Assembly: GCF_009649845.1 (NCBI RefSeq)
Contig: NZ_WJIE01000026.1
Coordinates: 1 to 64,000, forward strand
DNA: 64,000 nucleotides
Direction: 5' to 3'
Source of the DNA: Polyangium spumosum
GTDB lineage: Bacteria; Myxococcota_A; Polyangia; Polyangiales; Polyangiaceae
The notes below the pieces were generated by a model that searched no databases, was not told where the DNA came from, and saw only the letters and a list, made by a program, of their open reading frames with translations. Below are positions 1 through 64,000 of this stretch, in pieces. Within the stretch, counting starts at the first letter, position 1. Every line of letters begins with the position of its first letter. Made by a program: the position numbers and the translations under genes.

Positions 1-38
1 CGAGGCCGCGACCATTGCAGCACGTGTCGGCCTCACCG

Positions 39-1778
39 ATGAGCGCCGGACAGCTCGAGGCGATGATCCGCGCCGTGCCCCTCTTGCGCATGCACGATCC
101 TCGCCTGCTGCGGACTCTGACGGGGGGCGGCGGCGCTCGCGAGGTCTCGGGCGTCGATCCGACGAGGGGCACGTACCACGCGCTCCCCGGCGAAACGCCG
201 CACGGGATCACGAAGAAGCTCACGGGGCAGACCGAGCGCACGCAGGAGCTCCTCGCGGCGAATCCGGGCAAACCGGATTCCGATCCCGTGTGGAACATCC
301 CGCCGGGATGGCTCCATTATGCGGGCGACACCGGAGCGGTGCTTCCCACGGCCCGCAAGTATCTCGTCGTGAAAGATGACTGGCCGCAGAAGATTGCCTC
401 GAAGCTGGGAGCCTTCCCCGCACGCGCGAAGTGGTGGTCCGAGCTCCGGGCCGCGAATCCGCACAAGGCCACCGAGAACGGCAACTGGACGTATCTCTAC
501 CCGGGCGAGGAGATCGGCATTCCGAACGAATGGCCGGATCACCCGCTCGCGGTCGCCGTCGATGGCGTCCCCGCGCAGCCATCCACCCCGGGCGTGCCCG
601 CTCCGGGAAAGACGACGACGCTCGACCCTGCTGTCGTTCCGCACACGCAGGCGCTTCTCGCGAGCTGGGCATTGCGGAATCCGGGCGATTGCAACCCCTC
701 CGACTTCGGAAGGAATCCGATGGACCTCGTCAGCGGTTTCACGCCGAGGACGACGCAGGCGCTCGCCTCGTTCCAGACATGGTGGAACAAGAAACAGCCC
801 AATCGGCCGTTAGCAACGACGGGAGAGCTGGATCAGGCAACCTACAATGCGTTGGTCGAGGAAAACAACGCGTCCGGCACCGTGTTCAGCGGTGGAACGA
901 AGACGGAAGAACAGACGACAACACAACAGACGCAGGAGTCCGCGAGTCCGCCACCGCTTCCTTCTCTTCCTTCTCGCGCCGACGCGCCACAAGCGCCTTC
1001 CGCAGAGCTGCCGCCGGGGGTCAGTGTCCAGGCGAGTTCGAAGCCCGGCCATGTCCTTCTGGTGACGCCCATGGGCAGCTTCGACCTGCCCGCGACGCCA
1101 GGCTCGAAGCCGGGGACCGTGGTGGTCGACGTGCCGCTGCTCGGCAAGCGCGAGATCCCGGCCCCGGCCGCGTCGCAGCAGCAGTCCACGCCGAGTCCGC
1201 CGCCGCCCCCTCCGCCTCCCGCCGCGCCTTTGGCGGGGCTGCCGCCGGGGGTCAGTGTTCAGGCGAGCACGAAGCCCGGCCATGTCCTCGTGGTGACACC
1301 TATGGGTAGCTTCGACCTGCCCGCGTCGCCGGGCTCGAAGCCGGGGACGGTATTCGTCGACGTGCCGTTGCTCGGCAAGCACGAGATTCCCGCCCCGACT
1401 GCCCAGCCCACGCCCGAACCCCCGGAAGAGGTCGAGCAGCCCCCGAATTGGGAGGGGGCTGGCGGTTCCCCGAAGCTCGACGACACGTTCAGCGAAGCTG
1501 CCAAGAGGGACATCCTGCTCTTCCTTGAAGCCTGCAACAATCCTTATCAATTGGAGGAAGTTGCCGAAGCGTACGAGCAATCCGGCTATCCCCTTGCAGC
1601 CAAGGCAATGCGGGATCGGGCCAACGTTCTGCGGCAGCAGCAGGGCGGGGGAAGCTCCCCGGGCTGGGAATACTACCCGCAAACCAACTCCGCTCCCCCG
1701 TCGACTGCCGACGGTAACAACAAGGGGAGCCTTCTGCCCGTGATCGCGGTGGTCGCTGCGGGCCTCGCTTTCTCGTGA
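39..1778 (+). CDS. LysM / peptidoglycan-binding-like protein with two tandem Pro-linked repeats
   Basis: The frame is open to the left edge (an alternative TTG lies at 15), so the 5' end is uncertain; ATG 39 gives about 579 aa. Residues about 45-175 look like one or two LysM modules (patterns such as 'ELLAANP', 'SELRAANP', 'YLYPGEEIGIP'). A region around 205-275 ('TPRTTQALASFQTWW') resembles a peptidoglycan-binding helical domain. Pro-rich linkers then separate two near-identical ~45-aa units ('LPPGVSVQAS...KPGHVL', 'TPMGSFDLPA', 'VDVPLLGK'). A helical segment follows and the C-terminus is hydrophobic ('LLPVIAVVAAGLAFS'), possibly a tail anchor. Wall-binding architecture is seen; role is inferred. 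It is the first of six packed plus-strand genes and its wall-binding character fits the SpoIID-like protein at the other end. Confidence 0.7.
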   Translation: MSAGQLEAMIRAVPLLRMHDPRLLRTLTGGGGAREVSGVDPTRGTYHALPGETPHGITKKLTGQTERTQELLAANPGKPDSDPVWNIPPGWLHYAGDTGAVLPTARKYLVVKDDWPQKIASKLGAFPARAKWWSELRAANPHKATENGNWTYLYPGEEIGIPNEWPDHPLAVAVDGVPAQPSTPGVPAPGKTTTLDPAVVPHTQALLASWALRNPGDCNPSDFGRNPMDLVSGFTPRTTQALASFQTWWNKKQPNRPLATTGELDQATYNALVEENNASGTVFSGGTKTEEQTTTQQTQESASPPPLPSLPSRADAPQAPSAELPPGVSVQASSKPGHVLLVTPMGSFDLPATPGSKPGTVVVDVPLLGKREIPAPAASQQQSTPSPPPPPPPPAAPLAGLPPGVSVQASTKPGHVLVVTPMGSFDLPASPGSKPGTVFVDVPLLGKHEIPAPTAQPTPEPPEEVEQPPNWEGAGGSPKLDDTFSEAAKRDILLFLEACNNPYQLEEVAEAYEQSGYPLAAKAMRDRANVLRQQQGGGSSPGWEYYPQTNSAPPSTADGNNKGSLLPVIAVVAAGLAFS

Positions 1779-1801
1779 CGCTTCGATAGGGGGGCCGCGC
1801 C

Positions 1802-2644
1802 ATGCCCAAGATGCCGAAGCATTTACCATTCTGGTGGTGGAACTGGTGGCAACGAGAGGAGCCGCCCGCCCCAGCCCCTCCGGCACCGCCCCCCAGCTCC
1901 CCGCGCCTGTTCCGATGGTCGCACCAGGATCGCGACCTCGCCAGCGCGGGCGCTGCGGCTCTTGAAACCGCCAAGCAGGGCGCGTGGATGGCGCTCGGCA
2001 AGAAGCAGCGTGCGCGTCAATTCCGGGCATTCGTCGTCATGTCCCTGCGGATTGCGCCGGTCTCGTGGCGGCCTACGCCGCTGGGACAATTGGGTCCGCA
2101 TCTCTACAGCACACCAGAGCGTAACGCCGCGGGCTCGGCAATTGCGCGCACACTTCTCCTTCTCGCCCCCGGGAATCTCCGGCCGGGGTCCGACATCGTC
2201 ACCGAAGAGGGAGAGCCGGCGACCGGGACGATCGAGACAGGCATCGTCCACGTTCTGACGGTATTGCTCGTCGGCGCCGTCGCGATCGCTGCGGCATATC
2301 TCGGCAGTCTCGCTGCGCAGGCGATCCACGCTGTGAACTTCGACGACGAGGTTACGAAGCGCCTCCTCGCTGCGCAGGCGCGCGCAATGGAAGTCTTATC
2401 GATACACGTCGAGCGCGAGCGCATCGTCGGCCGCGAGCTGCCGTTCGACGAGGCGGAGAAGTCGATGCTCCGCACCCTGGAGGATGTTCAGCGACAGATC
2501 GCGACGCTTCGACGGACGCCGCTCCCGTCGCCTTTTGATGGCGCGACCGAATTGGTCAGGGCCACGACCAGCTTTCTACCCATGGCAATCATCGTATTTG
2601 CTGCATTCGTACTTCTCAACAGGCAGCCCGAAAGGAGACCGTGA
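1802..2644 (+). CDS. membrane protein with two predicted TM segments
   Basis: 280 aa; ATG 1802 lies 23 bp after the upstream stop behind a G-rich Shine-Dalgarno-like stretch. Trp-rich N-terminus ('FWWWNWW') and a Pro-rich segment, then a TM helix ('HVLTVLLVGAVAIAAAYLG'), a charged helical stretch of about 75 residues likely to form a coiled coil, and a second TM near the C-terminus ('FLPMAIIVFAAFVLL'). No family recognised. Position between the LysM-like protein and a second small membrane protein suggests a role in a membrane-associated assembly; that is inference. Confidence 0.65.
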   Translation: MPKMPKHLPFWWWNWWQREEPPAPAPPAPPPSSPRLFRWSHQDRDLASAGAAALETAKQGAWMALGKKQRARQFRAFVVMSLRIAPVSWRPTPLGQLGPHLYSTPERNAAGSAIARTLLLLAPGNLRPGSDIVTEEGEPATGTIETGIVHVLTVLLVGAVAIAAAYLGSLAAQAIHAVNFDDEVTKRLLAAQARAMEVLSIHVERERIVGRELPFDEAEKSMLRTLEDVQRQIATLRRTPLPSPFDGATELVRATTSFLPMAIIVFAAFVLLNRQPERRP

Positions 2645-2647
2645 AGC

Positions 2648-3133
2648 ATGGCAGAAGAAAGAGTCCGCGTCGACCGCTCTCTCGTGGCGGTTCCGCGCGC
2701 CCGGTTTCGACGCCGGGGCAATAACAGGCATTGGGCTCGCGACGTGGGGACCGGGTTCCTCTACACCGCGGGGGCCGGTGCGGTGGTCGCTCTCCTCGCG
2801 AATCTGGACGACATCCGGAACAGCAAGGAGGTCAAGGACCACTGGTGGCTCATGCCGGTCGCGCTGGTCGCGATCGGATACATGCTGCGCAAGCGGCGCA
2901 ATGCGCACGCGAACGCGGTGATCGCGGTGGGCGGGGCCATGTTCGCGCTCTCGTACATGGCGCAGCAGAAGGCCGCACAGGCGGCGCAGCAGGCGCCGGC
3001 CCCGGCGGGCAACGATACCGCCGCGCCGTTTGGTGCATTGCAGGGGCAAACGACGGGGTTCTGGTATCAGGCCCCGGATGGCCGGTTCCTGCGATTGCCC
3101 AACATCGTGCGTCGCGTCGTTGCGAACGCGTAG
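2648..3133 (+). CDS. small membrane protein, unknown
   Basis: 161 aa; ATG 2648 begins 3 bp after the previous stop with AAGGAGA just upstream, so the pair is probably co-translated. A basic N-terminus is followed by three hydrophobic stretches ('FLYTAGAGAVVALLA', 'WWLMPVALVAIGYML', 'NAVIAVGGAMFALSYM'), an Ala/Gln/Pro-rich linker and a short C-terminal tail containing 'GFWYQAPDGRFLRLP'. No family recognised. It fits the module as a second membrane component. Confidence 0.65.
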   Translation: MAEERVRVDRSLVAVPRARFRRRGNNRHWARDVGTGFLYTAGAGAVVALLANLDDIRNSKEVKDHWWLMPVALVAIGYMLRKRRNAHANAVIAVGGAMFALSYMAQQKAAQAAQQAPAPAGNDTAAPFGALQGQTTGFWYQAPDGRFLRLPNIVRRVVANA

Positions 3134-3173
3134 ACACATTCCGAGGACCAGTTTCAGGGGAAGGAACCAGATC

Positions 3174-4382
3174 ATGAGCAATAACACGAGCAGCAATATG
3201 ACAGCCCTCGACATTTTGAGGGAATCCGACGAGGAGGGCGAGACGGCTTCGCCCTTCGAGGAGCTCGACGACGACGAGACCGCCGGCCCCGACGACGAGG
3301 ACAACGACGACGACGACACCGCCGCCCTCGAGCTCGAGGCCGAGGAGGAAGACACGGGCGACATTCGCGCGCTCCGCAAGCGTGGGAAGAAGACGGTCTC
3401 CCTCGAAGAGCTGCGCCAGCTCCAGCGGCGCTCCCGCGCCCGCGGGCAGCGTATCGGGGTGAAGAAGGTGCAGAAGAAGGTGCAGGCGCAGAAGCCGAAG
3501 CCGCGCCCGAAGCTGCCCCCGACCTTCGTGCCGCCGAACAATGGCGCGCGGCAACTCTTCAACAAGTGGGCGTCCCGCGGTTCGCAGTTCGTGATGCGCC
3601 AGGAGGGCCATTTCTACTCCGTTGCCGAGATTCGATGCAAGTGCCTGGGCAACGAGAAAGCCGCATGGCTCCACATCCCGAAGGGGGAATATCCGCTCTT
3701 CAATGTGGCGGTGGGGGAATCGTTCACGCTCCTCGGCAACAGCGCCACGGTGACGACGAACTGGACGAATCTCCAGCGTCCGTCGAAGGTCACGTACAGT
3801 GAGACGGAGTTCCTGATCCAATCGATTACGATGCAGGAAGCGGGGCTCCGGGTCCGGTACGATGGCGCCGAGATCGACAAGCTCGCGGGTATCGGCGAAG
3901 CGAAGAGCGTGCTCACGGGGCAGGCGTGGTTGTGGGACGACGCGGGCACGTTCTTGCCCAAGGAAATCTTTCACGATTACAGCGGGGAGAACCTCCTGTA
4001 CCGGGCGCTGCGTCGCTCCGCGGTCATCTATTTCCACTGGGACAAGTCGCAAAGCGGCGCGAGTGAATTGTCCCGCAAGCTGCTCATCGATCACCTGCGC
4101 AACGTGCCGGATACCAAGGTGAAGACGCTCTCGCGGACGTCGGGCGGCGCAGCGGTCTTGCCGGTGCCCGATGGCTACGTGTTCACGGACAACCCCGAGC
4201 GGAACGAGCATGGCGCATTCAACGCGGTGATCCACGTCCCGGAGGACATCGTCTTCCCGATCAAGCCGATCGAACTCGGAGGTGTGGTCATGCGTCCGCT
4301 CGAGGTGGGGCTCTACGTGCAGCTCTCCCTCAACGGAATCGCGTTCCAGCACCATCAGCAGCAGTCCGGCGTGAAGACCTGA
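3174..4382 (+). CDS. 402-aa protein: acidic-then-basic N-terminus plus beta-rich body (structural protein candidate)
   Basis: ATG 3174 follows AAGGAA and is preferred to the upstream in-frame start at 3030, which would overlap the previous gene. Residues about 12-62 are almost solid Asp/Glu; about 65-115 are Lys/Arg-rich with a helical start ('SLEELRQLQRRSRARG'); a Pro-rich hinge follows ('KPRPKLPPTFVPPNN'). The remaining ~285 residues are rich in alternating hydrophobic/polar stretches typical of beta-sandwiches ('SFTLLGNSATVTTNW', 'EVGLYVQLSLNGIAF'). No homologous family recognised. The charged N-terminus resembles a scaffold or delta domain, and a ~285-aa beta body is a size compatible with a double jelly-roll capsid protein. 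That is speculation, offered because of the neighbours (wall-binding, membrane and SpoIID-like proteins). A secreted matrix protein is the alternative. Confidence 0.7.
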   Translation: MSNNTSSNMTALDILRESDEEGETASPFEELDDDETAGPDDEDNDDDDTAALELEAEEEDTGDIRALRKRGKKTVSLEELRQLQRRSRARGQRIGVKKVQKKVQAQKPKPRPKLPPTFVPPNNGARQLFNKWASRGSQFVMRQEGHFYSVAEIRCKCLGNEKAAWLHIPKGEYPLFNVAVGESFTLLGNSATVTTNWTNLQRPSKVTYSETEFLIQSITMQEAGLRVRYDGAEIDKLAGIGEAKSVLTGQAWLWDDAGTFLPKEIFHDYSGENLLYRALRRSAVIYFHWDKSQSGASELSRKLLIDHLRNVPDTKVKTLSRTSGGAAVLPVPDGYVFTDNPERNEHGAFNAVIHVPEDIVFPIKPIELGGVVMRPLEVGLYVQLSLNGIAFQHHQQQSGVKT

Positions 4383-4394
4383 AGGGGGGATGCC

Positions 4395-4793
4395 ATGAGC
4401 GTGGCGGAGATCAATAGCGAGTCGAAGCATAACGTCGTCGAATCGGATCCGCAGTTCGGCCCGTCGACACATTGCGTCGTGATCATCGAGCAGCCGCCGC
4501 TGATGGGGGACGAGCCTCCCCCGCAGTGGCGGGTCTCCGCCACGCTCACGCTTCTGGATCCGGTGTTCGGCAAGGAGGCATTGCTTGCCACGCTGCCCAC
4601 GGTGACCGTCGGGCCGCTGATCCAGAAGCGGCAAGTGGTCGCCATGGCCAAGTACCCGAGCCCGGTGGAACGTTGGACGTTCCGTTTTTCGAGCGACGCG
4701 GGACGGGCGACGGCGCGGGTTTGGCTGCATCCGGGAAACTCGCCCGTGACGGAGTGCGGGATCTTCGTGGTGCAGCACGGATTGCGGGGGTGA
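4395..4793 (+). CDS. small beta-rich protein, unknown
   Basis: 132 aa; starts 12 bp after the previous stop behind 'GGGGGA'. After an unstructured ~25-aa N-terminus the protein alternates short strands ('THCVVIIEQPP', 'WRVSATLTLLD', 'RWTFRFSSDAGRATARVWL', 'ECGIFVVQHG'), suggesting a compact single beta-sandwich. No TM or signal peptide. Not recognised. Next to the 402-aa beta-rich protein it could be a minor structural component; inference only. Confidence 0.65.
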   Translation: MSVAEINSESKHNVVESDPQFGPSTHCVVIIEQPPLMGDEPPPQWRVSATLTLLDPVFGKEALLATLPTVTVGPLIQKRQVVAMAKYPSPVERWTFRFSSDAGRATARVWLHPGNSPVTECGIFVVQHGLRG

Positions 4794-4795
4794 CC

Positions 4796-5464
4796 ATGGT
4801 GATCGGAGAGGAGCCTTCCGAAGCTCCGGAGCGTGTTTTCACGTCTGCGGGATGGCTCTCGCTCGAGCGCGAGTACGTGCCGCGGGTGGTTGCGGGCGAG
4901 CATCCGTACGCGCATCCGGAGGCGAAGGCCGCGCTTGCCATCGCGGCGCGGACGTTCGTGCTCCGGGCGATGCGGGATCGGCCGACGCTGGGGCGGACGA
5001 CGGCGATCCCGAGCGGGGAGCAGTTTCAGGTGTTCGCACGAGGGGCGAGCGAAGAATGCGTGGTTGCCGCCTCCGTGACGCGGGGGATCGTGCTCCGATA
5101 CCAGGGGCGCATGATCCTCGCGAACCATGTCGCTGGCGCCTACTGGAAGCCGGACGGGTCACTCGGGTCCGATCCGACGAAGACCGAACGCTGGGTGACC
5201 TACAACGTCGGCAGACGAGGATCCGAAGTCGTCCCCACCGGCCTTTCGCTTCGGTCGCATCCAGGGAACCGCGGCTGTCTTGGCCAGCATTGCGCGCACT
5301 GGCTGGCTTCGCAGGGATACGATCACCGGACCATCCTGCGATTTTTCTATGGTGACGACGTCGAGTTCCACGCGCTGGCCAGCGGGGAGCGCACGGGGCT
5401 CGTCGGTCAAACGCTTTGGGGCGTTCTGGCGCTCGCCTTCTTCGGCATCACCATGCGGAGGTAG
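4796..5464 (+). CDS. SpoIID/LytB-like domain protein with C-terminal TM
   Basis: 222 aa; ATG 4796 is 2 bp past the preceding stop, so translational coupling is likely. It carries the hallmarks of the SpoIID amidase-enhancer/lytic transglycosylase family: 'EAKAALAIAARTFVLRAM' near residues 42-59 and the C-terminal 'GCLGQHCAHWLASQGYDH' followed by 'ILRFFYGDDVE', matching the family's conserved tail with its repeated-tyrosine position. Known SpoIID proteins cleave or help cleave peptidoglycan glycan strands. The last ~18 residues ('LWGVLALAFFGITMRR') are a TM helix. In this operon it is the second wall-acting protein besides the LysM-like one. Confidence 0.75.
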   Translation: MVIGEEPSEAPERVFTSAGWLSLEREYVPRVVAGEHPYAHPEAKAALAIAARTFVLRAMRDRPTLGRTTAIPSGEQFQVFARGASEECVVAASVTRGIVLRYQGRMILANHVAGAYWKPDGSLGSDPTKTERWVTYNVGRRGSEVVPTGLSLRSHPGNRGCLGQHCAHWLASQGYDHRTILRFFYGDDVEFHALASGERTGLVGQTLWGVLALAFFGITMRR

Positions 5465-5579
5465 TGGTGGCGCTTCGACTGGTCCAAGCCGGAGAGGATT
5501 GCACCTTGGGGATCGGGTTGCTGGGCATTGCGGCCAAGCTGATATCTCAGCGTCCCGAACGCAGCTAGCTTCGTCCGGC

Positions 5580-5623
5580 GTTCTCTGACAAACGATGTCT
5601 CGTTCCCTGACGAATGAGGTCTC
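5580..5623 (+). repeat. tandem 22-bp imperfect direct repeat upstream of the 5649 gene
   Basis: Two adjacent 22-bp units, 5580-5601 and 5602-5623, agree at 18 of 22 positions with shared pattern GTTCYCTGACRAAYGAKGTC. Two helical turns per unit and a position 26 bp before an ATG suggest a tandem regulator-binding site; no regulator is assigned. Confidence 0.5.
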
Positions 5624-5648
5624 CTCGCAGTGGTAGACCTCGCCGATC

Positions 5649-6185
5649 ATGAGCCACTGGCACACTCCTCTTCTGTCGATGCTCGGCATGCTGACCACGG
5701 GCGTGGTGGTTTACGGAATCACCTCGTGGCAATCACCCTCCGCACCGTCAGAGCCCTCAGCAGCCGTCAAGAACGAACGGTGCGCACATGACGAGCCGGC
5801 TGTCGTAGACGTCTTGGCCTCGGAGGCCCCTCGACCGTCTTTGCAGGTCGTGGCGCCGCCTTCCCGACCAGCCCTGCCAGGAACCGCCCCGCGGCCGTCC
5901 CGCTCGGTCCTCGCCGCGACGCTGCCTCCTCCGCCTCCTCCGCCGCCTGCGCCTCCACCTCCGTCGTCCAGCGAGACCACTCCCGAGGAGGTGGGGACCC
6001 TCGTTGCAGTGGCCATAGGCGGTACATGTAGGTTTTCCGTCGATGATGTTTCCATCACGACAGCCGATACGCTTCGGTTGCCGCTTCCCCCAGGCGTACA
6101 CGTGGTCAAGTGCGGGGCGCGTACGCGGACCGTGACGATCAAGGATGGCGAGATCGCGATGGCGCTCTTCAAGCTGAAGAAGTGA
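5649..6185 (+). CDS. signal-anchored envelope protein with Pro-rich linker and PEGA-like C-terminus
   Basis: 178 aa. An N-terminal hydrophobic helix ('LLSMLGMLTTGVVVYGI', about residues 8-24) anchors the protein; a long Pro/Ser/Ala linker includes a polyproline run. The C-terminal ~65 residues ('CRFSVDDVSI', 'LPLPPGVHVVKCG', 'TVTIKDGEIAM') resemble a PEGA-type surface beta-domain with two Cys that could form a disulphide. Such domains are common in myxobacterial envelope proteins. Preceded by the tandem 22-bp repeat. Function unknown. Confidence 0.6.
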   Translation: MSHWHTPLLSMLGMLTTGVVVYGITSWQSPSAPSEPSAAVKNERCAHDEPAVVDVLASEAPRPSLQVVAPPSRPALPGTAPRPSRSVLAATLPPPPPPPPAPPPPSSSETTPEEVGTLVAVAIGGTCRFSVDDVSITTADTLRLPLPPGVHVVKCGARTRTVTIKDGEIAMALFKLKK

Positions 6186-6355
6186 ACGACATCACACGCT
6201 GCGCAGTCGCACACGACGCTGCGGAGCTGCTCGACGTGGGTTAGCTCCCCAAGTCGCCATGACGACCCGCGGGGTGTCAGGGACGAGTCGCTCGCTTCGT
6301 ATTGACGGGCGTTCGTCCTGAGTGCTACCTAAAGAATTCCAATGCGCCGGAGCCA

Positions 6356-6595
6356 TCAGGGGATGGGAAGCCCCTCCTCGGCAGCTCGAATCAGCTCCCA
6401 GACCCGAGTGTCGAGCGCGTTCGCGATCCGGACGATGTTCTGGATCGAGATGTTGCGCTCGCCACGCTCGACGGACCCCACGTACGTCCGATGCAGCGCG
6501 CACCGATCCGCGAGCTCTTCCTGGCTCAGCCCAAGCGCCAGCCGTCGATCTCGGATGATGTGGCCTAATTTGCGCTGTAGGAGGGTCTCGTCCAC
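6356..6595 (-). CDS. XRE-family HTH regulator (Cro/C1 type)
   Basis: 79 aa from GTG 6595. Nearly the whole protein is one helix-turn-helix domain: 'LGHIIRDRRLALGLSQEELA' (helices 1-2), 'RTYVGSVERGERNISIQNI' (recognition helix) and 'RIANALDTRVWELIRAAEE'. Length and sequence resemble restriction-modification controller (C) proteins and small phage repressors, but no restriction gene adjoins it. A promoter with a palindrome over its -10 lies just upstream (6634-6675), consistent with autoregulation. Confidence 0.85.
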   Translation of the reverse strand: MDETLLQRKLGHIIRDRRLALGLSQEELADRCALHRTYVGSVERGERNISIQNIVRIANALDTRVWELIRAAEEGLPIP

Positions 6596-6633
6596 GACGT
6601 CGGGAAAAGTAGCCTACCCGACGAGAGCGGCGG

Positions 6634-6675
6634 ATCTACAGACTTTAGATAGCATGAGCAGGGGCGGGATGACAG
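6634..6675 (-). promoter_or_regulatory. candidate autoregulated promoter of the XRE gene
   Basis: Reading the minus strand: CTGTCA (6675-6670), 18-bp spacer, TATCTA (6651-6646). A palindrome ATCTA-N7-TAGAT (6634-6650) covers the -10 region, as expected for a small HTH dimer repressing its own gene. Confidence 0.4.
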
Positions 6676-6735
6676 CCGGGAACCCTCGCCGAGAAGGCGC
6701 CGGTTTGTCGTCGAGCCCCACCAGCAGGGAACGTC

Positions 6736-6765
6736 TTGCACTTTTTCCACGCTTCCTGGTAGCCT
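6736..6765 (+). promoter_or_regulatory. weak candidate promoter of the 6785 gene
   Basis: TTGCAC (6736-6741), 18-bp spacer, TAGCCT (6760-6765), 20 bp before the ATG. Fair -35, poor -10; in high-G+C DNA such matches occur by chance. Confidence 0.25.
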
Positions 6766-6784
6766 GGGGTTCGTCCGAGGATCG

Positions 6785-7822
6785 ATGCGCCGCGCCTATG
6801 CAGACCTGCTGACGCTTGCCCTGGTGATGCTCGCGCCGCCCGCGATGGCCGATGATGCGCCCACGGCGCCGCGCGTTGCGTTTCGGCTCGAGTACGCGGC
6901 GCCCTCCGGAGCGCAGTGCCCCGCAAGCTCCGCCCTCGCGGAGCTGACAAGCGCGAAGTTCCGGTACGATGCCTTCCCGGACGCAGCGCGCGCGTCGCTC
7001 TCGGTGACGGTGCGGCGCGCCGCTGGACGTCTGGAGGCCGCGCTCGTCGCGCGAGACGATCAGGGCGCGGTCCAGTGGGAGGAGACGGCGACCCCGCGGT
7101 GGAAGTGCGACGAGCTCGTCGAGGACGTGGCGCTCATGATCTACGCGCGGTTCATGACGCCCAAGGGCGAGACGCCGGAGGCGTGGACGCTCCTGGTCTC
7201 GCAAGAGCCATCGCAGGCCCCAGCTCCGCTGCGGGCACCGTCCCCGGCTCCTTCGCCACCCCGTGCCCCGGAGCCATTCGCGTCGCAGCCACCGCTTCCC
7301 GCCACACCCACGCCCAGGGTGCCCGAGCCTCCGTTTCGGCGCGAGCTTTCTGTCGCCTTCGTCGTCGGACTCCTTGATACACCTGCCACCGCGTTGGGGG
7401 GCGCCATCCAGGCTGCGGCCCGGTGGCCTTGGTTCTCCCTCGGAGTGGAAGTTCGTGGGGCGGTCGATCACCGGGGCGAGGTGGCAGGAGATCCCGTCCG
7501 CTTGTGGCTCGGGGGGCTGACGGGCATTCCTTGCCTCGTCGTGCATTCGCGTGTCCGCACATGTTTTCCTGTTGCCGGCGGTTTCCTCCAGGCGACGGGA
7601 GGGGAGAAGCTCGTGTTCCGCACCGGTACGATTCAGCCATTTGCGGGGTCGGGCTTGCGGGTATCGTATGACCAACCCTTGAGCCAGGCGCTCTGGCTGC
7701 GTGCACATGGTGAGGTCCTGCTGCGCATGAAGGGTGCTTTGCTTGGAAATTCGCCGCGCTCCGCCTGGGAAAGCCCTGTCGTGCTGCCCTCGTTGGCAAT
7801 CGGCATCATGTGGAGTCCTTGA
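6785..7822 (+). CDS. secreted two-domain protein, unknown myxobacterial type
   Basis: 345 aa. Signal peptide ('LLTLALVMLAPPAMA', cleavage about residue 22). A ~100-aa N-terminal domain contains two Cys ('AQCPASSAL', 'RWKCDELVED') that could pair, then a Pro-rich linker of ~60 residues, then a ~165-aa domain rich in amphipathic strands ('FSLGVEVRGAVDHRGEVAG', 'LRVSYDQPL', 'HGEVLLRMKGALLG'), barrel-like. Not recognised as a named family; proteins of this layout are often seen beside ECF sigma factor genes in Polyangiales. The lipoprotein gene follows 17 bp downstream. Confidence 0.65.
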   Translation: MRRAYADLLTLALVMLAPPAMADDAPTAPRVAFRLEYAAPSGAQCPASSALAELTSAKFRYDAFPDAARASLSVTVRRAAGRLEAALVARDDQGAVQWEETATPRWKCDELVEDVALMIYARFMTPKGETPEAWTLLVSQEPSQAPAPLRAPSPAPSPPRAPEPFASQPPLPATPTPRVPEPPFRRELSVAFVVGLLDTPATALGGAIQAAARWPWFSLGVEVRGAVDHRGEVAGDPVRLWLGGLTGIPCLVVHSRVRTCFPVAGGFLQATGGEKLVFRTGTIQPFAGSGLRVSYDQPLSQALWLRAHGEVLLRMKGALLGNSPRSAWESPVVLPSLAIGIMWSP

Positions 7823-7839
7823 ACGAACCGGGGATATCA

Positions 7840-8940
7840 ATGACGTATCAACTAAAGTGTTTTGGTTTGCTCCTGCTCTTGGTTCTATGGGGATGCGGCA
7901 ACGAACCCATTCTCTGGTGCCACGTCGACGAGCCTGATTGTCTGAATCCTTCCCCTCCGGCGGACGCCGGAACCGACGCGGCAGAAGATGCCGGAGACGG
8001 CGACACGGAAGCCAAAATCTGCACCGGCCAGTGCGTCCCCTTCCGGCCCCTCGGATGGAGCGAGCCGATCCTCGTGGCGAGGACGCCCGGCGCCGCCGTC
8101 GAGTGCCCGCCCGAGGCACCCCACCACCACTTCACCAAGTACGCCGATCTCGTCGCGGGGCCGCTGGCCTGCAACTGCGCCTGCAAACCTTCGACGGGCT
8201 CGTGCACGCTCCCGGCGACGATGACGGCCGGCAACGCGGCCTGCTACACGTCCGGCGCGGTCCCCACGTCGTTCGATCCCCCGGCCGACTGGGACGGGAG
8301 CTGCTCGAGCTCCAACGCGATCGCCGCCGGGAAACAGTGCGGCGGCAAGCCGTGCGTCGAGTCGCTCACGATCGGGCCGATGGTGGCCGTGGACGAGGGC
8401 TGCGAGGTCGACGAGCTCGAGATCCTCACCGGGCAGGGTGACGAGCCGACGTGGGGTCTCACCGTGGTCGCCTGCGAAGGTTACCCGGAGAGCGGCGAGG
8501 GCGGATGCGGGGCGGGCGGGAAGTGCGCCCCCGCGCCTGCGCCGCCGCCGGAGTTTCGCGTTTGCGTATATAAGGAGGACGATGTCCCCTGCGAGGGGGA
8601 GAACTACACCGATCGGCTCGTCGTCTATACCGGGTTCGACGACAAACGAGGATGTACCGCATGCGAGTGTTCGCCGGAGGTCGAGGGCAGCATGTGTACG
8701 GCGATGGCCTCGATCTACAAGGACGACGCGTGCGTTGATCCTCTGCTTCTCGGGTACTCGATCTCGTCCCTCAAGGAAGCGTGCTTCGATGTGACCCTCC
8801 CCGGCGCGGCCCTCGGGAGCAAGTCGATCTCGAACGTCACGTACCACGCGGGCACATGCCAGCCGGCCGGCGGGGAACCGATCGGGGAGGTGGAGGCGCT
8901 TCGTCCCTCGACGATCTGCTGCCGTCCGAAGGACAACTGA
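7840..8940 (+). CDS. Cys-rich lipoprotein, unknown
   Basis: 366 aa from ATG 7840; an in-frame GTG at 7810 would overlap the preceding gene and precede the signal peptide. A lipoprotein signal 'LLLLLVLWGCG' gives lipobox Cys about residue 17. An Asp/Ala linker follows, then a large domain with about 20 Cys ('CNCACKPSTGSC', 'CTACECSPE'), implying a disulphide-stabilised exported protein. No catalytic motif seen. It lies between the secreted 345-aa protein and the sigma factor and may be in the same functional set. Confidence 0.65.
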   Translation: MTYQLKCFGLLLLLVLWGCGNEPILWCHVDEPDCLNPSPPADAGTDAAEDAGDGDTEAKICTGQCVPFRPLGWSEPILVARTPGAAVECPPEAPHHHFTKYADLVAGPLACNCACKPSTGSCTLPATMTAGNAACYTSGAVPTSFDPPADWDGSCSSSNAIAAGKQCGGKPCVESLTIGPMVAVDEGCEVDELEILTGQGDEPTWGLTVVACEGYPESGEGGCGAGGKCAPAPAPPPEFRVCVYKEDDVPCEGENYTDRLVVYTGFDDKRGCTACECSPEVEGSMCTAMASIYKDDACVDPLLLGYSISSLKEACFDVTLPGAALGSKSISNVTYHAGTCQPAGGEPIGEVEALRPSTICCRPKDN

Positions 8941-8943
8941 CGA

Positions 8944-8976
8944 TTTGGGTGTCCCTCTCGGGCGCTCATCCCAATT
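8944..8976 (+). promoter_or_regulatory. 33-bp promoter/operator motif, copy 1 (before the sigma gene)
   Basis: TTTGGGTGTCCCTC at the left and CCCAATT at the right, 28 of 33 bases identical to the copy at 10125-10157. The ends form an inverted repeat (TTGGG...CCCAA). It ends 8 bp before the GTG of the sigma gene, so if it is a promoter the transcript is almost leaderless. Duplication of the motif before the sigma gene and the next gene suggests autoregulation. Confidence 0.55.
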
Positions 8977-8984
8977 GATAGAAC

Positions 8985-10118
8985 GTGACCCGAGAATTCG
9001 ACACCCAAGGTGATCCTCGCGAGCAACTCACGCAGCTTGCGCTCCGCGTACCGGGATGGTTGGTGCGTCTTCCGCCGCCCTGGGGGCCTGTTCCACTCGC
9101 GGAGGTGGGAGACCTCGCGCAGGAGGTCTTGACGGCGGCCGTCGTGGGTTTGTCGCGGTTCGATCCGGCGAAGGGGGCGATGGCTGTCTGGCTGTACACG
9201 ATCACGCAGCGAAAGGCGCGGGATCGACAGGTACGCGAGCAGTTTCGAGGAGGATTTTCCGTCGAGGCAGACATCACAGCGGCGCCGAGCGGCGCGCGGA
9301 ACCCCGAGGAGGCCATGGCTACAGCGCAGTACGAGCGACTCGTGCACGAGACCATCGGGGAGATGGATGCGGATCTTCGCGAAGTGCTGACGGCCGTCGA
9401 GCTCGGGGAGCTGAGCCACGAGGAGACGGCGCAGTTGGTCGGCGTTTCGAAGCGGACCGTCAAGGATCGCCTCGAGCGCGCGCGGGAGGATTTCACGCGG
9501 CGGATCAAGCGGAAGATGCGCGACCGCGGCATGGTCGTCCTGCCCTTCGCGGTGGACGGGCTGTTCGCGTTCCTTCGCGCGCGCACGGAGCACGTGCCGG
9601 AGGAGCTGCGCGAGCGGCTCCGCGCCATCGTCGAGCAGGGGCCGGGATCGACGAGGCCGGAAGCGCCCGCGGCGGTGCCGGATGCCGAGGCTCCGGCGAC
9701 GGGGCCGGCTGCGCCGGACGTGGGGTCGTTTCTCGGAGGAAACATCACGGGCGGGGTTGTTGGAGGGGTCCTCGTATATCTCCTCATGCATCCCGCGGCG
9801 GTCGTGCCCGAGGCCACGAGGAGCCACCTCGACGAGCGCATTCCCCCGGCTGTTGCCGCGCTGCCGGTGACCGCGGCGCCGCCCCCCGCGCAGCCTCCGA
9901 GCGCGCCGAGCTCAAGGACGGCTCCTGCGGATCCGATGCCCGAAGCTCGGGCCTTGCTGAATCGGGCGGTGGGTGCCCTGGAGCAAGGCGACATCACGGA
10001 TGCACGGGCGGCGTTCGAGCGATACGATCGTCGGTTTCCGTCGAATCCGCTGCCCAAGGTGAGAGCGTTCGTCCTCGGCGAGCTCATCCGGACCGAGCGA
10101 CCCCGCCGCGCTCCCTGA
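8985..10118 (+). CDS. ECF-type sigma-70 factor with TM and helical C-terminal extension
   Basis: 377 aa from GTG 8985. Sigma region 2 spans about 20-90 ('DLAQEVLTAA', 'AVWLYTITQRKARD') and region 4 about 115-175 ('HEETAQLVGVSKRTVKDRL'); region 3 is absent, as in ECF sigmas. Residues 180-245 are a charged/Pro-Ala linker, 250-274 a TM segment ('ITGGVVGGVLVYLLM'), followed by another Pro-rich linker and a C-terminal TPR-like helical pair ('ALLNRAVGALEQGDITDAR', 'FERYDRRFP'). Fusion of a sigma factor to a TM and extracytoplasmic-type domain suggests membrane-tethered or built-in control rather than a separate anti-sigma, none of which is visible nearby. Directly preceded by the 33-bp motif. Confidence 0.8.
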   Translation: MTREFDTQGDPREQLTQLALRVPGWLVRLPPPWGPVPLAEVGDLAQEVLTAAVVGLSRFDPAKGAMAVWLYTITQRKARDRQVREQFRGGFSVEADITAAPSGARNPEEAMATAQYERLVHETIGEMDADLREVLTAVELGELSHEETAQLVGVSKRTVKDRLERAREDFTRRIKRKMRDRGMVVLPFAVDGLFAFLRARTEHVPEELRERLRAIVEQGPGSTRPEAPAAVPDAEAPATGPAAPDVGSFLGGNITGGVVGGVLVYLLMHPAAVVPEATRSHLDERIPPAVAALPVTAAPPPAQPPSAPSSRTAPADPMPEARALLNRAVGALEQGDITDARAAFERYDRRFPSNPLPKVRAFVLGELIRTERPRRAP

Positions 10119-10124
10119 TTCACT

Positions 10125-10157
10125 TTTGGGTGTCCCTCCGGGGCGACCAACCCAATT
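10125..10157 (+). promoter_or_regulatory. 33-bp promoter/operator motif, copy 2 (before the 10301 gene)
   Basis: Same 33-bp pattern as 8944-8976, five substitutions, with flanking inverted repeat TTGGGT/ACCCAA. Starts 6 bp after the sigma-gene stop and 144 bp before ATG 10301. Probably drives the small-gene cluster 10301-11700 under the adjacent sigma factor; a terminator role for the end of the sigma gene is less likely because the same motif precedes that gene. Confidence 0.55.
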
Positions 10158-10193
10158 TTATCCATGTGCGTGCCACAAGGCGACGCACGCAGC

Positions 10194-10274
10194 CGACAAA
10201 CGCCCTGCAGAAGGGGGCGATGGGGATGGTTCTGGGCACACGTCTCCATCGCCCTCTCCTGGGGGCGTTTGTCG
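10194..10274 (+). other. 81-nt imperfect leader hairpin
   Basis: Outer stem 10194-10205 with 10263-10274, 12 perfect pairs (5' arm CGACAAACGCCC); internal loop; inner stem 10212-10226 with 10243-10257, 15 pairs including G-U; apical loop of 16 nt. It sits between the 33-bp motif and the Shine-Dalgarno AGGGAGGA (10289-10296) of the 10301 gene, so it would form in the 5' UTR. No U-tract follows, so it is not a standard terminator. Confidence 0.6.
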
Positions 10275-10300
10275 CCTTGGGTCGGCGATAGGGAGGAACC

Positions 10301-10924
10301 ATGAACGCCCTTCGGGACGTCGACGACGACGCAGCAACGACCGTGATGGACCGCTCGGCGCTGCCGCCGCAAAGCGGGACGCGGATGAGCGTGGCGCACT
10401 CCGAACCGCCGCGTGATACGATCGTGGATCGGCCTTCCTCGTGGAGCCTCGCGCGCGCGTTCGTCGGGGCCCTCGTGCTCCGCATCCGCGAGCGCTTCCG
10501 CAAGGCTCGCCTCTCGGATCGCCTCCCACCGCTTCCGCCTCCGCGATCCGCGCGAGCGACCCGCGTTTCCGCGGGCGCCGTCGCTCACGACGAGCGCGGG
10601 GAGCTGCTCCTGCTCGAGCTCATGCGCGTGGACGCGGCCTACCAGGACGCGGCGATCTACGTCGCGAACTACGCGGGAGCGCTTCGAAGGCTCGGGGACG
10701 ACGCGTATGCCGAGGGGCTCCTGCACTTCGCGCTCTCCCGCATGCGCGCGGACGCGGACGGGTTCGTCTCCGTCGCACGCCTGCGTGATCGGCTTCCGGA
10801 GCTGTCGTACTCGGGAGCGCTCGTGCCCGCGCTGCTTCGGCTGCAAGGGGGCGGCATCGTGTCGCTCACTTCGAGCGAGGGCGCTTCACGACCCGACCGG
10901 GTGCAGCTTCGGATCCCGTTGTGA
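10301..10924 (+). CDS. 207-aa protein, unknown; possible C-terminal winged helix
   Basis: ATG 10301 with Shine-Dalgarno AGGGAGGA. The N-terminal ~90 residues are charged and low-complexity; the C-terminal ~115 are helical ('ELLLLELMRVDAAYQ', 'RLGDDAYAEGLLHFAL') and end in a helix-strand arrangement that could be a winged helix ('VARLRDRLPELSYSG', 'LLRLQGGGIVSL'). No signal or TM. No family recognised. First gene after the second 33-bp motif and the leader hairpin. Confidence 0.6.
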   Translation: MNALRDVDDDAATTVMDRSALPPQSGTRMSVAHSEPPRDTIVDRPSSWSLARAFVGALVLRIRERFRKARLSDRLPPLPPPRSARATRVSAGAVAHDERGELLLLELMRVDAAYQDAAIYVANYAGALRRLGDDAYAEGLLHFALSRMRADADGFVSVARLRDRLPELSYSGALVPALLRLQGGGIVSLTSSEGASRPDRVQLRIPL

Positions 10925-10948
10925 GTGCAGGGAAGGAGGTCGAGAACC

Positions 10949-11290
10949 ATGGCGACTCTACCGACCGAGCTCGTGTTCGCGAGCGATGGCACGATCTACA
11001 TCTGCATCGAGGACGAGCCGCCTCCGGGGCGGCGCGTGTTCGTCGGGTACACGTTGACGGACGAGGAACGCGCGCAGTACGGGACGCGCGATCTGCTCCG
11101 GTGGGCGTGTCTCCAGACCCTCGCGTTCGGGAGCGATGGCCGCGTGTACGTCGAGGAGCGCGCGATCGACGCTGCGGGGCGCAAGGTGTTCCGTGGGTAC
11201 GCCCTCACCGACCGGGAGGCCGGGCGAGCCTTCGAGGAGTTCCATCGGATGGCGTTCAACCTCACGATCGCCGCGATCCAGACGAAGTAG
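10949..11290 (+). CDS. small protein with internal duplication, unknown
   Basis: 113 aa from ATG 10949, with Shine-Dalgarno GGAAGGAGGT at 10931-10940; this start is preferred to 10925. Two halves are related: 'LVFASDGTIYICIEDE' + 'RRVFVGYTLTDEE' and 'LAFGSDGRVYVEERAID' + 'RKVFRGYALTDRE', each a strand-turn-strand unit followed by a helix. Strong ribosome-binding site. No known family; possible small ligand-binding or partner-binding protein. Confidence 0.6.
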   Translation: MATLPTELVFASDGTIYICIEDEPPPGRRVFVGYTLTDEERAQYGTRDLLRWACLQTLAFGSDGRVYVEERAIDAAGRKVFRGYALTDREAGRAFEEFHRMAFNLTIAAIQTK

Positions 11291-11316
11291 GGCATGTGCG
11301 ACGCCGGAAGGAAACC

Positions 11317-11700
11317 ATGAAGAAAGATTATCCCCTCGCGAGGATGCTCGACGCACTCGACGGGTGGTCCCAGGGCATGCTCGGAGCCGCCTCCCTCGGC
11401 GGCGCAGCGCCAGGCATGGGCAACCGATACGCGCGCGCCTTGGCTCTCGCCGACGTGCTCGCGGTGCTGATCCCTATCGTGCGGCCCGAGCTGCTGAAGT
11501 CCAGGCCAGGAGCCCCGCTGGAGCCCGCGGACGTGCGGAGGATCCTCGACGTGCTCGACGCGTGGGCTGCGGGCGTCCTGGCTCCAGTTGGCGAGGCGCA
11601 CACCAAGGGCAGGCTCGATCGCATGATGGCGGTCGCGGACGTGATCCGGACGCTCGTGGGGCTCGTCCGGCCCGAGGTGAAGGCGGCTTCGCGGGGTTGA
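11317..11700 (+). CDS. small helical protein with internal duplication, unknown
   Basis: 127 aa from ATG 11317, preceded by GGAAGGAAA. Two helical halves repeat: 'ARMLDALDGWSQGMLG' ... 'ALALADVLAVLIPIVRPEL' and 'RRILDVLDAWAAGVLAP' ... 'MMAVADVIRTLVGLVRPEV'. Gly-rich linker between. No signal peptide. Not recognised. Third gene downstream of the 33-bp motif. Confidence 0.6.
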   Translation: MKKDYPLARMLDALDGWSQGMLGAASLGGAAPGMGNRYARALALADVLAVLIPIVRPELLKSRPGAPLEPADVRRILDVLDAWAAGVLAPVGEAHTKGRLDRMMAVADVIRTLVGLVRPEVKAASRG

Positions 11701-11929
11701 AAGGGGAGGCCGCGCCCGGGTTCCAGAGTGCCTGCTTGGCTGGAGTTTCTCGGTCCCATCTCCCGGGCAGAGCCGGGCGAGTATCTCGAGTTCGGGGATC
11801 CGGAGCGGGCGCGGCCTCCGGGGCGGAGTTTGCCCTGGAACGGGGTGGGGTGTCCAGTAAGACCAACACCGGAAGGTTCGCCGGAGACCCCTCGACAAAC
11901 GACGGCCGGATCACCTATCAAGGAAGGTC

Positions 11930-12226
11930 GTGAACCGTGGACGACCGAAGACGCCCCTGGTCCTGACGACAGAGGAGCGCGACATCCTGACAGGGCACGT
12001 GCGGCGCGGGAAGACGCCTCAGCGGCTCGCGCTGCGAGCACGGATCGTGCTCCTCTGCGCCGACGGGCAAGACAACAAAGCCGTGGCCAAGAGGCTTGGC
12101 GTCACCGAGGAGACCGTCGGCAAGTGGCGGTCGCGGTTCCTGCGCCGCAGGCTCCAGGGGCTCGCGGACGAACCACGCTCGGGCGCTCCTTGCAAGTCTC
12201 CGCGTAACGAGACGACCTGGACGTAG
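11930..12226 (+). pseudogene. IS630-family transposase N-terminal fragment
   Basis: 98 aa from GTG 11930 matching the start of IS630 transposases: 'RGRPKTPLVLTTEERDIL', 'QRLALRARIVLLCADG', the HTH 'VAKRLGVTEETVGKWRSRF' and 'LADEPRSGAP'. The DDE catalytic domain (normally another ~240 residues) is missing; the frame ends in unrelated sequence. Dead remnant. Confidence 0.8.
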
Positions 12227-12300
12227 CTTGGGGCCCTCGAATTTATCCAACGAATTTATTTCGTATGTGCTGGTTAGTCCTTCCGTACCAAGCCTTTTGA

Positions 12301-12316
12301 GTCGATGTGTATCGAC
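12301..12316 (+). promoter_or_regulatory. palindrome upstream of the kinase promoter
   Basis: Perfect 6-bp arms GTCGAT-GTGT-ATCGAC, 28 bp before the -35 box, in a locally A+T-rich patch. Candidate operator; could be chance or the scar of the IS630 remnant. Confidence 0.3.
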
Positions 12317-12344
12317 GTTAGCTCGATAATATGCCTTTGGAAGC

Positions 12345-12374
12345 TTGACAGAATACACGGCGCCTCCTTGTAAT
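12345..12374 (+). promoter_or_regulatory. sigma-70-like promoter of the 12386 kinase operon
   Basis: TTGACA (12345-12350), 18-bp spacer, TGTAAT (12369-12374). A start about 7 bp downstream would lie at about 12380, giving an almost leaderless mRNA beginning next to GTG 12386. One of the best consensus matches in the window. Confidence 0.6.
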
Positions 12375-12385
12375 CTCGAACGATC

Positions 12386-13858
12386 GTGGAAGCAGCCGTT
12401 GATCTCGCCGTCGGAACCGTCTTCGCCGGCCGGTACCGGATCGCCCGTCGCATCGCGGCTGGCGGGATGGGAGCCGTCTACGAGGTGATCCACCTCGAAA
12501 CCGAGCGTCGGCGCGCGCTCAAGGTCATGCATGCGCACCTCTTCCAGAGCGAGGAGCTGCGCGAGCGGTTCAAGCGGGAGGCCAAGGTCGCGGCGCACGT
12601 CGACAGCGAGTTCATCGTCGACGTCTTCGACGCGGGCGTCGACGAGTCCACGGGCATGCCGTTCCTCGTGATGGAGCTGCTCCGCGGCGAGGAGCTCGGC
12701 GAGCGGCTCAAGCGCGTGGGAAGGCTCCCCGCGGACGAGGCGCTGCACTACCTGCACCAGACCGCACGCGCGCTCGACAAGACGCATCGGGCCTCGATCG
12801 TCCACCGGGACCTGAAACCCGCGAACGTGTTCCTCTGCGAGCGGGACGAGGACAAACCCCGCGTCAAGATCCTCGACTTCGGGATCGCGAAGGTCGTCGC
12901 GGAAGGTGCCACGACGGGCGCGGCGACGCAGTCGCTCGGGACGCCGCTCTACATGGCGCCGGAGCAGTTCAACCCGAGCACGAGGCTCACGGGCGCGGCG
13001 GACATCTACGCACTCGGGATGATGGCGTATACGCTGCTCGTCGGCGGGGCGTACTGGGCCGAGGAGGCCCGTGGCGGGAACGTGTACGCGCTGGTCGCGG
13101 TGGCGATCGGGGGGCCGGTCGAGCCGGCGTCGGCGCGGGCGGCGCGGCGTGGTGTGGCGCTGCCGCCGGGGTTCGATGCGTGGTTCGCGAAGGTGACGGC
13201 GCGGGAGCCGGGGGAGCGGTTCCAGACGGCGACGGCGGCGGTGCAGGCGCTCGCGGAGGCGCTGGGGGTGGCGCCGCCGGCGCGGGGGATGGCGCTTTCG
13301 GTGAGTGGGGTGTTCGAGGCTCCCACGGGCATGCAGGTAACCATTCCCTTGCAGGCGCTTCCTTCGGCGGCGTCCACCGTGGGCACGTCTACGGCGCCAA
13401 CGCCAGCCAAACCCGACGCAGAGCCGATGCTCCCCGTTCCGGATGCGACCGCCCCCGGGGCTGCGACGACGCATGCGACGCCGCGAAAGGCGCCAGCCAT
13501 CCGGCCGGTCGTGGCGGGAGGAATCGGCCTCCTGATCGTCGCGACAGGGGTGCTCGTGTCCTTGGCCGCGCGAACCACAGGCCCTGACGAGGATGCAACT
13601 GCCGCGTCGGTGACGCCATCGGAGGCGCCTTCGGCAGCCGCAGCGGCTACACAGGCGCCACCCACCTCGACACCGACCATCGAGGCAGCTCTTCCAGCGA
13701 GCACGCCGAGCAGCGCGGCACCGGAGGCCACGGCCTCCGCTCGGGCATCAGCATCGGCATCGGCCGCTCCTACACCTCCAGTACGCCCCGCGCGCGTGAG
13801 CAATCCGCCCGCATCCCCTCGGAAGCAGAATGAGCGGCCGTTCGAGCCCCTTTTCTGA
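12386..13858 (+). CDS. Hanks-type Ser/Thr protein kinase, single TM
   Basis: 490 aa from GTG 12386. The catalytic domain (about 12-285) has all key motifs: Gly-rich loop 'IAAGGMGAVYEV', Lys in 'RALKVMH', catalytic loop 'HRDLKPANV', 'DFGIAK', and 'MAPEQF'. A Thr/Pro/Ala juxtamembrane linker leads to a TM segment near 372-394 ('GGIGLLIVATGVLVSLAA') and a ~95-residue Ser/Ala/Pro-rich extracytoplasmic tail without a recognisable sensor fold. First gene of an operon with the TPR protein (21 bp on) and two lipoproteins, so it may respond to or control envelope proteins. Confidence 0.9.
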   Translation: MEAAVDLAVGTVFAGRYRIARRIAAGGMGAVYEVIHLETERRRALKVMHAHLFQSEELRERFKREAKVAAHVDSEFIVDVFDAGVDESTGMPFLVMELLRGEELGERLKRVGRLPADEALHYLHQTARALDKTHRASIVHRDLKPANVFLCERDEDKPRVKILDFGIAKVVAEGATTGAATQSLGTPLYMAPEQFNPSTRLTGAADIYALGMMAYTLLVGGAYWAEEARGGNVYALVAVAIGGPVEPASARAARRGVALPPGFDAWFAKVTAREPGERFQTATAAVQALAEALGVAPPARGMALSVSGVFEAPTGMQVTIPLQALPSAASTVGTSTAPTPAKPDAEPMLPVPDATAPGAATTHATPRKAPAIRPVVAGGIGLLIVATGVLVSLAARTTGPDEDATAASVTPSEAPSAAAAATQAPPTSTPTIEAALPASTPSSAAPEATASARASASASAAPTPPVRPARVSNPPASPRKQNERPFEPLF

Positions 13859-13879
13859 TGACCGCCCACAGGAGTGACG

Positions 13880-14887
13880 ATGACGAGTCGCACCGCTTTC
13901 TCTGTCCGAGTTATTCTGATAGCACTTTCGCTCGCCGTTCCCTCTGCGGAAGCGCAGCCCCCGCCCCCAGCCGTTCAAGCTCAGGCGCTGCAGATGTACG
14001 AGCAGGCGCTTGAGGAGATGACGAGGAAAGACTATGCGGCGGCTTGCCCACGACTCGAAGAGGTGATCAAGCTCGCGCCTGAAGGGGTCGGCGGGATGAT
14101 TACCCTTGGTCAGTGCTACGAGGGGTGGGGCCGCCTCGCGACCGCGCACGCCGCGTACCGGAGAGCCGAACAAGTCGCAGCGGCAAAGGGCGACAAGGAC
14201 CGTCAGCAAAAGGCCGCTCAGAAGGCTGGTGCCATCGAGCCACACCTCTCGCAGGTCACGGTCGTCGTCCCCGATGCTTTGCGTGACCTGGCGGGGCTTT
14301 CGGTTCAGCGGGATGGGGCGGTGGTGGAGCAAGCCCAATGGGGGGTACCCGTTCCCGTGGATGTGGGAAAGCATGTCGTAGCGGCGACGGCGACCGGACG
14401 GAAGCCGTGGGAAAAGCACATCAGTGTAATGCGGGACGGTGACACTGTCGTCGTCGAGATCGAGGCGCCAGCACCGGCAGCAGTTTCGACTCCACCGGTA
14501 CAGCCCCCGACGCTGCCCACAGCGCTATCGCCCATGGCTACAACGCAGGCATCGCAGCGCCCCGGGTTGAGCGGGGCGGAAATCGGCGCCTTGGTCCTGG
14601 GTGTGGGCGGTCTGCTCACGCTTGGTGTTGGGTCTGGCTTTGGCATCGTTGCCATGTCGAAGCAGGATCAGAGCAACGAGGGTCTCTGCAACAGCAGCAA
14701 CCAGTGCGAACCCATGGGTTTGCAGCTCCGGGAAGAGGGTATAGCAGCAGGGAACGTGGCGACGGCGCTTTTCATAGCAGGAGGGGCTGCCTTGACCGGT
14801 TCGATTGTGCTGTTCGCGATCAGGCCAAGCAAAAACACGCGCATGAATGTGGGGTCGGGTGGAATCTGGGTGAACGGGAGCTTCTGA
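13880..14887 (+). CDS. secreted TPR-like protein with PEGA-like domain and C-terminal TM segments
   Basis: 335 aa; ATG 13880 lies 5 bp after AGGAG and is preferred to GTG 13874. Signal peptide ('VILIALSLAVPSAEA'), then two TPR-like helical repeats ('YEQALEEMTRKDYAAACPRL', 'LGQCYEGWGRLATAHAAYRR'), a beta domain of PEGA type ('LSVQRDGAVVEQAQWGVPVP', 'GKHVVAATATGRKPWEK'), a Pro/Thr linker and two hydrophobic segments ('LGVGGLLTLGVGSGFGIVAM', 'FIAGGAALTGSIVLFAI'). This layout is common next to Ser/Thr kinases in Polyangiales. Its stop overlaps the next ATG by one base. Confidence 0.7.
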   Translation: MTSRTAFSVRVILIALSLAVPSAEAQPPPPAVQAQALQMYEQALEEMTRKDYAAACPRLEEVIKLAPEGVGGMITLGQCYEGWGRLATAHAAYRRAEQVAAAKGDKDRQQKAAQKAGAIEPHLSQVTVVVPDALRDLAGLSVQRDGAVVEQAQWGVPVPVDVGKHVVAATATGRKPWEKHISVMRDGDTVVVEIEAPAPAAVSTPPVQPPTLPTALSPMATTQASQRPGLSGAEIGALVLGVGGLLTLGVGSGFGIVAMSKQDQSNEGLCNSSNQCEPMGLQLREEGIAAGNVATALFIAGGAALTGSIVLFAIRPSKNTRMNVGSGGIWVNGSF

Positions 14888-16683
14888 TGAGGACGGCTAT
14901 GAGGCTTACCGCATGGCAGATTGCCGTCGCGGCAGCGATCGTCGTAGGTGGCTGCAATCAGATCCTCGGACTTGTTCCCGGGCAGCCCATGCCGGAAGGT
15001 GAGGGAGGCTCAGGAAATGGCGGCACCACGGCAGGGGATGGCGGTGATTTCTTACCGGATGGGGGGCTGCCTGGCTGCGACGCTACGTGTTCCGGCGATT
15101 TGAAGGCGGTCGTTGATTGTTACGGCCAGGTCATGCAGCAATGCACCGCGGACCAGGCGTGTGCCAATGGGAAATGTGTTGATAATGCCTGCCTGGCTGC
15201 CGTTGAGGCGAGGAGTTCGTACGGCTGCGATTACTGGGCGCTGAAGACCGCCCTCCGCCCGCAGGCCGATGGCGCATGCTTTGCTGCATTCGTGGCAAAT
15301 ACCTGGGCGAAGCCGGTGCACCTCCAAGTCTCGAGGAAGGGCTCGACGCTCGATCCGGCGACGTTTGCGTACATCCCAAGCGTCGGAGCCAACGGCGCCG
15401 TCCAGTACAACGCCTATGACGCCATCAAGGGAATCGACGTGGGGCAGGTTGCGATCCTGTTCCTATCGCGAAAGTTGCAAGGCGCCAGTGTCATCGATTG
15501 CCCGAAGCCGGCCGCGCTGAGCGCCGAGACCGGCGTGGTCGACACGGGCATCGGCGACGCTTTCCACATCACGACGGACTATCCGGTCGCGGCCTATCAG
15601 ATCGTTCCTTATGGCGGAGCTCAGACAGCCGTCACGTCGGCCACGCTGCTCCTGCCGACGAGCGCTTGGGACACCAACTATCTCGCGATCAACGCGTACA
15701 AGGCGAGCGACGTCTTCCCCGACGCCTGGCCATCCCTGGCGATCCTCGCCCATGAGGACAACACGAAGGTCACGCTCCTGCCGAACAAGGCGATCGTGGG
15801 CGGCGGCGGCGTCCCCACCTCCGACCTGAACAAGCCCGTCGACTACATGCTGAACGCGGGCCAGTTCCTGCAGATCACGCAGGCGGACGAGCTCACGGGA
15901 AGCCCAATCACGTCGGACAAGCCGATTGCCGTCTTCGGCGCGTCAAAATGCATGAACGTGCCGTCCATGCAGGACGATTGCGATTCGGGCCAGCAGCAGC
16001 TCGCCCCGGTGCGCGCTCTCGGCAACGAATACGTGGCCGTGCGGTACAAGAGCCGGTCGACGACGGAGGAGGAGTCGTCTCGATGGCGCCTCGTCGGCGC
16101 CGTGGACGGGACGACGCTCACCTGGACGCCCATGAAGCCCGCGGGCGCGCCGACGACGATCAACCAGGGCCAGGTTCTCGAGTTCGAGGATCCGGGGCCC
16201 TTCGTGGTGCGCAGCCAGGACGCGCAGCACCCGTTCTACATGGGCGGCTACATGACGGGCGGGGCGCCCTACAATAACATCGGGGATCCGGAGTGGGTGA
16301 ACGTGATCCCGCCCCAGCAGTTTCTGAGACGGTACGTGTTTTTTACCGATCCAACCTACCCAGAAACGAGCCTAGTCGTCATCCGTGTGAAGTCCAAGAC
16401 TACAGGAGAGTTCGCCTCCGTGGAGCTGAAATGTAGAGGCCCACTCCAGAACTGGACATCCATCGGCGATTACGAATACACACGCGTCGATCTCGTGACG
16501 GGCGATTTTCAGGGCGTGATGGCATGCACGAACGGCGTGCAGGAGATGTCGAGTACCCAGCCGTTTGGTGTCACGGTGTGGGGATGGGGGACGACTCCGC
16601 AGACGCTCAATGTCTCATACGCTTATCCGGCGGGGGTTGGGATTCTGCCTATCAACGAGCTGCCACCACCCATAGGCCCATAG
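14887..16683 (+). CDS. IgGFc-binding-domain-like lipoprotein
   Basis: 598 aa; ATG 14887 overlaps the upstream TGA (ATG at 14899 is an alternative). Lipoprotein signal 'AIVVGGCNQ', then a Gly/Glu-rich linker and a Cys-rich segment. Residues ~100-590 match the IgGFc-binding N-terminal type found in bacterial surface proteins ('DYPVAAYQIVPYGG', 'LLLPTSAWDTNYLAINAY', 'ADELTGSPITSDKPIAVFGA'). In bacteria the role of this domain is not established; surface adhesion is plausible. Shares a near-identical leader with the next gene's product. Confidence 0.75.
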   Translation: MRTAMRLTAWQIAVAAAIVVGGCNQILGLVPGQPMPEGEGGSGNGGTTAGDGGDFLPDGGLPGCDATCSGDLKAVVDCYGQVMQQCTADQACANGKCVDNACLAAVEARSSYGCDYWALKTALRPQADGACFAAFVANTWAKPVHLQVSRKGSTLDPATFAYIPSVGANGAVQYNAYDAIKGIDVGQVAILFLSRKLQGASVIDCPKPAALSAETGVVDTGIGDAFHITTDYPVAAYQIVPYGGAQTAVTSATLLLPTSAWDTNYLAINAYKASDVFPDAWPSLAILAHEDNTKVTLLPNKAIVGGGGVPTSDLNKPVDYMLNAGQFLQITQADELTGSPITSDKPIAVFGASKCMNVPSMQDDCDSGQQQLAPVRALGNEYVAVRYKSRSTTEEESSRWRLVGAVDGTTLTWTPMKPAGAPTTINQGQVLEFEDPGPFVVRSQDAQHPFYMGGYMTGGAPYNNIGDPEWVNVIPPQQFLRRYVFFTDPTYPETSLVVIRVKSKTTGEFASVELKCRGPLQNWTSIGDYEYTRVDLVTGDFQGVMACTNGVQEMSSTQPFGVTVWGWGTTPQTLNVSYAYPAGVGILPINELPPPIGP

Positions 16684-16693
16684 GAGGACGACG

Positions 16694-18406
16694 ATGAGGG
16701 CGTACACATCGTGGAGAATCGCCGTTTTGGCAGCCGTTTTGGCGACCGGCTGCAACCAGATTCTCGGGCTCGTCCCGGGGGAGCCGTTGCCGGAGGGGGA
16801 GGGCGGCTCAAACGGTGGCTCGGGTGGACTGGGCGGGTCAGGTGGTGATGGGGGCGCGGGAGGCATGGGCGGCGCGGGAGGCGCGGGAGGTATGGGCGGC
16901 GCGGGCGGCATAGGCGGTGCGGGAGGCACCGGAGGCAGCGGAGGCACAAGCGCGGAATGCAACGTTCCGACAGACTGCCCGGAGACGAGCAACGAGTGCG
17001 TGAGCGCGACGTGTACTGTAGGAATTTGCGGTACGGCGTTCAAACCGACCGGCACAATCTGCGGCGTCAACATGAATCTTGCCTGCGACGGTGCGGGGCA
17101 GTGCACCGGTTGCGTTACTGCGAACGATTGTTCCGGACAGAACGACGAGTGCCAATTGCGCACATGTATTGGGGGGGCTTGCGGAGTCGCCTACGCCGCC
17201 GTGGACGACGGGAATGCATGCACTATGGACGCGTGCGATCCGATGACCGGCGTCTCCCACACGCCCATCAACCCCGACGACGGGAATGCATGCACCGTGG
17301 ACGCGTGTGATCCAAGAACCGGCGTCTCCCACACGCCCGTCAATCCAGACGACGGGAATGCATGCACCGTGGATGCGTGCGATCCGATGACCGGCGTCTC
17401 CCACACGCCCGTTATCAACGACGGCAATCCCTGCACGGCGGACTCATGCGATCCGATGACTGGCGTCTCGAATACACCATTGCCTGCTGGGACTGACTGC
17501 GGCATGGGCAAACAGTGCGATGGCATGGGCCAGTGCACGGGGTGTATCGATGCATTTGATTGTCCTGGCCAGGTGACCGAGTGCAGAGCGCCCACCTGCA
17601 CGAACGGCATCTGCGGCACGATATACGCCCCTGCCGGTACACCCCTAAGCACAGAGTCGTCAGGCGACTGCAAGCGTCACGTCTGCGACGGCATGGGCGC
17701 CGCGATCGTCGAGGACGACGCGATGGACGAGCCGGACGACAACAACTCCTGCACGCTGGACGCGTGCCTCGCGGGCGCGCCCACGCACTTGCCCGTCGCG
17801 CTCGGGACCACGTGCACGGACGGCGGCGGCACTGTTTGCGACGACAATGGCACCTGCGTCGCCTGCAACGTCGACGCCGATTGCATGAACGGTGACGTCT
17901 GCATGGCCAACGCATGCGTGGCCCCCGCGACCTGCATGGACGGCATCATGAACGGCGACGAGACCGGCGTCGATTGCGGCGGCGCGATGTGCCTGAAATG
18001 CAATGGTGACGCTTGCGGCAGCGACGCCGAATGCCAGAGCGGTATCTGCAGCGGCGGCATGTGCGTGGCGAACATCAATGGCTGCACGCCGTCGATGGCG
18101 ACGGACCTCACCGCCATGTCGGCGACGACGGTGACGTTCTCGAGCCTCTCCTACACCCCGAAGTGCATCAAGGTGAAGGCGGGGACGGTCGTGACGTTCT
18201 CCGGCAGCTTCGCGAACCATCCGTTGCAGGGTGGGTACATGGACCTCGCCAACCTGCCCACGCCCGCCGCGAGCGGCCCGTTCGTGCCGGTGACGGACGC
18301 GGGCACCTCGAAGGGCTTCACGCTGTCGACGCAGGGCACGTATCCCTTCTACTGCGTGCCGCACGCTTCGCTCGGCATGAACGGCGCGGTGTTCGTCGTG
18401 CCATAA
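16694..18406 (+). CDS. Cys-rich repeat lipoprotein with C-terminal cupredoxin domain
   Basis: 570 aa; ATG 16694 is 10 bp after a stop that overlaps TAGGAGG. Lipobox 'LATGCNQ', a Gly-rich spacer (GGxGG repeats, residues ~38-90), then many disulphide-type modules including four near-identical 22-24-aa units ('DDGNACTVDACDP'). The last ~90 residues are a plastocyanin-like cupredoxin: 'CIKVKAGTVVTFSG', 'NHPL', 'YPFYCVPHASLGM' give the type 1 copper ligands His, Cys, His, Met. So the protein probably presents a surface electron-transfer or copper-binding domain on a disulphide-rigid stalk. The leader 'CNQILGLVPG' matches the preceding lipoprotein. Confidence 0.8.
   Translation: MRAYTSWRIAVLAAVLATGCNQILGLVPGEPLPEGEGGSNGGSGGLGGSGGDGGAGGMGGAGGAGGMGGAGGIGGAGGTGGSGGTSAECNVPTDCPETSNECVSATCTVGICGTAFKPTGTICGVNMNLACDGAGQCTGCVTANDCSGQNDECQLRTCIGGACGVAYAAVDDGNACTMDACDPMTGVSHTPINPDDGNACTVDACDPRTGVSHTPVNPDDGNACTVDACDPMTGVSHTPVINDGNPCTADSCDPMTGVSNTPLPAGTDCGMGKQCDGMGQCTGCIDAFDCPGQVTECRAPTCTNGICGTIYAPAGTPLSTESSGDCKRHVCDGMGAAIVEDDAMDEPDDNNSCTLDACLAGAPTHLPVALGTTCTDGGGTVCDDNGTCVACNVDADCMNGDVCMANACVAPATCMDGIMNGDETGVDCGGAMCLKCNGDACGSDAECQSGICSGGMCVANINGCTPSMATDLTAMSATTVTFSSLSYTPKCIKVKAGTVVTFSGSFANHPLQGGYMDLANLPTPAASGPFVPVTDAGTSKGFTLSTQGTYPFYCVPHASLGMNGAVFVVP
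17204..17482 (+). repeat. four tandem coding repeats (72, 72, 69 and 66 bp)
   Basis: Units begin at 17204, 17276, 17348 and 17417, each encoding 'DGN-CT-D-CDP-TGVS-TP'. The first three are nearly identical, which indicates recent in-frame expansion; the fourth has drifted. Confidence 0.85.
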
Positions 18407-18412
18407 GCCGAC

Positions 18413-18715
18413 TCACGCCTCCACCCTCACCAACCGCCCAAAAATCGCATTCTGCCCCACCCACCCATTGATATGCCCCCGATTGTTCCCGATCTGAAAC
18501 CGCCCATCCTGCACGCTCTTGACGAAATGTAGATACTCGGTCCCGCGGACCTTGCACAGGACGATGTCGCCGGGGCGGATGTCGCGTGGGTCGACGGGCT
18601 CCACGGTGCAGAGCTGGCCGGACTCGATCCGCGGAGACATGGAGTTGCCCCGCGGGCGGAAGGAAACGACCTGCCCGGCGCGAAGCTTGGTGATGTATCC
18701 GGTGGCCCAGCCCAT
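18413..18715 (-). CDS. S24/S26-like serine peptidase or signal-peptidase-type protein
   Basis: 100 aa from ATG 18715. 'VSFRPRGNSMSPRIESGQ' holds the catalytic-type Ser (GNSM) of the LexA/UmuD/signal-peptidase fold; 'RPGDIVLCKVRG' and 'LHFVKSVQDGRFQIGNN' contain the expected Lys region and the family's C-terminal 'IGNNRG' motif. No DNA-binding domain or TM. It begins 11 bp after the hsdS stop and is probably the last gene of the hsdRMS operon; a minimal S24 protein here may process a regulator or be a stand-alone peptidase. Confidence 0.7.
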   Translation of the reverse strand: MGWATGYITKLRAGQVVSFRPRGNSMSPRIESGQLCTVEPVDPRDIRPGDIVLCKVRGTEYLHFVKSVQDGRFQIGNNRGHINGWVGQNAIFGRLVRVEA

Positions 18716-18726
18716 GGCGCGCGTAT

Positions 18727-20433
18727 TCAGGCAAGGAGCTCGGCGACGAGGGCGTCGGCGAGCTTGCGGGCGCCTTCCTCGGCGCGGCGGAGTTTTTCTT
18801 CCAGGGTGTCGCAGAGGGACATGAGGTGGTCGACTTTGGCGACGATGCGCTTTTGTTCGGCGAGGGGCGGCAACGGAATAGGAAATCTTGCAACCTCCTC
18901 CGAATCGAGACGGCACGTCCCGTGGGAAGACCGCTCAACCCGTAGCAGCATCCGCTTTCGACTAGCCTGACAGGCACGAAGCAGATACTCTGCAACTGCG
19001 GGAGCTGCCAAAACAAGCGCCTTCATGTCCTGATTAATCGTGACGCTCCGTGTCGTGAGAGCAACAGGAAAAGAGTGCGCCAGGATCATTCCACGAACAA
19101 CGAAGAGCAGAGCACCACTCGGAATTAACTTCACCGAGGAATGCTCAATCGCCTCCTGGGAGATGTGATCCTCAGCATCTTCTATGTAAGGTCTCTTCAT
19201 ATCCTTCGGGCTAACCCACGGGATCGGCCCCGCCCAGAACGAGGGCGTCGATTTCGAAGGGGTGCCCCCTCCCATGAAACCTCCACACATACCGAGACGT
19301 ACCCACCGCCACGACTCAGGTAACGAGTATGGCTGCTCGGATTCTTTGACTGGAGGAAGAGCGGTAGGATTTGCCCCTGCCATCTTGCCAGCAAGGACCG
19401 AAGCCGGCTCGTCGCCCACGGCTTGGGGCACGAGTTGGCCCCTAACCGCAAGCTCCAGAACCAATTCCCGCAGCATCTTGACGGTCCCCGGCACGTCCGT
19501 CAATAGTGCGAAATTGGCTACCACCCGCCGCCAGCTTGCGACCACGTCTTCCGGCCCCTCGGCACTCGTGAGCGCATCGAGCGCCGCCTTGTTCAGCCGG
19601 GCCGCCGTCTCCCGCTGCTTCGCCTGGCGGGCATCCAGGTCGTCGCATCGTCGCAAGAAGTGCTCCACGACGGCAATGATATTTTCCTGTTCCTCGACGG
19701 GTGGCAGGAGAATATGAAACGCCTTCACCTCAGGAAAGTAAATCGTCTGATGCACCGCTCCCTTCGAGAACCGGCGGAGGGATTCGTGCTCGCACACAAA
19801 CAGATACATCAGAAACTTTGGCAGCAAGGCGTCGGAGCAAACCCAGTTAACAAAATCCTGACTGGTCGCCATCGATCGACCCATGATGGTGACGTAACCC
19901 ACTGAGGCGGTCCGAGATAGGCACACCGTGCCCTTCGGCAGAAGCCTCGCGGATGAATTCTCGATCCCCAGTTCGGAGACGGTTTGTTCCGTATCGAAAA
20001 TTTCTTTGCCGTTGTGCTTCCGCGCGTCCCGGATTCCAATCCAGGGCACGCCACCATCCCAGTATTCAGGATGGTTACGGCTCGGCGTATGTCCTGATTC
20101 CAGTGTTGCGACACTCGTTAACGGAACGCACTGCCAACCATCGGGCGTCTTCATCTCCGCGGGGCCAACGGATAGTGCCGAAACCCCGGGGATTATCTCG
20201 CTTGTTGCAGCGCGACCACGTGTTGCTTCCTCACTGACGCGCGGGATCGCACTTCGCCCACCCGTACGCGACGTTAACCGGCCTTGAAATGCGAGATGTA
20301 GAACGACCCTTCGTAACTGCGCCACGCTTCCTGGCGCATCGGCGAGTGTATCGAGATTCGATAGCAGCCTCTCCGCCTCCGGCGTCAACTCCCGCCGCTC
20401 GAAAAGCCCAAGCTGCTTCCTCTTCCCCTTCAT
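18727..20433 (-). CDS. hsdS: type I restriction-modification specificity subunit HsdS
   Basis: 568 aa with the classic duplicated plan: target-recognition domain 1 ('PDGWQCVPLTSVATLESG', 'YWDGGVPWIGIRDA'), a conserved helical spacer ('LLPPVEEQENIIAVVEHFLR'), target-recognition domain 2 ('PESWRWVRLGMCGGFMGGG', 'WAGPIPWVSPKDM') and a second spacer helix ('LPPLAEQKRIVAKVDHL'). Each TRD reads one half of a bipartite DNA target. ATG 20433 overlaps the hsdM stop by 4 bp (ATGA), so translation is coupled. G+C is visibly lower in the TRDs than in hsdM/hsdR, as usual for exchangeable specificity domains. Confidence 0.93.
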   Translation of the reverse strand: MKGKRKQLGLFERRELTPEAERLLSNLDTLADAPGSVAQLRRVVLHLAFQGRLTSRTGGRSAIPRVSEEATRGRAATSEIIPGVSALSVGPAEMKTPDGWQCVPLTSVATLESGHTPSRNHPEYWDGGVPWIGIRDARKHNGKEIFDTEQTVSELGIENSSARLLPKGTVCLSRTASVGYVTIMGRSMATSQDFVNWVCSDALLPKFLMYLFVCEHESLRRFSKGAVHQTIYFPEVKAFHILLPPVEEQENIIAVVEHFLRRCDDLDARQAKQRETAARLNKAALDALTSAEGPEDVVASWRRVVANFALLTDVPGTVKMLRELVLELAVRGQLVPQAVGDEPASVLAGKMAGANPTALPPVKESEQPYSLPESWRWVRLGMCGGFMGGGTPSKSTPSFWAGPIPWVSPKDMKRPYIEDAEDHISQEAIEHSSVKLIPSGALLFVVRGMILAHSFPVALTTRSVTINQDMKALVLAAPAVAEYLLRACQASRKRMLLRVERSSHGTCRLDSEEVARFPIPLPPLAEQKRIVAKVDHLMSLCDTLEEKLRRAEEGARKLADALVAELLA

Positions 20434-21872
20434 CGCGCCGCCCCTTCCAGCGCCGCCCGCAGCTCATCCCTGAGCCGATCCCGCACCTCCGCCACCTCCG
20501 CAGAGATCGCCCGATACTCCCGGAGCAACTCCTCCGCATCCCCCGGCCCATCCTCCACGGCTCGCGGATTCTTGATATCGAGGTTGTACCCCCGCTGCTT
20601 GATCTCCTCGATCGAAACCTTCCAGGCCTGATCCGTCTCCTTGCGCTTGCTCCACCACTTGCGCTCGGGCTCGAACTCCTCGATCCGCATCGGCTTGGTC
20701 TTCGAGTAACTCTTGTACCCCGGCGGATACGGATGCTCGTAGTACCAGACCTCCGTGGTCGGCTTCCCTTTCGTGAAGAACAGAAGGTTCGTCTTGATCC
20801 CCGTGTACGGAGCGAAAACCCCCTTCGGCAGCCGGACAATCGTGTGCAGATCACACTCCGTGAGCAGCCGCTCCTTGAGCCGCGTCTTCACGCCCTCGCC
20901 GAACAACGTCCCATCCGGCAGAACCAGCGCAGCCCGCCCACCATCCCGCAAGAGCACGGTCAGCAAATACAGAAACAGGTCCGCCGTCTCCCGCGTCCGA
21001 AACGCCCCCGGGAACGAATTCTCGATCCCATCCTCCTCGATCCCCCCGAACGGAGGGTTCGTCACGATGACATCGACCTTGTCCTTCTTCCCGTAATCGG
21101 CCACCGAGCGCCTCAGCGCATTGTCCCTGCGGATCTGCGTCGGCGCATCGATCTCGTGCAGCACCATGTTCGTCATGCAAAGCAGGTGCGGCAGCGGCTT
21201 CTTCTCGATCCCGCGGATCGAAGCCTGGATCGTCTGCTCGTCGGCTTCCGTCTTCTTGTACTTCTCCCGCAGATGCTCGATCGCACAGGCCAGAAACCCG
21301 CCCGTCCCGCACGCCGGATCGAGCACCGTCTCTCCGAGCTTCGGATCGACCCGCTCCACCATGAACGCCGTCACCGCGCGCGGCGTGTAATACTCGCCCG
21401 CATTGCCCGCTCCGCGCAGATCACTCAGGACCTGCTCGTAGATCCCCCCGATCTCGTGCCGATCCGCCGAACGATTGAAGTCGATATCATTGAGCTTGTT
21501 CACCACCTGCCGCAGCAGATGCCCACTCTTCATGTAATTGTAGGCATCCTCGAACACGCTGCGAATCACGGTCGACAGTGGATCCGCGCCGGGAAGCCCC
21601 TTCAGCCCGGGGAAAAGCTCGTTGTTGACGAACTTGAGCAGCTCGTCCCCCGTGATCCCCTCCGGATCCGCGGCCCAGGCCCCCCAGCGCAGCTCGTCCG
21701 GGATCGGCGAGCGGTACCGCTTCCGCGCCGTCTCCTTCTCGATCTCGCGATCGTCGAGAATCTTGAGGAAAAGCATCCAGACGAGCTGGCCGATGCGCTG
21801 GGCGTCGCCGTCGACGCCCGTGTCCTTGCGCATGATGTCCTGGATCGTCTTGATCGTCGTACCGATGGCCAT
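20430..21872 (-). CDS. hsdM: type I restriction-modification methyltransferase HsdM (N6-adenine)
   Basis: 480 aa. N-terminal HsdM helical domain ('LVWMLFLKILDDREIEKE'), SAM-binding motif I 'LDPACGTGGFLACAIEHL' about residue 185, and catalytic motif IV 'NPPFGG' about residue 275. Methylates adenine in the HsdS-defined target to protect self DNA and forms the core of the restriction complex. Length is normal. Lies 36 bp downstream of hsdR and overlaps hsdS by 4 bp. Confidence 0.95.
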   Translation of the reverse strand: MAIGTTIKTIQDIMRKDTGVDGDAQRIGQLVWMLFLKILDDREIEKETARKRYRSPIPDELRWGAWAADPEGITGDELLKFVNNELFPGLKGLPGADPLSTVIRSVFEDAYNYMKSGHLLRQVVNKLNDIDFNRSADRHEIGGIYEQVLSDLRGAGNAGEYYTPRAVTAFMVERVDPKLGETVLDPACGTGGFLACAIEHLREKYKKTEADEQTIQASIRGIEKKPLPHLLCMTNMVLHEIDAPTQIRRDNALRRSVADYGKKDKVDVIVTNPPFGGIEEDGIENSFPGAFRTRETADLFLYLLTVLLRDGGRAALVLPDGTLFGEGVKTRLKERLLTECDLHTIVRLPKGVFAPYTGIKTNLLFFTKGKPTTEVWYYEHPYPPGYKSYSKTKPMRIEEFEPERKWWSKRKETDQAWKVSIEEIKQRGYNLDIKNPRAVEDGPGDAEELLREYRAISAEVAEVRDRLRDELRAALEGAAR

Positions 21873-21908
21873 GGCGGGTTATTCGCTACCCCCTTGGCGC
21901 GGCCCTCG

Positions 21909-24251
21909 TCAAGCGTCGTCGTAGAGCGCGCCTTCGAGCGCGGCGACCGCCTTCTCGAACTTCCCCCGATCGCCGAAGGCGCGCACGAGCTCCACGAGGG
22001 TGCCCATCTTGTCGAAGGGCCGCAGTTTGAGCTGCTCGGCGTCGTCGAGCGCCTCGAGCCCCTCGTCGACGAACTTCGCGACGAGCCCTTCGAGCACCTT
22101 GCGCGCCAGCCCCTTGTGCCGGGCGAGGACCTGCTCCACACCGTCGTTCTTGGCCCGCTCCCGACGCGGAACGAGCGGCGCCCCGAACCCGGCGTGCGCG
22201 AGGAGATCGTAGGTGGCGTACCCCTCGCCGTACTTGACGGCGAGATCACCCGTCGCGACGCCCTGCCGTTCGAGCTCCCCGAGCAACTCGCCCCGCTTCT
22301 CCACGGCGAGCCAGAGCCGCCGAAGATCCTTGCGTGATTTGCAGACCTCCAGCAGCACCACGCGCGCATGCGCCTCGACGGGCACCTCGATGCGCTTGCC
22401 GGCGGCATCGTACCGGTGCACGTCTTCGCGGATGACGGACACCTCCTCGTCGTCGATGTAATACTTCGTCCGACGGGTCCCGCGCCGTGCAGCCGAGGGC
22501 GAAGGCGGCGGCTCGTCGATATCGTCGTCCTCGGGCGGGGCGATCGGATCCCCTTCTTTGGGCTCGTAAATCTGCTCGGGCGGACCGTCGAACTTCTCGT
22601 CCGCGAAATGCCGCGTGACCCCACGGAAGTCCATGATCGTGAACCAGAACTTGCCGTAATCCTCGCGCAGCCGCGTCCCGCGGCCGATGATCTGCTTGAA
22701 CTCGGTCATCGAGCCGATCTCCTGGTCGATGACAATGAGCTTGCAGGTCTGCGCGTCGACGCCCGTGGTGAGGAGCTTCGACGTCGTCGCAATCACCGGA
22801 TAACGAGAGGCCGGCAGGATGAAATCATCGAGCTCGTGCTTGCCCACCGCGTCGTCGCCCGTGATCTTTCGGACGTAGCGCGGGTGGTCGACAACGAGAT
22901 CGGCGTTCTCCTGGACGAGCGCGGACCGCATCCGATCGGCGTGCTCGATGTCCTCGCAGAAAACGATGGTCTTCGCGAACCGGTCCCCCGTCTGCTTCAG
23001 ATACTCGGTGACCTTCTGGGCGACGAGCGGGGTGCGTTTTTCGAGCACCACGGTACGATCGAAATCCTTGCGCTGGTAGGTCCGATCCGGGACGAGCTGC
23101 CCGTACTTGTCGAACTTCCCCTTGCCGGGGCTGTACCCGTCCACGTCCTTGTCGAACTCGACCCGGATCACCTTGTACGGCGCGAGGAACCCATCCGCGA
23201 TGCCCTCGCGGAGCGAGTACGTGAAGATCGGCTCGCCGAAGTAATCGATATTGGAGACGGTCTCCGTCTCCTTGGGCGTCGCCGTGAGCCCGATCTGCGT
23301 CGCCGACTTGAAGTATTCGAGGATCTCCCGCCAGGCCGAGTCCTCCGCGGCGCTGCCCCGGTGGCACTCGTCGACGATCACGAGGTCGAAAAAACCGGGC
23401 GTGAACTGCTTGTAGATGTTCTTCGCCTCCTCCGAGCCCGAGACCCCCTGGTAGAGGGCCATGTAGATCTCGAAGGACTTGTCGACCATGCGATGCTTGA
23501 TCTTGGTGAGCGCCTTGCCGAGCGGCTGGAAATCGTTGTTGCGGGCCTGGTCGATGAGGACGTTGCGATCGGCGAGGAAGAGGACGCGCTTCTTGACCCC
23601 TGCTTTCCAGAGCCGCCAGATGATCTGGAACGCGGTGAACGTCTTCCCCGTCCCGGTGGCCATGACGAGCAGCACCCGCGACTGCCCCTTGGCGATGGCC
23701 TCGACCGTGAGATTGACGGCCTTGATCTGGTAATATCGCGGCGTCTTGTCCTCGGTCCCGGGATACCAATCCTGCGCGGCGACGGCCTCCTCGGCGGGCC
23801 CGATCTTCCGGAAGGCGCAGTAGCGACGCCAGAGCTCGTCGGGGGTAGGGAAGCGGTCGATGGGGAGCTCGCGCTCGATCTTCTTCGAGGTGCCGGAGAG
23901 GTCGTGCTCGAGGAACGCGTCCCCGTTGGTGCTGTAGGCGAGGGGGATGCCGAGGAGCTCGGCGTACGCGAGCGCCTGCTGCATGCCGGCGCCGACGGCG
24001 TGGTTGTTGTCCTTGACCTCGATGACGGCGACGGGGAGGTTCGGCTTGTAGAAGAGGACGATGTCCGCGCGCTTGCCGGTGTTGGGGATCCGGTGCTGGC
24101 CGGCGCGGGGCTTCGTGGTGACGCGGTCGGCGGTGAGGGTGAACTCCTCGCGGATCTGAAGGGAGAGGTCCCAGCCGGAGGAAGGACGCGTCAGCGCGGG
24201 GAGGACGAACTTCGTCGTGATGTCGCGTTCGCTGAGGGCCTTTTTGTTCAT
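21909..24251 (-). CDS. hsdR: type I restriction endonuclease subunit HsdR
   Basis: 780 aa from ATG 24251; longer in-frame starts up to 24593 add a low-complexity, unconserved N-terminus. The HSDR_N nuclease core has D63 ('KRADIVLFYKP') and E78-x-K80 ('VAVIEVKDNN'). SF2 motor: Walker A 'ATGTGKT' near 198-204, 'DECH' at 294-297, 'LTATPKE', and motif VI 'IIGRGTRLREDYG'. A C-terminal helical domain joins HsdM/S. Shorter than the ~1000-aa EcoKI-type subunits, in line with the EcoEI/EcoAI-like branch. All catalytic residues are present, so the system looks intact. Confidence 0.93.
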   Translation of the reverse strand: MNKKALSERDITTKFVLPALTRPSSGWDLSLQIREEFTLTADRVTTKPRAGQHRIPNTGKRADIVLFYKPNLPVAVIEVKDNNHAVGAGMQQALAYAELLGIPLAYSTNGDAFLEHDLSGTSKKIERELPIDRFPTPDELWRRYCAFRKIGPAEEAVAAQDWYPGTEDKTPRYYQIKAVNLTVEAIAKGQSRVLLVMATGTGKTFTAFQIIWRLWKAGVKKRVLFLADRNVLIDQARNNDFQPLGKALTKIKHRMVDKSFEIYMALYQGVSGSEEAKNIYKQFTPGFFDLVIVDECHRGSAAEDSAWREILEYFKSATQIGLTATPKETETVSNIDYFGEPIFTYSLREGIADGFLAPYKVIRVEFDKDVDGYSPGKGKFDKYGQLVPDRTYQRKDFDRTVVLEKRTPLVAQKVTEYLKQTGDRFAKTIVFCEDIEHADRMRSALVQENADLVVDHPRYVRKITGDDAVGKHELDDFILPASRYPVIATTSKLLTTGVDAQTCKLIVIDQEIGSMTEFKQIIGRGTRLREDYGKFWFTIMDFRGVTRHFADEKFDGPPEQIYEPKEGDPIAPPEDDDIDEPPPSPSAARRGTRRTKYYIDDEEVSVIREDVHRYDAAGKRIEVPVEAHARVVLLEVCKSRKDLRRLWLAVEKRGELLGELERQGVATGDLAVKYGEGYATYDLLAHAGFGAPLVPRRERAKNDGVEQVLARHKGLARKVLEGLVAKFVDEGLEALDDAEQLKLRPFDKMGTLVELVRAFGDRGKFEKAVAALEGALYDDA

Positions 24252-24384
24252 GGCGACGCTCGGGGGGGCCGTCAGGTTACCAGGAGGTGGAGAGGAAGGT
24301 GAAGGGGTGATCGGTGACCCCGACGAAGGCGCGCGACCCCACCCCTGGCACGGGTGTAAGTCGTGACTACAACCTTGACGGCGG

Positions 24385-25659
24385 TCACTTCCCTTTCTTC
24401 TCGTCGAGCCGCCGCTGCAAGTATCCCCGCGAAATCCCCAGCCGTCTTGCAGCCTCCGATTTATTGCCAGCCTCCGCGATCGCTTTCTCGATTGCCTCGA
24501 CTGTGGGTGGTGGCGCAGCCGGAGATGCGCGCACCCCGAGCACCTGCTCGACCGCCGATAGCTTGATGCCCATCCCTGGATCCATCGATGCAACCACGCG
24601 GTCCAGATCCCGAACGTTGCCCGGCCACCCCTGGAGCATCAAGAGCTCGACCGCCTCGACGTCGACGCGCATCCGCCCGAAATCGAGCTGCCCATACCTA
24701 CGTTCCCAGAGCGCCCTCATCATGGCAAAAAGGTCTTCGGGACGCTTTGCGAGCGACGGCAAGCGAACGCGATAGGTGAATCGCGCCAGCAGATCCCGCC
24801 GGAACGTGCCTCGCTCGACACATTCGGTGAGGTCCCGATTCGTCGCGGCGACGATGGCGACGTCGACCGGCAGCTCACGTGCACCGCCCAGGGACATCAC
24901 GCCGTGACCATCGAGTACGCGCAAGAGCTTCGGCTGCGAAGAGGTCGGCAACTCCCCGAGTTCGTCCAGAAAAACGGCACCGCCGTGGTGTGATCGCAGC
25001 ACTCCCGGCCTGGCCTCCACGCTCCCCGAAAATGCTCCTCGTTCCCAGCCGAAGAGCTGTCCCTCGAAGAGCGTCTCCGGGATACCGGCCACGTTGACGG
25101 CCGTGTACTTGTGCAATCGACCGAGCGCCCGCGCCACCTCCTGCGCCAGCGCCTCCTTTCCGGTTCCCGTCGGACCTTCGATCAGCACGGGATGCATTCG
25201 ACGCACGCCGATTGCCGCCACGGCCGCGCGAACGTCCGTGAGTCCGAAAGGCCCGACGAGGCTTCCCAGCGGCTCCACGGGTCGAAGCGGGCCTCGATAC
25301 GCCTCCCGAAAAACGAGCAACGTGCCGCCGATGCGCAAAACCGTGCCATCCTCGATGGGCACCTTCGTCCCAGCTTCGAGCCGGTGCCCGTTCCGGTAAG
25401 TAAAATTGCGCGAGCCGAGGTCTTCGACCTTCCAGCGCCCTCCCTCGAACATGAACGCAAGGTGCTGGCCGGAGACCTTGGCATCGACGATGCCGGCGTC
25501 TGCAAGCCAAAGACGCCCGACCGGCTTACCCAGCGGAGGCGTCGGTAAGGCGGCTGATTCAGGGAATGCCGCGAGCAAGACGGGGCGCCCGCGGTCCGCT
25601 TGCTCGGCGGTCGGTGGTCGATGCTCCTCGGTGGTCGGTGGCAAACCGGGTCGGGTCAT
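24385..25659 (-). CDS. FHA-domain sigma-54-dependent transcriptional activator
   Basis: 424 aa. FHA phosphothreonine-binding domain about 27-118 ('KVSGQHLAFMFEGGRW', 'SRNFTYRNG'), AAA+ core about 125-360 with Walker A 'GPTGTGKEALAQE', Walker B region 'AVFLDELGELP' and arginine-finger helix, and a C-terminal Fis-type HTH ('KSEAARRLGISRGYLQRR'). The sigma-54-contact loop reads GAFSGS instead of GAFTGA. A receiver domain is absent, so FHA binding to a phosphorylated kinase is the probable input; the kinase gene lies 6 bp upstream on the same strand. Confidence 0.9.
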   Translation of the reverse strand: MTRPGLPPTTEEHRPPTAEQADRGRPVLLAAFPESAALPTPPLGKPVGRLWLADAGIVDAKVSGQHLAFMFEGGRWKVEDLGSRNFTYRNGHRLEAGTKVPIEDGTVLRIGGTLLVFREAYRGPLRPVEPLGSLVGPFGLTDVRAAVAAIGVRRMHPVLIEGPTGTGKEALAQEVARALGRLHKYTAVNVAGIPETLFEGQLFGWERGAFSGSVEARPGVLRSHHGGAVFLDELGELPTSSQPKLLRVLDGHGVMSLGGARELPVDVAIVAATNRDLTECVERGTFRRDLLARFTYRVRLPSLAKRPEDLFAMMRALWERRYGQLDFGRMRVDVEAVELLMLQGWPGNVRDLDRVVASMDPGMGIKLSAVEQVLGVRASPAAPPPTVEAIEKAIAEAGNKSEAARRLGISRGYLQRRLDEKKGK

Positions 25660-25665
25660 GGCTTC

Positions 25666-27396
25666 TCAGTCCAGATAAACGAGTACATGGACGGGCGCGG
25701 TCTCGCGGGGGCCGACGCGCAGCCTGAGCCCCCGGCAGAGAACCGAGCTCTTGAAACCTTCTCGATTATCGGCAATTCGCTGTTCGGGGTAAAGATCCTT
25801 GGTCCCCTCGACGATACGTACGAGGATGCGGCCGTACGCCAGGTCCTTCGTGCTCGCACGCAGGACGTGCACGCGGTCTCCGCCGTCGCGCGCGATGTTC
25901 GACATCGGGGCGCAGGCGCGCTCACCGGTCCTCTCATTGCGCATGCATACCATCGCGCGCGGGTGGGTACCCGTCAGATCCCTGTTCCCCTCGATCGCCA
26001 CGGCCCCTGTTACGCGGAGGCTCCAGGTTTGCTCGATGAGGGGCTTGTCCTCGCAATGATCCGGATTGCACGCACGCCCTGACTGACACCCGCCTCGACT
26101 GTCGCAGCAAGGCAAGGATAGATTTGCGGGGGGCGACTCGACGACGGTCGGCCGCACCGTCGCCGTGGGGACGTTCTTCGGATTGAAGTCGATGGGGATG
26201 CCTTCGCTGGAGTTGGCATCGGATTTCCCGCGCATGAACAACCAAAGTACGAACGCGCCTAACGCGGCGGCCCCTGCGAGTGCTAGCAAGAGGAACGGCA
26301 AGTTCGGTCCGTTCTTCGAGCCAGAGCGGGTTGGAGGAGGCGGAATGGACTGCGGTGCCGGAGGATAATACCCGCTTGGAGAACTGGCTGTCGGACCTCT
26401 GGGAGGAGGCCCGACGGGCGGCGTAGACATCCCCTCGGTGAAGAATACGGGCGTCTGCGCCGATGTTGGCGGGACGTGCGCGGCCGTCGGCGCCGCGTGC
26501 GCTTGCGTGGCCCCGGAAAGCGAAGCGCTCCCCGTGCGCAGGATGTCGCGCAATGCGCCGCCATTGGCAGGGCGGCGGCGAGGATCGAGCGCAAGACACG
26601 CGCGGAGGGTCGCTACCCAGGGGCTTTCGGACCCAGGCGGCGGCCATGGTAGACGCTGCTCCCAGGCCGCGCGGTATGCGTCGTGGTAGGCCGGCAGCAG
26701 AGCATCCGGGGGCAAACCCGTAGGGTGTGCGCCGAAAAGAAGCTCCCAGCCGAGCACGCCGAAGGCGAATACATCACGGGCAAAGCCCTCCCGATCCGGC
26801 GACGATGGTCCGGGGAAAACGAGCTCGGGCGGGAGGTAGGGGGTGGTACCGACGACGGCCCCGAACGTCGTGATCGGCGAGGGATTGCCCGCGGGCGCCG
26901 ATATGCCGAAATCCACAAGCTTGACGCCGCCCGGCGTGAAGGGGGCAGACCAGAACGCATCGGTCACGAGGATGTTGTCGGGTTTGAGATCCCGATGAAC
27001 GATACCGAGCGCATGCACGTGCGCGAGGACCGCTGCGAGCTGGTCGAGCACGGCGATCCGATACTCGGACCTCATGCGAGCATCCCGAGCCGCCGCAGCC
27101 AGGGATTGTCCCTGCACGAGGTCGAAGACGAGCCCGATGAGATCCTCGACCGAGTCCCTGAACAGCTCGCGGCACGGGACGAGCCCGGGGTGCGACACGC
27201 CCTGGAGGGCCTGCGCCTCGCGCCATGCCCGCTCTGCCGCGCCCTTCTCGAGCTCGCGGAGGGCGATCAGCTTGAGCGCACGAGGAGCGCCGTCATCGAG
27301 GACATCGGATGCTTCCCAGACAGACCCCTGCCCGCCTTTTCCAAGACGTCTCTTCAGTTCGTAGCGGTTGACGCGGGCCCCAGCGTTGATCTCCAC
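25666..27396 (-). CDS. Hanks-type Ser/Thr kinase with TM and Cys-rich extracellular domain
   Basis: 576 aa from GTG 27396. Kinase domain about 11-270: 'LGKGGQGSVWEA', Lys in 'RALKLIAL', 'HRDLKPDNIL', 'DFGISA', 'LPPEL'. A Pro-rich linker leads to a TM ('LPFLLLALAGAAALGAFVLWL') and a ~150-residue outer domain with a Cys cluster ('LPCCDSRGGCQSGRACNPDHC') and a beta-rich sensor-like body. Paralogous over its full length to the kinase at 50171. It stops 6 bp before the FHA activator gene, so the pair likely forms a kinase-to-transcription circuit. Confidence 0.9.
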   Translation of the reverse strand: MEINAGARVNRYELKRRLGKGGQGSVWEASDVLDDGAPRALKLIALRELEKGAAERAWREAQALQGVSHPGLVPCRELFRDSVEDLIGLVFDLVQGQSLAAAARDARMRSEYRIAVLDQLAAVLAHVHALGIVHRDLKPDNILVTDAFWSAPFTPGGVKLVDFGISAPAGNPSPITTFGAVVGTTPYLPPELVFPGPSSPDREGFARDVFAFGVLGWELLFGAHPTGLPPDALLPAYHDAYRAAWEQRLPWPPPGSESPWVATLRACLALDPRRRPANGGALRDILRTGSASLSGATQAHAAPTAAHVPPTSAQTPVFFTEGMSTPPVGPPPRGPTASSPSGYYPPAPQSIPPPPTRSGSKNGPNLPFLLLALAGAAALGAFVLWLFMRGKSDANSSEGIPIDFNPKNVPTATVRPTVVESPPANLSLPCCDSRGGCQSGRACNPDHCEDKPLIEQTWSLRVTGAVAIEGNRDLTGTHPRAMVCMRNERTGERACAPMSNIARDGGDRVHVLRASTKDLAYGRILVRIVEGTKDLYPEQRIADNREGFKSSVLCRGLRLRVGPRETAPVHVLVYLD

Positions 27397-27636
27397 GAGT
27401 GTAGGTCATACAACGGGAAGGGGCCGAACGGAAGAAAGATGCGCGGGAGCCTGATCGCGATCAGGCGCGTCGGGGGACGAACCTGATCGCTGGCAGCGAC
27501 GCGGGTCTGACGCAGTACGGCAACCGAAGTCATTTCAAAGACTTGTGCACGCCCTCTGTGAACGAGGACAGGCACGAAGGGTGCGATCCGCAGCGTGTCC
27601 GTCGCGCCTGGACGCGACGAACTGAGGAGGAACATC

Positions 27637-28578
27637 GTGAAGAGTCGATACGAACTACAGGAGAAGCTTGGCGAGGGTGGCTTCGGGGTCGTCCATCGAG
27701 CCGTCGACAAGGAGACCGGGCAGGTCGTGGCCATCAAGATCCTGAAGGATCGAAGCCCCGACGGGAAGGCCCGCTTCCAGCGCGAGGCCCTGATGCTCTA
27801 CAAGGAGCTCGACAACCCGTTCATCGTGGATCTCGTCGACCATGACCTCGAGGCCGAGGAGCCGTACATCGTCCTCGAGTTCTGCGATCAGGGCTCGCTC
27901 CGCAACCTGATCGGTAAATTGACCTGGCGGTCCGTGGCCGGGATCCTGGTCCAGGTGATCGAGGGGTTGCGAGCCATCCACGACAAGAAGGGGTTTCATC
28001 GTGACCTCAAGCCCGACAATTTGCTTGTAAAGACCGAGGAGCCTCGCACGTTCGTCGTGAAAATTGCCGATTTTGGCCTGGCGCGGGTTCCTGGCGTCGG
28101 AACCATGATGACGAGAGGCCCCGGAGGTACACGAGGGTACATCGCCCGAGAGATTCTCGAGGGCGATGCATTCAGCGCCGCAGCGGACATTTATTCGCTC
28201 GGCGTCGTGGTCACGGAGCTCTTGACCGGCGCAAGGGACCCGTCGGCTCTCCAGAACGCGGACCTGCCCCCGGCGTTCCGGAACCTCGTCCTCGATATGA
28301 CGAGCGACAAGCCCGAGAACCGCCCGGACGCTGGTCGGATCGCGGCGGTGCTCCTATCCCTGCTCAATCCGCCGCCCGTGCAGATTCCCCAGCAGCAGCG
28401 GGCGCCCGTGGCAAACCCATCCGCCGCATCGGGGTTGTCGGCGCCCGTCGTGATCGGCGGTTTGCTCCTGACCGTCGCGGCGTTCACGGCCCTCGCCGCG
28501 CTCGCCGAGGGGCGTCCGGAGTGGGACGAGAGCGTTCGACGATACCGAGGGAAGGATGGTCGATTCAAGAAGCCGTGA
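27637..28578 (+). CDS. Hanks-type Ser/Thr kinase, short, with C-terminal TM
   Basis: 313 aa from GTG 27637, placed 6 bp after GAGGAGG; the GTG at 27595 lacks such a site. Full kinase motifs: 'LGEGGFGVVHRAVD', Lys in 'VAIKILKD', 'HRDLKPDNLL', 'DFGLAR', and a variant APE ('GYIAREILEG' in place of the usual APE). A TM helix ('APVVIGGLLLTVAAFTALAAL') and a short basic tail follow. Divergent from the kinase-FHA operon with a ~240-bp shared upstream region. The altered APE motif is seen in the sequence and could affect activation-loop packing. Confidence 0.88.
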   Translation: MKSRYELQEKLGEGGFGVVHRAVDKETGQVVAIKILKDRSPDGKARFQREALMLYKELDNPFIVDLVDHDLEAEEPYIVLEFCDQGSLRNLIGKLTWRSVAGILVQVIEGLRAIHDKKGFHRDLKPDNLLVKTEEPRTFVVKIADFGLARVPGVGTMMTRGPGGTRGYIAREILEGDAFSAAADIYSLGVVVTELLTGARDPSALQNADLPPAFRNLVLDMTSDKPENRPDAGRIAAVLLSLLNPPPVQIPQQQRAPVANPSAASGLSAPVVIGGLLLTVAAFTALAALAEGRPEWDESVRRYRGKDGRFKKP

Positions 28579-28738
28579 CGGGACCGATCGCGATCACGGC
28601 CGCTGCCCGGACAGATGATCGCGAGCAGCAGAAGCGCTGCGGAATGAGCGGCACGTATCGCGAAGGCGAGCGGCACGACCCATGCAATGACCAATGCACG
28701 CGCCGAGACTGGTGCGTGCATACGAAGGAGACTCGACG

Positions 28739-28906
28739 ATGTCGAAGCATCAACCGAAGCCCAACGATCAGCGTTCCGACGTGAAGAATCCCAACAACCC
28801 CGCGTACCGGGACGACCGCAACAACCGCATCGAACAAGGGCACCCCAACGTGCCCCCGCCGCCGCAGGGCCAGCCGCCGGCCCCCAAGCAGGAGCCGAAG
28901 AAGTAG
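28739..28906 (+). CDS. small disordered hydrophilic protein
   Basis: 55 aa from ATG 28739, 8 bp after AAGGAG; the in-frame ATG at 28694 has no such site. Asn/Pro/Gln/Lys-rich and almost certainly unfolded ('VKNPNNPAYRDDRNNR', 'PPPPQGQPPAPKQEPKK'). Similar 'KNPNNPAY' small proteins occur in many proteobacteria without known function. Followed by a strong hairpin. Confidence 0.6.
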   Translation: MSKHQPKPNDQRSDVKNPNNPAYRDDRNNRIEQGHPNVPPPPQGQPPAPKQEPKK

Positions 28907-28921
28907 CGTGAATCGCGCGGG

Positions 28922-28943
28922 GCGCCCCTCACGTCGGGGGCGC
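28922..28943 (+). terminator. hairpin after the 28739 gene
   Basis: GCGCCCC (28922-28928), 8-nt loop, GGGGCGC (28937-28943), 15 bp after the stop. No T-run follows, but the position and 7 G-C pairs suit a myxobacterial terminator. Confidence 0.45.
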
Positions 28944-29373
28944 TCCGCGCCCCTTCGCTTTCGTGTAACCACTTACCACGTGTAGCTTCCGCTTCATGCG
29001 GTCCCCCGCGCGTTTGTGCGCTCAACCTCATGCGCCTCACGGCGATGCTCGCGCACCCCCCAGGGCGCTGCGCACGTCACGCGCTGTTCGGTAGGACCGT
29101 TCGTGCAGGGCGCCGCTCGTCCGCCAGGATGCCTGCGTCCGCCCGCTTGCCGGAGAGCTTGCTGGAACGTCAAGCTGGCGTTTGCCCTGGCCGCCCTCCG
29201 TCTCTTCTGTGGCCTCACGATGGCCTCAACCCACATCCCAAGACGTCTCCAGATGTCTCGCCATGTCGCCTCCCCCGCCCTCGTCAAACTTCGCAAAAGT
29301 GGCTGGAATGATGCTGTTTCCGATGTCCTTCTCAGGGGTTAGCGAGGACCACCTCGCGCCCCGAGCCCGCATT

Positions 29374-29417
29374 TCCTAAACCGAAGGTCGCAGGTCCGAT
29401 TCCTGCCGGGGGTGCCA
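29374..29417 (+). other. 3' half of tRNA-Arg(CCT): probable attachment-site scar
   Basis: Anticodon loop TTCCTAA (29373-29379), 3' anticodon stem and variable loop (29380-29389), T-stem GCAGG/CCTGC (29390-29394 and 29402-29406) around loop TCCGATT, acceptor 3' strand CGGGGGT (29407-29413), discriminator G and encoded CCA (29415-29417). Upstream sequence does not supply ACCCCCG or a D-arm, so the 5' half is missing. Tyrosine integrases commonly duplicate exactly this tRNA 3' segment; the orientation predicts that the intact tRNA and the element body lie to the left. Confidence 0.65.
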
Positions 29418-29446
29418 GTAGTTCCGCGGACTTAGCTCACGTTCTT

Positions 29447-29806
29447 GTGCCGCCGGTCATCAGCCTTGGCCTTGTGCCGCCCCTGGAGGGGGAAACGGGG
29501 CGGTGTCAAGGGGGAGAGGCGCAGGGCGAACGGACGGGGGCGAGCGGTGAAGCCGGCCCGGGGACGACGGCCCGCGACGAGGTGAGCGTACCCACGGAAG
29601 GGCCGACTGCCGCAAAGTCGGATGCCGGACGCGCAGCGGGGCACCTCGTCGAGCTTGCGCGTGCCCTGGCTGACGTGGTGGTCGGGGCCATCGCTGCAAG
29701 CGATGCAGAGGCCGCGTGGGTGGCCCTGGGTAGGCTGGCGAGCGTCGTGGAGAAGGCACATGCGATTCGGGCGGTACCGGAGAGCGACGACCAGCGGATA
29801 GGTTGA
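29447..29806 (+). CDS. small Ala-rich helical protein, uncertain
   Basis: 119 aa. The N-terminal half is low-complexity; the C-terminal half ('GHLVELARALADVVVGAIAA', 'EAAWVALGRLASVVEKAHA') is convincingly helical. No clear Shine-Dalgarno, no family, and competing frames on the minus strand. Could be a remnant. Confidence 0.3.
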   Translation: MPPVISLGLVPPLEGETGRCQGGEAQGERTGASGEAGPGTTARDEVSVPTEGPTAAKSDAGRAAGHLVELARALADVVVGAIAASDAEAAWVALGRLASVVEKAHAIRAVPESDDQRIG

Positions 29807-30383
29807 TAGACGAACGCTCCGATCACGATGCCCGCAACGGGTGGTCACGATGGCGCGAAACGGGTGGTCACGATGGCGCGAAACGGGTGCGCAATGGTGG
29901 GCATGTGGAGCGGGCTGCCGCGCTTCCTGGAGGACCTGCTGATCCCGCTGGATATTGCCCGCAGTCGGTCGCCACCGCATCGGAAAAGGCAGCTCCACTG
30001 AGGCACGTCATGTCAAAAATGTGAATTTTCTAACACTTACGATCGTGCAGCCCCCCGCGCGTCGAGGACCTACTGATTCCCTCTTGCAGGTCGGCAAAGG
30101 TTGTGAGACGCGTACCTTTGTGAGTCTGGATGCTGTCAGGGGGTTCTGGTCAGCCAACCAGGCGTTCCCGTCTCACCACGACGCCCAAGGGGCTGCCCGA
30201 CGGGCTCAAGAAACTGCGCCTTCCGGCGGGCCGCGTTGGCCGAGGCTCGACGAACCTGGGACCCCGCATGCCTGCGCGCCGTCTTGAAGCCATGGGGGCG
30301 CCCATTCTGCACGATTTGGGTACTGCTGTAACAGTGGAACGCCCGCACGAACGCTCCTGCTACGGCTCGGGGGTGGTCTGAGG

Positions 30384-33300
30384 ATGCCGGCCGCCGGTGG
30401 ACCGACCACACAGTCCGGCATCCACTACCAGGATGCGCTGGCCGCCCTCTATCTCGGGCGCATGTGTGATCCGCGAGAGCGGCCGCTGAGAGATCACGTG
30501 CGCGAGGTACGCGTCGAGGCACCCGCAGAAGTAGATGACATTGAAATCGTGTTCGCTCACGGCGGGCGCAGCTGGATACAGGCGAAAGAGCGGATTCGCG
30601 TCGGAAGCGAAGAATGGGTAACCGCGTGGCAAAGCTTTGAGAACAGGCGATTTGCGGCCGATTTCGGCAAGGAAGATCGCTTGGTGCTTTGGCTTGGGAT
30701 GACGTCAACCACGCACGAAGCTGTTGCCGAGGCAGCTCGCCGCGCGTGTTATGCAAGAGACCCTGAGGAGTGGTGGAACGATCTGTCGAGCGAACAGCAG
30801 ACCGCTGTCAACGCCGTCCAGGGGTTGCTTTCTGAAGTGAATCGCAACCACGAGACGCTGTTCGCGCTGCTAGCAGCGACGGCGATTGAGATTGCGCCAA
30901 CGGAGCGATTGCGAAGGGATTTTGTCCCTCAGTGGATGCCGCAATGCCATGAGACATCATCGGAAAGCTTGTTCGATATACTTGTCTCCAAGGCTGCGTC
31001 CGGTGCGCGGTATCGGCGCATCTTTACTGCGGCTCAATTGCTCCAGGAGCTGCGGGAGCAAGGAATTCGGATCGTCGACGTCCGCCCGGGGGTCGCTGCA
31101 TACCGGGCTGCAATTGGTCGACTCTATGGGCCAATGAGTATCCCCGGAACTTCTCTCGTCGGTATGACGAAGAGTTCCTTTCTATGGCCGACGCTGAGGG
31201 TTTGGGAACGTGAGCGTCCGCGCGTCCTGCTCGACGATGAGTACGTCCAAGAGGCCGGCGATCCGGTGGACCCGCACGCACTACCCGAAGGCGCCCGCTC
31301 ACGAGTCGTGATCGTTTCAGGGGCGGGTGGGGGAAAGTCGGCGCTGCTTCGTGCGCTCGCCCATCGGCATGCCGACTCAGTCTGGGTCCCCGTCCTCATC
31401 TCACTTGCGGACTTGGCCCGCTCACAACGTCCGATAGCTGCGTTCCTGGACGAAGAGGTGTCGACCAAATTCGGCATCTCTGTCGACTGGACAGAGCTCG
31501 CTGAGAGCGGAATGCTGCTGCTCCTGCTCGACGGGCTCGATGAATTGTCGCTGCGCGAGAGAACTCAAGTCCTGGAAGCTGTGACGACGTTCTCAGCGCG
31601 CTTCCCAGACGTTCCCTGGATTCTAACTGCTCGTGAGACCGGAGCCTTGGCGGCGCCAATGGGCGCGCGCATTCTCGAACTGCAACCCCTGAGAGATGAC
31701 CAGATCGAAGCATTCTGCTCAGGGTGGTTACCGTCAGGTCACGAAGGGAAGGCGCAGCAGATTGCTATCGCTATCGCCCGCAGCCGCGAAGTCCGGCGCA
31801 TGGCAAGGGTCCCATTGCTGTTGTGTCTCATGGTCGACCATGCGATGACACAGTTCACGCCGCTGCCGGCCCGTCGAACGGAGCTGATCGAGCGCTATAT
31901 CGCCACGCTCCTCCGTCCTGACGCTCACAAACCAACCACAACGTTGCCGGACGATTTGAAGCTTCGCAGCGCGGCAGAGCAGCTCGCGTTCGCCGCGCTT
32001 GAACGCGGGGGCGTAGAGGTGTCGTCCCGAGACGCAATGCGCGTCCTCTCGGAGTCGCCGGCACAACTACTCTCCGCCCTTAAGTCGTGTGGCGTGCTCC
32101 GCGAGCAAGTAGGCGCGTATAGCTTCGTGTTCCCACTGATCCAAGAGTATCTCGCCGGGTGCTACATCCAAGAGCATCTTCCCCATGAAGTCGTGCGACG
32201 CTTTTCGGAGGATATTTCTCGGCCTTGGGCGCAAGCACTCGTGTTTGCCATCGAACAGTCGAACGATGCGGACGCACTCATCAATCGCATTCTGGAACTG
32301 CCCGATGACGCATTTCAAACAACACTGATGGCGGTCGGAAGGTGCGTTGCGAACGGGGCACGGGTGACGCCCGCCACTCGTAAGCGCATCGGGGATGCGC
32401 TCGCCGAGCGCTGGAAGTCGCAGACCGCACCGTCTGGCGTCGGAAAGCTGATCGCGGACGGGTTCGTTCATCCCATGTCCGAAAGTGTACGGCAGCGCCT
32501 CGAGAACGGGGAAGGTCTGCACGAAGGGGGAGCCGAGATCATCGTGGCCGCGGAAGATGACTCGCTTACCGAGTCCGTGCTTCGAGCGGTGTGTGCTGTA
32601 GGATTCCCGGGGCATGTGACAGCGTGGCAGGTAGCGATCGATCGAATTGCCGCTCGGGCAGCATCAATTTATCTGGAGCGCGCCCGTCAAACGATCACAA
32701 AATTCCCTGAGCGTGAAGTGATGTGGTTGGCGTACCTGCTGAGCAAGCTCGCGACCGCACCTACTTTCGACGATCCGCGCATGCGTGCTGCTGTTGATCC
32801 GGACATGAATCCTTTGATTCGTCTGGCGGCTCTTGTGCGACTGAGAAAGCTCGGCGAAGGCAGCGACGAGAAGCTGGTTAGTAACGCGCTGACCGACTTC
32901 TGGAAACATGAACTCCCTCACCCGTCTCCGGTATTCGACCTAATCTGCAACGCGATGTGGGAGTTGCCGGATCCCGTCTCGGCCTGGCGACGAGAACTAC
33001 GTCGAATCGAGTCGGTTGAACTTCACACATCCCCGCGCGACTGGTGGCTCCACGAGATGTCACCTCAAGAGGCATACTGGCGGCCATTGATGTGTAGCAT
33101 CGCCGACAAGACGCCTGCCGAAGCGGCGGTTAGATGTCTGCGTGAGCTTGAACGTGAGGAGCGCCTTGCTGGGGGGCGCCTGCACGCCACTTGGCTTACG
33201 CGCGCGTTCCTTGGCGATAGTGACGCATTCGCAGCCGTTACCGAACACCTTCCCAACTTGCGGCGTTCCGACATCGTTGCCTGGTTGCAGCTCGTGGGAC

Positions 33301-33527
33301 GGCACAGTTACGATGTCGTCGCCAAGGGCATCTTGCGGCTGATATCAGTCGAGAGAGCTGCGCGGCTAGAGCTGTCCCATATGCTCGCGTTCGTGCTTAC
33401 CCACGAGTTGGAGGTTCGGAACCCATGGAGCGGTTCGAGCGGACGTGCGCGTCGTCTGCATGCGGCAGCCGGCGAGGGGGGTCGGGTACTGCGCGCCTGG
33501 GCAGACGAAGCGGCTACTGGGTCGTAA
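30384..33527 (+). CDS. NACHT NTPase with Cap4/DUF4297-like nuclease domain (3' end interrupted by IS66)
   Basis: 1047 aa as it stands. The N-terminus resembles the DUF4297/Cap4 nuclease: 'TTQSGIHYQDALAALYLGRM' then D51/D52 ('EVDDIEIVF') and Q66-x-K68 ('SWIQAKER'), a PD-(D/E)xK-type site. The NACHT core has Walker A 'SGAGGGKSALLRALA' (312-326) and Walker B 'LLLLLDGLDELSL' (378-390), then 'PWILTARE' and winged-helix-like segments; the rest is HEAT-like helical repeats, presumably the sensor. Bacterial NACHT proteins with effector N-termini are known anti-phage NLR relatives. The stop codon at 33525-33527 lies inside the IS66 left end. Joining 33523 to 36171 restores one frame of 1187 aa, so about 140 C-terminal residues have been cut off. 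Confidence 0.85.
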   Translation: MPAAGGPTTQSGIHYQDALAALYLGRMCDPRERPLRDHVREVRVEAPAEVDDIEIVFAHGGRSWIQAKERIRVGSEEWVTAWQSFENRRFAADFGKEDRLVLWLGMTSTTHEAVAEAARRACYARDPEEWWNDLSSEQQTAVNAVQGLLSEVNRNHETLFALLAATAIEIAPTERLRRDFVPQWMPQCHETSSESLFDILVSKAASGARYRRIFTAAQLLQELREQGIRIVDVRPGVAAYRAAIGRLYGPMSIPGTSLVGMTKSSFLWPTLRVWERERPRVLLDDEYVQEAGDPVDPHALPEGARSRVVIVSGAGGGKSALLRALAHRHADSVWVPVLISLADLARSQRPIAAFLDEEVSTKFGISVDWTELAESGMLLLLLDGLDELSLRERTQVLEAVTTFSARFPDVPWILTARETGALAAPMGARILELQPLRDDQIEAFCSGWLPSGHEGKAQQIAIAIARSREVRRMARVPLLLCLMVDHAMTQFTPLPARRTELIERYIATLLRPDAHKPTTTLPDDLKLRSAAEQLAFAALERGGVEVSSRDAMRVLSESPAQLLSALKSCGVLREQVGAYSFVFPLIQEYLAGCYIQEHLPHEVVRRFSEDISRPWAQALVFAIEQSNDADALINRILELPDDAFQTTLMAVGRCVANGARVTPATRKRIGDALAERWKSQTAPSGVGKLIADGFVHPMSESVRQRLENGEGLHEGGAEIIVAAEDDSLTESVLRAVCAVGFPGHVTAWQVAIDRIAARAASIYLERARQTITKFPEREVMWLAYLLSKLATAPTFDDPRMRAAVDPDMNPLIRLAALVRLRKLGEGSDEKLVSNALTDFWKHELPHPSPVFDLICNAMWELPDPVSAWRRELRRIESVELHTSPRDWWLHEMSPQEAYWRPLMCSIADKTPAEAAVRCLRELEREERLAGGRLHATWLTRAFLGDSDAFAAVTEHLPNLRRSDIVAWLQLVGRHSYDVVAKGILRLISVERAARLELSHMLAFVLTHELEVRNPWSGSSGRARRLHAAAGEGGRVLRAWADEAATGS

Positions 33528-33599
33528 CCACCCGACCAACCGCACCCCCAAGGTCGGCGCTGTCCCTCGCGCGCCGCTCGCGCCGGATCCCGCCGCCGC

Positions 33600-35243
33600 T
33601 CACCCCTCCGCCGCGCCGATCCCCGGCTTCCACACGTTCGGCAACAGCTCGTCGAGCCGGTCCTTCGGCCAGCCCGATTGCAGCTTCTCGATCACGTCCG
33701 TCAGATATGCGAGCGGATTGACCCCGTTCATGTGGCACGATCCGGTCACCGTGTAAGCAATTGCGAGCCTCTCCGCGCCCCGGTCCGACCCTGCGAACAG
33801 GAAGTTCTTCCTTCCGAGCGCAATCCAGCGCAGCCGCCGCTCGACCTCGCCGTTGTCGATCTCGAATCGCCCATCGCTGAAGCACCGCCGAAAGGACGCC
33901 TCGTGCTTCTTCGCGTAGTGCGTCGCCTTGTAGAGCGGCGTCTTCGGCACCTGCTGCGGGTGTATCTCGTGCACCCATCGGTAAAACTCGTCGAGGACCG
34001 GCGCGCTGCGCGCCTTCCTCTCCGCGAGCCGCTCCTCCGCCGATAACCCGCGCTCCTTGTAATCTCGCTCCAGGTCGTAGAGCCGACGAATCAGCGACAG
34101 CGCCACCGCGCCCGTCGTATTGCCGAGCTTCGTCGCCTCCTCGAACTTCCGCCGGATGTGCATTCCGCACCCGAGCCGACGCTCCGTCGACGCCAGCGGC
34201 ACGCCGTCGCTATCCGCGTCGTCCGCCGGATCCGCCTTCCCAGCCAGGATCTTGTCGTATCCCGCGTATCCATCGCCTTGCAGGTATCCGCGATATCCCT
34301 TCAGGAACGCGGCCGGCCCCTCGGCCGACCAGCTCGGCGTGTAGTGGAATGCGACCAGGCCGCCGCCCACGTAGCCCCAGATGTGGCCCTTCTTCACGCC
34401 CTGGGGGTGATCCCGGTCGAGCACGCGCATTCCCGTGTCGTCGCACCGCACATACCCCGAATCGAGCACCCACCGCACGACCCGGCCCCAGAGTGGCTCG
34501 AGCACGTCCACCGAGAACGCCGCCCAATCGCCGATCGTCGAGGGCGACAGGCGCACGCCCATCCGCTCGAACTCCTTGGCCTGCCGGTAGAGCGGCATTG
34601 AATCCTCGTGCTTGTCGACGACGATCTTCGCGAGCAGCCCCGGACCGGGGCGGCCCCGCTCCATCACCTTCTCGCTCGGAGCGGCGACGACGCCGGCCTG
34701 GCAAGCGCGGCACGCGAGCTTCTCCCGGTCCTCCTCGATCACGACGAACTGGGCCGGGACGAATTCGAGGATCTCGCTCCGGATGAACCCGATGCCGCTC
34801 TTCTCGACGCCACACTCGGCGCACTTTCGCTCGGCCGCCGGCACGCGCACGATCTTCGACTTGCGCGGCAGATGCGCCGGCAGCGCGCTGCGGCCCTTGT
34901 GCGGCGGCGACTTCGGCTCGGGATTCTTCTTCTCGGGCTCCGGCGCGGGCGGCGGGGCGTCCGGGGCCGCATTGCGAGCCGCATCCGGCGCCGCGTCGCC
35001 CAGCGCATCGAGCATCAGAGAGAGCTGCGCCGCGCTGACCTTCTCGGAACGGCGCCCATAAAGCGCCCGGAGCGCGGTCTGGAGCCGCGCCGTGAGCGCC
35101 GTGTTTTCGTCCCGCACGCGGGAGAGCAGCCCCAGCACGAGCTCGATAAGCTCCTCGACGCGGCCCTCGTGGGCCATCGACTCGAGCTTCGCGCGCACGG
35201 GCGCGAGGTCATCCTTGCTGGCGTTTGTCCCCGGGGAAGGCAT
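33600..35243 (-). CDS. tnpC: IS66 transposase TnpC
   Basis: 547 aa from ATG 35243. N-terminal coiled coil ('LARVRDEN'-type leucine-rich helix), a zinc-finger region ('KCAECGVEK', 'LACRACQAG'), then the DDE domain with 'YVRCDDTGMRVLD', 'YLQGDGYAGYD' and 'EIDNGEVERRLRWIALGR', plus the typical IS66 C-terminus ('HMNGVNPLAYLTDVIEKL'). Catalyses transposition of copy A. Confidence 0.93.
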   Translation of the reverse strand: MPSPGTNASKDDLAPVRAKLESMAHEGRVEELIELVLGLLSRVRDENTALTARLQTALRALYGRRSEKVSAAQLSLMLDALGDAAPDAARNAAPDAPPPAPEPEKKNPEPKSPPHKGRSALPAHLPRKSKIVRVPAAERKCAECGVEKSGIGFIRSEILEFVPAQFVVIEEDREKLACRACQAGVVAAPSEKVMERGRPGPGLLAKIVVDKHEDSMPLYRQAKEFERMGVRLSPSTIGDWAAFSVDVLEPLWGRVVRWVLDSGYVRCDDTGMRVLDRDHPQGVKKGHIWGYVGGGLVAFHYTPSWSAEGPAAFLKGYRGYLQGDGYAGYDKILAGKADPADDADSDGVPLASTERRLGCGMHIRRKFEEATKLGNTTGAVALSLIRRLYDLERDYKERGLSAEERLAERKARSAPVLDEFYRWVHEIHPQQVPKTPLYKATHYAKKHEASFRRCFSDGRFEIDNGEVERRLRWIALGRKNFLFAGSDRGAERLAIAYTVTGSCHMNGVNPLAYLTDVIEKLQSGWPKDRLDELLPNVWKPGIGAAEG

Positions 35244-35346
35244 GCCCGGTCTGTAATGCGCGCGAAGCCCATTTGCAAGCCGAATCGTCCCGGCATGGTT
35301 TGCCCGCGGCTCCACGGGCGAACCACCGGTCCCGGACGACAAACCG

Positions 35347-35721
35347 TCAAGCGGTGCGCGAGGGCCGGGGCAGGAGCCGGAACCGCTTGCGGCGCTGGGC
35401 GTCGCTGAGGTCGATGCCTTCGAGGAGCAGGCCAAGCTCCGCGGCGTCGACCTCCAAATGGCGCGCGTCGGGCGACGCGGGCAAAGGCAGGTGGAACCGG
35501 CCGCGCGCGAGGCGCTTCGCGATGATGCAATACCCGGTGCGATCCCAGAACAGCACGCGGATCTGATCCCCGCGACGATTACGGAACACGAAGAGGTGGC
35601 CCGAGGTCGGATCCTGGCCGATGAGCTGCGCCACCGCGGCGGAGAGACCATCGAAGCTCTTCCGCATGTCGGCGGGCGTCGTCGCCACGTAAATGCGCAG
35701 GGCGGGAGGGAGCGTGAACAT
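35347..35721 (-). CDS. tnpB: IS66 accessory protein TnpB
   Basis: 124 aa from ATG 35721. Matches the IS66 Orf2 family: 'PADMRKSFDGLSAAVAQ', 'HLFVFRNRRGDQIRVLFWD', 'GYCIIAKRLARGRF'. Required with TnpA and TnpC for IS66 transposition. Its start overlaps the tnpA stop by one base. Confidence 0.93.
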   Translation of the reverse strand: MFTLPPALRIYVATTPADMRKSFDGLSAAVAQLIGQDPTSGHLFVFRNRRGDQIRVLFWDRTGYCIIAKRLARGRFHLPLPASPDARHLEVDAAELGLLLEGIDLSDAQRRKRFRLLPRPSRTA

Positions 35722-36086
35722 CAGGAAGACTCCGCCTCGCCGAGCAGATCGAGCACACGCCGGAGGGTATCCGCGTCGAATCCCGGGCCGACGCGGATCG
35801 TGTGACGGCCATCGACGACGATCTCGACGGGGCCGAGCGGGGCAGGCGGGGCATTCTCCGGGGCTACCGGGCGCTCGACGACGTGGACGGGAAGAAATGC
35901 AGGATGCGATTCGAGCATCGGGGTCGAATCTTCGCGCATCGCGCCCCGTTTCCGTAGAGCCCAGCGCCACCAATGAAGGCTGCGCGGCTCGACCTTGACC
36001 TTGGCGCCAAACTCCCCAGCCGTCAGGCCGCTGTCCTGCCATCGCGCGACCAGCCGACCCCATTGCTTCGCCGTCCTCCGTGCCAT
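35721..36086 (-). CDS. tnpA: IS66 accessory protein TnpA
   Basis: 121 aa from ATG 36086. HTH of IS66 Orf1 type ('QDSGLTAGEFGAKVKVEPRS', 'LHWWRWALRKRG') and the conserved C-terminus ('IEIVVDGRHTIRVGPGFD'-like, 'LRRVLDLLGE'). First gene of the transposase operon, 76 bp from the right terminal repeat. Confidence 0.88.
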   Translation of the reverse strand: MARRTAKQWGRLVARWQDSGLTAGEFGAKVKVEPRSLHWWRWALRKRGAMREDSTPMLESHPAFLPVHVVERPVAPENAPPAPLGPVEIVVDGRHTIRVGPGFDADTLRRVLDLLGEAESS

Positions 36087-36170
36087 TCGCCCTCCAGGTG
36101 CGTCGAGGAGAGGGTGAGCCAGGGGGAGACCGGGGGGAAGGTGGGGTTGGTCGGGTGGTTACACTGGGTC

Positions 36171-36594
36171 TGCCGAACGGATTGAATGCTTGGTTGGAGC
36201 GTTGAAGCTTGGCGAAGGAGCCGTGCTCACCGTGCTCGCACGTGAGTTTGACGAGCGCCTCGCCAAACCAGCAGCGCTTGATTTTCTTACCGATCACGCG
36301 ATGGCGAACGCGCTGAGCGCGCTCGCCGATGAAGGACGTCCGTGCTCGTTGGCCATTTTGAAACAATCATTTCTTCGCAGTACAGCCAACCTGGCAAACC
36401 GGGCACGTGGGCAGATGGTAGCGGCAGCCAGCGCCGAGGCACTCGATTTGATACTAGAACTTCACGAAAACGCGGTCGGGCGGGTGAAAATGGATCTGGC
36501 AGCCAGTGCGGAGCAGCTTGCTCAGAGGCTGGGCCAGCGCGTTGATCGTGAGTCAAACGGCAAGCTTTATCGTGTCACACGGAAGCCGGTATAG
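36171..36594 (+). pseudogene. severed C-terminus of the NACHT protein
   Basis: After removing IS66 copy A and one copy of ACTGGGTC, the NACHT frame runs straight on for 141 residues to a stop at 36592-36594. The segment is helical and HEAT-like in tone ('LGEGAVLTVLAREFDERLA', 'MANALSALADEGRPC', 'LDLILELHENAVGRV'), matching the upstream repeats. An internal TTG at 36190 could start a peptide but there is no reason to think it is used. Confidence 0.85.
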
Positions 36595-36831
36595 AATGGC
36601 GCTTTACCCCAACGTACCTCCTCGCCCGCCCCCCGTCCCGACACCGACGGAACGAAACGCAGGGGGGCGAATCGGGTGCCAAAGCGTTGAACGGCGCCCG
36701 TATTGCGGCGAGCGATCTCGCGGGAATGATGTGGAGGAGCGTTTCTCGAAAAAGGAGGTATCCCGGGGCGAGATACAACGGGGGTTGAGGTACGCGCGGG
36801 GAACCCAATGGGTCATCGACCGTGGCTGCTG

Positions 36832-37656
36832 TCAGCCCGTCTCCGGAAACGTAGCCTTGTCCGCGCTGGGCTTGGCGGCGCTTGGCTCGGTGGCGCGCAC
36901 CTCAGCCGCAATCACCTCGCTGCCGCTGTGCTCGCTTCCGCTGCTCGTGATCGCGCTTAGCTCGGTTGCGCCGGGCTCGGTGGTGCACACCTCAGCCGCG
37001 ATCACCTCGTTACCGCGAGGCTCGCTCCCGCCGTGCATGGTCGCGCTTGGCTCGGTGGCGGGCACATCTGCCGCGATCACGTCGCTTCCGCTGGGCTCGC
37101 TCCCGCTGGGCCTGGCGGCAGTTGACTCGCTCTTTGGGGTTTGGGAGGGGCCGCCACCTTCGTCATCTTTCTTGCGCATCCACTTCTCCCAATCTTTTTT
37201 TCCCACGCATACTCCCACCCACTCAGGATCCTGCGCCGCCTGCCTGTCTTTGGCATAGCTCCGGATTTCCCGCGAAGGCGACTCTATGGTTCGATGGGGG
37301 CTTGCGTCGCACAACCCGCGAACAAACGCTCGCAGAGCATCCGCGCTATCGAAGCGCAGTTCTCTATGGGCGTCGGCAGTAAATTTGAACCCGGTGGTCC
37401 CCTGGGTTGTGGCTTTATTCGGCCCACTAAAGCCAGCCACATCAACACTGACGAATTGCCTTGGCGGAGAAGATAGACACCCGATGGCATGTTCTGCATG
37501 CGTCTGCACCACCTGTGGCGCCTCGCCAGCTATCTCGTACACGGATAGCGACGTATCAGGCTTGCCATCCTTCGTGTAGAAGATTGCCAGAAGAGTGTCC
37601 TCAAAATCCTCTTCCCGGAATGCGGCTCGCCGCTTGAGCCATCGCAGCAGCAACAT
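36832..37656 (-). CDS. 274-aa protein with repetitive C-terminus, unknown (second gene of novel pair)
   Basis: ATG 37656 overlaps the stop of the 549-aa gene (ATGA), so the two are translationally coupled. The N-terminal ~165 residues look folded ('LLAIFYTKDGKPDTSLSVYE', 'QFVSVDVAGFSGPN', 'ELRFDSADALRAFVRGL', 'WVGVCVGKKDWEKWM'). The rest is a low-complexity acidic tail made of three ~25-30-aa repeats ('EVIAAEV-TTEP-A'). No TM or signal. No family recognised. Lies between an NLR-like NACHT gene and Druantia. Confidence 0.65.
   Translation of the reverse strand: MLLLRWLKRRAAFREEDFEDTLLAIFYTKDGKPDTSLSVYEIAGEAPQVVQTHAEHAIGCLSSPPRQFVSVDVAGFSGPNKATTQGTTGFKFTADAHRELRFDSADALRAFVRGLCDASPHRTIESPSREIRSYAKDRQAAQDPEWVGVCVGKKDWEKWMRKKDDEGGGPSQTPKSESTAARPSGSEPSGSDVIAADVPATEPSATMHGGSEPRGNEVIAAEVCTTEPGATELSAITSSGSEHSGSEVIAAEVRATEPSAAKPSADKATFPETG
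36878..37111 (-). repeat. three imperfect coding repeats in the 274-aa gene
   Basis: Units begin at 36878, 36953 and 37043 on the plus-strand scale (about 75, 90 and 68 bp). The middle unit has a 15-bp in-frame insertion. Encodes Ser/Glu/Ala-rich segments around 'EVIAAEV'. Confidence 0.7.
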
Positions 37657-39305
37657 CAGCCGTCCTCCAACACACTACGCGCCGCATCCTGCACTTCTTC
37701 GATTGGATCTGACTCGGCAACAGCACGAATGCGCCCCATGACTTCCTCAGTCAGATGCGATGCCAGTCCGTACAACGCCCCCTCCCGCACCAGTGGCGAC
37801 TTATGACCCAACAGGCGCAAGAGTACGGGCGCGACGATTGCCGATTCAGTAATCGCGCCGGCCGCCTCCGCCGCATGCGTCAGATGTCCGGGGCGCAAGC
37901 TGCCGTCCTCCAGCATTTTCAAGAGCCTACCCGGATCATGCTGTGCCAGATGCTCGAACATGGCCTCACAAGGCGCCTCCCATGCCAGGTCCTTGAGATC
38001 CGGCGGTTGAGGCTCGGGGGGCGTCCCCGGCTCCGCGGCGCCCGGCTCAGGCACATTCTGAGGCTCCACGACGCGCGGGGATGGTTCTCGGCTGGACCCT
38101 ATCGTGTGGTCCTCAACTTGCGAGGGACGCTCTACGCTGCCCGTATCAGCCGCATCCGGAGGTACCGCGACGCCGGAGGGGGGTTCGTCGGCGGGGGCCA
38201 TCGTTTGGTGCTCGGCCGGTGCGGAGCTTTCCACGCGGCTATCAGCCGCATCCGGCGGCGCCACGATGCTCGGCGATGGGTCCTGTCCATCCTGACCGAA
38301 AGCAAGCTCGAGCTGTGCCTCTGTGAATGGCACCTCAACACACTGATCCACACGGGTGATACGAAGTAGCGTGCCGTTGCGCCGATCGTACCTCCCCCGC
38401 CCGATCACCTGCAATTGGGTTGAGGCGTGGAGGTACAACGCCTTCGTGATTTTAGCCTCCTGCTCGGGCGTAAATTCGATGGGAACGGCGTGACCATCGA
38501 TTTTTATTGCACCATCGTGCCTCTCGATATCCGCACGCGTAATCGTACCGACGACGTTTACAGGATCTTCGGCATCATGCAGGAGCACGCCCTCTGATGA
38601 CAAAGAGGGCTGCAGGGGTTGCTGCGATAATTTTGACGAGTAATCGGCAAATGTTTTTGTGTCGCCTGATTGCAGCAGCAACTTAATAGGCTCAGCTTGC
38701 GCTTCGCCGCTTGCTGCGTCTTCGGGAAGGCTTGCAGCCTTGGTCGTTTCAACCGCGTTGTTTGTGTTTGCCGGCAGATCATGTCGAAGTGAGGCGCTGA
38801 CTGGCACTTCTACTTCGTATGCCTCGTCGGGTCCCAGCGATCCGGTAATATGGCGCAGATGCCGGGCTGCGCCCTGTGAAATATCGGTTGCAGGCACTTT
38901 CCCGCCTACGATTTCCGATGAGGCCAAGGCCACATGGGCGACGGCCTTGCGAAGATTCGGGCGGTTAGACTTCGGTCGTGGCCTCGTCGTCTCTACCTGC
39001 GGCAAGTTTTGCTGCTTATCTGGCTGAGCCGGAGCTTCTTCGACGAAGGGCGTGCGGATCGCGAGCGCGGCACTGCCCTTGCCGATTTCAAATATTTTCA
39101 GAACGATACTATCTTCAAAATTATCCGGCAACCGCTTGCTGTCCGGATTCTCCTGGCGCCAAACCTGCTTGGCAGCCTCCACGATCGTTTCGCGGAGATG
39201 GACCATGACGGCCAAGTCCCTCAGCTCGATGCCGTGGTCATCGAACCGGGGCCCCTTGAACTTCCAGACCAGGAGAGTCTCCCAACCATCCATGGATGCC
39301 AACAT
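37656..39305 (-). CDS. 549-aa protein with HEAT-like C-terminus, unknown (first gene of novel pair)
   Basis: ATG 39305 chosen because residues from there are folded in character and codons upstream (frame open to 39779) are low-quality; ATG 39293 is an alternative. N-terminal domain ('DGWETLLVWKFKGPRFDDHG', 'AVMVHLRETIVEAAKQVWR'), a linker, a second domain around residues 200-330 ('KIDGHAVPIEFTPEQEAKI', 'QVIGRGRYDRRNGTLLRIT'), a long Pro/Glu-rich linker, and a C-terminal HEAT-like block ('LLRLLGHKSPLVREGALYGL', 'RAVAESDPIEEVQDAARSVL'). No catalytic motif. Coupled to the 274-aa gene. The HEAT-like block suggests protein-protein recognition. Confidence 0.7.
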   Translation of the reverse strand: MLASMDGWETLLVWKFKGPRFDDHGIELRDLAVMVHLRETIVEAAKQVWRQENPDSKRLPDNFEDSIVLKIFEIGKGSAALAIRTPFVEEAPAQPDKQQNLPQVETTRPRPKSNRPNLRKAVAHVALASSEIVGGKVPATDISQGAARHLRHITGSLGPDEAYEVEVPVSASLRHDLPANTNNAVETTKAASLPEDAASGEAQAEPIKLLLQSGDTKTFADYSSKLSQQPLQPSLSSEGVLLHDAEDPVNVVGTITRADIERHDGAIKIDGHAVPIEFTPEQEAKITKALYLHASTQLQVIGRGRYDRRNGTLLRITRVDQCVEVPFTEAQLELAFGQDGQDPSPSIVAPPDAADSRVESSAPAEHQTMAPADEPPSGVAVPPDAADTGSVERPSQVEDHTIGSSREPSPRVVEPQNVPEPGAAEPGTPPEPQPPDLKDLAWEAPCEAMFEHLAQHDPGRLLKMLEDGSLRPGHLTHAAEAAGAITESAIVAPVLLRLLGHKSPLVREGALYGLASHLTEEVMGRIRAVAESDPIEEVQDAARSVLEDG

Positions 39306-39983
39306 CCTACCACCAAGGACAGATGGAGAGGCAAGCAGAGGATGATCAGGATGCAGCGAAGCATGTGTCCAGCCGCAGAGACGTGCGCTGCGCCGAAGCC
39401 ACTGAACCTTTCCGAAAGTTTCCGCTGAACGGGCGTCCGCCTGCGCACCTAGACAGCCTCCACCGGGGCATGCAACGTCTGTGCATTCAGCCGTGTTGGC
39501 TTCGCGAGCGCTCGTCACTGGCGCGCGGCGTGTTCCTTGATCAGTCTGCGGGTGCCTTCGCAGGAGCCATGCAGCAACCACGTGACGGCGCTTGCACTTC
39601 CCCGGCGGGTACTCGAGATCCGTGATCTTCTTGCTCCCCATCGGCCGGCCGGGGGGCGTCACGGGGTTGCACGAGCAACTCGATTGAGCGTGATATTGTT
39701 CACATCTCCCTCGCGCACCGACGAGCGACATACGGAACGAGCCCATGACCCGCTGACCAGCGGTCCCCCGGACGCCCACGAAGCACTACCGGAGCAAGCT
39801 GTGTTTTCCCATACACACCACATCGATCTCGCGCGAGCCTTGGCCGACGAGTTCATGGTGGCCGTCGCGCGACTGCGGATCGGGCCGGCGCGAGGGCAGC
39901 GCTGAGGATGCTTCAGACTCTCGTGGAGGCCCTTTGAACCAGCCTCGTGTCGAGGCCGAAGAGAGCATGAACGCGGCCCCCGC
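39306..39983. other. 680-bp intergenic region between the novel pair and druE
   Basis: No convincing gene. A plus-strand frame ending at 39905 finishes with a helical stretch ('HIDLARALADEFMVAVARLR') that may be a gene remnant, but it has no supported start. A hairpin lies at its right end. Confidence 0.4.
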
Positions 39984-39997
39984 TCAGGCAGGGCCGC
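39973..39997 (-). terminator. possible terminator of the druH-druE operon
   Basis: GCGGCCC (39973-39979), 11-nt loop, GGGCCGC (39991-39997), overlapping the druE stop codon. Perfect 7-bp stem, no T-run; weak support. Confidence 0.3.
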
Positions 39998-42900
39998 TGA
40001 CGTAGATTGGCACCGTCGTTCCTGCCTCTTGCCTCACGAGAGCCGACAATTTCCGGATCGCCTCTGCCTGCTTCGATCCCGGCTCACCAAAGCGATAGGG
40101 AGTAAAGCTGGTCGTCTTCATGAAGCTCAATCCATGGTCGAGCCGAATAGTCATCTTACGGTCGTCGTCCCAGACGAGCTCGAGTTGGCGAAAGTGAGCA
40201 GCGTGGCGACGCTTGCCGATCTCGATGGTGGATGCACCGACTCCCGCAAACAGCGCATCGAGCACCTCGCGCTGTTCTCGTGGGCGATACCAGTCGGCGT
40301 GAAGCGAGGCCTCGTTCCGGTCGTTGTAGGCTTCGCAGGTCTGAATGCGGACGGAGGTTGCGTCGGTGAGCGCGCCCGCGTCGCGAAGATGCATGATGAC
40401 GTGGTAGACGATCGCCGCGTTTAGTGGTGAGACGATGTAGCGGTCGCCATACGTGATTGAACGCAACGATTGCTTCCGAGCCAGGCGCTCCGCCAGCGCG
40501 AGGTTGTCGAGCGCGAGCTGCCCCCAGAAACGTCGCCCGACAGTCGCAATATCGCCGTCCATCGCGCCACGAATGGTCACCTCTCGGAACACTCCAGGAC
40601 GCGCCTTGTCCAGCGTTGCGCGGTCGAGCGGCGCTAACATCAGCGGTTCGAGGGGCTTGTCGCTGTTCGATCGAACGCAAGCGGCTCGTTCTACTTCGCT
40701 AAGCACCGTCGCGCCCCAGCTCGCATCAGGCCGAGCTTGGCTCGGGTCCGAGACGGCCCATCGAACCGACCGCTGCGGGCCAGAAATCTCTGCCAGCAGC
40801 CATCCGCTCGACCCGTCCAAATCTCCGCATCGGACGCCACCGCGGGGAGCTGTGAACACTTCGATTCCAGCGGCCTCTATGCGCGCAGCCAGCGCAGCCG
40901 CCTCGTCCCACTCCATATCGGCTACGATCTCCTCGGGCACGATCAACCGAACCCGGGTTCCCGAGGACGCCAGCTGAACGAGCATGCGATCGAGGGGCCA
41001 TCGCGCGAGATCCCACTCCGCCGCCGGCCCCGTCGTGTAGATGCGCAACTCCTCGGCATGGCAGCGTCGAAGCTCGCTCACGATGGCGTTCGTGGCATCC
41101 GCGCTCTCCGATATCGTCGCCGGACCAAAATACCGGAGCGTGTCCGGCAACTCCATCGCGAGGAGGAACTTTTCACTCAGGAACGCAAGCGACGCGTGGC
41201 GGTCGATGTTTTCGACAAACTCTTGCGTATCGAACGCGAGAAGACAGCCATGGCAGTAACGGTCGCACTTGTTTTTGCTGCAGGACAAGATATCGCTCGC
41301 ACCCCGCAGAAGTCGAGGAAGCAGCGATTGGACATTCGCGACGAAGCCAGCCCCGGCAGTCGCGCGGTCATAAAGCAGAATCGACTTCCCCGACTGTCCG
41401 GTGGGAGATTGTCCGTCGCCAATCGCCCATGCGACCTCTCGAGGATCGATACCGAGCTGCCGCGCCAGCGTGTCGCGGAGGGCTATCGCAAGCCCGGTTG
41501 CTACCGTGGCGTCGCCGAGGGGGCTCCCCGAGACGGGATCGTGGAGCAAGAGTTCCACGACGTCGGTATGGGCGGCGCCGCCCAGGAACACCTTGGCGAA
41601 CGCCCAGGGCTGATCGTTGCCCGGGCAAACTGCAGTTTCATCCCTTTCTTTGCCGCCGCGCAGACGACGGTGCTCGTTCAGGGCAGCCTCCGGAGTCTGG
41701 TCCCCTTCGGGCTCCACGGCGCGACCGCACCGGAGGCAGAGCGCATATCCCCGCCTTCTCGCGCCGCCGCTCAAGAAAATAACGTTCCCTTCGGGATCAT
41801 GGCGAACGAATCCCGTAGCGGGATTTGCGAGTGCGCGCCAATCGGTGTTCGCTGCAACGTAGGGCGGCTCTCTCGGAACAAAGAGCTGCGTGGAAAGATC
41901 ATTTGTCGGTGTCGCACGGATATCGACGGCGAAGCCCGCAGGCGCGAGATACCGCGTCTCTTTCAGGGCCTCGCTCGCGCATCGCGTGCAACGCTCGGGT
42001 TTATTGCGGCTAGTGCCGACCGCCCCGCAGGCCTTACATTTCCAGGCGAAACGAATCGCCTGGGTCTCTGCGACTGCACGATCATTCACCGGGGTCTTCC
42101 AGTTGAGCGTTACCCCTTCTGACTTGAACACCATGCCGTTGAGCACGATTGACGCTCCCGGGGCATACTCACGAATCGCCTCCGGTAGCGGACGAGATGG
42201 ATAGCTACGACGCTGCGCAACGTTATCCTCGTCTGCCTTCGTCGGCTCCTCCGTGTCGAACTTCAGCTGTTCCGCTGTCGTGTTAACGAACGGAACTACG
42301 CCGAGCGGAAAACCATAGCTCGGCAGAAACGCCCGATCAGCCAGCGTCCGGAGCAGGTATTCTCCCTCGAGCCGCTTCAACTGGCGGATCAGGGCGCGGG
42401 CAACGACATCTCGGGCTGCGTTGGGCGCGTCTGGATCCGCTCCGGACTCGCGGATCTCGGCGCGAAGCATGTCATACTCGACCCGCCAGCCATCAGCGAG
42501 AGCATCAATGTCATTCGCGGCCCGTGAAAACGTAGCACCCACGGCGTCCTCGCCGAGCGCGAGAATCGTACGTGCGGTCACCATCAAAAGTCCACGCTTC
42601 AACTCCGTGTCCGCCTGAGCATCGGTTCGCAGCCAGCTCGAAAACCGCCCGGCAAGAGACACACCATCGACCGGATTCACGAAGAACGGCTTGCACTCGA
42701 GGTCGAGTGCCGAGTGATTCCCGACCTCGAAGAAGCGTGAGAGAAACAGCGAATGGACGTGCCGGCGAACGATCGACGCGCTTTCGAGAGAAACTCTCGG
42801 CACGTGAACTGGAGTCTCGAACGGCCATTTCGGGTTCTGGAACACCGCTTCAGCGTGGGGCGTGCTTTGACACATCGTCAACACGATCGACTGGGGAACA

Positions 42901-45900
42901 CCGAAGCGCCCTGCTCGGCCCGCGCGCTGAAGATAGTTCGAGGGACCGGGGGGCGCGTTGTTCATGGCGACCGCGCTCAGTCCGCCGATGTCGACACCCA
43001 TCTCCATCGTCGTCGAACAGCTCAAGACGTTCACGTTGCCGGACTTAAAGCGCTTTTCCAGCGAAGATAAGGTACTCTTGGTCTGTTGCGCGGAGTGCTC
43101 GCCGCTCTGGATGTATAGCGTCGGAGACTTCAGCGCGATGCGGTCGGCGAATTCCCCCCATACCCCCTTCGCCCTGGCTATCCCGGTGCGCGGATCAGCG
43201 TCGAGCAACCGCTCGAGCTCCGCCGCCGGCTGCTCGATCCCCCCGACCCGACGAAATGGTGCTGCGAGGATCGGCAGCTCGATGCGCTCGCACCGCCGCT
43301 CCCCAGCTTCGAGCGCACCCAGCTCATACGGCGTGATGCCGTCGAGAGTAGTGTCCAGGATGCGGCGCGTGATCGGGCATAACCATGCTTCGAAGACGAG
43401 ACGAACCGTCGCTTGCTTCGCTAGATCGACGCGAAATCCATCCGTGTCTTGATTAAATATTCCAGAGTGACACAGCGCGCGAAACGCCTCTCGCAGCAGC
43501 ACATCGACGTCACTTCGAGGTCCGCCTTCGCTCGTGTCTTCAGCGTCGACCCGAAGAAAATTGAGCAGATAGCGCGCTAGCCGAGAAGGCCGCCCGATGC
43601 GTCCGAGTCGAGGCCAGGGGTACGTCTTGTTGCGAACCCCATCGGCATCCGGCTCGACGATTCTAGTGAAGCTCATCGAGAGCCCGAGCCACCGCTTCAG
43701 ATTCCGCGGTACCTCCAGCGCCGTCATCGCGCGCACGAAGAAATCGATGCTCAGCTTCAAGAACGCATGCCACTCGGGCAATGATTTCCCATACTGGCGC
43801 CACACGGCAGGTACATGCGCGATCGCCTCAATTGCCGGGTATCCGAGTGACGCAAGCCCCATGGTCTCCAATGAATTCTGGCGACGCGGACGACGCAACA
43901 GCTCACGGAACAAGAGCATGTTCGCCAGCTCCGCCCGATCGAGCGCCGCTGGCGCATAGCGAAATTTTTGGGAAGCGGCCATCCATGCCACCTCGGGGGA
44001 TTCCGACAAGCGGCGCGCGAGCTCACTCCACGGGATCTCCGCGACCGGATGGCTATCGAGCGCCTCTAGCTTCTTCAGCTCGGCGACTTTCTGATCGATG
44101 ACCGTTTTCACAGCGGGGACCGCGGCGGCCACCTGCAGCCCTTCGATTTCCTTCTTCAGCTCACTCTGGCGCTCCGGGTTCCGCGGCGCTCGCTGGCTCC
44201 AGAGAGTGTGATAGACGAAAGCGCGGACCTCGTTGCGCTCGCTGTCGAGCTGAAGCCGAGCCGCAAACCGTGCGCTGCCCTGCCGGCTGTCGCTGAACGT
44301 CAGAAGTCGACGGCCTTCGGCAGGCTGCGTCTTCTCTTCCGCTGGAAGGCGCTCGAGCACCGCAGGGATCCCGACAGAAAGGTAAAACGGGGCTCCGAGT
44401 CGGAGTGGGCGAAAACGTACGTGCGTCTTGGACTCCCGTGCTCCGCAGCCAGGACATTCGGGTTCACCCGATTCCGACTTCGCGAGATGAACGATGGTAG
44501 ACCCCCTCGCAGCAGGCTCTCCGGTTCGCGCGTTGAGAGGCCTGAAAGGAATGGTCGCCCCGTGCTTCTCGCCGACAATCAGCTCGTTACTCGCTCCTTT
44601 TGCGCCCATCCCTGCGTCCGCGTCGTCGTCATCGCTCTCCTCGTCCGTGTCGAGGTCGACGGTATGCGATTCATCGAGCAAACGAGGCGTAAGTGTTCCC
44701 GTCCGATCGCGCGCGGGAAGCGCGGGGGTTCCACACGTCGTGCAGAGTACCACTTGGAAGATCAGCGAATCGCAGCAATCGCAGCGCTCGCGATGGGAGA
44801 GGAAGACCTTTCCGAACGGCCACGCGGCGTCGTCGAGCTTCGTGCCCTTTCGGCCGGCGCATTTTGAATCGAGGCACGTCCACAAACCAGGCGACGTGCG
44901 GACGAAGAAGTGGCCACGGAGCGGGAGCAAGTGCTCGCCGGTGGGATTTTTCGCCGAGCTAGCGGCGTCGAGCAGCGCGAGGACCATCGTGTGCGGGAGC
45001 GCTCGATTGCCATCACCCAGGTGCGCGGCAATTTCGGCAAGGTTCAGAGGCGGAGTCCCCGGCTCGCAGAGTCGCTCGCGGAGGGTGCGAATCTTCGCGA
45101 CGCTTCCGAGGGCGTCGAATCGCTCACGCTCGGTGAGTCGTTGGAGCGCCTCGACCGAAGGACGGGGCTCGTCCCGAGATGTCAGCTGCTCTGTGAGCGG
45201 AGGGACGACACGGCGGCCACCAATCACGGTGACCTGGTCCACAGCGACTCCTGCGATGTCTGCGAGGAACTGTTGAAGTTGCACCTCGGCTTCCTGATCA
45301 CCAATGGTCGCCGAGGTCGCCACGAAGCGAACGTTCTCGGGGGTTACATCGAAGGCGTGCATTACCCGCCGCAACAGAAGCGCCAGCTCCGCCGCTGCCG
45401 AGCCGATGTACGTGTGCGCCTCGTCAAGCACGATCCAGCGCAAACGACCGCGGGATTGCTCGCGGATGGACCGGTCCTTCGCGCGCACAAGCATGTACTC
45501 GAGCATCGTCGCGTTGGTCACAAGGATCGGAGGCGGCTCCTCGCGGAGCTCTTTCCGGGACTGAACCTCGTTGGGCGCCACCTGGGCGAGCCTTTTCGGC
45601 TCCGTCTCCGGCGTCGCGCCATTGTAGAGGCAATATCGCATCCTGCGGCCGAAGCGGGCGGTATACGCGGAGAGGCGGTCGCGCTGACTATTGATGAGCG
45701 CGTTCAAAGGATAGAGGAAGAGGGCTCGAACGCCTACGAGCGGGGATGTCTGTGGTAGTCCGCGCAGCTCGCGTGCGAAGTCGTTCAGGATCGGAATCAG
45801 AAAGCATTCGGTCTTCCCACTTGCCGTCCCGGTCCGAACGACGACGGACCGGGCGGGTGTCGCCTCGAGCGCCGTCCACGCGGCGAGCTGATGCTTGTAG

Positions 45901-46205
45901 GGCGCGCGGCTGCGAGGAAAGCGATACTCGTCCTGAAGCTCCTTGGGTGGCTGGTCCATCGCCGCCACGAGCTCCTTCTCGAGAAACGAAATTTGTTCCA
46001 GTGGAGTATCAGCGCTCTCCCATCGAAAGAGTGCCTCGAACAGCGGCGGAGCCAGAAAGCTCCCGGCTGCACCCGCGTCGGCCTCGAGCGTTGCCTGGAG
46101 ATGATGCAGAAGCGGCGCGTTCGCCGGACTGGCTTGACTGATCGTCGCTCGTGCGGATCGGACGACGAGCTCTTGGGCGAGGCGAGAAAAGAACGGCTCA
46201 GTCAT
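39984..46205 (-). CDS. druE: Druantia type III helicase DruE (SF2, DUF1998)
   Basis: 2073 aa from ATG 46205, overlapping the druH stop by 8 bp. SF2 motor at the N-terminus: 'YKHQLAAW' (Q-like), Walker A '[14 protein letters not shown]' (126-139), 'DEAH' 261-264, 'VATSATIG', and further on '[13 protein letters not shown]' (motif VI). Zinc-type Cys pairs occur in the middle ('CKACGAVG', 'CTRC', 'LCLRCG') and a DUF1998 block with '[13 protein letters not shown]'. The C-terminal ~350 residues look like a PLD-type fold without HKD motifs ('[19 protein letters not shown]', '[15 protein letters not shown]'). Size, domains and partner match DruE of the Druantia anti-phage system. Appears intact. Confidence 0.8.
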
Positions 46206-49200
46206 GGAACGGGGCTTCCTTCCGGGCACGGCGGTTTCCGAGCACGACCGCAAGCGCGATCGCGTAGGCAAAATCAAACCACTCGGGGTCGAAATCTCGA
46301 ACCTGGCGCAAGCGCAAGAGGTCGCATCGCGCGTCCCCTGCCGCCGTCTTTCCCGCGAGGACGAGCGGCGTCATCAGCACGTTCTGCTTGAACCTGCCCA
46401 ACCCGCGGATCTCGTTCACGAAGGGCGCCAGCACGGGCAAGCTCGTCATGTCCTCCCACGGAGTGCTCGTGGGCCACCAGTCGTTCTCCGCGTGGCGGCG
46501 CGCTAATTCCTGCAAGTAGTGAGAGAAGACTGGCACTCTGGACGCCGCGAAAGACGGGTTTGTCGCGTTAAACACCCACCGTTCGCCAGGCTTGGGGATA
46601 TGCTTGTGAACGAGATACGCCGCGTCATGAATGACATCGAGAAACATCGTGCGCTTGCTCGAGCCAAAAAGATCCGGCGCGCTCTCTCGCAAGATCATCT
46701 CGATGCTGATGTCGCTGGGAAGTTGAGATCTCAGGGCTTCCTTGTACGCGCCGATAGCATGAAGCCAATCGGCAACAGGAGTTGCGGCCCAGAGAAATGG
46801 CAGCTCTTCGAGTCCATACCAGACGCGATCGCGATTGGCGGATTCTAGAAGCGAGAGGACGGCGACACGAGGACAGCGGCTGACGGCCCCCAGAAGGTCA
46901 AACGTGGACGCAGGGAATACTCCAAGTTTTGCGATAAACGGCCGGGCAGCATCCCAGTCGACGCCAGTTCCGTCATCAGGAAGGGCTACGACGGCTCGGG
47001 CGAGCATATCTCGCCGGCGCTCTTCATCAGCCTCGCGAAGCGCCGCGGCCATGGTCCCCGTGGGCACGTCTTCTGCGGCGCCAGGAACCGTGATGCGAAG
47101 CGGCCGGGCACGAAGATAGTCTCGTTGATACAACAGGACAAGCCAGGCTCCCGCGTGGAGGTTCGCCGCCGTCACGGACCATTGTCCAGGTCCGATCTGA
47201 GGGAGGGGAATCGCCGGTTCGTCGAGGCGATCGAGTTGCACGGCCTCCGCACGGAGCAACGCCACGATTTCTGGACCCAATAACTGCGCGGCTCCAGGCT
47301 CGAGGACCACGCTGTGCGATCCGTCGGCTTCCGTTCGCGGTTCGGGCGAGGCGTCGTAGCGACGGACGAAGAGTGAGACGGCGCCCTGGACGCTACGGCC
47401 TTCCTCGACCAATTTCAACGTCACCTCGTGATCGAGTTTGCTGTCCTCCGCGAGGATCGCCGCAAGAGCATCGCGGAGCGGCTCGAGATGGCACGAGAGG
47501 ACGCCGCTCCCCTTGGCGGTCTCCCGCAACCCGACGAGTCGAGACGTTCCTGTCTTGTGACGAACATCGATGGACCAAATGCCGGCCTTCCCGCCGGTGA
47601 CGACGGCGCGAACATGAGCGAGCTCATCGAGCGACACGGCCGCTGCACCATCTGCAAGAAATCGCCCGTTGCGCCCGATGAAGCTCGCATTCTTAATGGG
47701 GAAGGGCATAGTGAGCTCAGTTCGAGAGCCTCCTTCCATGCGAAGCACCAATTGGAGCGTCGACGGAGGAACACTGGTTTCGACACTGACGACGATGCTG
47801 AAACCCTTCGCGTCGGCGCGGGTCACCGTGGTCACGCCGTCGAGCGGCTCCACACCAACGTCGATGAGCGCCTTGCTCTCGATCGTGACGCTGCCAGAGT
47901 TGAGCGTGCCCGAACGAATTGCGATCTGCAGGTCGTCCGGCAACACGTGAACGCGGGCGCGAAATACGATGACGCCGCCGCGAGCCACGCCGATCTCTCC
48001 ATCTCCGAGCGCCTGACGCATGTCCGCCGACCATCGAGCGCCACGTCGGCGCCAGCGCAGCTCTGCCGCCGGTACGCGCGCGACGATGGGCGAGCGAATT
48101 TCGACGATTTCCGGTCTTCCCCGCCAGAGATCGGGGTCGAGAACCAGGGCGGGCCGAGAGCCGCGGAGCTCGAAGTGAAAAGCATCATCAGCCTCCGCTT
48201 GAGGAGTGACGACGACTTCGTCTTCCCCATCGCGCCAAATGAAGGCTCCGAAGATCCGGACGACTTCGCGCCCGTGATTCAGGAGCGAGCCAACGTTGTC
48301 GAGCAGACCAGCGCACTCAGAAGTCCCCTCAGTCGGAACAGCAACGAGAAGCGAAGCCGCGCGGAGGCGGCACGAGGTCGTCGCACGCAGGGCGCACTCC
48401 GAAGCTTCGTCCTCGAAGACCCAGGGACCGTCCGGAAGTGCCTCACCTCCTCGTGGAATGAACGAACCAAGGTCGCCTTCCGTTGTGGAAATGATGCAGC
48501 TCACTTGTTCGGTTGCGATGGCAGAGCGAACGATGTCGCGCGTATGCGTGGAACGCAGGACGTAGCTGTCATCGGCTAGGGTGCCTACAGCAACTTGGCT
48601 TCGTGAACCACTCGCGACTTGAACCGAGAAGTAGAGGCGCGGCGGGAGTTCCTCGGTCTCGTTCAGCCCGATAGTCGAAGCGATCCATGTTCTGCTGAGC
48701 CGCGGAGGCAGATCGATGCGTCGACCGATCAGGAGGTCCGTGCGCTGGTGCAGAATCGTCTTCACGACGATCCCCCGCTCGGCGCGGACCGAGATCTGGG
48801 GCTCTGCGCGCAGACCTTCAAGCAGCGCGCGAGCGGGTTCGTCGTCGAGCCGGAGGGGGAGATCGACGTTCGTCGAGTCGCTGGTCGTCTCACAGTTGCG
48901 CCGCATTTGAGCGACTGCGCGCACGAGCTTCGCGGCGAGATCGAAAACGACCGAATACTGCATTCGGCGTGGCAAACCGGCCGAGAGTTCCTCTGCTTCT
49001 TTCACGAGGTCCGTGTCGGGAAACATTTCATGCCGTCGCAGGAGCTCCCGAAAAAACGGGCGAAGGCGGCCATCGTCATCCTTGAGAAGAGCCAGAGGAA
49101 GTCCGCCTTCGCTGACGAGCGTTCCGAGAAACTCCCGTCGTGCGTCGCCGCGCCATAGCTGACGCTTCCAAAAACGGAGCCCTTCTTGAACTGCGTCACG

Positions 49201-49473
49201 GATGTCCGATTGCTCAAGCTGTCTACCCAGATTCATTACAGCAGAATCCCAGGCCCACCATTGCGTTCCGTCGCTTCGGCTGATGCTCTCGGCGGCGAAA
49301 AGGCAGAACGCAGCAGCCGCACGATGCTTGACGGTGGAGCAGAAGCGAAGGTGCTCGACGAGATCGCCGTGAAGCGCAGCAAGCTCATTGACCGTCACCT
49401 TGTACGCATATAACGGTCGACCATCGGGCTCCGCTAAGCCTCGTGCTTCTAGGATCCTTTGAACGGACTTCAT
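46198..49473 (-). CDS. druH: Druantia type III protein DruH
   Basis: 1091 aa. A large multi-domain protein with a helical N-terminus ('[20 protein letters not shown]', '[10 protein letters not shown]') and long beta-rich middle sections ('[20 protein letters not shown]', '[16 protein letters not shown]'), ending in a helical region ('[20 protein letters not shown]', '[13 protein letters not shown]'). It resembles the STY4851/ECs_5259-type family that is paired with a DUF1998 helicase in type III Druantia. No catalytic motif is visible. Overlaps druE by 8 bp; a two-gene druH-druE operon is the type III layout. Family recall without alignment, hence the lower confidence than druE. Confidence 0.72.
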
Positions 49474-50170
49474 TGGCGCATGCTCTCCGCCCTCGGTTCA
49501 ACTGCCATCAGATGCATGACACCGCACATCGGATGCGAGGCATCGTCTCAGACCACCCACGTCTGAGGAGCTGCCGGGCATAGTTGGAAGGACGTATCGG
49601 CGTCGGCCTTGTCGACCGCCGTTGGCTCGGCGTGGGCCGACTTCCCAAACGCAAAACAAGCAAACAAGCTCGTGACGCGCACTTGCCCACCCCTGCCCAT
49701 GAAGTCACGAACCTTCCTTTTGTCCGATGGTATCGAGACACCCATGGGAGGTCAACGGTGTTGCTGGGGTGTCCGATCCGCATCTTCCGGCCGCGATTGC
49801 CGCCACTAGCGCGTCGGCCAAGGCGCGCGCGAGTTCGACGCCGTGCGCCGGGGTACGCGGTCCGACGGCGGCAGGTTCATCCGTGGGATGAGTTACGTGT
49901 TCTCAGAGCTCAGCACGGCGATCTGCAGGAGAGCATCGTATCCGAGGGCAACGATGTTGGGAAGACCAACATCCTGATCCTGAAGGTTCCTCTGCGTGCG
50001 CGGGGCACCCCCGTGCCAGGAGCGGGCGGGGTCGTCACGCCATGCAGAGCGATGAGATCGTGGACGACCCAGGCTACTTCCGAGACGCGAAGTCGAAGAC
50101 CGAGAAGCCGACCCACAGCCGAACGAAAGCCACTCAACATCCTCCGCCTGTTTGTAGTAGAAGCACGAAG
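49474..50170. other. 700-bp region upstream of druH and the 50171 kinase
   Basis: Divergent intergenic region. A short minus-strand frame (49548-49745) has a signal-peptide-like hint but is truncated and unsupported; nothing else is convincing. Likely contains the druH promoter; no clear consensus boxes seen. Confidence 0.4.
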
Positions 50171-52063
50171 ATGCGCGTTCGTGCAGGCCAACGCATCGAT
50201 CGGTACGAACTTCTCGAACCGCTGGGAGAGGGGGGACAGGGAACCGTCTGGAAGGCGGCTGATCTCCTTGAGAACCGCGCCCTGCGCGCCATCAAGGTCG
50301 TCGCACGCGAGCGCGCCACGCCCGAGGCGTTCGAGCGCGCCCGGCGGGAGGCCCATGCGCTCGCCAAGGCTCCGCACCCTGCGCTGATCGTTTGTCACGG
50401 CCTCTTCGAGGACATCGCCGCCGGGGTGTCCGGCCTGGTCCTCGAGCTGGTCGACGGGGAGCCGCTCTCCGATCTCATCCAGGATCCCCGCATGACGGCG
50501 GCGCACCGGGCCGCGCTCCTCGAGCAGATCGCCGAGGCGCTCGCGTTCGTCCACGAGCGCAAGATCGTCCACCGCGACCTCAAGCCGGACAACATCCTCG
50601 TCACCGAACGATTCTGGACGGCACCGACGAGCCCCGGAACGGTCAAGCTCGTTGATTTCGGCATCGCCGTGGAGCTCGGCAATCCCCGGCCGCTCACCGC
50701 GACGGGCGCCGTGCTCGGGACCGTGCCTTACCTCGCGCCGGAGCTCGTCGCGCCCGACCTCGCCGCCCGCATGTCCGTTCCCCGGGACGACCGTGGCTTC
50801 GGTCGGGACATGTTCGCCTTTGGCGTCCTCGGCGCAGAGCTCTTGCTGGGCCGACATCCCACGGGATTGCCGGTGGATGCGTCCCTCGAAGCCTTTGGAC
50901 GGGCGTATCGCTCCGCTGCCCAGGGGAGCCTCGCTTGGCCCCCGCCAGCTCTCCCAGGCCCGTGGGCGAGAGCCATCGCGGCGTGCCTGAGCTTGGATCC
51001 TTCCGGGAGGCCCCGGTCGGGGGTCGAGTTGCTCCGGATGTCTCGCGGAGAGCGGGTCGTGTTGCCGCAGACGGAGCTCTCGATGGCCGTGCGCACGGAG
51101 CAGGGCATGACGGCTCCCATGACGGCGCCCACGCCCCCACCACCGCGCGTCACGGAACCGAGCAGCCCATTGCTTCACGCATTGCACAGACCTCCGGTGG
51201 AAATACCACCTCCGCCGCCGTCCGCCATTCCCATGACGTCCCAGGCGCCCATCCTCGCCGGTCTTGCTGTTGGTGTCGTGCTCGCCGTGATCGTGGCGGT
51301 CTTCGCGTTGCGAGGCGGTGACGAGAGCGAGCAAGAGGCCAATCCCGTGGCTTCGATGCTCCCTTCTCTGCCGTCCACGCCTGCAAAAGTCACCCCCGAT
51401 CCCCCCTCGGCCGTGTTGCCCGTCTCGACGAGCCCGGGAGCGACCACGGTCGGCAAGCTCGAGCCGGAACCACCCGATCCGCCGCTGCTTCCACCCCCGT
51501 CGCAGGAATGCCCCGCGGTGTGTTGCGGCGGAAAAAACTGCGCAACAAACCCTCAGAATACGGCCGAGAGGAAGAGCCTCTGCGACCCGGCCAAAGAACG
51601 CTGCTCCGACTGCCCATCCAAAAGGCCGTGCGTTTCAGCATCATGTACGGACGACCTGGATCCCGACGGTAGGTGGCTACTCCGGTTCGCCGTCGCGCTC
51701 GAGAGGCTCGGAAAAACAGAGGAGCGCAACATCCGCGACTCCCATCCCACCGCCGCGGTATGTCTACGCCCCAGCGCGAGGCGTACGGAGGGCTGGACCT
51801 GCACTTCTGTCACTGCGACCGAAAACGATACGAAGCTGACGCGCGTGCGAGCGACAACCTCGGACATTCATGAGGATGGCATCGACATCAGGATTCGTAA
51901 CGGCAAAGATATCATCGCGGAGAGGCTGAACGCACGCCACGAAGACAAGGTGCGCGTCACGGCGCTGTGCCTGGGCCTCGTCTTCCGCGATGTCGTGTCG
52001 AGCTCGTTCGACGGGGAGATGCGGACCTACAGGGTCACCCTACACCTCGACGATCCGATGTGA
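50171..52063 (+). CDS. Hanks-type Ser/Thr kinase with TM and Cys-rich extracellular domain (paralogue of 25666)
   Basis: 630 aa from ATG 50171 (the frame is open back to 50042 but lacks kinase-like residues). Kinase about 10-265: 'LGEGGQGTVWKA', Lys in 'RAIKVVAR', 'HRDLKPDNIL', 'DFGIAVE', 'LAPELV'. TM near 360-380 ('ILAGLAVGVVLAVIVAVFAL'), Pro/Ser linker, then an outer Cys cluster ('CPAVCCGGKNCATNP', 'CSDCPSKRPC') and a beta-rich sensor-like body. Shares with the 25666 kinase the 'HPTGLP-DA' segment, ACL-LDP motif and outer-domain layout. Whether it has any link to the defence genes is unknown. Confidence 0.9.
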   Translation: MRVRAGQRIDRYELLEPLGEGGQGTVWKAADLLENRALRAIKVVARERATPEAFERARREAHALAKAPHPALIVCHGLFEDIAAGVSGLVLELVDGEPLSDLIQDPRMTAAHRAALLEQIAEALAFVHERKIVHRDLKPDNILVTERFWTAPTSPGTVKLVDFGIAVELGNPRPLTATGAVLGTVPYLAPELVAPDLAARMSVPRDDRGFGRDMFAFGVLGAELLLGRHPTGLPVDASLEAFGRAYRSAAQGSLAWPPPALPGPWARAIAACLSLDPSGRPRSGVELLRMSRGERVVLPQTELSMAVRTEQGMTAPMTAPTPPPPRVTEPSSPLLHALHRPPVEIPPPPPSAIPMTSQAPILAGLAVGVVLAVIVAVFALRGGDESEQEANPVASMLPSLPSTPAKVTPDPPSAVLPVSTSPGATTVGKLEPEPPDPPLLPPPSQECPAVCCGGKNCATNPQNTAERKSLCDPAKERCSDCPSKRPCVSASCTDDLDPDGRWLLRFAVALERLGKTEERNIRDSHPTAAVCLRPSARRTEGWTCTSVTATENDTKLTRVRATTSDIHEDGIDIRIRNGKDIIAERLNARHEDKVRVTALCLGLVFRDVVSSSFDGEMRTYRVTLHLDDPM

Positions 52064-52146
52064 AGGTCCGGTTGTCCGTAGCGGTCCCAGCAATGTTTGC
52101 TTCCGCCGACAGACGCGATGTTCCGACGCGGTGTATGCTTCCAGGC

Positions 52147-53283
52147 TCAGTGGGGCGGACAATCGTTACCTTTGGATATCTCCGTCCGCGATAATAGCTT
52201 CCCATCGCTCCTGAATACGAGACAAGTAGGCACCCTGGACGGGCTCTTCGAGAACGGCGGCTCAACATAAGTTTCGCAGCGTAGGGCGCGTGCTCCATCG
52301 CTCGCCACGGTCGCGAGCGAGCAGTTGTCGAATCCCGTTCGTTTCGTGCGGCCATCCCCGTCGAACCAGCCTTGGTAGAGCTTGCGGAGCTGCGTCGCGT
52401 CTTGGTTTCGCGCTGTGAAGAAGCGCCGGGTAGGCAGCACATGCAACGCAATGATGCGGTCCACGTCGCCTGAGTCGATCGCCGCTCCGTATGCTTCGAT
52501 CCATCCCCGCTCCGGCTGTCCGAGTTGCTCCGCCTGAGTGCTCGGAGAGGGAACCATAGGCTTCGAGTCCGTCTGCGTGCTTGGAGATGGGGACAAGAGC
52601 TTCGAGAGACCAATGAATGCTGCCGCGAGTGCTAGCAAGCAAACAATCAGAGTACCGATTACAGTACGCTTGACACCAAAGATCGGGGCACCATTCTTGG
52701 CTGGGACCAGTTGCGCACGATTGCTGGTTGCCGATCGAGCTGCTATACCGTGGGCGATTGGTTTCGGTGAAGCGCCGCTTGCGCCGGGAATTTCACCGCT
52801 GGAAGCCGGTGCAAGCCCGAGGGTGGGCGGTCGTTCCAAGCGCCCGTGCAGTGTATTCAGAAGATCCTTGTACGCAGATTCGGTGTAGGGATCACCGCGA
52901 AAATCGATGTATACATTTCCCAAAAGGAAGCTTGGAGCCGCTGACGACCAATCGCCCTTACGCAAGATAGGAATGAATTTACGATGATTCGCTTTGGCGA
53001 AGACTTCCCCGGTGATGATGTTCCCCTCATAACCAACGCCGCCCTGTCTGGCATCGGACTTCGCCTTGTACTTCGGGGTGCAGACAAGGAGAACGAAATC
53101 GTTTGTGCGAACGGCGTTTTCCATGAATGCTGGCAACGGGTCGCCCGGAGCGAGATGCCACTGATCGATGTGTACGTCGACGCCCCCCTCTCTCCGAAGA
53201 CGCGTAGCAAAATCGCGCACCCAGACCTTTACGTCGTCCTCCCATGCATAGGAGACGAAAACGGTCGGCGGCTTTGCGATCAT
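52147..53283 (-). CDS. SEFIR-domain protein with TM and NTF2-like C-terminus
   Basis: 378 aa. SEFIR (TIR-related) domain 1-150: 'VFVSYAWEDDVKVWVRDFA', 'VDVHIDQWHLAPGDPLPAFM', 'NDFVLLVCTPKYKAKSD', 'GGVGYEGNIITGEVF'. A Pro/Ser-rich linker, a TM helix at 207-230 ('VIGTLIVCLLALAAAFIGL'), another linker and a C-terminal NTF2-like domain from ~258 ('GWIEAYGAAIDSGDVDRII', 'LRKLYQGWFDGDGR'). SEFIR domains mediate homotypic signalling in eukaryotes; in bacteria they occur with defence and signalling proteins. A TM-anchored SEFIR with an outer NTF2-like domain suggests sensing; no TIR-type NADase Glu can be assigned confidently. Confidence 0.82.
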   Translation of the reverse strand: MIAKPPTVFVSYAWEDDVKVWVRDFATRLRREGGVDVHIDQWHLAPGDPLPAFMENAVRTNDFVLLVCTPKYKAKSDARQGGVGYEGNIITGEVFAKANHRKFIPILRKGDWSSAAPSFLLGNVYIDFRGDPYTESAYKDLLNTLHGRLERPPTLGLAPASSGEIPGASGASPKPIAHGIAARSATSNRAQLVPAKNGAPIFGVKRTVIGTLIVCLLALAAAFIGLSKLLSPSPSTQTDSKPMVPSPSTQAEQLGQPERGWIEAYGAAIDSGDVDRIIALHVLPTRRFFTARNQDATQLRKLYQGWFDGDGRTKRTGFDNCSLATVASDGARALRCETYVEPPFSKSPSRVPTCLVFRSDGKLLSRTEISKGNDCPPH

Positions 53284-53743
53284 GTACCGAGTCCTTTTTG
53301 TTGACGAGGTTCGGATGACTGCTTATGCGCGACGTAGCGGGGCGTCCACCAGGCGGTAGCCACCGACTACGGTCCAGTTGCCCGGACCGCCCCCCGCAGC
53401 GCGAACGTGGCTCGTTGACCTAGACCCCACGGACGTACAAATCTCATGGCACGGTCCCAGACCGCAAGGCAAATCCAGAACTTTTTGTGACCACGCATCC
53501 CGCCGTGCTGCACCGAGTCGTCCGGCAGCCCAACGGGGTTGCGGGCCGTCGCCGCCCCGACCGGCGTCCGGGGTCCTTGTGGAGCCTGCCCAGCACCGAG
53601 GATGGGGCGGCGGGGCACGTCCCACAAGGTCCGCCGTGGCAGCCCGGGTCTCGGTATAATACGTTGGGTCTAATCTCGGCAGCAGCGACTTATCCAGGGT
53701 CATCGCGTGCTTCCTGTCGAAGCGCCACGTGAGATTATGCACG
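53284..53743. other. 460-bp region with no supported gene
   Basis: Minus-strand frames contain fragments that look protein-like ('KHAMTLDKSLLPRLDPTYY') but none has a credible start, Shine-Dalgarno or family; probably decayed coding DNA at the edge of the IS-rich zone. Confidence 0.35.
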
Positions 53744-54151
53744 ATGCCTTCGCGTGTCACCCCCTCGGCCACCGCCATCAGCAAGAACAGGAGTGCTGCG
53801 CCGCCTCCGGCGCGAATTGTCGAGACGGGGCTCGCAACGGGGCTTGGTTTGCAGGTGCGTGTGCGGCGTGCCGATAGGCGTCCGAGGCTCCTGGCGGTCT
53901 GGTTCGAACTGCTCGACGCGGCGAATGCCGTGCTCGCCAGCGGCGTGGTGACGCTCCCGCCGCCCGCGGGCGCGCTCGTGCAACGTGCTCAAGTCCGGTG
54001 CGATCCGCAGGTCGTTCGCAACCATCCCGTATGGCGAACACGCTTCGAGGTCGGGCAATCGGTGGCCCTGCGATGGCGCGTGCAGCTCGTGGATCGTCGG
54101 GGCAACGTGCTCGATGCGAAGACGCTCGACGATGAGATGTACGCAGATTGA
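53744..54151 (+). CDS. hypothetical beta-rich protein
   Basis: 135 aa from ATG 53744. After a Ser/Ala/Pro N-terminus, residues ~30-135 alternate strands ('LQVRVRRADRRPRLLAVWFE', 'VLASGVVTLPP', 'VGQSVALRWRVQLVDRRGNV'), like a small beta-sandwich. No signal peptide, no family. Convergent with the mrr remnant. Confidence 0.45.
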   Translation: MPSRVTPSATAISKNRSAAPPPARIVETGLATGLGLQVRVRRADRRPRLLAVWFELLDAANAVLASGVVTLPPPAGALVQRAQVRCDPQVVRNHPVWRTRFEVGQSVALRWRVQLVDRRGNVLDAKTLDDEMYAD

Positions 54152-54160
54152 GCGCTGCCG

Positions 54161-54444
54161 TCACTTCTTCCCCACCGGCCAGTAGAGCCGCCGCAACGGC
54201 ACGAGCGCCCGCGTCTCCGCGTCGAGGCTCTCGTAGTGGTCCACGACGAGCTTCCGCAGCGCCGGCAGGCTGATCAACGTCGTCGCCACGTCCGCGCGCT
54301 CCGCCTCGTAGTGGGCGTCTTTCGTGAACCCGCCCGTGCTCACGTAGAGGCACTTGTCCCCGCGCTTGCGCCCGCCGAGGGAACGCACGGATCTCCTTCG
54401 CGCCCATGACCTGGCCGCGATGCTTCACCTCCACGAAGATCCCT
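54161..54444 (-). pseudogene. mrr: mrr restriction endonuclease, C-terminal piece
   Basis: Reads 'IFVEVKHRGQVMGAKEIRAF' then, after one extra base in a CCC run (~54381-54385), 'GGRKRGDKCLYVSTGGFTKD' to '...LRRLYWPVGKK'. It contains the E-x-K catalytic pair of the Mrr_cat domain. The 5' boundary abuts the IS5-family element. The +1 frameshift is additional damage (or a sequencing error). Confidence 0.82.
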
Positions 54445-55359
54445 AGAAGTCATCTCATAAACACTCCGGTAGGTCCATCTGCCCCATAATCCTACTTTGT
54501 AGGATCAATCGAACGGGCCTTGATCCGGCCGTCGGTACATTTTCGTTCGTGACGACATTTACGCGGTGTGGACCTGACAGACCCTCAGTGGGCGTTACTC
54601 GAGCCGCTCATCCCTTCGCCGCCCGTACGCGCCGATGGCCGCGGGAGGCCGTGGAAGAATCCCCGCGAGGTACTCAACGGCATCTTGTGGATCTTGCGCA
54701 CCGGCGCTCGATGGGCCGACTTGCCCGAGAGATATCCGCCTTACCAGACTTGCCATCGGCGGTTTCAGCAGTGGTCGAAGGACGGCACGCTCGAACGGGT
54801 CCTGTACGCATTGGCCGGGGACTTACGCGATCGAGGGCAGATCGACTTGAGCGAGGCGTTCATCGACGGCACGTTCGTGAGCGCCAAAAAGGGGGGCCCT
54901 GCGTCGGGAAGACGAAGCGCGGCAAGGGGACCAAGATCATGGCCATTGCAGACGGCTCTGGTCTTCCTCTCGCCATCTGCATCGAAAGTGCTTCGCCGCA
55001 TGAGGTCACGCTCGTCGACCGAACGCTCGATAGCTGCTTTCTCGCCCAACTCCCCAAGCGCCTCATCGGCGACACCGCCTACGACAGCGACAAGCTCGAC
55101 GCGCGGCTCGCGGAGGAGCGCGGGATCGAGATGATCGCGCCCAATCGCTCGAATCGCAAGCGCCTCAGCCAGGACCTTCGCCCCCTCCGTCGATACAAGC
55201 GCCGCTGGAAGGTAGAGCGTCTCTTCGCCTGGCTCCAAAGCTTCCGCCGCATCTTGGTTCGGCACGAGCGCTACGCCAAAAACTTCCTCGGCTTCGTCCA
55301 CCTCGGATGCATCGTCGTGTACCTCAGGACGCTGCTGGGTGGTTTATGAGATGACTTCT
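54445..55359 (+). mobile_element. IS5-family element (915 bp)
   Basis: Inverted terminal repeats begin AGAAGTCATCTCATAAAC at 54445-54462 and, as the complement, at 55342-55359. One transposase in two overlapping frames. Lies inside the mrr gene; no clear target duplication can be read at the ends, so adjacent bases may have changed or the exact ends are off by 1-3 bp. Confidence 0.88.
54568..55349 (+). CDS. IS5-family transposase, two frames joined by a -1 frameshift
   Basis: Frame 1 from GTG 54568: N-terminal '[16 protein letters not shown]', '[20 protein letters not shown]', first catalytic Asp in '[16 protein letters not shown]'. At the A5-G6 run (54886-54896) a -1 shift enters the second frame: '[18 protein letters not shown]', second Asp in '[11 protein letters not shown]', and the Glu in '[15 protein letters not shown]'. 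All DDE residues survive. Programmed frameshifting is known in several IS5 subgroups; the product would be about 260 aa. Confidence 0.82.
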
Positions 55360-55417
55360 GGGCTCCTGCAAGCCGAGGCCATCGGGCGACGCGAAGATGT
55401 CGACGCCTCGATCGGGC
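55360..55417 (-). pseudogene. mrr: mrr restriction endonuclease, middle piece
   Basis: 58 bp trapped between the IS5-family and IS66 elements. On the minus strand it encodes 'RGVDIFASPDGLGLQEP', the catalytic Asp segment of Mrr-type nucleases. Its right end is one copy of the 8-bp GATCGGGC duplication (55410-55417). Confidence 0.82.
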
Positions 55418-55589
55418 GTAACTCCTCGCCCAGCCGCGTCTGGATGGGCGCCCGCGGGCGTGCAGGGGCGGCCCGCTCCTGGTCCCCGCGGTCGACCCGT
55501 TCGTCGCAAGCGATCAATACGTCGCACGCACCGGTGCCCTCATCGCACCGCCTTCGGCGCGGACGACCGGTCTGGCTACTCGCGCAGCC

Positions 55590-57089
55590 CTATCTTCCGC
55601 CGGCGACCTCATGCGGTAGCGCGATCCGCTCCCCGCGCAGCGCAGCCATGACGGCCGTGCGCAGATATACCTTCGGATCGATCCCGCAGAGCTTCGCGCT
55701 CTCCACGTACGAATAGAAAACCGCAGCCACCTCGGTCCCCCGCTTCGAGCGTGATCCGTAGTGATTCTTGCGCCCGACGACGACGCCGCGCTCGGCTCGC
55801 TCGGTGTGGTTGTTGTCCAGCGGGATCCGCGGATCCTTCAAGAATCGCGTGAGCCCGCTCCACAGGCCCGCCATGTACTGGATGGCATCGTCGAGGCTGC
55901 TCCCAGGCACCACGGCCGTCGTCTCGGCGAAATCCCGGATTCGGTCGACGATCGGCTTCGACGCGTTTGCCCGCAGCTCGCGCCGCTTGTCGTCGCCGGA
56001 GGCCCCTGCCTCACATTGCGCCTCGACCGCGTACAGTCCGCGAATCAGCCCGAGCACGGCCCTGGTCTCCTCGGGATAGGACTTTTCGGCTTTGATGAAT
56101 TCGCGGCGCACGTGAGCCCAGCAGTGCGCGAGCTCGATCCCCGCATTCTCGCCCTTGGCAAGCGACTTGTAGACGGCGTAGCCGTCGCACATGGCGACGC
56201 CCTCGTAGCCGCGGAGCACCTGCTTTGCCTCCTCGGTCGAGCGACCTTCGAGAATTCGGTACGCGACCGCATCCGGCGCGACAATCGACCACGCGTGCCA
56301 CCGCGAGGGCTCATTCTTGCCGAGGAGCGGCCATCGCGTTTCGTCGACGCCAATGACGGGCTGGCTCAGGACGTGGCGCACGAGGGCCTCGTAGCCTGGC
56401 GCAAGGAGCCGCGCGAGCCGCTCGATCTGGTCCCAGAGCGTCTGCGACTCGACGAGCAGGCCCTCGCGCCGCATCTTGCGCACCTGGCGCTCCAGCGGCG
56501 AGTGCTCGCAATACTTTTCCGTGGCCACCTCGACGGCGAAGTCGACCGAATACCGTGCCCCCTCGAAGAGCTTCACCGGAGCGGGCGCCGTCTCCACGCA
56601 ACCACCGCAGCGACACCGATACTTCTGCCGCTTGTGCTTCTTCAGCTCGAAGCGCCGCGGGACGACGTCGACCACCTCCGACTCCTCGAATTGCCCCTCC
56701 CACACCTCGAGCGCGCTGCCACACGAGTTGCATACCCTGTCCGCCTCGTCGAGCTCGTGCACGACCTCCACAATCGGCAACGACGGCTGCGCCTTCGGTC
56801 CGTGGCCCTTCTGCGGCGGCTTCGGCGGTGCCGGCGGCTCCGGCGTTGCGTCTTGCTCGTCGCCGTCGCGACGCTCCGACTTCTCGCCGAAAAGGAGGCG
56901 ATTTTTCTGGGCAATCTGCTGCTCGAGCTCGGCGATGCGGAGCTTGAGCTGCTCCGGATCGCCGCCCTTGAGCGCGAGGAGCTCGGCGGTCAGCTCGATG
57001 ATCTTCTTGGCGAGCTTCTGGTTCTCCCGCTCGAGCAGCAGCGCCGCCTGGCGGAGGACTTCGGGGTCATTCTCGGTCTCGAAACGCAT
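55590..57089 (-). CDS. tnpC: IS66 transposase TnpC (copy B)
   Basis: 499 aa from ATG 57089. Leucine-rich coiled coil ('LLLERENQKLAKKIIELTAE'), zinc-binding segments ('VCNSCGSALE', 'YRCRCGGCVE'), DDE domain 'PVIGVDETRWPLLG', 'VAMCDGYAVYK', 'PLDNNHTERAERGVVVGRKN', and the IS66 C-terminus ('LCGIDPKVYLRTAVMAALRG'). Intact. Confidence 0.93.
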   Translation of the reverse strand: MRFETENDPEVLRQAALLLERENQKLAKKIIELTAELLALKGGDPEQLKLRIAELEQQIAQKNRLLFGEKSERRDGDEQDATPEPPAPPKPPQKGHGPKAQPSLPIVEVVHELDEADRVCNSCGSALEVWEGQFEESEVVDVVPRRFELKKHKRQKYRCRCGGCVETAPAPVKLFEGARYSVDFAVEVATEKYCEHSPLERQVRKMRREGLLVESQTLWDQIERLARLLAPGYEALVRHVLSQPVIGVDETRWPLLGKNEPSRWHAWSIVAPDAVAYRILEGRSTEEAKQVLRGYEGVAMCDGYAVYKSLAKGENAGIELAHCWAHVRREFIKAEKSYPEETRAVLGLIRGLYAVEAQCEAGASGDDKRRELRANASKPIVDRIRDFAETTAVVPGSSLDDAIQYMAGLWSGLTRFLKDPRIPLDNNHTERAERGVVVGRKNHYGSRSKRGTEVAAVFYSYVESAKLCGIDPKVYLRTAVMAALRGERIALPHEVAGGR

Positions 57090-57156
57090 CGGGTCTCGAA
57101 ACGTATAATGTCGTCAGACCCCTCGAATGTACCGACGGCCGTGAAAAAAAAACCGC

Positions 57157-57534
57157 TCATCCCCAGCGCAACACGCGATGGGCGGGCGTGTACGGCGGCG
57201 GCGAGAGTGGCATTCGACCGATGAGCTCGCTCCCTTCGAGCAGGAGCGCGAGCTCGCTCGTGGTGAGCACGAGCGGACCGTCCCCAGGCCGCGCCCACGG
57301 CGCCGCGAATCGCCCCTTCGCGAGCCGCTTCGAGAAGAGGCAAAGCCCCGTGCCGTCCCAGTACAACACCTTGGACCGCTGGCGGGTGCGGCTAACGAAG
57401 AGAAATATCTCACCCGACATCGCATCGCGGCGAAGGCCCTGGGCGACGAGCGCCGTGAGCGTATCGAAGGATTTGCGCATGTCGACGGGCTCTCGGTAAG
57501 CATAGACCTTGACCTGCCGCGTCGAGCCGATCAC
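57157..57534 (-). CDS. tnpB: IS66 accessory protein TnpB (copy B)
   Basis: 125 aa from GTG 57534, overlapping the tnpA stop by 4 bp (GTGA). 'EPVDMRKSFDTLTALVAQGL', 'EIFLFVSRTRQRSKVLYWDG', 'GLCLFSKRLAKGRF' are diagnostic for IS66 Orf2. Confidence 0.92.
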   Translation of the reverse strand: MIGSTRQVKVYAYREPVDMRKSFDTLTALVAQGLRRDAMSGEIFLFVSRTRQRSKVLYWDGTGLCLFSKRLAKGRFAAPWARPGDGPLVLTTSELALLLEGSELIGRMPLSPPPYTPAHRVLRWG

Positions 57535-57917
57535 GAAAGCCTCCGCAAAAGCTCGACGAGCGCATCGAGGTCGAGGCCCTCGATGCGCACGCCGGATCGA
57601 TGCACGACCACATAGGGTCCGCCGACATCGGCGGACCGGGCCTCGATAATCTCGACCGGCGAGAAACCGGCCGTCGGCTCCGGCGACGCGTTGCCCCTGG
57701 CCCAGCCATACAACGTCCGCCAATGCAAGCCGAGTTCGGGCCCGATCTCCGCGATTGTCGCTCCCTCCTCACGCCGCGACCAGAAGTACTCGATCGCGCT
57801 CCGACGCACACGCTCGGGGTACGCCCTCCCTCGTCCTCGCCCCTTGCCCTGCTCGATCTCCGTACGAATGGCCGCCGCTCGCTGATGGTTCCGCATCGGG
57901 TGCTCCCTTCGAGGCAC
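57531..57917 (-). CDS. tnpA: IS66 accessory protein TnpA-like (copy B)
   Basis: 128 aa from ATG 57917 (ATG 57896 is an alternative). HTH region 'TIAEIGPELGLHWRTLYGWA', then a C-terminal half 'YVVVHRSGVRIEGLDLDAL' with 'LVELLRRLS', the IS66 Orf1 ending. Begins 54 bp from the right terminal repeat. Confidence 0.85.
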   Translation of the reverse strand: MPRREHPMRNHQRAAAIRTEIEQGKGRGRGRAYPERVRRSAIEYFWSRREEGATIAEIGPELGLHWRTLYGWARGNASPEPTAGFSPVEIIEARSADVGGPYVVVHRSGVRIEGLDLDALVELLRRLS

Positions 57918-57971
57918 CAGCGTCGAAGAAGCGCGCCGTCGGCGTCACGACGGGGATGGGCGAGGATGTAC

Positions 57972-58154
57972 GATCGGGCCCGCCTTCCGCGACGGTCGTT
58001 CGATATCCCATCGCGCGGAGCAGCCCCGCGACGAGCTCCTGCATCTGGCGCCAGTCGAGCGCGTTGATCGCGTCCTCGATGAACTCGTCCGCGCGCTCGA
58101 ACGTCTCCGCGAGCAGCGCCGCTTGCTCCTCCTTGCTCGGCCTCGAGCCTCTGC
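57972..58154 (-). pseudogene. mrr: mrr restriction endonuclease, N-terminal piece
   Basis: Encodes 'RPSKEEQAALLAETFERADE', 'NALDWRQMQELVAGLLRAMG' and 'YRTTVAEGGPDR', the start of an Mrr_cat domain. Excising IS66 copy B plus one GATCGGGC joins it in frame to 'GVDIFASPDG'. Its 5' side is fused to an IS3-family remnant, so the original start (and any Mrr_N domain) is lost. Confidence 0.82.
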
Positions 58155-58465
58155 CGCGGCGATGAACGCGAACTTCACTCGCTCTCCTTCGCGAAGAAGG
58201 CCGCCGCTTTTTAGAAATCTCTCGCTCCATCTGCAGCCGCTTGACCTCACGCCGCAGCCGCACGAGCTCCTCGCGCTCGGCGTCCGTGAGGGCCTCCGGG
58301 GGTTTCTCCCCGCCGCCGTTGACCTCGGCAGCTCTCACCCACTCGCGTAGCGCGTTTCGGTAAGATCCAGATCCTTCGCGACCTGCGCGATGCTCCGGTC
58401 CCCGATCTGGCAGAGCCGAACTGCCTCTGCCTTGAACTCCGCGCTGAACGACCTCCGCGGGGCAG
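58155..58465 (-). pseudogene. IS3-family orfA remnant (plus first codons of orfB)
   Basis: 'RRSFSAEFK' region at the start, 'RLCQIGDRSIAQVA', then after a 1-base loss 'REWVRAAEVNGGGEKPPEAL', 'LVRLRREVKRLQMEREISKK' (the A5-G slippery site at ~58207-58212), and 'VKFAFIAAA' from orfB before the sequence switches to mrr. At least one frameshift; no catalytic domain. Dead. Confidence 0.75.
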
Positions 58466-58761
58466 CTTCTCCGGTTCATCGGCGAGATCAAGAGGTCGTC
58501 ACGTTCGACCGGGAGCGTCGCAAGTATCTCCTCGGCAAGGTCACCTCGGAGTACCACTGGGACGACAAGCTCATCGAGGACCTGCCCGCCGTTCGTCGCG
58601 TCGAGTGGACGCACGAGGACCAAGACCCGCAACACTCCTCGGCGCGATTCAGACGTTGTGGCGCACCAGATCTCCGGTTCGGGCGCGTCAGGCGTGCAGG
58701 CTGTTGTCGTAAGGGTTGCGAGCAGGATGGCGCTCGCGATGATGGTAGATGGGGTTCGCAT
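58466..58761 (-). pseudogene. lipoprotein gene truncated by the IS3 remnant
   Basis: ATG 58761 begins a convincing lipoprotein signal ('ASAILLATLTTTAC') followed by ~75 residues of folded-looking protein ('RRGVLRVLVLVRPLD', 'LDELVVPVVLRGDLAEEILA'). It runs without a stop into the IS3 remnant, so the C-terminus is missing. Family unknown. Confidence 0.5.
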
Positions 58762-58820
58762 TCTTCTATCGTCTTCGGAGCGGGCTCCATGCCCGCTATA
58801 CTACGGGGACGATAAGGAGA

Positions 58821-59213
58821 TTATTCTTCAAGCTCTTCGTCGAGTGCCTCAAGCGCGAGATCTACAAGCGCTCGCAAGTCACGAGGATCAACGCTGTCCC
58901 CGGGATTGACCTCAGAGGGCCCCGGTTGGCGCACCACGTTCGCCACCACCGTTCCAGTAGCCTCACGCCATACCAGTCTGGCTCCCTCCAAGGTAGGTGT
59001 GAGCCGAATGGACTGATCGGGTCTACTCACCGTCAGTGGGCCACCAAGTCTATCTTCAATCCACGCCAGCAATGTGTAGAGGGAATCTAGATAATTGTGC
59101 ACCTGAGTGGTACTCCTTGGCTCCCGCACCCACGTGGCGGGGCCCACATGAGACCAGAGTTCTCCGAGTGCGTCAAGAGGGTGCGTCCCCCCGCTACCAA
59201 GCAGAACGAACAT
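58821..59213 (-). CDS. 130-aa protein, unknown (operon gene 4)
   Basis: Contains helical and strand segments ('ALGELWSHVGPATWVREPR', 'NYLDSLYTLLAWIEDRLGG', 'ARLVWREATGTVVANVV') and an acidic C-terminus ('LVDLALEALDEELEE'). No signal peptide or TM. 29 bp downstream of the zinc-ribbon gene. Not recognised. Confidence 0.6.
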   Translation of the reverse strand: MFVLLGSGGTHPLDALGELWSHVGPATWVREPRSTTQVHNYLDSLYTLLAWIEDRLGGPLTVSRPDQSIRLTPTLEGARLVWREATGTVVANVVRQPGPSEVNPGDSVDPRDLRALVDLALEALDEELEE

Positions 59214-59242
59214 ACGGCCACGCCGCCGCTTGTTCGGTTCAG

Positions 59243-59440
59243 CTACTTGCCGAGCTTCTTGAAGGCGTCCTCAAGCTTGCTCATAGCGTTCCCACCACCG
59301 TCGCCCTTGAATTTAATTTTCGCGCCGCACGACGGACACGTCGTTCCCATGCCGGCTCGTGCCTGACTCAGGGGGATCTTCAGCTTCGTTCCGCACTTGG
59401 GGCACGGGGGGTCGATCATTATCTTATCTGCCAGTCCCAT
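59243..59440 (-). CDS. small zinc-ribbon protein (operon gene 3)
   Basis: 65 aa. Two CPxCG knuckles 22 residues apart ('PPCPKCGTKLKIPLSQARAG' and 'TCPSCGAKIKFKGDG') form a probable four-Cys zinc ribbon; the tail 'NAMSKLEDAFKKLGK' is an amphipathic helix. Close to AGGAACGAT-type Shine-Dalgarno upstream. Small zinc ribbons of this type occur in many operons as adaptor or nucleic-acid-contact proteins. Confidence 0.7.
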   Translation of the reverse strand: MGLADKIMIDPPCPKCGTKLKIPLSQARAGMGTTCPSCGAKIKFKGDGGGNAMSKLEDAFKKLGK

Positions 59441-59460
59441 ATCGTTCCTCCTTTACGGTG

Positions 59461-60738
59461 TCACTTTGCTTTTCGCTTCCGAGCCTCTTGGGCTCTGCGT
59501 TGCTTGCGGTTTCCCTCTGGAAGCTGTGCCGGCGCCTGATGTGCAGCGATCTTCTGCCTCAGCACGTCAGCGAACCTTCGGGGGCTTGGCTTCGTTAGTA
59601 AGCTTTCGACGCCGAACGTGTCGGCGGCACCCAGTGCGAAATTCAATGCGGTTCCTGCCAGGATGCTTGCCGCCATACCAACAGGAGAGCCAGTCGCCAC
59701 ACCTGCTACCCCACCCAAGACGCTGAACGCTGTCAGGCGGGCCATCTTGAACCATGAGCGATCTTTAAGCGGGTTATTGGTAATCGCTGCCAACCAGGCG
59801 CGCGCTACAGCATCGGCATCGTGCGGGTCCGGCTGTTCCCACAGCCACCTACGCAGCTCTTGGGTGGCCGGGTCGTTTCGCAGCTTCACGATGTCTCGCA
59901 GACCGATCACGCGCTTTAACAACAGCGCCGGGATGTTCGGCAGGTTTTCCACTCGGAGCCCCTGTTCCACCGCTTTCACGGCTCCGTATGCGTCCACGAA
60001 GTCCTTCATGCGCATGAGGTGCTTCCAGGCGACCTCGCTTTCGTGGACGTCGAATTCCAGACCTTGGAGAACCACGCCCATTGCGATGCCCTCAGCCATG
60101 CCGCTTAGGTCACCACGGCGGTCGTCGTTAAGTCGATAACGAGGTATCTCCGGATCGAACCCTAGCTTCCGAAGGCGACCACGATCATAGGCGTCTATCA
60201 CAGCCTTCACAGCATCGTGGGGCACATTCTCGGCCGGCAGGTGGGTCCGCTCGATCGCGAGCTTCGCGAGGCGCTGAAGCTTCACCCATGGCACCTCAGT
60301 CCAGCCCCCCTTAAGGCCCATCTCAACGGAAGCTTCGGGATCGCTATGCGCGAGGCTGTTGTGGTTTCCACCTATGATGGGCTCAACCCCTTCCAGCCTA
60401 TTCTGCATGTAGACGATCATCGGCCTCCAGAGAAGGAATTGAAGGGCCCCTTCCTCAAGGAGTTGCTCGACCCCTTCGACGCCGAAGGCATCAATCAGAC
60501 GGCATAGAACGACGTTTTCTCCGAAAACGTGTGAACAGACGGACGGAGCTACGATCAACCCTTCGGCGACCCGGAACCCCTCCAGAGCCATTTCGATCTG
60601 AATCTGGTGGACAAGTCCCGCCGGTGCCTTGGGGTTCTTGTGCCATCGTCGTGCGATATCGTCAAAGCCCGTCGTGTAGAGCCCGTGGGGCATCCTGGGC
60701 TGCCAGTTCTTCGCTGGCTTCTTCTTGCTCTGCTTCAT
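59461..60738 (-). CDS. 425-aa protein with C-terminal hydrophobic segment, unknown (operon gene 2)
   Basis: ATG 60738 chosen over 60801 because it gives a basic hydrophilic start ('KQSKKKPAKNWQPRM') and avoids overlap with the upstream gene. Mostly helical; 'SVLGGVAGVATGSPVGMAAS' with 'ILAGTALNFALGAADTF' near residues 345-380 is a long Gly/Ala-rich hydrophobic hairpin that could insert in a membrane. Basic C-terminus ('NRKQRRAQEARKRKAK'). No family recognised. Confidence 0.65.
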   Translation of the reverse strand: MKQSKKKPAKNWQPRMPHGLYTTGFDDIARRWHKNPKAPAGLVHQIQIEMALEGFRVAEGLIVAPSVCSHVFGENVVLCRLIDAFGVEGVEQLLEEGALQFLLWRPMIVYMQNRLEGVEPIIGGNHNSLAHSDPEASVEMGLKGGWTEVPWVKLQRLAKLAIERTHLPAENVPHDAVKAVIDAYDRGRLRKLGFDPEIPRYRLNDDRRGDLSGMAEGIAMGVVLQGLEFDVHESEVAWKHLMRMKDFVDAYGAVKAVEQGLRVENLPNIPALLLKRVIGLRDIVKLRNDPATQELRRWLWEQPDPHDADAVARAWLAAITNNPLKDRSWFKMARLTAFSVLGGVAGVATGSPVGMAASILAGTALNFALGAADTFGVESLLTKPSPRRFADVLRQKIAAHQAPAQLPEGNRKQRRAQEARKRKAK

Positions 60739-60797
60739 GGCGACGCCCCCGATCTCAACAGGGGGCGCCGTCTGCGTCAAGAGGATCGTGTGGTGCG

Positions 60798-61142
60798 TCA
60801 CCCGAGAACTTCACGGGGATATATGCCTAAATTCCTCCAGAAGGCGTTGAGGCTTCGCTCGTGTAGGTCGCGTCCGCGCTCGGCTCGCTCTTCGAGAACC
60901 TCCGAGAGGACGACGATCTCGTTCCAGTTCTGCCGAACCAGTCGAGCTGCGCGAAGGAGAGCCGATCGCACGAGAGGCTCCGGAAGCGCGTGCGCGTCGA
61001 TAATCTCGCGTATGCCCACGAGGTCCTCCTTGCAACCAGCGCGTGAACCAAGTCGGCTGAAGCGTGCCACGTATCGATCGGCGAAGTATCCGGCCGCCGC
61101 GATGGCGATCCTATCGGCCTGATAGGACGGGAAACTCGCCAC
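60798..61142 (-). CDS. 114-aa helical protein, unknown (operon gene 1)
   Basis: ATG 61142. All-helical, charged ('RIAIAAAGYFADRYVARF', 'AHALPEPLVRSALLRAARLV', 'IVVLSEVLEERAERGRDL'). No TM or HTH evident. 59 bp upstream of the 425-aa gene; start of a four-gene minus-strand operon. Not recognised. Confidence 0.6.
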   Translation of the reverse strand: MASFPSYQADRIAIAAAGYFADRYVARFSRLGSRAGCKEDLVGIREIIDAHALPEPLVRSALLRAARLVRQNWNEIVVLSEVLEERAERGRDLHERSLNAFWRNLGIYPREVLG

Positions 61143-61176
61143 GTCCCTGGAACTGTTTTTCCAGTTCGTCGAGACC

Positions 61177-62277
61177 GTGATGCCTTCCTACGACACCCGC
61201 CGCGCCATGAATGCCATGGTCGACGCACTCGGAGTCGTTACGGATCGTCAGGCTCGCGCACAAATCGGAACGGAGCCCGGCGTCCGCTTCGTGGAAGTCC
61301 TTTCGTCGCTCTTCGATTCCGGTCGGGTCAAGCTGGTCGGCAGCCGGGACGTTGACCTCATCCAATCGAAGGACTCACAGCAAATCGGCTGGGAGGACGG
61401 GGACGATGTCTGCATCCTTCCGGGAGAAGCGCAGCGCGTCGTAAGCGAGTACCTTCGCTCGATGGGCGAAACCTGGACGGCCACGCCCGCGGCCCTGACG
61501 GCTTCGCTCCGCGGTTACGTCACTTCATGGTCGGCCAGCGACAAGCGCGCGGACGTCAAGGTGACGTGCGGCTCTGGCCGCCCTCGCGTGTGGAAGATGC
61601 CACGCCCCATCCTCACGGAGACGAGCTTCGATGGTGTCGGGATCGTCGCGCAGTCCCGCGAGCCGGAAGCTGCCTGGTGTCGCAAACCCACCGCGCACGA
61701 CGGCCGCCGAGGCTGGAGGAGGGCGAGGCTGCCCTCGCCCTCCTCCAATATTACGCGACGTGAAACCTACGGCTCAGCTAGGGGCAGGTCCCCCACCACG
61801 CATCACCGTTGGGGAGGTATGCCAACCCAGCAGAATGGCAGATCGCAACCACCCAGTCACGGCACCCCTGCTGAACGTAGCGGCTGGATAAGGCCCCGGA
61901 ACTATTACAATGGCCCCAACAACACTGCCCGGCCCCGTTCAGCTCTTGGGCGGACTCGGCCGTCGTTTCGGCCGTCACTGCCTCCTCCACTTCCGCGCTT
62001 CCCGAGAGGTTCTCGTCCTGCGATTCTCCGCCCTCATCGACGGAAGCCATACAACCCACCCAGCACGAGCGTCGTAGCGCCGTCGCCGAGAGCTTTTTCG
62101 CGACCCTCTAAGGTCGAGCTGGTCGACGCGACGCGCTTCCCGACACGGGATGCCGCGATGACGTCGATCGGTGACTACCTCGAGAGGTTCTACAACCACG
62201 CCCGGCGGCACTCGTACCTCGGGTACTTGAGCTCATGCTCGCGACGATGCCGCGCTCGCGCAGCGCCCACGGTGTGA
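61177..62277 (+). CDS. chimeric ORF: ~165-aa unknown protein fragment running into IS3 debris
   Basis: Frame is open from 61126; GTG 61177 and ATG 61180 are possible starts. The first ~165 codons look genuinely coding ('AMNAMVDALGVVTDRQARAQ', 'EVLSSLFDSGRVKLVGSRDV', 'CILPGEAQRVVSEYLRSMG') and resemble the C-terminal part of a larger protein, perhaps a phage/plasmid replication or helicase-type protein (weak). Codons after ~61680 lose coding character, and the last ~45 are an IS3 orfB fragment. As a whole probably not a functional gene. Confidence 0.35.
   Translation: MMPSYDTRRAMNAMVDALGVVTDRQARAQIGTEPGVRFVEVLSSLFDSGRVKLVGSRDVDLIQSKDSQQIGWEDGDDVCILPGEAQRVVSEYLRSMGETWTATPAALTASLRGYVTSWSASDKRADVKVTCGSGRPRVWKMPRPILTETSFDGVGIVAQSREPEAAWCRKPTAHDGRRGWRRARLPSPSSNITRRETYGSARGRSPTTHHRWGGMPTQQNGRSQPPSHGTPAERSGWIRPRNYYNGPNNTARPRSALGRTRPSFRPSLPPPLPRFPRGSRPAILRPHRRKPYNPPSTSVVAPSPRAFSRPSKVELVDATRFPTRDAAMTSIGDYLERFYNHARRHSYLGYLSSCSRRCRARAAPTV
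61778..62050 (-). CDS. small Cys-rich secreted protein, possibly lost its signal
   Basis: 90 aa from ATG 62050. The C-terminal half has a tight Cys pattern ('GQCCWGHCNSSGALSSRYV', 'GCRDWVVAICHSAG', 'WWGTCP'), typical of disulphide-rich exported peptides. Upstream in the same frame 'KKLSATAL...WVGC' resembles a lipoprotein signal with lipobox, but without a start codon, the frame being damaged beside the IS3 remnant. Could be real or decayed. Confidence 0.4.
   Translation of the reverse strand: MASVDEGGESQDENLSGSAEVEEAVTAETTAESAQELNGAGQCCWGHCNSSGALSSRYVQQGCRDWVVAICHSAGLAYLPNGDAWWGTCP
62104..62233 (+). pseudogene. IS3-family orfB 3' fragment
   Basis: 'KVELVDATRFPTRDAAMTS' and 'YLERFYNHARRHSYLGYLS' are the end of an IS3 transposase OrfB. 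Upstream catalytic domain and downstream terminus are absent. Opposite orientation to the orfA remnant at 58155-58465. Confidence 0.75.
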
Positions 62278-62345
62278 GGGCCTATGATCTGCCAGCGCCT
62301 TTCGGGGTGTACGCCTGCCCGAGGCCTGGCGGCGTCACGCCTTAG

Positions 62346-63305
62346 TTAGAAGCCGGACGGCACGAGTTCGGTCGGCAGGAGTTCCGCGAGGGCCTCGACG
62401 AAGCCCTCGTCGACCGACCCCATAGGATCCTCGTGCCACTCCGCGACCACGTCCGCCGCAGCACGATGGAGTTTCGCCAGGTCGTCGCGCGCAGCGCCGA
62501 GCTCGGCCCGCGCGGCGATGAGCGCCTCGCGTAGCTTCCGGATCTCCTCGCGAAGGTTTTTCTCGTCCATGTTGTCACCGCTCTTGCAGTTCAGGCACGT
62601 GGACCGCCCTGGAGCCCGCGGGTTCCTCTTGCACCAGATGCAAAGGCCAGCCGCCGCCAAGGCATCGAGGCGAGCGGCGTTTTGCCGCACGAGCTCGGTC
62701 TTTGGCAGTCGCGGCGGCTTCAGTGCTGATCGCTCGCTCTCTGTCCGGTTTGTTCCGGACTGGTCCGAGGGCTGCGGCTCGCTCGGTACGGCGTCCAGAG
62801 GGGCCGCAGGAGGCGGCACCGCGCCCTTGCGGGAGGGTCGCGGCCCCAGTCGTACGATCGTCCACGGGATGCCCCGGGCTGCGAGATCCTCACGGAACCA
62901 GCTTCGGCGATGGCCCAAGCCCTTGCCATCCAACGGGGTTTCCACCGCGACCAGAGGGCGCAACCCACGACGGGCTCGCACGAGCACGTCCGCGTACGCC
63001 TTCCCGGCGAGCACGACGAGGAGCAACTCCTCCCCGGGCCATCGGGCGCGCAGCCCTGCGAGGACGGAGCGCGCCCATTCGAGGCGCTCCTCATCGGACA
63101 GGCTCGTGATCACGAGGTCGTAGGGTTCGATGACCGTCGAGGGCTCGATGGCCCCGTGTTTGGCCGACAGGATGAACACGTCTCCGCCTCGGAGCTCGGC
63201 GTACTGCAAGGCCTCGCGGAACAGGCTCGAGCGGTAGAGCGTGCGCGCTGGCTGGGCGGTGTCCGCCTTCATGTCGGCGCACCCCACGAGGATCACGGTT
63301 TTCAC
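62346..63305 (-). CDS. DUF6884-like protein with zinc-finger and coiled-coil tail
   Basis: 319 aa. N-terminal ~135 residues fit the DUF6884 type ('ILVGCADMKADTAQPARTLY', 'SLFREALQYAEL', 'FILSAKHGAIEPSTVIEPYD'). A Pro/Ser linker, a four-Cys zinc motif ('GLCIWCKRNP', 'STCLNCKSG') and a C-terminal coiled coil ('LREEIRKLREALIAARAEL') follow. DUF6884 proteins are frequent in phage and plasmid genomes. Start overlaps the preceding stop by 4 bp. Confidence 0.65.
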   Translation of the reverse strand: MKTVILVGCADMKADTAQPARTLYRSSLFREALQYAELRGGDVFILSAKHGAIEPSTVIEPYDLVITSLSDEERLEWARSVLAGLRARWPGEELLLVVLAGKAYADVLVRARRGLRPLVAVETPLDGKGLGHRRSWFREDLAARGIPWTIVRLGPRPSRKGAVPPPAAPLDAVPSEPQPSDQSGTNRTESERSALKPPRLPKTELVRQNAARLDALAAAGLCIWCKRNPRAPGRSTCLNCKSGDNMDEKNLREEIRKLREALIAARAELGAARDDLAKLHRAAADVVAEWHEDPMGSVDEGFVEALAELLPTELVPSGF

Positions 63306-63547
63306 GTGGCTACCCTCGCGGCCACCCCCTTCAGGCGGGCGACGAGCGCCTCGGGCTCTGAGAGATCATCGAGGATCGCGACCAGCGGGTCCGCCAAAAC
63401 TTCCGCGACGAAGGCGAGCAAGGCCGGGGCTGCGGCAACCAGCTCTGCATCGCTGGCAACCACCTCGGCAACGAACAGGCCGTTCTGGTCGCGAATGGTG
63501 GCGCGTCCGGGAGAATCGCACGCGGCGATATGCCAGCGATCGCTCAC
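63302..63547 (-). CDS. small phage/plasmid-like protein, unknown
   Basis: 81 aa. 'RATIRDQNGLFVAEVV' is strand-rich and the rest helical ('ELVAAAPALLAFVAEVLADP'), a pattern common in small prophage ORFs that fuse an 'I-D-x-x-G' beta start to a helix. Coupled by 4-bp overlaps to genes on both sides. Confidence 0.55.
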   Translation of the reverse strand: MSDRWHIAACDSPGRATIRDQNGLFVAEVVASDAELVAAAPALLAFVAEVLADPLVAILDDLSEPEALVARLKGVAARVAT

Positions 63548-63999
63548 GATTCCTCCTTCCCCGCCCCGGCGGCGCGCAGTTTTTCGTATTCGTCGAGCAC
63601 TGCTCCCAGCGACTTCGATCCGGTCTGCGCGATCTTTCGAGCTTCCTCGATCACCAACTCGCGCAGCACCGCAGCCACGGGCAGCCCTTTCGCGCCGGCA
63701 ACAGCGCGGAAGAACACGAGATCCAACTTATCAAGCCCTTCGACGAGCACCGAGGTCATCTCGGCGGCCGAACCCGGTTCGGGCTTCGCCCGTCCCGCGG
63801 CGTCTTCCTCTTCGTCATCGCATCGCTTCCGAGGGTCGTTTGGACCGTAATAGCCCTCCGGCCGGACGCACATCGGCCAGTGGGCAGCCTTCGCCTTGCC
63901 CCTTCGCCCCTTCGGCGCGACCTCCGCGAGCCCGAACTTCGCGCCGATCTCGTTGCACTTCTCCGCGAACCGGGGACCGTGCCCCTCGTAACCCTGCTC
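63544..63999 (-). CDS. SprT-like protein C-terminus (5' end outside window)
   Basis: Frame is open to the right edge, so the start lies beyond it. The visible part 'YEGHGPRFAEKCNEIGAKFG', then 'AHWPMCVRPEGYYG', resembles SprT-like zinc metallopeptidase relatives of phages; the HExxH motif would be in the missing N-terminus, so this is not proven. A helical C-terminal extension follows ('SVLVEGLDKLDLVFFRAVAG'). First of three coupled genes. Confidence 0.5.
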   Translation of the reverse strand, partial: EQGYEGHGPRFAEKCNEIGAKFGLAEVAPKGRRGKAKAAHWPMCVRPEGYYGPNDPRKRCDDEEEDAAGRAKPEPGSAAEMTSVLVEGLDKLDLVFFRAVAGAKGLPVAAVLRELVIEEARKIAQTGSKSLGAVLDEYEKLRAAGAGKEES

Positions 64000-64000
64000 G

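Follow-up and report, generated by a model that had tools for sequence, protein, structure and literature searches.

A putative virion and wall-crossing gene module in an integrated, virus-like element of Polyangium

Main finding

We analysed a window of 64,000 nucleotides of Polyangium spumosum, which is contig C26 from base 1. We consider that the genes at its left end form the virion and wall-crossing half of an integrated temperate virus-like Polyangium element, most likely a tailless, icosahedral and membrane-containing one, and we put the probability of this reading at about two in three. In this soil bacterium, the element has the look of a family of tailless bacterial viruses that had not been recognised before, with a putative capsid fold.

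Genes of the module

Six plus-strand genes described in the initial annotation were found again at the same coordinates, with a spacing of 2-40 bases. The limits given there for the module (1-5464) hold for these genes but are too narrow for the element, which runs left beyond the contig and right to ~29418, so that the contig end truncates the module.

3-1778, plus strand: LysM / peptidoglycan-binding-type protein, 5' end missing at the contig end
1802-2644, plus strand: membrane protein MP1, 280 aa, two hydrophobic segments (hydropathy scan)
2648-3133, plus strand: membrane protein MP2, 161 aa, one hydrophobic segment (hydropathy scan)
3014-3028, plus strand: DTAAP motif in MP2, residue 123
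3174-4382, plus strand: 402-aa protein, candidate major capsid protein, with a charged tail (3174-3524) and a beta body (3525-4382)
4395-4793, plus strand: 132-aa protein, directly 3' of the capsid candidate
4796-5464, plus strand: wall enzyme with a SpoIID/LytB domain (Pfam and NCBIfam)

The wall-binding function proposed for the first gene is supported by a whole-protein match to a PHROG endolysin (E=1.4e-4). The window copy gave no match in the Pfam scan, and in the distant G115 relative a LysM Pfam match lies slightly below the cut-off. The copy of this protein on C41 has 892 aa, with an acidic N-terminus followed by a Gly-rich part. The segments listed for MP1 and MP2 bear out the claim of two membrane proteins; for a possible internal lipid membrane of the putative virus, they are the sole feature observed. 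Homologues of MP1 occur in genera outside Polyangium. The last gene, which had been called SpoIID-like, matched Pfam SpoIID with 29.6 bits (cut-off 23) and NCBIfam SpoIID_LytB with E=1e-13 and 51.9 bits, the latter under the model cut-off of 83.3.

The 402-aa protein had been described as having an acidic and basic N-terminus before a beta body. Its net charge is -22 over residues 21-62, +17 over residues 63-118 and 0 over residues 119-402, in agreement with that description, and the 285-aa body from residue 118 consists mainly of strands in the low-confidence predicted models. A tRNA-Asp call on the minus strand at 3260-3334 falls inside the acidic stretch of this gene, had no Rfam match and was rejected. 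The 132-aa protein matched neither Pfam nor PHROG and could not be connected with the small proteins that the distant relatives encode; we regard it as a candidate minor capsid or vertex protein.

The whole element and its integration site

Other copies show the full module. Its left part comprises a tyrosine integrase, an excisionase-like gene, a proline-rich protein, a transglutaminase-fold protein and a RadA-like ATPase, and the remainder is made up of the LysM protein, MP1 and MP2, the 402-aa beta protein, the 132-aa protein and the SpoIID-type wall enzyme. This set of genes recurs in unchanged order at many Polyangium loci, and dN/dS values calculated for the 402-aa protein's body were 0.06-0.38 in eight of nine pairs, the G337 pair being left out. 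Because the gene order recurs and dN/dS is in this range, we consider the module to be more than a chance arrangement, and the sequence comparison indicates that the 402-aa gene is under purifying selection.

The initial annotation had suggested looking for a packaging ATPase or an integrase to the left of the window. The tyrosine integrase (PF00589) is indeed present in other copies, together with the excisionase-like gene (weak PHROG support, E 0.01); a P-loop ATPase is also present, but it is RadA-like, and an ATPase of the FtsK/HerA packaging type was not recognised. An integrase adjoins the module in six of the copies in which the left end was read (L009, L039, L040, L041, L046, G337), and the integrase ORF of G433:C11 is undivided in record L039. 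This best-defined copy, G433:C11, has an intact tRNA-Arg(CCT) on the left, a duplicate of the tRNA 3' end on the right and ~31 kb between them. The left end of L040 likewise has an intact tRNA, and in G337 one lies close to the element. In the best-defined copies the intact tRNA-Arg(CCT) has the tyrosine integrase and the excisionase-like gene next to it. The window shares its right end with G433:C11, and its left end falls off the contig. All five repeat copies in the genome to which the window belongs lack the 5' half of the tRNA, so that no intact tRNA gene came to light there, a point against the viral reading. We conclude that the element is a tRNA-integrated temperate mobile element of ~31 kb. 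Its right part in the window contains the following features.

6356-6595, minus strand: HTH_3 (Xre-type) regulator, separating the module from the shared block
6785-10118, plus strand: block common to G367:C63, G433:C11 and L040, with a secreted-looking protein, a Cys-rich protein and a sigma-70/TPR protein
18727-24593, minus strand: variable cargo, type I restriction (HsdS 18727-20433, HsdR 21909-24593)
25666-28578: variable cargo, two protein-kinase-like genes (25666-27396 minus strand, 27595-28578 plus strand)
29372-29418, plus strand: right attachment site, 3' part of tRNA-Arg(CCT), with 45-47 bases identical to the sites of other copies

In G433:C11 the cargo includes a GTPase-associated conflict system as well as a HEPN/Toprim protein. 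Cargo makes up about half of the element, which in this respect resembles a genomic island more, and we count this against the virus reading. Relaxase or type IV secretion genes were not found among the Pfam-scanned ORFs; the PHROG and Pfam scans covered part of the ORFs in the right part. Contig coverage in strains 6x1 and y55x31, as stated in the contig names, gave no sign that the element contigs are amplified, which also counts against the virus reading.

Fold of the capsid candidate

The initial annotation had proposed a tailless membrane virus with a jelly-roll capsid, or else an envelope-crossing device. The integrase, the ATPase and the tRNA integration have since been added on the viral side, whereas the capsid fold is unproven. 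AlphaFold models of the full 402-aa protein and of the 285-aa body were of low confidence, with mean pLDDT values of 51.5 and 56.2. Viral capsid proteins accounted for 38 of the 50 VIA matches and 34 of the 50 Foldseek PDB matches listed for the body. This comparison agreed with the jelly-roll proposal in that most matches were jelly-roll capsids, but none was significant in searches of BFVD and PDB, in which the Foldseek E value was never <=0.001 (best 0.005) and the VIA Z score stayed <5. With these low-confidence models, the first VIA match, also the best capsid match, was SH1 (Z 4.3, rmsd 4.9, 134 aligned), and the first Foldseek PDB match for the body was SPV1 (E 0.056). The TM-scores were ~0.1-0.2. 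The share of capsid proteins in these uncontrolled comparisons is not taken as proof. Single and double jelly-roll readings of the body are both possible, as far as these models go.

Profile searches of PDB sequences with the capsid candidates gave chance matches only, three capsid-candidate queries found no relative in IMG/VR, and searches of GenBank phages and plasmids gave no match. When the capsid candidate was aligned by hhalign to PM2 P2, the FLiP MCP and P23-77 VP16/VP17, the probabilities were <=0.3% and no better than those of four control proteins. This failure says little about the fold, since sequence does not connect the FLiP MCP with other groups either.

Putative processing motif, ATPase and search for tail genes

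Counted over 17 distinct loci, the motif [DE]TA[AGST]P was present in three of the ten element proteins tested, all three of them putative virion proteins (the 402-aa protein, MP2 and the LysM protein), and the other seven lacked it. In the 402-aa protein, it occurs in the tail as ETASP (residue 23) and ETAGP (residue 35). From this restriction to virion candidates one can predict concretely where processing would take place. The motif is missing in the distant genera, and no catalytic His is visible in the transglutaminase-fold protein of G372.

Among the ten core proteins scanned, the sole P-loop ATPase recognised was RadA/Sms-like (TIGR00416, E=1.2e-9, below the cut-off), and no core protein scanned matched an ATPase of the FtsK/HerA type, which is likewise missing in the FLiP and Odin groups. 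No replication initiator was recognised in the element. PHROG scans of ten Polyangium proteins and ten proteins of the G281 locus gave no HK97 capsid, portal, terminase or tail match at E<0.1 in the core, with the exception of the G281 SLT enzyme, which matches lytic virion and tail proteins through its SLT domain.

Distribution and distant relatives

The 402-aa gene was matched in all six Polyangium genomes searched, with 1 to 6 matches each, some of them partial. Four of the six had several matches, and one had six full-length copies. Within the class, the occurrence is patchy (9/317 genomes). In a tree over the same 17 loci, five copies of 6x1 took three separate positions.

Strongly diverged relatives in three more genera (G281, G115 and G372) retain much of the core: the capsid candidate, MP1 and the transglutaminase-fold protein are shared, as is the proline-rich protein in its N-terminal domain. 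When the G281 protein was used as the query, Polyangium proteins were matched with E down to 1.5e-9. Integrases were also found in G281 and G372. Beyond the G281 integrase there was a weak match to a terminase small subunit (E 7.6e-4). The wall enzyme is exchanged, with an SLT lytic transglycosylase downstream of the capsid candidate in G281 and SpoIID in Polyangium. We rejected G072 as a relative; it matched the charged tail alone and was missing when a profile was used. Lytic enzymes guessed by eye in G115 (L072, 13160-14092 and 15358-16116) and G372 (L073, 10970-11659) had no Pfam match and were also discarded.

Proposed function and alternative explanations

If the element is a virus, its excision would be followed by expression of the operon. 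The 402-aa protein may then build a jelly-roll shell, with its acidic/basic N-terminal tail facing inside, and MP1, MP2 and the Gly-rich LysM protein may lie in an internal membrane or bridge to it. The transglutaminase-fold protein would trim virion proteins wherever they have a [DE]TA[AGST]P site. The RadA-like ATPase would act on the DNA during packaging or replication, while peptidoglycan would be opened at entry or exit by the LysM and SpoIID-type proteins. Variable cargo of the defence type lies in the right part of the element.

On the one hand, the large variable cargo next to the structural module, the several matches in four of six genomes and the lack of a recognised replication gene would suit a non-autonomous particle-forming element, domesticated or satellite-like in the manner of a gene-transfer agent, whose capsids move itself or its defence cargo. 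We consider this unlikely, since an integrase adjoins the module in six of the copies with a left end that was read, copies within one genome have diverged and do not form a single fixed locus, and the element itself encodes the putative structural set. On the other hand, the module may belong to a non-viral integrative element as an envelope-crossing or secretion device, with the beta protein as a surface or layer protein. This is quite unlikely in our view: the hydropathy scan finds in the 402-aa protein no hydrophobic segment fit for export, most fold matches of the low-confidence models are viral capsids, and the ATPase, transglutaminase-fold protein, exchangeable muralytic enzyme and integrase together suggest a viral pattern, even though the module is composed mostly of wall and membrane proteins and the weak fold matches also include the non-viral beta-sandwich proteins AlgX, FlhE and Seipin.

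Clusters for envelope biogenesis or sporulation often hold SpoIID and LysM domains, but an ordinary host cluster of this kind is contradicted by the tRNA integration site, the integrase, the multiple divergent copies and the patchy occurrence in the class, and we regard it as highly improbable.

We therefore return to the integrated virus-like element as the preferred reading. A more far-reaching version of it, which we hold to be possible but doubtful, is a new tailless temperate lineage of family level or deeper, the first from myxobacteria, that combines a jelly-roll capsid, a RadA-type ATPase that replaces the FtsK/HerA packaging motor, maturation of several virion proteins at a common [DE]TA[AGST]P site by a transglutaminase-fold protease, and anti-phage cargo. 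If the element is a virus, its lineage is missing from IMG/VR, GenBank phages and plasmids in searches with the capsid candidate, yet present in every Polyangium genome searched. It would be the first tailless myxobacterial virus, as far as the literature searched shows, it would test the reach of the rule "jelly-roll capsid plus FtsK/HerA ATPase", and, through the defence genes of its variable part, it would serve as a vehicle for anti-phage systems.

Comparison with known systems

Mx4 and Mx8 likewise infect myxobacteria and are described as tailed in PMC6070905. The scanned core proteins differ from these phages in having no significant tail, portal, terminase or HK97 match, SLT-domain enzymes excepted.

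Polintons encode a maturation protease, an ATPase and an integrase; unlike the element, they have eukaryotic hosts, and their protease, ATPase and polymerase are of other families. From gene content, these integrated polintoviruses with jelly-roll capsid proteins were proposed to be bona fide viruses, according to PMC4028283. The likeness to our element lies in gene content, and homology is not claimed.

The Helvetiavirae (SH1, HCIV-1, P23-77) are tailless with an internal membrane, as the element would be if it is a virus. Their single-jelly-roll capsid proteins recur in the fold lists, where SH1 came first with a score that is not significant, and Sphaerolipoviridae genomes are given as ~30 kb in PMC12643093. 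However, P23-77 VP16/VP17 had no sequence match, and neither an FtsK/HerA ATPase nor a two-protein capsid was recognised in the element.

FLiP (Finnlakeviridae) and PM2 (Corticoviridae) are small tailless membrane-containing bacterial viruses, to which the putative virus can be likened. In both, the capsid protein (311 and 269 aa, respectively) is followed by a small structural protein, and FLiP has a lytic enzyme in its virion. Neither shows sequence similarity to the capsid candidate, and their genomes (9.2 kb of ssDNA in FLiP, ~10 kb in PM2) contrast with ~31 kb in the element, which, unlike both, has an integrase, a RadA-like ATPase, a transglutaminase-fold protein and cargo.

The virion-like module and its other copies

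Our analysis clearly identified a mobile element that is real, integrated and present in several copies, and that carries a conserved virion-like module. The features of the window are as follows.

1-5464, plus strand: module of six genes
3-1778, plus strand: LysM protein, first gene of the module
3174-4382, plus strand: 402-aa capsid candidate, a charged N-terminal tail followed by the body
4796-5464, plus strand: SpoIID-like wall enzyme
18727-28578: genes for type I restriction and for two kinase-like proteins, within the variable right part of the element
29372-29418: right end of the element
30384-33527: NACHT-domain protein, 1047 aa, immediately right of the attachment site

The initial annotation described six module genes, and all six (6/6) are present. 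Because the window begins at base 1 of its 66.9-kb contig, the LysM gene is cut. Behind its proposed LysM/peptidoglycan-binding function stand a PHROG endolysin match and, in a relative from another genus (G115), a LysM match just under the Pfam cut-off; the window copy has no Pfam match. The SpoIID-like wall function reaches the Pfam cut-off, with a lower-scoring NCBIfam match, and a simple hydropathy scan agrees with two membrane proteins, giving two hydrophobic segments in MP1 and one in MP2. The acidic/basic N-terminus of the 402-aa protein is confirmed by net charges of -22 (residues 21-62), +17 (63-118) and 0 (119-402). Inside its acidic tail, ARAGORN called a tRNA-Asp (3260-3334, minus strand); Rfam finds nothing there, and the call therefore looks like a false positive.

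The initial annotation had proposed to look left of the module for an integrase or a packaging ATPase; other copies carry an integrase and a RadA-like P-loop ATPase. In the window's own genome, contig C33 carries the whole module, C41 is cut within the 402-aa gene, and C43 and C39 hold end fragments. On both C41 and C33, three genes precede the LysM gene: the first encodes a proline-rich protein, the second a protein with a transglutaminase fold (PF01841, E 1.7e-12) and the third a P-loop ATPase. Among NCBIfam models the ATPase matches RadA/Sms best (E 1.2e-9), with a score far short of the equivalog cut-off. C41 additionally has a tyrosine integrase in the opposite orientation (PF00589, E 5.8e-20). 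The module gene order is repeated among Polyangium loci, the named records being Polyangium sp. 6x1, y55x31, 15x6 and P. fumosum DSM 14668.

Some copies carry additional genes. In C33 (L010 4672-5730) and in G337, a repeat protein is encoded after the 132-aa gene, and its repeats match the LysM gene too, in the region of the C-terminal part; C33 also has, between the genes for this repeat protein and SpoIID, an ORF that by eye resembles an IS3-type transposase (L010 3646-4521). The G337 copy has a tandem pair of RadA-like ATPase matches (L031 14856-15416 and 15443-16150). A protein resembling an alpha/beta hydrolase, likewise judged by eye, is encoded close to SpoIID in some copies (G367:C63 19021-19959; L022 1352-1780) and in G372; none was noticed in the window copy, and the G433:C11 version has no Pfam match.

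Element ends, integration site and cargo

At the left end of the Polyangium copies G433:C11 and L040 (P. fumosum), an intact tRNA-Arg(CCT) is followed by an integrase and an excisionase-like gene, the latter named from a PHROG match (E 0.01). At the right end of G433:C11, about 31 kb away, the 3' part of the tRNA is copied and the sequence 5' of it is unrelated. In G367:C63, the 45-base repeat occurs twice, 30.5 kb apart, and here the left repeat, too, is only part of a tRNA gene. The window carries this right end of the element at 29372-29418, and the 210-248 bases around it are 93% identical to the right ends of both G433:C11 and G367:C63. The window's own genome contains five copies of the repeat's 39-base core, 0/5 of which keep the 5' half of the tRNA; integrase matches number 14 there, and nine of these have E <= 1.7e-16. 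The first 29.4 kb of the window therefore most likely belong to the element. Since a second integrase adjoins the site in G367:C63 and G337, and partly in G433:C11, these may be tandem elements minus a lost middle site.

In the variable right part, in place of the window's restriction and kinase-like genes, G433:C11 has a GTPase-associated (double-GTPase) conflict system (DO-GTPase1, GASH, GAP1-N1, EAD1), and also a HEPN/Toprim protein, and G367:C63 encodes a 2001-aa AAA protein. The NACHT protein of the window is possibly a defence gene outside the element.

A motif shared by three module proteins

The motif [DE]TA[AGST]P was found in the 402-aa protein (17/17 distinct loci), MP2 (11/17) and the LysM protein (12/17), and in 0/7 other element proteins tested (112 sequences) and 0/91 background ORFs (33.6 thousand residues). 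In the tested stretches it was counted 30, 11 and 13 times, respectively, against means of 0.04, 0.03 and 0.16 in 1000 shuffles; the counts over loci are not independent, because the loci share ancestry. For single proteins, 5000 shuffles were made each, and the share that equalled or exceeded the observed number was 0.0002 for the window's 402-aa tail, 0 for the L049 tail, 0.001 for the window's MP2, and 0 and 0.01 for the LysM proteins of C41 and C33. The motif occurs once or twice in the tail of the capsid candidate, ahead of the C-terminal segment in MP2, and, in LysM, mostly directly ahead of the point where the body starts with an RPRP-type sequence; it is absent from the window's cut LysM copy and from the distant genera (G281, G115 and G372). 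We read these motifs as putative processing or docking sites.

Distribution, spread and distant relatives

With the 402-aa protein as query, 7/377 genomes of the phylum match, including G072, which we rejected as a chance match confined to the charged tail. A profile search matched 7/377 genomes (phylum) and 9/317 (class), every match falling within the window's own family; all six Polyangium genomes matched (6/6), with 1 to 6 matches apiece, some partial. With the G281 protein as query, 9/108 family genomes match, three of them from other genera (G281, G115, G372). Their capsid candidates (272, 291 and 320 aa) have no charged tail, and MP1, the transglutaminase-fold protein and the proline-rich protein's N-terminal domain each occur in 3/3. 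RadA- or KaiC-like ATPases are present in G281 and G372 and were not seen in the G115 stretch read; integrases occur in G281 and G372, and an SLT lytic transglycosylase in G281. In the G372 transglutaminase-fold protein the catalytic His is not visible, and protease activity of these proteins may therefore not be general.

Between copies of the 402-aa gene, dN/dS was 0.06-0.38 in the body and 0.11-0.54 in the tail for the same pairs (eight of nine pairs kept). The five copies of strain 6x1 occupy three places in the tree: three copies group among the relatives of the window copy, one joins C33 and G337, and one lies deeper. This pattern points to acquisition on several occasions more than to recent duplication.

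Fold of the capsid candidate and nature of the element

Structure prediction of the 402-aa protein, proposed as a check of its capsid nature, gave matches that are suggestive only: for the body, most of those listed are viral capsids, and none is significant singly (TM-scores about 0.1-0.2). Mean pLDDT was 51.5 for the full model (pTM 0.46) and 56.2 for the body alone (pTM 0.60). The full model's top VIA match (Z 4.4) was a non-capsid one to the N-terminal helices, with capsids reaching Z 3.7. For the body, the best 50 Foldseek PDB matches listed comprise 34 capsid proteins, 8 cypovirus polyhedrins and 8 non-viral proteins (best E 0.056), and in BFVD, where 25 of the best 50 matches listed have names, capsid or structural proteins account for 21 of these 25 (best E for BFVD 0.005).

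In the literature covered, which excludes most subscription journals, no paper among those listed for Polyangium, Sorangium, Polyangiales or myxobacteria deals with such an element, judged by title or by title and start of abstract, and none turned up on a double jelly-roll in myxobacteria; the passages of PMC5894146 consulted contain no word starting with 'myxo' or 'delta'. A tailless, membrane-containing virus, one of the two readings that the initial annotation suggested, is the best reading of the element, with a probability of about two in three. Compared with known systems in VIA, the body aligns best with SH1 (Z 4.3, 134 aligned residues, rmsd 4.9), and viral capsid proteins make up 38 of the best 50 matches listed, with SPV1, P23-77 VP16, HCIV-1, HHIV-2 and an iridovirus among these capsid matches besides SH1.
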